In this document: positions 1 through 21,843 of the stretch, in pieces | How positions within the stretch are numbered: position 1 is the stretch's first letter | Layout of the letters: every line of letters starts with the position of its first letter | IMG/VR virus record: IMGVR_UViG_3300037507_002719 | Span: 1-21,843 of that record | Strand: one strand, 5' to 3' | Origin: a virus | DNA: 21,843 nt | The notes under the pieces: generated by a model | Told to the model about the DNA's origin: nothing | What the model saw: the letters and a program-made list of their open reading frames with translations, nothing else | The model's database searches: none | Program-made: the position numbers and the translations under genes

Positions 1-599
1 GAACTAATCTTGTGTACTGATTTTCTGCAATTCCACTTGGGATCATTCTTTGAATAGTCAAAAAAGTCAGACTCCATCTGGTTTACAAGTCCCACCGTAG
101 GTACCAGAATCAATATTTTTCTGTCTGGCTTTATTACGGATAGTAGCCATCGGAGCAAGACGTATATTATTAAACTTTTCCCAGAGCCTGTCGGGGATAT
201 AATTACACACCGGTGATTGTTTATAGCGTGGACGATTGCTTGTGACTGATGTGGATGCATTTGTATAGAAGACTTTTTCACCGTTACATTTAGTCCAGTA
301 TAAAGCGTAGCAAGTTCCTCCGTTGTTATGCATAGATCTTTTTTGCTTTCTTTGAAAGAAATGGAATACTTGCGCTCGTCTGAAAACTTTTTTAAGTAAG
401 TCTTTAAACCCCGGGGAAGAGTGGATGTAAGAATATCATACAGACGGATCTTGCCATCCCACAGTCTGCGTTTGAACATAGGCATATATTGAGCACCTGG
501 AACCATAAATGAAAAATAGTCCCGTAACTCTTTCTTTAATGCTTGCTCTGTTTTGATGTAGTAACGAACTTCATCAATAGATTCAACTTCAATGTCCAC
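1..599 (-). CDS. uvsW: UvsW-like DNA/RNA helicase, N-terminal part (cut by window edge)
   Basis: T4 UvsW is a superfamily 2 helicase that unwinds branched DNA and R-loops and moves replication from origin-dependent to recombination-dependent mode. The minus frame from the GTG at 599-597 is open to base 1 (about 199 codons) and starts MDIEVES, close to the T4 UvsW start MDIKV. Residues about 24-66 (ELRDYFSF, then RRLWDGKIRLYD) match the family's N-terminal domain. HPHQSQA (115-121) precedes the helicase core, Walker A is SPTGSGKS (135-142), and motif Ia is LVPTVGLVNQ (165-174). The DEAD-type and C-terminal motifs lie outside the window. GTG is the only sensible start, because an in-frame TAG lies 12 bases upstream of it. 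No clear Shine-Dalgarno is seen; the uvsY stop is 7 bases upstream, so translation is probably coupled. G+C (about 43% over two hand-counted 60-base lines) is well above that of the neighbouring cassette. Confidence 0.93.
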   Translation of the reverse strand, partial: MDIEVESIDEVRYYIKTEQALKKELRDYFSFMVPGAQYMPMFKRRLWDGKIRLYDILTSTLPRGLKTYLKKFSDERKYSISFKESKKDLCITTEELATLYTGLNVTVKKSSIQMHPHQSQAIVHAINNHRCVIISPTGSGKSLIIYVLLRWLLSVIKPDRKILILVPTVGLVNQMESDFFDYSKNDPKWNCRKSVHKIS

Positions 600-606
600 A
601 TAATAT

Positions 607-1044
607 TTATGCTATACCATTCATCATTTTATGCCATTCGATGGCAGATTTTATCATAAAATTTCTATTATTGAGTGAACGTATGTATTCTTCAACCATT
701 TTTAATTTTACTTCTGTAACTGCTATTTTAGATTTTAAATCTATAACTTTTGGATCTGCTTCCACAAATTGTTCAACATCACTTTTTAGTAATGTTAAAT
801 CTGAAGGTTCTTCCTTCCATTCTTCAAGTTCTTCTCTTGAAACTTTCCCGGTATAAATTTTCCATTTACGCAATTTTAAAACAGCCAAATCATTTTGATA
901 TTTGGTCAAAAGTAATTTGACATCTGCTAAAATTGTAAGATACTTTGAGTGTATTTGAGGTATCTTAAGAGACTCTATTCCTAACTCTGTAGAGTCTATT
1001 TGAGAGTCTTTATTAATAAGTTCTTTAAGGTTCTCTAGATTCAT
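607..1044 (-). CDS. uvsY: UvsY-like recombination mediator
   Basis: This 145-residue protein matches T4 UvsY (137 residues). UvsY loads the UvsX recombinase onto gp32-coated single-stranded DNA in recombination-dependent replication and repair. The N-terminus MNLENLKELINKDSQIDSTE parallels T4 MRLEDL...IDSTKL. The middle has the KIYTGKVSREELEEWKEEP stretch, where T4 has YYSGR...DEF. The C-terminus has the IRS...FMIKSAIEWHKM helix, the region needed for hexamer assembly in T4. The protein is almost all helical and charged. The uvsW gene follows 7 bases downstream on the same strand, the usual T4-like pairing. The ribosome site (TTAAAAG) is weak. A possible leftward sigma-70 promoter lies at 1057-1084. 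Identification rests on recognised sequence similarity and gene context; no alignment was run. Confidence 0.9.
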   Translation of the reverse strand: MNLENLKELINKDSQIDSTELGIESLKIPQIHSKYLTILADVKLLLTKYQNDLAVLKLRKWKIYTGKVSREELEEWKEEPSDLTLLKSDVEQFVEADPKVIDLKSKIAVTEVKLKMVEEYIRSLNNRNFMIKSAIEWHKMMNGIA

Positions 1045-1056
1045 CTTTTAAGATGT

Positions 1057-1084
1057 ATATTAAAGTACTCTAGAGTAAAGTCAA
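1057..1084 (-). promoter_or_regulatory. possible leftward sigma-70 promoter for uvsY-uvsW
   Basis: Read on the minus strand, TTGACT (1084-1079) and TAATAT (1062-1057) are separated by 16 bases. Matches to consensus are 5/6 and 4/6. The expected start near 1050 would leave only about 5 bases before the uvsY ATG, so the mRNA would be almost leaderless. AT-rich DNA produces such matches by chance; this is weak evidence. Confidence 0.3.
1066..1077. repeat. 12-bp perfect palindrome, possible operator
   Basis: TACTCTAGAGTA is its own reverse complement and sits in the spacer of the possible leftward promoter. The half-site hexamer TAGAGT (either strand) also occurs at 972-977, 990-995 and 1107-1112. 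The last copy lies inside the spacer of the rightward promoter. A shared operator for the divergent transcripts is an inference. Confidence 0.4.
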
Positions 1085-1094
1085 ATAAATAATC

Positions 1095-1122
1095 TTGACA
1101 TTTCTTTAGAGTGATCTATAAT
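1095..1122 (+). promoter_or_regulatory. consensus sigma-70 early promoter of the glycan cassette
   Basis: TTGACA (1095-1100), a 16-base spacer and TATAAT (1117-1122): both hexamers are perfect matches to the bacterial housekeeping consensus. The first cassette gene starts 16 bases after the -10 box, with AAAGGA at 1128-1133 as its ribosome site. T4-like phages use host-type sigma-70 promoters for immediate-early genes, so early expression of the cassette is expected. The predicted RNA start (about 1129) nearly touches the ribosome site, which would make the leader very short. Confidence 0.8.
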
Positions 1123-1138
1123 TGTTGAAAGGACTAAA

Positions 1139-1774
1139 ATGATTATTGATTTGCGTGAAATTCCAGTAGTCTGGATAAATTTAGATTCAGCAAAGAAAAA
1201 TGCTGAAACTATGGAACAACGATTTCAAAAATTTGGTTTTAAAAATACACACAGAAAACCAGGAATTGTAATTCCACCTCCCCCCAATACAGATAAAAGT
1301 ATTGCCCATTTTAGAGGGTGTGGAATGTCTCATATTGAAATTTTAGATGACGCAAAGTATTCTACTCCACTTCTCATTTTGGAAGATGACGTAGAGTTTG
1401 CAGACAATTTTAATCCTGTTATAGAAATTCCAGATGATGCTGATGGTGTTTATCTTGGGATTTCACATGGCAATATTTACTATGGATCATGTAAACATGA
1501 TGAAAATTATTTAAGAATTGGCGGCATATTAGCAGCACATGCTATTTTATATGTAACACAAAATTATAGGCAAGCTATGTCAGAAGTTGGGAAGTTTTGT
1601 CTTTATACTTTGAATAAACCTTGGGATGTTGGAACAGCCGGAATACAAACCCAGTTTAAAGTTTATACACCAAATAGTCCTTTAATTTATCAATGTGACG
1701 ACAGGGAAAGTTCCAATAAATGGCAAATGCTTACTGATCGCCCTCTAGAAAACAGAAATACAACATTTCAATGA
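1139..1774 (+). CDS. GT25-like glycosyltransferase
   Basis: Residues 10-16 (VVWINLD) resemble the opening strand of family 25 (LPS-type) glycosyltransferases. The GC-x-SHIEIL segment (60-69) followed by LILEDDVEF (79-87) matches the family's conserved helix and acidic metal/donor-binding motif. At 211 residues it is at the short end for GT25, which is often 230-280. It is cytoplasmic, with no signal peptide or membrane segment. It is the first gene of the cassette: ATG at 1139, AAAGGA just upstream, behind a consensus promoter. Its stop overlaps the next start as ATGA. Donor and acceptor cannot be read from the sequence. The family call is moderately sure; the sugar is unknown. Confidence 0.72.
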   Translation: MIIDLREIPVVWINLDSAKKNAETMEQRFQKFGFKNTHRKPGIVIPPPPNTDKSIAHFRGCGMSHIEILDDAKYSTPLLILEDDVEFADNFNPVIEIPDDADGVYLGISHGNIYYGSCKHDENYLRIGGILAAHAILYVTQNYRQAMSEVGKFCLYTLNKPWDVGTAGIQTQFKVYTPNSPLIYQCDDRESSNKWQMLTDRPLENRNTTFQ

Positions 1775-2556
1775 TATCATTTAAAACTTTAGGTGTACAC
1801 GGCAGAACTGGAAATCAAATGTTTCAATATGCCTGTTTATATTCAGTAGCTAAAAAAAATAATTATGAATTTGGGGTACCTTACAAAAATAAACACACAA
1901 ATCCATATTATAATTTTACATTACCAGAATATTTTAAAAATTTAAGTGCAAAAGATTGTTCTAATTTTTTACCTTCATATTTATATGAAGCCCCTAGCTG
2001 GGATTACAATGAAGAAGTTTTTAATGTAAAAGATAATACGGAAATAAGAGGTTATTTTCAAAGTGAAAAATATTTTTCAGATTACAGAGAAGATATTAAA
2101 AAAGAATTTACATTTAAAGATAATGTATATGACGAAGCTTTAGAAAAAAGAAAAAAAATTAAAGACCCTTTGATAGCAATTCATGTAAGAATTGGAGATT
2201 TTAAATTATTGGCAGGACATCATCCAATATGCAAAGAAGACTATTATTTAAATGCTTTAAACTTTTTACCTAAAGATATACCATATGTAATTTTTAGTGA
2301 TACACCATTAGAAGTTTACGATGTTTTAAAAAATAATGGAAGAAATAAAAACTTAGGTCAAAATCTTGATGAAAAAACAGATATGTGTTTAATGAGTCTT
2401 TGTGACTATCACATTATAGGAAATAGTACTTTTAGTTGGTGGGGTGCATGGCTATCAAATACCAATAAAGTAATATCACCCGCATCTTGGTTTGGAGAAA
2501 AAACCAACATTCAAAAATGGTCTGATATATATTGTAAAGACTGGGTGATTATATGA
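1771..2556 (+). CDS. GT11 alpha-1,2-fucosyltransferase-like protein
   Basis: Family 11 enzymes move L-fucose from GDP-fucose to the 2-OH of a sugar. Three family motifs are present: GRTGNQMFQY (11-20, the G-x-GNQ-x-FQ motif), IHVRIGD (137-143, the H-x-R-x-GD donor-binding motif) and NSTFSWWGAWL (218-228). The length (261) is slightly short for the family. It is soluble, with no membrane segment. Start ATG 1771 overlaps the stop of the preceding gene (ATGA) and has no clear ribosome site, so coupling is likely. The fucose donor could come from gmd and fcl at the far end of the same cassette. Base composition is extreme (about 20% G+C in one hand-counted 60-base line). A relative using another 6-deoxyhexose cannot be excluded. 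Confidence 0.88.
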   Translation: MISFKTLGVHGRTGNQMFQYACLYSVAKKNNYEFGVPYKNKHTNPYYNFTLPEYFKNLSAKDCSNFLPSYLYEAPSWDYNEEVFNVKDNTEIRGYFQSEKYFSDYREDIKKEFTFKDNVYDEALEKRKKIKDPLIAIHVRIGDFKLLAGHHPICKEDYYLNALNFLPKDIPYVIFSDTPLEVYDVLKNNGRNKNLGQNLDEKTDMCLMSLCDYHIIGNSTFSWWGAWLSNTNKVISPASWFGEKTNIQKWSDIYCKDWVII

Positions 2557-3374
2557 ATACGTTGAATATTTTTACTAACGCTTTTACTACACATTCTTGT
2601 TTAAATTATCCACCAAAAACATTTCAATGGGTATTCAACAAATATCCAGAACAAAATGCACCTGTTGTATATTTTGACGATGCTATTTTTAGATATTTAA
2701 ATGATGGATACACTGGGCCAAAATATGGTTGGCTGGGGGAATCGTCGGAAATTATATCATCTATTTTAATGGGTATAACATCAAATAAAGATGTTTTAAA
2801 ACTACGTTATAAAAAAATATTTACCAACGATAGACGAGTAATAAACATTGATCCTAATTTTTTTCAATACAATCCACCAGCATCAAACATGCCGTGGATA
2901 AAAGAGCCAAAAGTATACGAAAAAAATAAGTTATGTTCTTATATTACAAGTTTTAAACAATTTACTTCTGGCCATATTAAACGAATGGAGCTATTTGAAA
3001 AACTAAAAAACAATCCAAAATATCAAGATCATATTTTTGGCAGAGATTATAGATATCTTCCAGATAAAATTGATGGTCTAAAAGATTATATGTTTTCCAT
3101 AGTAATCGAAAATAGCATTTATCCAAAATATTATACTGAAAAAATAACAGATTGTTTTGCCACAGGAACGGTTCCCATTTATTATGGTGACAGATCAATA
3201 GAAGAGGATTTTGATTCAAGAGGTATTATTTTTATTGACGATCTAGAAACATTTGATAACCTTACACCAGAATTATATCAAGAATGTTTACCATACGTAA
3301 AAAATAATTTTGAAAAAGTTATCAATCTTACTACAGCTGATGATTATATTTTTAATAGCATAGCAAATGATTAA
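2553..3374 (+). CDS. GT10 alpha-1,3/4-fucosyltransferase-like protein
   Basis: The C-terminal half carries the family 10 signature: FSIVIENS (181-188), YYTEKI (193-198) and GTVPIYYG (205-212). This corresponds to the GDP-fucose-binding 'FENS...YTEK...G-x-VPV-x-G' motif of alpha-1,3/4-fucosyltransferases. The R-x-x-LFEKL segment near 144-151 also fits the family. The N-terminal 120 residues (acceptor side) look unlike the next gene, which is also GT10. It starts with ATG overlapping the previous stop (ATGA) and ends overlapping the next gene by 8 bases. It is cytoplasmic with no membrane anchor. It probably adds fucose or a related deoxysugar such as colitose; the linkage is unknown. Confidence 0.87.
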   Translation: MNTLNIFTNAFTTHSCLNYPPKTFQWVFNKYPEQNAPVVYFDDAIFRYLNDGYTGPKYGWLGESSEIISSILMGITSNKDVLKLRYKKIFTNDRRVINIDPNFFQYNPPASNMPWIKEPKVYEKNKLCSYITSFKQFTSGHIKRMELFEKLKNNPKYQDHIFGRDYRYLPDKIDGLKDYMFSIVIENSIYPKYYTEKITDCFATGTVPIYYGDRSIEEDFDSRGIIFIDDLETFDNLTPELYQECLPYVKNNFEKVINLTTADDYIFNSIAND

Positions 3375-4233
3375 ATTATCAATATACGGATTTTGGCCAG
3401 ATTTTAATTACGAAGATAACTTTTTTAAATCTTTATTTCAAGATATTTATGGTAAAGATTTTAGTTATACAACAAATCCTTACGAATCTAATTTGTGTTT
3501 GATTGGAGAAAATTTAGTACCACCAAATTTAGATAGATCAAAAACAAAATTAATATCACACATAGCAGAACCAAAAGATCCATTTTATGATACTGCTGAA
3601 TATCATTTTACTTTTGATCCAACAGATTTAAATAGAGGTAATATAAGACTTCCTTTGTGGATGATCTATATAAATCGATATAATCTAGTATCTAATCAAA
3701 ATCCTATACTTCCAGTTAATGTAAACAATTTGCAAAATAATGAATGGTATAATACACCAAAAACAAGTTTTTGTATAACACCATTTTCTGCAGTGCATAA
3801 AAATAGAATTGAATTTTGGCAAACCTTAAACACATATAAAAAAACAGATGGTTTTGGATTACCTTTTGGAAATGGGGATCACGAAAGAAATCAATTAAAA
3901 AAATATTACGTAATTTCACCTTATAAATTTTGCATGGCATATGAAAATACTAATAAATTGGGTTATGTTACTGAAAAAATTTTACAAGCAAAAACATCAG
4001 GCTGCATACCAATTTATTGGGGATCGGAATATGTATTAAAAGATTTTAATCCAAACAGTTTTATTTATGTAAATAATTTTAATTCGATACATGATGTTTT
4101 GGAATACGTAAAAATGGTAGACAATGATGAAAGTTTATATCAAACTATTCATAATAGTCCAATTTTTCATTATAATATAAATGAAAAATATGAGCAAATA
4201 AAAAATCAAATTAAACAAACAATTTCATTATGA
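3367..4233 (+). CDS. second GT10 fucosyltransferase-like protein
   Basis: This is another family 10 protein (288 residues). FCITPF (135-140) and HKNRIEFWQTL (144-154), then GFG (162-164), match the conserved central segment. YKFCMAYENT (186-195), GYVTEKI (199-205) and GCIPIYWGS (212-220) form the donor-binding signature. It keeps the signature in a more standard form than the preceding paralogue and differs from it in the N-terminal half, so the two probably act on different acceptors. It overlaps both neighbours (8 bases upstream, ATGA downstream). No signal peptide is seen. The donor is inferred to be GDP-fucose or another GDP-deoxyhexose from this cassette. Confidence 0.87.
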   Translation: MIKLSIYGFWPDFNYEDNFFKSLFQDIYGKDFSYTTNPYESNLCLIGENLVPPNLDRSKTKLISHIAEPKDPFYDTAEYHFTFDPTDLNRGNIRLPLWMIYINRYNLVSNQNPILPVNVNNLQNNEWYNTPKTSFCITPFSAVHKNRIEFWQTLNTYKKTDGFGLPFGNGDHERNQLKKYYVISPYKFCMAYENTNKLGYVTEKILQAKTSGCIPIYWGSEYVLKDFNPNSFIYVNNFNSIHDVLEYVKMVDNDESLYQTIHNSPIFHYNINEKYEQIKNQIKQTISL

Positions 4234-4988
4234 AAGTTCAAATAATTACATTACCAGAAGCTAAAGAAAGACAAGAAAAAATAACCAAATCTTTCAATGA
4301 ATATAATATTAATTTTGAATTTAAAAGCGGTGTAGCTTTAAATGAATGTTCATTTATTGAAGAAAATGGTACTCATTATATTTTATTTGAAAATAATAAA
4401 ATAAAAATTAATGAGGATAAACTATTAGAAAATACGAATAGAAATTGGATCAGATTTGGAGAGATTGCTGCTTATATAGCCCACTATAAACTTTGGAAAG
4501 CTTTTTTAAATACAAACGATTTAAGTATTTTAATTTGCGAAGATGATGCAAAACCAAATGCAAATATAGAATTTTTTGAATCATTAATTTGTGATGATTT
4601 GTATTTTATAAATCTTCAAAATGTTACCGCACACAACCAATCTAAACAATTTTTATATAGACAACCATTTGTTGAACAAAAAAATGATAATCTGATTGAG
4701 TACAAAGCACAGTTGCCTTTATTGTGTGAGGGATTGGCTGCATATTTGTTGACTAGGGCTGGAGCCCAGTTAATGTGTGACTATATAGAAGAGAATGGTT
4801 ATGTTGGTCCAAATGATTGTATGATTACAAAACTGTGTCAAAATAAAATAATGCCGATACACGCTCCAATTAAATTGGATAGATGTTTTGGTTTAGAAGA
4901 AGAAACGTATTTTACATCATATACACACAGTGGATCTTTTAAAACTTTTAAATCATTTAATAAAATGGTATTGCAGGTAAAGGAGTAA
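4230..4988 (+). CDS. GT25-family glycosyltransferase
   Basis: Family 25 features are clear: IITLPEAKERQEKI (5-18, the N-terminal strand and R-x-x-K helix), GEIAAYIAHYKLW (77-89) and ILICEDDA (100-107, the acidic 'EDD' motif). EGLAAYLLTRAGAQ (about 167-180) and NDCMI follow, as in LPS beta-1,4-galactosyltransferase-type proteins. The length (252) is normal for the family. Its first gene relative is the shorter GT25-like protein at 1139. Start ATG 4230 overlaps the previous stop (ATGA). The last bases contain AAAGGAG, which serves the next gene. The sugar transferred is not predictable. Confidence 0.85.
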   Translation: MKVQIITLPEAKERQEKITKSFNEYNINFEFKSGVALNECSFIEENGTHYILFENNKIKINEDKLLENTNRNWIRFGEIAAYIAHYKLWKAFLNTNDLSILICEDDAKPNANIEFFESLICDDLYFINLQNVTAHNQSKQFLYRQPFVEQKNDNLIEYKAQLPLLCEGLAAYLLTRAGAQLMCDYIEENGYVGPNDCMITKLCQNKIMPIHAPIKLDRCFGLEEETYFTSYTHSGSFKTFKSFNKMVLQVKE

Positions 4989-4989
4989 T

Positions 4990-5757
4990 ATGGCTTATCT
5001 TTTAATAGAAAGAAGGACTGGTGGATTATTATCGTGTTTTAATCTCATAGCAGCCAGCTTATTGCATCTGTATGAAAATAATATAAACAGTTTTTATTTT
5101 ATATGGAAAGCACAGACCTACCAAAATAATGTAAATGAAAATCTTTTTGATAAATTTATATTTAAACAAACTGTTCCACCGACAGAAGAACAGTGGTCAA
5201 AGACACTAAGTGTTTTTGATCTTAGTCACCAATACTATACTCCAATAACTCCAATAGAAAAAATTATAAAAGTAAATGATGCATTAAAACGGTGTAACTA
5301 CTTCGCAAATCCAATTTTTAATCATTTATCAGAAATAGTTCCATTCAAGTCAAACACCTTGGGTGTGCATGTAAGAAGAACAGACCACGCAATACATGGT
5401 GATATTTTACCAGATGAATATTATTTTGAAAAAATAGATAAAAATTTAGAAACTGGAAAATATAATAATGTTTTTTTGGCTACGGATGAATATAAAATCG
5501 TAGATTCATTTAGAAAAAAATATGGAGATAAACTTTTTATAAATGAAAATATTACACGAAGTAGCACTGATGTTACAATACCATTTTGCAATTTTGAAGA
5601 CAAAGATAAATTAGCTATTGATATTTTTAAAGAAGGAATAGCATTATCTAAATGTGACAAAATGATATTTACCAGCAGCAATGTTTCAACCTATGTAAGA
5701 ATAATTAAGCCTGAGATAGATTGCGAGCAAATAGATACTCATATACAGTTTAGATGA
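4990..5757 (+). CDS. GT23/NodZ-like (alpha-1,6- or O-fucosyltransferase-like) glycosyltransferase
   Basis: The strongest motif is LGVHVRRTD (124-132), the HVRRTD donor-binding loop seen in NodZ/FUT8-type and related GT-B fucosyltransferases. VFLATDE (161-167) and a late TSSNVSTYVR segment (about 229-238) match the matching C-terminal sites. The N-terminal GGLLS (11-15) resembles the glycine-rich loop of the same fold. At 255 residues it is shorter than NodZ (about 320). It is soluble. The start has an excellent ribosome site, AAAGGAG at 4979-4985. It is the fourth predicted fucosyltransferase-like gene in a row here. Family assignment is moderately sure; the fucose specificity is an inference from fold and neighbours. 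Confidence 0.7.
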   Translation: MAYLLIERRTGGLLSCFNLIAASLLHLYENNINSFYFIWKAQTYQNNVNENLFDKFIFKQTVPPTEEQWSKTLSVFDLSHQYYTPITPIEKIIKVNDALKRCNYFANPIFNHLSEIVPFKSNTLGVHVRRTDHAIHGDILPDEYYFEKIDKNLETGKYNNVFLATDEYKIVDSFRKKYGDKLFINENITRSSTDVTIPFCNFEDKDKLAIDIFKEGIALSKCDKMIFTSSNVSTYVRIIKPEIDCEQIDTHIQFR

Positions 5758-5782
5758 TTTTTTAATATAAAGGAAAATAATA

Positions 5783-6412
5783 ATGAATAATAGAATAAAC
5801 GACTTAAAAAATTCAGTTTTTTATGCATTAAATAATGAAAATCAATATAATATTTCTGATCAAATTTTTAATATTAAAGGGTTTTCTGGAAAAGAATATA
5901 AAAAATTTGTTAACAGATTGTTATCAAGAGATATTGTAAAAAATTATGTAGAAATTGGTGTGTGGCATGGATCTACTGTAATAGCAGCTTTAAATGGAAA
6001 TGAAAATAAATTAAACCATTGGGTTATAGATAATTTTTCTCAATTTGGATCACCAAAAGATGATTTTTTAAATAATTGGAATTTAAATTTAAAATGTCCT
6101 GTTAATTTGATCGATTCAGATTGTTTTAAAATAGATTTTGAAAAACAAAACATGAAAGATATTGACGTGTACTTTTATGATGGTGATCATAAAGAAGAAG
6201 ATCATTATTTGGCATTAAAGTATTATTACCCTTCTATGGCAAATTCTTTTATTTATATGGTTGATGACTGGACTTGGACAGATGTACAATATGGGACTAT
6301 AAGAGCAATTAATGATTTAAAATTAAAAATTCATTCTCATATTTCATTTCAAGGATATGAAGATTCAAACGGTTGGTGGAATGGATGTGGGATATTTATT
6401 TTTGAAAAATAA
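5783..6412 (+). CDS. class I SAM-dependent methyltransferase-like protein
   Basis: VEIGVWHGST (56-65) fits the glycine-rich SAM-binding motif I. FYDGDH (131-136), followed by a helix and YMVDDW (158-163), fits the pattern of Methyltransf_24-type proteins found in glycan and rhamnolipid/cephalosporin-type modification clusters. It has 209 residues and no membrane segment. It has its own good ribosome site (AAAGGA near 5771-5776) after a 25-base gap, one of few gaps in the cassette. A likely role is O-methylation of a sugar in the glycan, but the substrate is unknown and the fold assignment rests on two motifs. Confidence 0.72.
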   Translation: MNNRINDLKNSVFYALNNENQYNISDQIFNIKGFSGKEYKKFVNRLLSRDIVKNYVEIGVWHGSTVIAALNGNENKLNHWVIDNFSQFGSPKDDFLNNWNLNLKCPVNLIDSDCFKIDFEKQNMKDIDVYFYDGDHKEEDHYLALKYYYPSMANSFIYMVDDWTWTDVQYGTIRAINDLKLKIHSHISFQGYEDSNGWWNGCGIFIFEK

Positions 6413-6414
6413 TT

Positions 6415-7311
6415 ATGAGTGAAATTAATACATTGATATTTTATAATGGTGGGCACAATGGCGATGTTCATTACTCTAGAGAATTTGTAAAAGATTTACA
6501 AAAAAAAATAAATATTCATTCTGAATATTATTTGCCACTGGGAAGCTCACTAAAAATAGTAAAAGATATAAAAAACATTATTTTTAAAAATAATAATTTA
6601 TTTAATTTTAATTCTAATGAATTTTTTGTAGATAATGAAAATAAAATATTATTTGTAAACACCTGGGTCGGATCTTCAAATGGTAAACATTTAGAAATGA
6701 TGATGGGTTGTTCATTAAATACAAATTATAAAAAATTTCAAAATATTTATAGATGTTTAAATATTTCCATAGAGGATATAAATTTTTATATTCCAGAAAT
6801 AGATTGGTCTTTTTTTGATGTTACACATGTTGATGAATTTTTAAAAAATAATATATTCGATAAGTATGTTTTAATATCAAATGGGCCAGTATTATCTGGA
6901 CAATCAGCAGATATAAATTTAGATAATATTATACTTTCGCTAGCACCCAAAAATAAAAATATCGCATTTATATTGACGGATAATAGATCAAAAATACAAC
7001 TTCCAAATGTGTTTTATACTTCGGATTTTATAAAAACCAATGGTGGTGATTTAAATGAAATTGCTTATCTTGGGTCCAAATCCAATATTATAATTGGTAA
7101 AGGAAGCGGGCCATTTTGTTTTTGTCATAACAAAGAAACCTTATATAATCCAAATAAAACTTTTATTTCTTTTACAAATTATATGGTTGATGGTAAATGG
7201 GCATTACCAGAACATTTGCCAAAAGAACAAGCAAAACAAATTTGGTCAAATAATTTTGATTATGGACACATATGTAATATAATTCAAAATGAAATTATGG
7301 AGATATTATGA
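6415..7311 (+). CDS. GT-B-like (heptosyltransferase-like) putative glycosyltransferase
   Basis: I do not recognise a firm family. The 298-residue protein begins with a strand and a glycine/aspartate loop (FYNGGHNGDVHYS, 9-21), like the opening of GT9 (ADP-heptose transferase) proteins. The second half has a new Rossmann-like start (YVLISNGPVLSGQSA). It later has EIAYLGSKSNIIIGKGSGP, reminiscent of the donor-side 'G..S.fI..nsGP' loop of GT-B enzymes. Composition is extremely AT-rich, like the other transferases here. No ribosome site is evident; it starts 2 bases after the methyltransferase stop and ends ATGA into the next gene. A glycosyltransferase role is an inference from pattern and location. 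Confidence 0.5.
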   Translation: MSEINTLIFYNGGHNGDVHYSREFVKDLQKKINIHSEYYLPLGSSLKIVKDIKNIIFKNNNLFNFNSNEFFVDNENKILFVNTWVGSSNGKHLEMMMGCSLNTNYKKFQNIYRCLNISIEDINFYIPEIDWSFFDVTHVDEFLKNNIFDKYVLISNGPVLSGQSADINLDNIILSLAPKNKNIAFILTDNRSKIQLPNVFYTSDFIKTNGGDLNEIAYLGSKSNIIIGKGSGPFCFCHNKETLYNPNKTFISFTNYMVDGKWALPEHLPKEQAKQIWSNNFDYGHICNIIQNEIMEIL

Positions 7312-7667
7312 TTGATATAGCAAATAAAATAGAGGAATTAATCACTCACAGGGTAAAAGAAGTATTAGATAAAAAAGACGGGATACCAGAATTGCCTTTG
7401 GAATTAGCCGTTTCTGATAATTTAGGAGAAGTAATTGAAAAACTAGTGATTCTTCACATCAGAACATGGTTCTTAGAAGATATGGCCGGTATCGCTAAAA
7501 CAGATTCTGAATTGGCTGATATAAAAAGAAAGGTTGATATTTGCTTCAAGCAAAAGAGGCCAATGTATGTTCAGGCAATTAATAAAATGGTTGATGCGGC
7601 GATCAAAGATGGAAAAACATTGCGTGAAGACAGTGTAAAAGTTTATAAAAATTTTGATACAAAATGA
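7308..7667 (+). CDS. small DUF4254-like protein of the glycan cassette
   Basis: This 119-residue, mostly helical protein has LGEVIEKLVILHIRTWFLED (39-58) followed by IKRKVDICFKQKRPM (72-86). The pattern 'N/H-x-x-x-W-x-x-ED ... KR-x-x-D-x-x-x-Q-x-R' resembles DUF4254, a family of unknown function often found beside glycosyltransferase genes. The first segment also resembles the GELIDKLTIL stretch of DUF6165. It sits exactly between the transferase half and the sugar-supply half of the cassette. GGAG at 7299-7302 and ATGA overlaps on both sides support the start. The biochemical function is unknown; it could be an accessory or regulatory protein. Confidence 0.6.
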   Translation: MIDIANKIEELITHRVKEVLDKKDGIPELPLELAVSDNLGEVIEKLVILHIRTWFLEDMAGIAKTDSELADIKRKVDICFKQKRPMYVQAINKMVDAAIKDGKTLREDSVKVYKNFDTK

Positions 7668-8398
7668 CTAAACACCTGATACAAAAGATATTAGAGCTAG
7701 CTCATAAAAAGAAAGAGGGGCATATAGGAAGCTCTCTTTCTATTCTTGATATTTTATATGTTCTTTACGGTAAATTTATTACAAACACAAACAATAAATT
7801 TATATTGTCCAAGGGGCATGCATCTTTAGGGCTTTATGTTGTATTAAATAATTTTAATTTACTGAAATGCGATATAAACAGTTTTTGTGATTTTAATTCA
7901 GAACTTGGTGGCCATCCGTGCAATAAAACAGAATCGGTAGAGACATCAACTGGTTCGTTGGGCCACGGATTACCAATAGCTGTTGGAATGGCAATGGGAT
8001 ATAAGATACAAAATAAAGATAATAAAGTTTTTGTCTTAATAGGTGATGGAGAAGCGAACGAAGGTTCTATATGGGAATCTGCTATGCTAGCATCACACCA
8101 CAAACTAAACAATCTTTATTGCGTATTGGACCACAACAGATCAGGAGATAGAGCAGTAAAAATTGATGATGTAAAAGAAAAATTTAAATCATTTAATTGG
8201 GACTGTCTTGAAGTAGACGGACACGATCAACGACAATTGATTGATGCTTTTTCTCATACATCAGAAGACAAGCCAATTTTTATTCTTGCAAATACCATAA
8301 AAGGTAAAGGCATTAAAGTGATGGAGAATAATCCAGAGTGGCATCACAAGTCTCCAAATATTGATGAGTTGAATATTTTTATCGGTGAGCTAAATTAA
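7664..8398 (+). CDS. transketolase-like protein, N-terminal (ThDP-binding) subunit
   Basis: This is half of a split transketolase. The PP domain motifs are present: LSKGHASLGLY (48-58), GSLGHGLPIAVGMA (97-110) and the thiamine-diphosphate/Mg motif GDGEANEG (127-134) ending at N158 (GDG-x28-N). H20 and the HH pair at 145-146 fall in catalytic regions. The 244 residues cover only the N-terminal domain. The C-terminal part is the next gene, which starts inside this stop (TAATG). Split transketolases are common in bacteria and archaea, and pairs of this kind also occur in surface-sugar clusters. Here a role in making an unusual sugar, rather than the pentose phosphate pathway, is suggested by the neighbours only. 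Confidence 0.88.
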   Translation: MTKHLIQKILELAHKKKEGHIGSSLSILDILYVLYGKFITNTNNKFILSKGHASLGLYVVLNNFNLLKCDINSFCDFNSELGGHPCNKTESVETSTGSLGHGLPIAVGMAMGYKIQNKDNKVFVLIGDGEANEGSIWESAMLASHHKLNNLYCVLDHNRSGDRAVKIDDVKEKFKSFNWDCLEVDGHDQRQLIDAFSHTSEDKPIFILANTIKGKGIKVMENNPEWHHKSPNIDELNIFIGELN

Positions 8399-9273
8399 TG
8401 AGAAAACAATTTACAAAATCTATACAAGAAATTTTATATTCAAATGAAAAAACTTGTCTGCTTCTTGGGGATATAGGAGTATTTGGTTTCAGAAATGAAC
8501 TAAAAAACATTCCATCCAGAGCCTACAATATAGGAATCCTTGAGCAGGCCACGATAGGTGTGGCAGCAGGACTGGCCAAGACGGGTTTAATTCCATTTGT
8601 ACACACCATCGCACCGTTCATCGTAGAACGAGCTCTGGAGCAGCTAAAGGTCGATTTTGGTTATCAATGTTTAAATGGTAATTTTATCAGTGTTGGTGCG
8701 TCATATGATTATGCATCTCTCGGATGCACCCACCACTGCCCAGCAGATATTTCCTGCTTGCTGTCTATACCTAATATGGAAATAGTGTGTCCCGGAACAT
8801 CAGCAGATTTTGATAAATTATTAAAAGTTAGTTACAATAATGGAAACCCTACTTACTTTAGATTAAGTGAATTTGAAAATACTGAAGAATTTGAAGTTTC
8901 TTTTGGAAAAGCAATTGTTGTAAAAAAGGGATCCAAAGCAACAATTGTATGTTATGGAAATATTTTACAATCGGTATTGAATGCCACAAAAGACTTAGAT
9001 GTTACGATTCTGTATTATACAACAGTAAGACCTTTTGATGCCGATACTTTGATGCAAAATAGCAACGAGATTATTATAATTTGTGAACCTTTTTATGAAG
9101 GAACTACAAATTATTTAATAACAAAGGCATTAGAAGGACAAAAATATAAATTATACAATATAGGAATTCCTCGTAAATTTTTAACAAACTACGGCACAAA
9201 AAAACAGCACGATGCTAATATCGAAATGGATGAGGTTGGCATAAATAAAAGGGTATTGGAATGCTTGAAATAA
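8398..9273 (+). CDS. transketolase-like protein, C-terminal (Pyr plus C-terminal domain) subunit
   Basis: This is the partner of the preceding gene (291 residues). NIGILEQATIGVAAGLA (44-60) holds the conserved glutamate (E49) that activates ThDP. GASYDYASLGCTHHCPADI (about 100-118) matches the transketolase/DXS-type Pyr domain. The last 120 residues form the C-terminal domain (IVCYGNIL, then IIICEPFYEG). The subunits should form an alpha2beta2-type enzyme. Bases 8521-8760 have about 47% G+C by hand count (112 of 240), while lines before and after have 20-28%; the Pyr-domain core therefore differs in composition from the rest of the gene. It overlaps the following SDR gene by 13 bases. Confidence 0.87.
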   Translation: MRKQFTKSIQEILYSNEKTCLLLGDIGVFGFRNELKNIPSRAYNIGILEQATIGVAAGLAKTGLIPFVHTIAPFIVERALEQLKVDFGYQCLNGNFISVGASYDYASLGCTHHCPADISCLLSIPNMEIVCPGTSADFDKLLKVSYNNGNPTYFRLSEFENTEEFEVSFGKAIVVKKGSKATIVCYGNILQSVLNATKDLDVTILYYTTVRPFDADTLMQNSNEIIIICEPFYEGTTNYLITKALEGQKYKLYNIGIPRKFLTNYGTKKQHDANIEMDEVGINKRVLECLK

Positions 9274-10277
9274 TTTATAAAGACGCAGACAAAACAATCA
9301 ATTCTATTGATTTTTCTAAACTAGCAAATAAAAAAATACTGATTACCGGCGCATCTGGTCTAATCGGGCTTCACATTGTTGCAACTCTGGTACAGCTAAA
9401 AAAGAAAAAAGATCTAGAAATATTTTGCTGGGTCAATTCTAAACTAGATAAAAAAATATCAAATTTGTTTGAAACATGCAATGTTATTTTTGGAAACCTT
9501 ACAGATGCAAAAACAATTGCAGAAGTAAATGAAAAATTTGATGTGATCATTCATGCTGCAGGATATGCCCAGCCACAAAAATTTACTGGCGATAAGTTAA
9601 ATACCATAAAATTAAATACAGAAACAACTAATAATCTTTTTAATTTACTAAAACCAAACGGCACATTTGTTTTTTGTAGTACCAGTGAAATTTATAGCGG
9701 TTTGGTCAAGGAAAACATAACAGAAGAAGAGATCGGAACCACCACACCAGATCATCCTCGCTCATGTTATATTGAAAGTAAAAGATGCGGTGAAACCATA
9801 TGTCACGCTTATAAAGACAAAGGATTTGATGTAAAAATTGCTAGGATTAGTTTGGCTTACGGTCCTGGAACCAGAATAAATGATTCTAGAGTCATGCATA
9901 GCATTATACAAAAAGGTCTAGAGCAAGGCGAGATAACACTCTTAGACAGCGGAATGTCCATGAGAACATATGGTTATGTTATGGATTTGGTAGAAATGAT
10001 ATTTAATATTACTTTACATGGAAAAAATACAGTGTATAATGTATGCGGAGATTCTAAAATTTTAATAAGTGAGTTGGCTTCCAAGATAAGTAATAAATTA
10101 AATTGTAGTCTTTCTATTCCTAAAGATGATAAAAATGCATTGTCTGGGAATCCAAAAGCTGTAAATCTAAGTTTAAAAAGATATACAAACGAATTTGGTA
10201 AACCACAATTTATTAAAATTGAAGAAGGAATCGAAAAAACAATTTCTTGGCAAAAATACATATGCGACAAACAATAA
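9261..10277 (+). CDS. NAD-dependent nucleotide-sugar epimerase/dehydratase-like SDR
   Basis: An extended short-chain dehydrogenase/reductase of 338 residues. TGASGLIG (29-36) is the NAD(P)-binding loop, IIHAAG (96-101) the next strand, CSTSEIY (139-145) the catalytic Ser/Thr region, and Y170-x3-K174 the catalytic pair. HPRSCYIESKRCGE resembles the segment in UDP-glucuronate decarboxylases and dTDP-glucose dehydratases. The 20-residue N-terminal extension is typical of neither, and the reaction cannot be assigned. It overlaps the transketolase C-subunit upstream and the ColD-like gene downstream by about 13-16 bases. It could therefore complete the dideoxyhexose branch (C5-epimerase/C4-reductase, ColC role) or act with the transketolase pair. 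Confidence 0.8.
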   Translation: MLEIIYKDADKTINSIDFSKLANKKILITGASGLIGLHIVATLVQLKKKKDLEIFCWVNSKLDKKISNLFETCNVIFGNLTDAKTIAEVNEKFDVIIHAAGYAQPQKFTGDKLNTIKLNTETTNNLFNLLKPNGTFVFCSTSEIYSGLVKENITEEEIGTTTPDHPRSCYIESKRCGETICHAYKDKGFDVKIARISLAYGPGTRINDSRVMHSIIQKGLEQGEITLLDSGMSMRTYGYVMDLVEMIFNITLHGKNTVYNVCGDSKILISELASKISNKLNCSLSIPKDDKNALSGNPKAVNLSLKRYTNEFGKPQFIKIEEGIEKTISWQKYICDKQ

Positions 10278-11422
10278 AACTTGTAAAAGACACCATTTCA
10301 AATAATGAAATAGATCAATTGTGTGATTGGTTAAAAACCTACCCGCAATTAACTAAAGGCAAATTAACCGAACAATTTGAAAGTGAGTGGGCTAATTGGC
10401 TTGGGGTCAAGCATGCAGTATTCCTTAATTCCGGATCCTCCGCTAATTTAGCTATGGTATATGCTTTAAAGGTTAGCAACAAACTAAAAAATAATAAAAT
10501 TATTGTACCCTGCGTATCGTGGGTTACTACAATTAGTCCAGCCATTCAGCTTGGATTGGAGCCCATTCTTTGCGAAACTGATAAAGACACTTTGGGATTA
10601 GATATAGAGTATTTTGAAAAACTTTGCAAAGAACACAATCCAGCATGCGTTATTTTAGTACATGTGTTGGGCTTTCCAAATAAAATGGAAGAAATACAAA
10701 ATATTTGTAAAAAATATGATGTAATTCTTCTTGAAGATTCTTGCGAAAGCGTTGGAACAGAATACAAAGGAAAACAAACCGGAACCTTTGGTTTAATGTC
10801 ATCGTTTTCAACGTACTTCGGCCACCACTTTTCTACAATAGAAGGTGGTTTTGTTTGCACTAACGATTTTGAATTATATGAAATATTAAAATCAATTAGA
10901 TCTCATGGATGGAGCCGTGATCTTTCTAAAGAAACAAAAGAAAAATTGCAAGCCGAAAATAATATAGATGATTTTAGAAATTTTTATACTTTTTATTATC
11001 CGGGATTTAATTTAAGAGCAACAGATGTTCAAGCATTTTTGGGAATCAATCAACTCAAAACATTAAAAGAAAAAAATATAAAAAGATATCAAAACTTTTT
11101 ATTGTATGATTCTTTAATTAAAAATGATTATTGGAAAATAAAATACTCTGATTTTGTTAGTAATTTTGCATATCCCATAATTCACCCAAATAAAAGCAAA
11201 ATAGCAAACAATTTACAAAATGGAAATGTTGAATGTCGTCCGTTGATTTGCGGCAGTATGTCTCGGCAACCATTTTATTATAAACAATTTGGTTTGCAAG
11301 TATTTCCGTTCTCAGACATAATCCATAATCATGGATTATATTTGCCAAATAATCCGGATATGACAGAAGAAGATATCAAATACATTGCAAACATTGTAAA
11401 TGAAACAATTATAAAGGAATAA
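10262..11422 (+). CDS. colD: ColD-like GDP-4-keto-6-deoxy-D-mannose 3-dehydratase
   Basis: A DegT/DnrJ/EryC1-fold PLP enzyme (386 residues from the ATG at 10262). LNSGSSANL (55-63) binds the cofactor phosphate and LLEDSCES (156-163) supplies the aspartate that pairs with PLP. The usual Schiff-base lysine is absent: GTFGLMSSFSTYFGHHFS (174-191) followed by TIEGG has His-His (188-189) where aminotransferases have Lys. ColD of Escherichia coli O55, which removes the C3 hydroxyl on the way to GDP-colitose, has histidine there and the same GTFGLM...HH...EGG layout. RPLICG and the HNHGLYLPNN segment near the end also match ColD. An upstream TTG (10247) adds five residues but is less likely. The gene lies directly before fcl and gmd, which fits the substrate. 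Confidence 0.85.
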   Translation: MRQTIKLVKDTISNNEIDQLCDWLKTYPQLTKGKLTEQFESEWANWLGVKHAVFLNSGSSANLAMVYALKVSNKLKNNKIIVPCVSWVTTISPAIQLGLEPILCETDKDTLGLDIEYFEKLCKEHNPACVILVHVLGFPNKMEEIQNICKKYDVILLEDSCESVGTEYKGKQTGTFGLMSSFSTYFGHHFSTIEGGFVCTNDFELYEILKSIRSHGWSRDLSKETKEKLQAENNIDDFRNFYTFYYPGFNLRATDVQAFLGINQLKTLKEKNIKRYQNFLLYDSLIKNDYWKIKYSDFVSNFAYPIIHPNKSKIANNLQNGNVECRPLICGSMSRQPFYYKQFGLQVFPFSDIIHNHGLYLPNNPDMTEEDIKYIANIVNETIIKE

Positions 11423-11423
11423 G

Positions 11424-12368
11424 ATGAATAAAAATTCAAAAATATTTGTGGCTGGACATAGAGGTTTAATAGGTTCAGCAATAGTAAGAAAACTAGAAGA
11501 AAAAGGCTATACAAACATTATTAAACGAACACGCCAAGAGATGGACTTGAGAGATCAGTTGGCTGTCTGGCATTTCTTTAATAAAGAAAAGCCCGAATAT
11601 GTATTTTTGTGTGCTGCTAAAGTGGGTGGTATCGGCTGGAATAAAGAATGCCCAGCAGAGTTTACATACGACAATTTACAAATACAAAATAATGTAATAC
11701 ACAGCGCCCATCTTACTGGAACAAAAAAACTATTATTTTTAGGATCAGCATGCATTTATCCAAAAATCACACCACAACCAATTAAAGAAGAATATTTGAT
11801 GACGGGTGAGTTGGAAGAAACCAATGCTGGTTATGCTTTGGCTAAAATTGTTGGTTTAAAAATGTGTCAATATTATAAACAACAATATGGTTTCAATTGC
11901 ATTTCATTGATGCCAGCAAATGCATATGGAATAAATGATAATTTTAATATTCAAAAGTGTCACGTAATTCCAGCTCTTATTAGAAAATTTATTGATGCTA
12001 AAGAAAACAATTTACCTACGGTAACATGTTTTGGCGATGGCACACCAACAAGAGAATTTATTTGCTCAGATGATATGGCAGATGCTTGTGTATTTTTAAT
12101 GAATACCTATAATGAGTCAGACATTATTAACGTTGGAACGGGAATGGATGTTACAATAAAGGAATTGGCAGAAACAATAAAAGAAAAAGTGGGTTACACT
12201 GGAAAAATTGTTTGGGATACTAGTAAACCAAACGGAACACCACTTAGAAAGTTAAGTAATGAAAGACTCAATAAACTTGGTTGGGAATCTAAAATTAATT
12301 TAAATGAAGGTATCTCCAAAACAATAAACTGGTATATGGCAAATAGAGAAAATTATGATAGAAACTAA
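11424..12368 (+). CDS. fcl: GDP-L-fucose synthase (GDP-4-keto-6-deoxymannose epimerase/reductase)
   Basis: This 314-residue SDR converts GDP-4-keto-6-deoxy-D-mannose to GDP-L-fucose with NADPH. FVAGHRGLIGSA (8-19) is the cofactor loop. The catalytic set is complete: S108, C110 (GSACIYP), Y137, K141 and H180 (CHVIPAL), each one position beyond the E. coli Fcl numbering (S107, C109, Y136, K140, H179). LMPANAYGINDNF replaces the usual MPTNLYGPNDNF, so two substrate-side positions differ. ATG 11424 has an ideal ribosome site (AAAGGA, 11413-11418). It overlaps gmd by 14 bases if gmd starts at 12355. It may also serve the colitose branch as a ColC-like enzyme; that is an inference. Confidence 0.93.
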   Translation: MNKNSKIFVAGHRGLIGSAIVRKLEEKGYTNIIKRTRQEMDLRDQLAVWHFFNKEKPEYVFLCAAKVGGIGWNKECPAEFTYDNLQIQNNVIHSAHLTGTKKLLFLGSACIYPKITPQPIKEEYLMTGELEETNAGYALAKIVGLKMCQYYKQQYGFNCISLMPANAYGINDNFNIQKCHVIPALIRKFIDAKENNLPTVTCFGDGTPTREFICSDDMADACVFLMNTYNESDIINVGTGMDVTIKELAETIKEKVGYTGKIVWDTSKPNGTPLRKLSNERLNKLGWESKINLNEGISKTINWYMANRENYDRN

Positions 12369-13383
12369 TACAAAGTATAATATGAAAAAAGCTTTAATAA
12401 TCGGTGCCAATGGACAAGATGCTTCGTACTTAGCAGAGTTTTTAATTGAAAAAAACTATGAAGTACACGGAACAATTAGAAGAAATTCTGTTCCCGAATC
12501 TCAAACAACAAGAATTCAACATCTTCACGATAAAAATTTAATAACACTGCATTATGCGGATTTAACAGATCCAATAAGTATAGAAAGCGCAATACAAAAA
12601 TTGCAACCAGATGAAATTTACCATTTGGCTGCACAGTCTCACGTTCAAATTTCTTTTGAGTTACCACAATATACTTTAGATGTAAATGGTGGTGGTACGC
12701 TTGCCGTTTTAGAGGCAGTAAGAAGATTTTCTCCACATTCTAAAGTCTATCATGCTGCAACCTCAGAAATGTTTGGAAATTCTTCAGATCCAGATGGCTT
12801 TCAAAGAGAAACGACACCGATGATCCCAGTAAGCCCATATGGTTGTGCTAAATTGTACGCCCATACCCTATGCAGAAATTACGCTCAATCTTATGGATTA
12901 TTTGTTTGCTCTGGTATTCTTTTTAACCATGAATCTCCGAGAAGAGGTATTAATTTCGTAACAAATAAAGTTGCTTTACAAGCAGCCAAAATCAAACTTG
13001 GTTTGGCCAATGAGCTTGTACTTGGTAACTTAAAAGCAAAAAGAGACTGGGGCCATGCCAAAGATTATATTGAAGCCATGTGGCTAATGCTACAACAAAA
13101 AGAACCAGATAGTTTTGTAATAGCAACTGGTGAAACAAGAACGGTTGAAGAAATGGTTAATTATGTCTTCAATAGAGTTGGTGTAGACACCAAAAAATAT
13201 ATTCAAACATCTGAAAAATATTGTAGACCGGAAGAGTTGCATTATTTGAAAGGTGATTCTACTAAAGCAAGAACAGTACTAAACTGGAATCCAAAAATTT
13301 CTTTTACTGAAATGATGGACGAAATGGTAGATTATTGGTTAAATAAATTGAAAAAAACAAATGTTGATTTAGTAGATGTTTGA
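12355..13383 (+). CDS. gmd: GDP-mannose 4,6-dehydratase
   Basis: Gmd makes GDP-4-keto-6-deoxy-D-mannose from GDP-D-mannose, the shared precursor of GDP-fucose and GDP-colitose. The sequence shows ALIIGANGQDASYLAEFL (13-30), AAQSHV (92-97), ATSEMFG (135-141, catalytic T/E), Y162-x3-K166 and FNHESPRRG, all hallmarks of the enzyme. The length is normal (342, or 333 from an internal ATG at 12382 that gives the standard MKKALIIG start). I keep 12355 because AGAG lies 6 bases upstream and overlaps of this size are common here, but 12382 fits the family better by length. It is the last gene of the sugar cassette, followed by gp55 after 13 bases. Confidence 0.94.
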   Translation: MIETNTKYNMKKALIIGANGQDASYLAEFLIEKNYEVHGTIRRNSVPESQTTRIQHLHDKNLITLHYADLTDPISIESAIQKLQPDEIYHLAAQSHVQISFELPQYTLDVNGGGTLAVLEAVRRFSPHSKVYHAATSEMFGNSSDPDGFQRETTPMIPVSPYGCAKLYAHTLCRNYAQSYGLFVCSGILFNHESPRRGINFVTNKVALQAAKIKLGLANELVLGNLKAKRDWGHAKDYIEAMWLMLQQKEPDSFVIATGETRTVEEMVNYVFNRVGVDTKKYIQTSEKYCRPEELHYLKGDSTKARTVLNWNPKISFTEMMDEMVDYWLNKLKKTNVDLVDV

Positions 13384-13391
13384 GGTATAAT
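13364..13391 (+). promoter_or_regulatory. possible sigma-70 promoter before gp55
   Basis: TTGATT (13364-13369), 16-base spacer, TATAAT (13386-13391). The -10 is perfect and the -35 is 4/6. The start codon of gp55 lies 5 bases after the -10, so a transcript from here would be leaderless. The same TATAAT also lies between GAGG (13382-13385) and the GTG, so it may simply be an AU-rich ribosome-site spacer. Confidence 0.3.
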
Positions 13392-13396
13392 ATATT

Positions 13397-13966
13397 GTGC
13401 AAAAGCCAAAAAAGAAAAAATCTAAAGCATCAGATGCTGATTATGTAGATAATCAGCAGCTCTACGATGCTTTAGTTGAATATAAAAAGAAATGTAAAGA
13501 TGCAGAAAATTCTGGTAGAAAAAAACCAAAATTACCAGATTATCTTGGTGAATGTATATTAAAGATAGCTTCAAGACTATCTTATCGTCCTAATTTTGCA
13601 AATTACCCATATCGCGAAGAAATGGTGTCAGACGCAGTATTAAATTGCATAACTTACATTGATAATTTTGATCCTAAACTTTCAACCAGCCCATTTGGTT
13701 ATTTAACCCAAATATGCTGGTTTTCTTTTGTACGTATAATCAATAAAGAAAAGAAAGAAAAATATGTGCAATATAAATTTGCAGAACAACAAAACAATAA
13801 AGATTTTCAAAATTGGTTTAATGAAGTGTATGCCGGAGTTGACATTGGGCGTAAAGATTTTTTTGGTTTAACTGATTCTGATATGGAAAGATTTGACGAA
13901 ATATGTGCTCCTAAAAAGCGAGCAAAAAGAAAAAAGAAAACAAAAAAAACTTTGTTTGATATATGA
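13397..13966 (+). CDS. 55: gp55-like late-transcription sigma factor
   Basis: T4 gp55 is a minimal sigma factor that, with gp45 clamp and gp33, directs host RNA polymerase to late promoters. The 189 residues align in pattern with T4 gp55 (185): YVDNQQLYDALVEYK (T4 YVNNKELLQAIIDWK), RPNFANYPYREEMVSDAV (T4 RFNFSGY...KQEMIADGI), NFDPKLSTSPFGYLTQICW (T4 NFDETKYKNPHAYITQACF) and INKEKKEK (T4 IKKERKE). The C-terminus is very basic (KKRAKRKKKTKK) and ends TLFDI, a short hydrophobic tail like the clamp-binding end of T4 gp55. The start is GTG at 13397 with GAGG upstream. The stop overlaps gp47 (ATGA). Confidence 0.92.
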   Translation: MQKPKKKKSKASDADYVDNQQLYDALVEYKKKCKDAENSGRKKPKLPDYLGECILKIASRLSYRPNFANYPYREEMVSDAVLNCITYIDNFDPKLSTSPFGYLTQICWFSFVRIINKEKKEKYVQYKFAEQQNNKDFQNWFNEVYAGVDIGRKDFFGLTDSDMERFDEICAPKKRAKRKKKTKKTLFDI

Positions 13967-15009
13967 AAGCTGTAATATTAAACGATACCCATTTTGGGTA
14001 CAAAGCAGATTCCCCAATAGTTTTAAACTATTTTCTTTCTTTTTTTGAAGAAAATTTATTTCCTTATATAAAAGAAAATAACATTAAAACTATATTTCAT
14101 TTGGGTGATGTTTTTGACAGGAGAAAATATGTCAACTTTAAAACACTTTATGAAGTCAGAAAAAGGTTTTTGGAACCTTTGCGTGACATGGGTGTTAAAT
14201 GTATTGCTATTTGCGGCAATCATGACACCTATTATCGGAATAATAATAGAGTTAATTCATTAGAAGAGTTGGTTTCCCAATATCCAAATTGGGAAATATA
14301 TTCAGAACCAGCAGAGATAAATTTAACAGATTGCTGTGTAGCTTTAATTCCTTGGATTAATTCTGAAAATGAGGAAGTAGCAGCAAAATTTATTTCAGAA
14401 ACATCATGTTCGATATTGCTAGGACATTTAGAGTTATATGGGTTCCAAAGCATACGTGGAGTGTTTGTAGAACAAGGCTATGAACCAAAGCACTTTGATA
14501 AATTTGAGTATGTTCTTACTGGGCATTACCACATCAAGTCTAGTAGGGATAATATACATTACTTGGGTACGCAGTACGAAATGGCTTTCTCAGATGTCAA
14601 GGAAGAGAAAGGTTTCCATGTCTTTGACTTCAGCAATCGTACTTTATCATTTATTAAAAATCCAAAAAAGTTATTCTACACGCTTGATTATAATGAAGAC
14701 TCCACCGAAACCGTGGACCATTCGTTATTTAAAGATTGTTATGTCAAAATTTTTATCAAGAAGCGCACTAAAGCTCCAGCTTTTGAAAAGTACATTGATA
14801 AATTTTATGAAGCGGGGGTGGCAGAGTTGGCAGTAACCGAAGAGGTTTATAGTAACCCGGAGTTAGTTGCGGTAGATGTACATAAAGATACTTTGGAATT
14901 GCTACACGAAGAACTGGATACCATAAACGATAAATCAATAGACAAAAATAAACTTGCCAAAATCGTAGATGAGGCTTATAATAAAGCATTGTCAAAGGAA
15001 GAAGAGTGA
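13963..15009 (+). CDS. 47: gp47-like Mre11-type recombination nuclease subunit
   Basis: With gp46 this forms the phage Mre11/Rad50 (SbcCD-type) complex that resects DNA ends for recombination-dependent replication. All metallophosphatase motifs are visible: D8-x-H10 (NDTHFG), GD49VFDRR, GNHD (85-88), GH155 (LLGHLE) and GHYH (187-190). The length (348) matches T4 gp47 (339). A charged helical C-terminus follows the capping domain. The ATG overlaps the gp55 stop, and the gp46 GTG overlaps this stop, so the three are probably translated as a unit. Identification is firm. Confidence 0.95.
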   Translation: MKAVILNDTHFGYKADSPIVLNYFLSFFEENLFPYIKENNIKTIFHLGDVFDRRKYVNFKTLYEVRKRFLEPLRDMGVKCIAICGNHDTYYRNNNRVNSLEELVSQYPNWEIYSEPAEINLTDCCVALIPWINSENEEVAAKFISETSCSILLGHLELYGFQSIRGVFVEQGYEPKHFDKFEYVLTGHYHIKSSRDNIHYLGTQYEMAFSDVKEEKGFHVFDFSNRTLSFIKNPKKLFYTLDYNEDSTETVDHSLFKDCYVKIFIKKRTKAPAFEKYIDKFYEAGVAELAVTEEVYSNPELVAVDVHKDTLELLHEELDTINDKSIDKNKLAKIVDEAYNKALSKEEE

Positions 15010-16727
15010 TAGAATTTTTATCTGTTCGTTTTAAAAACTTTGGTTCATTTGGAACTAATTTTTCAGAAATTAATTTAAATACAAAAAAGACAACATTGGT
15101 TACGGGAACCAATGGACACGGCAAATCATTTGCTTTGCTTGATTCTCTTTGTTTTGGATTATTTGGTAAACCTTTTCGTCCTATCAATATACCACAGCTA
15201 GTAAACAGCGTTAATGGTAAAGGGTGTGTTGTTGAGATAGAGTTTAATAAATCGGGTTCACATTATCTTGTTCGTCGTGGTCTTTCTCCGAAGATATTTG
15301 AAATTCACAAAGATGGTGAATTGTTAGATCAAAATGCAAAAAGTAAAGACTACCAAGAAATGTTTGAAGAACATATTCTCGGATTTGACTATTCTGCTTT
15401 CAAACAAGTAGTTATTCTTGGCAAATCAAACTTTATCCCATTCATGCAACTGACTCCAGCAGAGCGAAGAAAAATTATTGAGGGTTTGCTTGAATTGGAT
15501 ATTTTGGCTGATATGAATCTTTATGTTCGTGGCCAACTTGGTTCTCTTAAAGTTTCTATTGCAGAGAATGAAAGTTTACTAAAGATTGCACACGAAAAAA
15601 TCAAATCTCAAAAAGATTTTATCAATCAGGTTAAAAACAACAATGCAGACGATATTAAAATTTTAGATGAAAGAATTAAAAGTTATTCTGAAGAGATTAT
15701 AAAAACTACGGATCTTAAATCAGAACACGCTAAACTATATTCTAAAAAATCCAAAGAACTGCAAACTTTAAAGAAAAAAATTGATAATCTTAAAGATGTT
15801 CCCGTAATGCTTGTAAAACTTGAAACTTTAAAGACTACGGTGCTTGAAGAACTTCAATCTTTAGAATCTAGTGCAACTTGTAAGTGCTGCGGGCAAACTT
15901 TACCAGAAGAACAACACAAAAAACACAAGGCAGAAAAGCACTCTAAAGCAGAGGAACTACTAAGTGCTCTCAAGACAGCCAGAATAAAAGAAACGCAACT
16001 GGAGGAGTTTAAGAAGGATTATGATGCTTTGGATGAGGAGTTGCAGATAATTGCAAACGACATAAATGCGTTAAGTTATAAAATTGGAAATGCTGAATCC
16101 AATATTAAAATTTTGCAAAAAGATAAGAAAGAAAAAGAAGCTTCTAACAATCTGACCAATCTACTGGTTAGTTTGGAAAATTCAGAGAGTAAAAAGAATG
16201 ACATTTCCCAAGAATTGGAAAAACTTGTTTCAGAACAAATTCACCACGATGTTGTATATGATATCCTCAAGGATGGCGGTCTTAAGAGCCGCATTATCAA
16301 ACATTATGTTCCCATCATCAATGGACTCGTCAACAAGTTCCTCGGAAAGCTTAACCTCTATGTTGACTTCACCATCGATGAGGAATTTAAGGAAACAATC
16401 AAGTCTAGATACCGAGATGAATTTTCATATTCCTCTTTCTCTGAGGGAGAAAAACAGCGTATCGATTTGGCCATACTGCTGACTTGGCGTGAAATAGCAA
16501 AGATGAAAAACAGTTTGAATTGCAATCTTTTAATTTTTGACGAAATATTAGATTCTTCTTTAGACACTGCTGGGACAGAATCTTTTTTAAAAATTCTTAA
16601 TAAAATGAAAAACAAGTGTTCTATATTTATTATTAGTCACAAAGCAGATCAATTTGTTGATAAATTTGATCAATCACTACAATTTGAAAAGAAAAATAAT
16701 TTTTCAAAAATAAAAGCATATATCTAA
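15006..16727 (+). CDS. 46: gp46-like Rad50-type recombination ATPase subunit
   Basis: An SMC/Rad50-type ABC ATPase, partner of gp47. Order: Walker A GTNGHGKS (34-41); FGKPFRPINIPQLVNS (53-68), typical of T4 gp46; Q-loop region QVVILGKSNFIPFM (134-147); coiled coil about 180-285; zinc hook C292-K-C-C295; returning coiled coil about 300-412; ABC signature SFSEGEKQR (477-485); Walker B LLIFDEILD (508-516); H-loop SH (544-545). The 573 residues compare with 560 in T4. The start is GTG 15006, overlapping the gp47 stop by 4 bases. Bases near 16250-16480, encoding the C-terminal ATPase lobe, look richer in G+C than the coiled-coil part. Confidence 0.96.
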   Translation: MIEFLSVRFKNFGSFGTNFSEINLNTKKTTLVTGTNGHGKSFALLDSLCFGLFGKPFRPINIPQLVNSVNGKGCVVEIEFNKSGSHYLVRRGLSPKIFEIHKDGELLDQNAKSKDYQEMFEEHILGFDYSAFKQVVILGKSNFIPFMQLTPAERRKIIEGLLELDILADMNLYVRGQLGSLKVSIAENESLLKIAHEKIKSQKDFINQVKNNNADDIKILDERIKSYSEEIIKTTDLKSEHAKLYSKKSKELQTLKKKIDNLKDVPVMLVKLETLKTTVLEELQSLESSATCKCCGQTLPEEQHKKHKAEKHSKAEELLSALKTARIKETQLEEFKKDYDALDEELQIIANDINALSYKIGNAESNIKILQKDKKEKEASNNLTNLLVSLENSESKKNDISQELEKLVSEQIHHDVVYDILKDGGLKSRIIKHYVPIINGLVNKFLGKLNLYVDFTIDEEFKETIKSRYRDEFSYSSFSEGEKQRIDLAILLTWREIAKMKNSLNCNLLIFDEILDSSLDTAGTESFLKILNKMKNKCSIFIISHKADQFVDKFDQSLQFEKKNNFSKIKAYI

Positions 16728-16730
16728 ATA
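16723..16730 (+). promoter_or_regulatory. late-promoter-like octamer TCTAAATA
   Basis: TCTAAATA resembles the gp55-dependent late -10 element (TATAAATA in T4; CTAAATA-type in marine T4-like phages). It overlaps the gp46 stop codon and lies 7 bases before the ATG of a virion-like gene. The identical octamer precedes the late gene at 20967. One copy alone would be weak evidence in AT-rich DNA. Confidence 0.5.
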
Positions 16731-16737
16731 TTTGTAT

Positions 16738-17022
16738 ATGTTTAGAGGAAAGTACAAAACAAAAGACGAATATGGGCAACCAATACTTTATTCCCGTGGT
16801 GATGTTGTTTTAGATCAGGGAAAGGTTTATCAATGCACTGAAACCACAGTTTACAGCCCATTGCAAAATCCAAATCAATGGAAAATAACTGGTGTAGATC
16901 ATCCCCTAACAGGATCTAACCCACCAATCAAACCAATAGAAAATCAAACTTGGATAAGTGATTCCGGAAATCAATACATCTATTATAAAGATGGAAATGG
17001 TTTTCAATGGATAGAAACTTGA
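16738..17022 (+). CDS. small virion-like protein (carbohydrate-binding/tail-type motifs)
   Basis: 94 residues from the ATG at 16738 (a TTG at 16732 adds MY). The first half, YSRGDVVLDQGKVYQC then NPNQWKI, follows the 'Y..GDVV..~G..Y.C...~..P..~..W' pattern of CBM5/12-like modules on phage tail proteins. The end, NQTWISDSGNQYIYYKDGN followed by QWIE, matches the 'G.TW.D...g..YvYY.D....QWVE' motif common in cyanophage structural proteins. No ribosome site is visible, and a late-promoter-like TCTAAATA lies just upstream, so it may be expressed late from a nearly leaderless mRNA although it sits among replication genes. Likely a minor structural or adhesion protein; the exact role is unknown. Confidence 0.65.
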   Translation: MFRGKYKTKDEYGQPILYSRGDVVLDQGKVYQCTETTVYSPLQNPNQWKITGVDHPLTGSNPPIKPIENQTWISDSGNQYIYYKDGNGFQWIET

Positions 17023-17046
17023 TTTTAATATTACTGGAGTTATAAT
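17019..17046 (+). promoter_or_regulatory. possible sigma-70 promoter before the small basic gene and gp45
   Basis: TTGATT (17019-17024), 16-base spacer, TATAAT (17041-17046), the same arrangement as before gp55. The next ATG (17053) is 6 bases after the -10, implying a leaderless RNA; GGAG at 17036-17039 is too far upstream to be a normal ribosome site. It could supply gp45, gp44, gp62 and regA independently of the cassette promoter. Confidence 0.4.
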
Positions 17047-17052
17047 AGAATT

Positions 17053-17205
17053 ATGAATGAAGAGAGTTTTGAAAAATTTACTAATCGCCGCAAGAATAAA
17101 CCATCGGGATTCAGCAAAAAACAACAAAACAGAAACAAGCGTGGCAACAGACACGAACAAAAGCAAAAGCTAAACGATTCGATGTATAGAAAAGATTTTG
17201 ATTAA
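17053..17205 (+). CDS. small highly basic hypothetical protein
   Basis: A 50-residue frame with a sensible start (ATG 17053) and stop (TAA), filling the gap between the virion-like gene and gp45. It begins MNEESFEKFTNRRKNKP and is rich in Lys, Arg, Asn and Gln (NRNKRGNRHEQKQK, 27-40), with a calculated excess of positive charge and almost no hydrophobic core. Such a protein may bind nucleic acid or be disordered. I do not recognise a family. Position directly before gp45, a possible promoter just upstream and the good ribosome site of gp45 after its stop suggest it belongs to the replication transcript. Confidence 0.6.
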   Translation: MNEESFEKFTNRRKNKPSGFSKKQQNRNKRGNRHEQKQKLNDSMYRKDFD

Positions 17206-17223
17206 TTTTTATAAAGGATTTAT

Positions 17224-17895
17224 ATGAATACTGTGACAAAAATGCGTTTATCTAAAGAGACACTTAACATACTAAAAAACTTCTCGGCAATCAATTCAAA
17301 CATTTTGATTAAGCCCGGAAACATTCTACGCACAAAATCTGCATCAAATAACATTTATGCAGAAGCTAAAATTAGCGAAGAATTTGAAACAGAAGTTCCA
17401 ATCTGGGATTTAAATAAGTTTCTAGGCGTTGTTAGTATGTTTGTAAATCCAGACTTGGAATTTAATGATACTCACGTTGATATTTCAAATGGCAGGTCAT
17501 TTGTAAGATACCATTACTCTGAGCCAAGCCTTTTGACAGTTGCCAAAAAGGGAATGGATATCCCAGAAAGCATCATTAGTTTTGATCTCAGTGAAGCAAA
17601 TCTTAATGAAATTCTTAAGGCTTCTAGCATTCTTCAAGTTAGCGATTTGAAGATTATTGCCAAAGATGGTAATCTTAAAATTTATGTTGACGATCAAAAT
17701 GATGACACATCAAATAGTTTTTCTTTAATTGTAAATGAAAACTATAGTGGTCCAGATTATGAGGGTAATTTTAACGTTTCAGCAATTAAGTTTTACCCTG
17801 GCTCTTACAAAGTAAATCTTACAAAAAATGTAATTACACAATTTGTTCATGAGTCTGGACTGCTTTCGTATTGCATCGCAACTAAGAGGGATTAA
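17224..17895 (+). CDS. 45: gp45-like sliding clamp
   Basis: The trimeric ring that holds DNA polymerase on DNA and also activates late transcription together with gp55. The 223 residues resemble T4 gp45 (228): MRLSKETLNILKNFSAINSN (7-26; T4 MKLSKDTTALLKNFATINSG), ILRTKSASNNIYAEAKIS (T4 IMTRAVNGTTYAEANIS), WDLNKFLGVVSMF (T4 YDLNGFLGILSLV), and near the end KFYPGSYKVNLTKN (T4 KMQPGNYKLLLWAK). The start ATG 17224 has AAAGGA at 17213-17218; the second Met (residue 7) would match the T4 start, so the first six residues are less certain. Two bases separate it from gp44. Confidence 0.94.
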   Translation: MNTVTKMRLSKETLNILKNFSAINSNILIKPGNILRTKSASNNIYAEAKISEEFETEVPIWDLNKFLGVVSMFVNPDLEFNDTHVDISNGRSFVRYHYSEPSLLTVAKKGMDIPESIISFDLSEANLNEILKASSILQVSDLKIIAKDGNLKIYVDDQNDDTSNSFSLIVNENYSGPDYEGNFNVSAIKFYPGSYKVNLTKNVITQFVHESGLLSYCIATKRD

Positions 17896-17897
17896 TT

Positions 17898-18839
17898 TTG
17901 TCTACAATTAAAAACTTAATTTGGGTCGAAAAATACCGACCCGATAAGCTATCAGATTGCATTCTGCCAATTGAATTGTCTACCATGTTTAAAGGCATGG
18001 TAGATGATGGCAAAATACCAAATATGCTGTTTTATGGTAAAGCTGGGACTGGTAAGACTTCTGTTGCCAAAGTTTTGGCAAAAGAGTTGAACATGAATTC
18101 ATTGATAATTAACTGCTCCGAAGACAATGGAATGGAAACTCTTCGGGTAAAAATTCGTCAGTATGCATCCACAGTTTCTTTGACTGGTAATGGAAAAGTC
18201 ATTATTTTAGATGAATTTGATTATGCTACCAATGGTGTTCAAACTGGATTGAGAGGTGCCATAGAAGAGTTTGCAAATAGTTGTAGATTTATTCTTACTT
18301 GTAACTACAAAAACAGAGTGATTGATCCACTTCACTCAAGGTGCACTGGAATTGATTTTACCATTCCATCAAGTGAAAGAGCCACAGTTGCATCAGAAGT
18401 TTTGAAGAGAGTGGAATTTATTCTTCAAGAGGAAAAAGTTCCATATGAAAAAAATGTTTTGGTCACTCTAATTAAAAAACATTTTCCAGATATTAGAAGA
18501 ATAATTAACGAATTACAAAAGTATTCTTCTTGTGGGAAAATTGATGTTGGTGTTTTGACTCAAGCAAGTAGCGAGTCTTTTAAAGAACTTATTGGATATA
18601 TGAAAGCAAAAGATTTTGCTTCTTGTCGTAAATGGATTGTTACAAATATTGATCTGAATACGACAGAGTTTTTTAAAAAGCTTTATAGTGAACTTTATAC
18701 TTCGCTAAAGCCAAATTCCATTCCACAGGCAATTCTTATAATTGCGGAATACCAATATAAATCTAGTTTTGCTGCGGACCAGGAAATTAATAACATGGCA
18801 ATGCTTGTTCAATTAATGATGGATTGTGAGTTTGCATGA
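17898..18839 (+). CDS. 44: gp44-like clamp loader ATPase subunit
   Basis: An AAA+ ATPase that, with gp62, opens and loads the gp45 clamp. EKYRPDKLSDCILP (11-24) is the family N-terminus (T4 QKYRPSTIDECILP). Walker A is GKAGTGKT (47-54), Walker B IILDEFD (102-108), and SRC (147-149) carries the arginine finger that senses ATP in the next subunit. KKHFPDIRRIINELQKYSS matches the T4 collar-side segment. The length (313) equals that of T4 (319) closely. The start is TTG 17898 with AGAGGG at 17885-17890; no nearby in-frame ATG fits. The stop overlaps gp62 (ATGA), as expected for two subunits made in a fixed ratio. Confidence 0.95.
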   Translation: MSTIKNLIWVEKYRPDKLSDCILPIELSTMFKGMVDDGKIPNMLFYGKAGTGKTSVAKVLAKELNMNSLIINCSEDNGMETLRVKIRQYASTVSLTGNGKVIILDEFDYATNGVQTGLRGAIEEFANSCRFILTCNYKNRVIDPLHSRCTGIDFTIPSSERATVASEVLKRVEFILQEEKVPYEKNVLVTLIKKHFPDIRRIINELQKYSSCGKIDVGVLTQASSESFKELIGYMKAKDFASCRKWIVTNIDLNTTEFFKKLYSELYTSLKPNSIPQAILIIAEYQYKSSFAADQEINNMAMLVQLMMDCEFA

Positions 18840-19225
18840 AATTATTTGATTTTGTAAACAGTATCAGTTACAATAAAATAGATCTTTTTGAGACAGACGA
18901 AAAAGCTGAAAAGCTTTATTTGCCGTATTTGGTTAATAAAAATTTTTCATTCTTTGTTGACACTATATTTCACGCAAATGAAATGAATTGTTGCTGGGCG
19001 TTGGATAAAAAAATGCAATTTGATTTTATGCGATTTGGAATCCGCAAAAAGAAAAGACGGAGCACCTGGCTAAAAAAAGAAACTGAAGAAAATATAGAAA
19101 TAATAAAACAAGCCTACGGTTACAATAATTCCAAGGCCCAAGAAGTTCTAAATATACTTGGACCCCGTGAAATAGAACTGTTAAAACAGTCTTTATATAA
19201 GGGTGGAACTAATAAGGATGAGTGA
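18836..19225 (+). CDS. 62: gp62-like clamp loader small subunit
   Basis: The single small subunit of the gp44/62 clamp loader, which bridges the ATPase arc. It is identified mainly by position between gp44 and regA and by resemblance to the short gp62 of marine T4-like phages (start MKLFDFVNSI, and YLPYLVNKNFSFF with HANEMN about 29-49). At 129 residues it is much shorter than T4 gp62 (187), and direct similarity to the T4 protein is faint. GIRKKKRRSTWLKKE (68-82) is a basic linker. The ATG overlaps the gp44 stop and the gene ends within the regA start region. Confidence 0.85.
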   Translation: MKLFDFVNSISYNKIDLFETDEKAEKLYLPYLVNKNFSFFVDTIFHANEMNCCWALDKKMQFDFMRFGIRKKKRRSTWLKKETEENIEIIKQAYGYNNSKAQEVLNILGPREIELLKQSLYKGGTNKDE

Positions 19226-19230
19226 ATTTT

Positions 19231-19656
19231 ATGTCGGTTACCTCAGATAAAATTTTTAATAATATAGGCGTTCATGTAAAATTATTTGATGATGAAGATT
19301 TTATGGTAGTGCGAGAAACACTATCTAGAATTGGCGTATCACCAAAAGGTAAAAAGATTTTATATCAATCTTGCCATTTAATTTATAAAAATAATGTTTA
19401 TATTATCGCACATTTTAAAGAGCTTTTTGCGCTGGACGGACTTCCTTCTAATGTATCTGAAGACGATATTAAGCGCAGAAATGCCATTATTCAACTATTA
19501 AAAGATTGGGAGCTTTTAGAAGTAGTTGATGAAGCAAAAATTGAAAATAAAATGCCAGTTAATGGTATTAAAATTATTAAGTATGATGAAAAGGATGATT
19601 GGGACTTGATTCCAAAATTTAATCCAGGTACTCTTCGTAAGTTTTTTAATTCATAA
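19231..19656 (+). CDS. regA: RegA-like translational repressor
   Basis: T4 RegA binds the translation start regions of many early mRNAs, including those of gp44, gp45 and its own gene, and blocks ribosomes. The match is clear: FMVVRETLSRIGV (about 25-37 from the ATG at 19231; T4 FLKVKETLTRMGI), KKILYQSCHLIYKNNVYIIA then HFKE (T4 KVLYQSCHILQKKGKYYIVHFKE), RRNAIIQLLKDWELLEVV (T4 RRDSIAWLLEDWGLIEIV) and DWDLIPKF (T4 EWKLVPKY). It has about 11 extra residues at the N-terminus compared with T4. A GTG at 19222 is an alternative start; I prefer ATG 19231, served by the purine-rich stretch at 19214-19222. The gene overlaps or touches gp62. Confidence 0.93.
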   Translation: MSVTSDKIFNNIGVHVKLFDDEDFMVVRETLSRIGVSPKGKKILYQSCHLIYKNNVYIIAHFKELFALDGLPSNVSEDDIKRRNAIIQLLKDWELLEVVDEAKIENKMPVNGIKIIKYDEKDDWDLIPKFNPGTLRKFFNS

Positions 19657-19665
19657 GGAAAAAAA

Positions 19666-20907
19666 ATGTACAATTTAACTTTAAGCATGATCGTTAAAAA
19701 CGAGGCTCCAAACATTCAAAGATGTCTGGAATCTGTCGCACCATATATTGATTATTATATTATCTGTGACACAGGATCAACAGATAACACAAAAGAAATT
19801 ATCAAAAACTTTTTTGATAGCAAAGGGATTCCCGGTGAAATTTTAGATCACGAATGGAAACACTTTGGACACAATAGATCTTTGGCTCTTGAAGCCTGCC
19901 TTGGCAAGACACAGTGGGCTTTGATGATCGACGCCGATGACTTTATTTCTGGAGCATTTCCAAAAGACAAACTGGATACAAACTTTGATGGTTATATTGT
20001 CAAAATTAAAAGAGGTCCATTTGAGTGGTATCGTGCCCAGCTTTTCAATGTTGGAAAAAAGAAGTGGTGGTACGAAGAACCACTACACGAATATGCAATT
20101 TGTGAACAACCTTTAAACATTGTAAGACTTGAAGGTGATTATGCTTGGGAGGTCCGAACAGAAGGATGCCGAGCAAGAGAAGCCGGGGGAGACGACAGAG
20201 AAAAATATCGAAGAGATTATGAGTTCTTAAAGAAGTATCTTGAAGAACACCCGAATAACGTAAGAACTCAGTTTTACTTAGCTCAATCTGCATTTGATGC
20301 TCATATGTTTGATATTGCAGAAAAAGAATATTTAAAACGAACCACGCAAGGTGGTTGGGTTGAAGAAGTATTCTATTCATGGATGCGCGTAGGAATTTGC
20401 AGAGAATTGCTGGAAAAACCATTAAGTGAAGTTATTGATGCATTCTTAATGGCACACGAAACACTTCCAATAAGAGCAGAACCATTCTGGCAAATGTCTT
20501 GCATTTATAGAAAGCATAATAGAAATAGAAATGCATTTATAATGGCCAGTCACGCATTGAGCATTCCATTGCCACAAGACAATATTTTGTTTGTTGACAC
20601 TGGAGTTTATACTTGGGGAATTTTGGATGAGGTTGCTACCACAGCGGCACACGTTGGTAAATTCCACATGGGATTGGCAGCTTGTGACAAACTATTATCA
20701 GAACCATTCTTACCACAAGAACAAAAAGAACGTGTAATGGCAAATAGAAAATTGTATCACGATACTGTTGCCAAATTTAATGAACAATTGGTAAAACAAC
20801 AAGAAGAAGTTACAAAGAAACAAATGGAAGCAATAGTTAAAGTTAAGGAAAATTCCAATAAAACTACATTAAACATCGATCTTAATAAGCAGCCAGTAAA
20901 GCTTTAA
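19666..20907 (+). CDS. GT2 glycosyltransferase with helical-repeat C-terminal region
   Basis: Residues 1-95 form a family 2 (GT-A) start: LSMIVKNEAPNIQRCLESV (6-24), ICDTGSTDNT (33-42, nucleotide binding) and MIDADD (87-92, the metal-binding DxD-type motif). Residues about 190-350 are helix-rich (YEFLKKYLEEHPNNVRTQFY, then further repeats) and look like TPR-type repeats. The last 45 residues are a charged, Gln/Lys-rich helix. It is 413 residues and soluble, with no membrane segment. It has a strong ribosome site (AAGGA, 19655-19659) and lies directly after regA, where T4 has the DNA polymerase gene 43. A rho-independent terminator follows. Virion or surface-glycan modification is plausible; acceptor and sugar are unknown. 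Confidence 0.82.
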   Translation: MYNLTLSMIVKNEAPNIQRCLESVAPYIDYYIICDTGSTDNTKEIIKNFFDSKGIPGEILDHEWKHFGHNRSLALEACLGKTQWALMIDADDFISGAFPKDKLDTNFDGYIVKIKRGPFEWYRAQLFNVGKKKWWYEEPLHEYAICEQPLNIVRLEGDYAWEVRTEGCRAREAGGDDREKYRRDYEFLKKYLEEHPNNVRTQFYLAQSAFDAHMFDIAEKEYLKRTTQGGWVEEVFYSWMRVGICRELLEKPLSEVIDAFLMAHETLPIRAEPFWQMSCIYRKHNRNRNAFIMASHALSIPLPQDNILFVDTGVYTWGILDEVATTAAHVGKFHMGLAACDKLLSEPFLPQEQKERVMANRKLYHDTVAKFNEQLVKQQEEVTKKQMEAIVKVKENSNKTTLNIDLNKQPVKL

Positions 20908-20913
20908 TAAATC

Positions 20914-20921
20914 TCTAAATA
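20914..20921 (+). promoter_or_regulatory. late-promoter-like octamer TCTAAATA
   Basis: This is the second exact copy of TCTAAATA, 46 bases before the ATG of a virion-type gene. A T4-like late RNA would begin about 6 bases after the octamer, at the base of the hairpin at 20925-20953. Position, match to the marine T4-like late consensus and repetition support the call. Confidence 0.62.
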
Positions 20922-20924
20922 TTT

Positions 20925-20957
20925 AATAATGACCTAGAATATAGGTCATTATTTTTT
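20925..20957 (+). terminator. rho-independent terminator after the GT2 gene
   Basis: A perfect 12-bp stem (AATAATGACCTA / TAGGTCATTATT, 20925-20936 and 20942-20953) with a 5-base loop (GAATA) is followed by a run of T (six in all, 20952-20957). It would end the early transcript that includes gp55 to the GT2 gene. Being followed by GGAG and ATG, the same hairpin would sit at the 5' end of the late transcript. Confidence 0.85.
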
Positions 20958-20966
20958 GGAGAATCA

Positions 20967-21368
20967 ATGGCTCAAAACAATGACATTATTGTAGTAAAGG
21001 GAGACACTGCTCGTTGGTCTGGGTTTTTCACAGGCCTTACGAGCGGTTCTACATTTGATTTTGGTGGAACCACCCTATACATGCAAGTTAGAACTGGCTA
21101 TTATGATGAGCCTCTTGTAGTGGGATATACACAATATATTCAAACAAATGCCACTTTGGCTTTTCCAAAAGGTATTACTGGTGGAATTTCTGCAGGAGCA
21201 ACAGGTGGAACTCTTAATTTTTGTATTGGATCTTCTTTTGCAAATAATTTGACTGCAGATAGAATGTGTAAATATGATGTAAAAGTTTACCATTCTTCTC
21301 TTCAAGACTTACAAACAATTTTACGTGGAAACATACAAGTATTGTCTAACGTATCACAAATAACATAA
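20967..21368 (+). CDS. putative late virion (baseplate/fibre-type) protein
   Basis: 133 residues, mainly beta-type. It opens with NDIIVVKGDTARWSGFF (4-20), recalling the 'i.~~kGDT..~..' N-terminal domain of phage baseplate or upper-fibre proteins (BppU_N-like). A glycine-rich stretch GITGGISAGATGGT (69-82) and an alternating pattern up to the C-terminus KYDVKVYHSSLQDLQTILRG follow; the latter is the same kind of closing strand pair seen in that domain. No signal peptide is seen. GGAG (20958-20961) is a good ribosome site and the gene lies behind a late-promoter-like site. A structural role is inferred from these hints; I do not recognise a specific gene. Confidence 0.6.
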   Translation: MAQNNDIIVVKGDTARWSGFFTGLTSGSTFDFGGTTLYMQVRTGYYDEPLVVGYTQYIQTNATLAFPKGITGGISAGATGGTLNFCIGSSFANNLTADRMCKYDVKVYHSSLQDLQTILRGNIQVLSNVSQIT

Positions 21369-21843
21369 TGTTCTTTGGAAAGAACAAAACATCCTTAAAA
21401 TTGACCAAACAGCATCCAGAAATGCTGATTGGGGATGAATTTTTTATTGTTGAATCTGTAATTTCTCCAAAAATAATAAAAGTTGGTTCTGGATTAACTC
21501 AATTATTTTTAAAAAATTTAGATGGCGAAGAATATTTAATTGAAGGTAATGCTAGTAAAATAAGAGCTCTTTTTACTCCTTCAAAAACTTATGATTCTGT
21601 AGATGGAAAAATTTACAAAGTCAAAAGACCAGCTGCTTCATTTTTGCAGAATGAATATTTAAAGGAAGTTGCGCCCTGCCAATATGATGAAAAAATTCAA
21701 TTGGGACATGGTGTTGCCGAACACTACTTTATACAAAAATCAAATAATAAAGTAGTTAAAGTTTATGGAAATTCTATTCAAATAAAAAATTTACTTGAAG
21801 AATATATTCCAGCCACTAAAGTCGAAAAACCAAAAATAGTTTA
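21368..21843 (+). CDS. hypothetical late protein, C-terminus beyond the window
   Basis: An open frame starts at ATG 21368, sharing one base with the previous stop (TAATG), and stays open to the end (158 codons plus 2 bases). It begins MFFGKNKTSLKLTKQHPEM. EMLIGDEFFIVESV and the repeated short beta patterns suggest a beta-rich fold. TPSKTYDSVDGKIYKVKRPA (91-110) and a late ENLLEEYIPATK-type helix region are the other visible features. I do not recognise the family. Coupled translation with the putative baseplate/fibre gene suggests a late, perhaps structural, product. The ATG has no ribosome site of its own. Confidence 0.6.
   Translation, partial: MFFGKNKTSLKLTKQHPEMLIGDEFFIVESVISPKIIKVGSGLTQLFLKNLDGEEYLIEGNASKIRALFTPSKTYDSVDGKIYKVKRPAASFLQNEYLKEVAPCQYDEKIQLGHGVAEHYFIQKSNNKVVKVYGNSIQIKNLLEEYIPATKVEKPKIV

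Follow-up and report, generated by a model that had tools for sequence, protein, structure and literature searches.

In the virus record IMGVR_UViG_3300037507_002719, the whole of which (21,843 nt) is the window of this analysis, a T4-type late promoter-like octamer is followed within a few bases by a perfect hairpin, and the hairpin by the ribosome site of a gene. The question raised by this locus is what a hairpin does when it lies between a late promoter and the gene that the promoter would serve. The initial annotation had proposed that one element may serve termination, mRNA stability and translation control, an interpretation which the analysis below partly supports. The features of the locus are collected in Table 1.

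Table 1. Features of the promoter-hairpin junction and of genes in the window that bear on it
Feature	Position	Strand	Remark
Late promoter-like octamer, T4-type, TCTAAATA	20914-20921	+	Read directly; gp55 and gp45 encoded in the window
Spacer TTT	20922-20924		Between octamer and stem
Hairpin, 12-bp stem	20925-20953	+	Arms 20925-20936 and 20942-20953; basis: fold, shuffles, pair counts in 26 leaders
5' arm AATAATGACCTA	20925-20936		
Loop GAATA (5 nt)	20937-20941		
3' arm TAGGTCATTATT	20942-20953		100% complementary to the 5' arm
TTTT after the stem	20954-20957	+	Part of a six-T run, 20952-20957
Shine-Dalgarno GGAG	20958-20961	+	5 nt before the ATG
Start codon ATG	20967		Downstream gene
Masking strand UCUCUAAA	20912-20919	+	Overlaps the promoter; predicted partner UUUGGAGA at 20955-20962 in read-through RNA
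Predicted late transcription start	20927-20930	+	6-9 nt past the octamer, inside the stem foot
Downstream gene, 133 aa, phrog_1084 (function unknown)	20967-21368	+	
Upstream glycosyltransferase gene, family 2	19666-20907	+	Anchor for the locus comparison
Late sigma factor gp55 homolog	13397-13966	+	phrog_234, 3.1e-51
Sliding clamp gp45 homolog	17224-17895	+	phrog_223, 5.2e-64

Homologs of T4 UvsY, gp55, gp45, gp62 and RegA are encoded in the window, and gp45 is the activator of late transcription in T4. The phage group is environmental; no DNA match to positions 13300-21843 was found in the phage collection, and no relative was found among the genome contigs searched. Upstream of gene 55, positions 1771-13383 hold a sugar block with family 11 and family 25 glycosyltransferases, a transketolase split over two genes, a DegT-type aminotransferase, a GDP-mannose dehydratase and epimerases. 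The structure model of the 133-aa protein encoded downstream of the hairpin is beta-rich and resembles small phage proteins, and 2 of the 50 fold matches listed are BppU-type by name. A PDB fold search with the model returned nothing at E ≤ 0.001 and mostly generic Ig-like folds, the two PDB matches by sequence (E 0.5-0.6) are not meaningful, and tblastn against named phages found no match. With a mean pLDDT of 63 the model has low confidence, so that a virion role can be suggested only tentatively.

The octamer by itself is weak evidence of a promoter, since matches to TATAAATA with at most one mismatch occur near chance in the window (113 against 96 expected, with 4 of 100 shuffles reaching 113). 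Exact octamers are enriched about tenfold upstream of genes in the relatives G002 and G003: within the 80 nt before genes, exact TCTAAATA was found 6 times against 0.6 expected in G002 and likewise in G003, and exact TATAAATA 9 times against 0.7 in G002 and 12 times against 1.0 in G003. Given that the T4 late promoter is described as an 8-bp box that lies roughly one helical turn ahead of the start and is followed by A/T-rich sequence (PMC2988020), the start is predicted at about 20927-20930, that is, late transcription would begin in or just before the stem foot. Indirect support for this position comes from leaderless relatives, in which the ATG lies 5-8 nt past the motif. Within 16723-16740 the window holds a second TCTAAATA, 7 nt before the ATG at 16738 of a 94-aa gene, and genes similar to this one in G001-G003 have TATAAATA 6-7 nt before their ATG.

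Apart from this hairpin, the window has no perfect 12-bp stem closing a loop of 3-8 nt, and such a stem turns up in 2 of 100 dinucleotide shuffles (mean 0.03). The RNA of 20900-20975 folds at -22.5 kcal/mol (z -5.1), an energy reached by none of 200 shuffles. At gathering scores, no Rfam match was found in the window. The stem GACCTA/TAGGTC is present in 6 of 9 records, in one copy per record and at this junction only, and the stem is near-identical across phages whose downstream protein falls to 34% identity. Covariation of the 12-pair stem was assessed in 26 leaders with 500 shuffles and slid-partner controls. The relatedness of the rows inflates the resulting figures, namely 93.6% of stem cells paired, two-sided changes in 21 cells (a mean of 7.5 in the shuffles, of which none of the 500 is as high, and no more than 5 with a slid partner) and a covariation score of 0.220, compared with 0.136 in the shuffles. 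Two-sided changes fall in 4 of the 12 pairs, mainly as core GA/UC to AG/CU, and three pairs never vary; neither the count of two-sided pairs (205 of 500 shuffles) nor that of pair types (429 of 500) exceeds the shuffles.

Among homologs of the 133-aa protein, the same promoter-hairpin order was seen in L001/L002, L003/L030, L026, L027 and L028 (L027 was found by protein search and lies outside the 80 loci described next), and L029 has CCTAAATA six bases before the ATG, with neither hairpin nor GGAG. For an unbiased sample, loci were chosen by homology to the upstream glycosyltransferase and not by the hairpin. The best 80 of 358 matches were taken, of which L053, L054 and L119 were dropped because the stop codon was not reached before the contig end, and the remaining 77 loci together with the window gave 78 rows. 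Three loci found by hairpin pattern (L046, L047, L049) are biased, and the contigs on which they lie are represented in the unbiased sample by L088, L099 and L056. A row was assigned to the hairpin class if a stem of at least 8 bp follows the motif, and to the leaderless class if the ATG lies within 9 nt of it; near-identical leaders were collapsed to give distinct ones.

As a result, among these best 80 of 358 loci, 41 of the 78 rows show the promoter and then the hairpin, 19 are leaderless (ATG 5-9 nt past the promoter, without hairpin or GGAG) and 18, 15 of them distinct, belong to neither class by rule. The profile of the 133-aa family matches the downstream gene in 41/41 hairpin, 13/19 leaderless and 2/18 other rows; the leaderless rows without a match are L111, L123, L124, L125, L128 and L129. 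GGAG is present in 28 of the 30 distinct hairpin leaders and in none of the 10 distinct leaderless ones. By eye, L063 and L105 also bear the hairpin (L105 ends too early for its gene to be tested) and L072 is leaderless, with the motif over the stop codon; the downstream genes of L063 and L072 match the family. Other arrangements are a gene unmatched by the family profile and preceded by a 9-bp hairpin but no GGAG (L112, L113), a ribosome site with the hairpin absent (L121) and, after the glycosyltransferase stop, a hairpin without GGAG and an ATG a few bases past the T-run (L055, L056, L063).

The promoter-hairpin-GGAG-ATG layout is thus real, unlikely by chance and conserved. The order reported in the initial annotation, with the octamer ending 3 nt before a perfect 12-bp stem and the ribosome site after it, is read directly in the window and holds in the 41 rows. 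Its view that the late mRNA would begin at or close to the hairpin agrees with the predicted start in the window and with the same promoter-then-hairpin order in those rows; in 10 of the 30 distinct leaders the stem begins 9-11 nt past the motif, and therefore not every leader would place the hairpin at the extreme 5' end. The region from the last 80 nt of the upstream gene up to the motif contains a 7-bp stem with 3 G-C pairs in 0/41 hairpin rows, so that the hairpin lies only on the late-RNA side, and a hairpin of this kind is absent from the junction in 18 of the 19 leaderless rows.

On the glycosyltransferase tree (65 rows) the design changes five times, and three times among the rows with a matching downstream gene. 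Hairpin and ribosome site go together over 5 independent pairs (p 0.06), or 3 pairs in same-gene rows (p 0.25), numbers too few to reach 0.05, and part of the link is inherent, because neither would fit into a leader of 5-9 nt. The sequences give hints that the hairpin and the near-absent leader of the relatives may be two ways to keep the gene silent until late.

Leaderless starts appear to extend beyond this gene. In the loci behind these counts (L012-L016 for G002, L017-L023 for G003, L037-L039 for G007 and L040-L042 for the pelagiphage HTVC008M), the motif lies 4-8 nt before the ATG in 17/29, 18/43, 6/13 and 14/28 motif-bearing genes, respectively, and a Shine-Dalgarno-like word is present in 1, 1, 0 and 2 of these. 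The remaining motif-bearing genes have such a word in 10/12, 18/25, 6/7 and 11/14 cases. The commonest spacing is 5 nt, with 12 genes each in G002 and G003, and five permuted motifs give at most 5 genes at any spacing. In smaller records the 4-8 nt spacing was seen in 1/4 (G000), 2/8 (G001), 1/5 (G004), 0/4 (G005) and 0/4 (G006), and it was absent from T4 70-120 kb (0/14) and S-SM2 60-110 kb (0/10). Given the closeness of the motif to the ATG and the near lack of Shine-Dalgarno words, many late mRNAs of G002, G003, G007 and HTVC008M look leaderless. Our literature search on leaderless late transcripts in T4-like phages found no paper on the subject: in PMC9004378 and PMC7892664 the word "leaderless" occurs only within a cited title, a passing remark describes phage transcripts as often leaderless (PMC5312081), a passage on the Thermus phage phiYS40 describes its middle/late mRNAs as leaderless (PMC3594737), and a pelagimyophage survey reports late-promoter prediction as unsuccessful (PMC7029224).

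The hairpin, in turn, appears confined to one gene family on the contigs compared. A stem of at least 8 bp within 8 nt of the motif was found in 6 of 44 genes with 20-62 nt leaders on eight contigs, where sums over contigs are not independent because G000, G001 and G002 share regions, and all 6 belong to the 133-aa gene family. The same promoter-hairpin pairing at other late genes, for which the initial annotation had proposed to look, was thus not found on these contigs, and since all six stems near the motif belong to this gene, the module looks gene-specific.

A further pairing, between the promoter and Shine-Dalgarno strands, had been missed by the initial annotation. For the read-through RNA of the window, a helix of 20912-20919 with 20955-20962 is predicted atop the hairpin, where it would hide GGAG. 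The in silico probability that GGAG is unpaired is 0.003 for the read-through form and 0.72 for late RNA, or 0.001 and 0.48 in a rerun with other flank and shuffle, and 3% of 200 shuffled upstream stretches give a read-through value as low. In L052 (on the L003 contig), masking is by AAUCUC/GAGAUU, pairs that differ from UCUCUAAA/UUUGGAGA of the window. A survey of 29 rows (28 distinct leaders, as the window and L050 share one) gave a median unpaired probability of 0.42 in late, 0.21 in read-through and 0.29 in shuffled RNA. The read-through value is below the late one in 21/29 rows and not lower in 8/29, most clearly L061, L085 and L097. Masking falls within the lowest 5% of a row's own shuffles in 6/29 rows, where about 1.5 are expected, and at 90% or above in 2/29, related rows not being independent; L050, which has the leader of the window, stands at 19% of its shuffles. 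The values also shift with flank and shuffle, as in L106 (0.009 against 0.329 in read-through RNA between runs), and a further run of the survey with another flank and other shuffles placed 9/29 rows below 0.1, some rows having moved between runs. Masking as a family-wide function of the hairpin was rejected, being clear in only 6/29 rows; as judged from these predicted folds, it is likely for the lineage of the window and for a minority of the other rows.

Taken together, we tentatively favour, at just under even confidence, a hairpin element of the late-mRNA leader, with read-through masking in the window lineage. Late RNA polymerase would start in or just before the stem foot, and the late mRNA would begin with the hairpin, which would protect its 5' end and keep the ribosome site clear of upstream sequence. 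Read-through RNA from the regA-glycosyltransferase side would be poorly translated; in the window lineage the partner of UCUCUAAA on the far side of the hairpin would be UUUGGAGA, and the UCUCUAAA strand would be missing from late RNA. Because the masking strand is weak or absent in other lineages, the role shared by all would be stability and ribosome-site insulation.

The hairpin could instead be an intrinsic terminator that ends the regA-glycosyltransferase transcripts and that late polymerase passes fully or in part, which we regard as unlikely but a serious contender. A G-C core, an A-rich foot and a T-rich tail would fit it, with TTATTTTTT in 13 of the 30 distinct leaders, a six-T run in 15 (the window has six T) and 5-8 T in the 9-nt tail of all 30. 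Such tails are unusual for GGAG sites in these phages: of 45 GGAG genes on six contigs, 37 have 1-4 T in the 9 nt ahead of GGAG and only 4 have at least 6, 3 of which are this gene, so that the T-rich tail goes with the hairpin. L056, moreover, retains hairpin and T-run without GGAG. A simple terminator scan of the window did not list the hairpin, probably since the full stem has only 4 T after it, and a looser scan (hairpins with at least 2 G-C pairs and a T-tail within 90 nt after called genes) listed it among 15 such hairpins in G002, its 3 G-C pairs lying within the range seen, and did not list the G003 copy.

Against termination stands the position of the hairpin, which is 3' of the late promoter in every hairpin row: as it lies in the late RNA, about 30 nt past the start, the late RNA would stop too, and an efficient terminator would defeat the late promoter. 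The tail is not kept throughout either, since in L052, L073 and L097 the paired stem abuts GGAG with zero bases between, the copy on the L052 contig is unlisted by the looser scan, and the tail of L061 and L085 is TTAATT. Of the 31 T-tailed hairpins that follow genes in G002 and G003, 21 have at least 4 G-C pairs, against 3 here, and 4 lie just before a late-type motif, the opposite order; nor does the junction of nearly all leaderless rows carry such a hairpin. Sites of this reverse order lie at about 67408-67480 in G002 and about 43360-43435 and 102389-102460 in G003. The terminator role proposed in the initial annotation thus keeps the T-rich tail and the G002 listing in its favour, and loses ground through the placing inside the late transcript and the T-runs missing from relatives. 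Termination appears possible but awkward, partial termination or a late polymerase passing the hairpin is possible, and, from the sequences compared, a leader hairpin with ribosome-site control is more likely than a terminator.

A narrower form of the leader reading, in which the hairpin serves mRNA stability or insulation only and the masking in the window is a by-product of A/T-rich sequence, seems to us improbable. It would explain why the hairpin is conserved with compensatory changes and the masking is not; however, the window and L052 reach masking through different pairs, and the excess of rows with low shuffle ranks, among rows not independent, also speaks against a by-product. A binding site through which a phage protein such as RegA or DNA polymerase, both RNA-binding repressors in T4, would control the downstream gene would suit the single copy per record and the near-identical stem, but it is very improbable, since the loop and core bases vary, the latter with compensation, which argues for a structure rather than a sequence-read site.

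In T4-like phages one and the same strand can be read in overlapping early and late transcription, and this is why T4 masks ribosome sites at a few of its genes. In the hairpin design, the site would be masked in read-through transcripts, or cut off from them; in the leaderless design the ATG would lie at the late start, and the read-through RNA would have no ribosome site to expose. That one gene is held back until late by two interchangeable leader designs behind the same promoter, with about three lineage switches, is a rather unlikely but suggestive proposal. The hairpin may also act as a phase-selective terminator that late polymerase, being clamp-bound, would pass and early polymerase would not. 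With a conserved module of promoter and hairpin at one gene, and leaderless starts as its alternative, these phages offer a natural series on the purpose of a late leader.

Compared with known systems, the module shares with intrinsic terminators a stem-loop and a T-rich tail; unlike them, it has a mostly A-U stem with 3 G-C pairs, a T-run that is not kept in all relatives, and a place on the 3' side of a promoter. The module would resemble 5'-terminal stabilising hairpins such as the ompA leader in having a stem close to or at the 5' terminus of the RNA, followed by the ribosome site. As in T4-type late promoters, the octamer is TAAATA-type and gp55 and gp45 homologs are present in the window. 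Its second-position C is also described for the late promoter of Aeromonas phage Aeh1 (PMC2988020), and the late promoter of cyanophage S-PM2 is given as NATAAATA (PMC2984593). Unlike in the tested T4 and S-SM2 stretches, the motifs of several relatives often lie about 5 nt from the ATG. The closest precedent is that of T4 e, soc, 49 and I-TevI, described as having a ribosome site masked in long early RNA and free in late RNA, and a late promoter that lies within the 5' masking strand (PMC3014915). The predicted read-through masking of GGAG in the window is alike, as is the overlap of the promoter with the 5' masking strand, which the late RNA would be without. In contrast to that precedent (PMC3014915), the gene here is none of those four, masking is found in a minority of relatives, and a separate 12-bp hairpin stands between the masking strands and would be kept in the late RNA.
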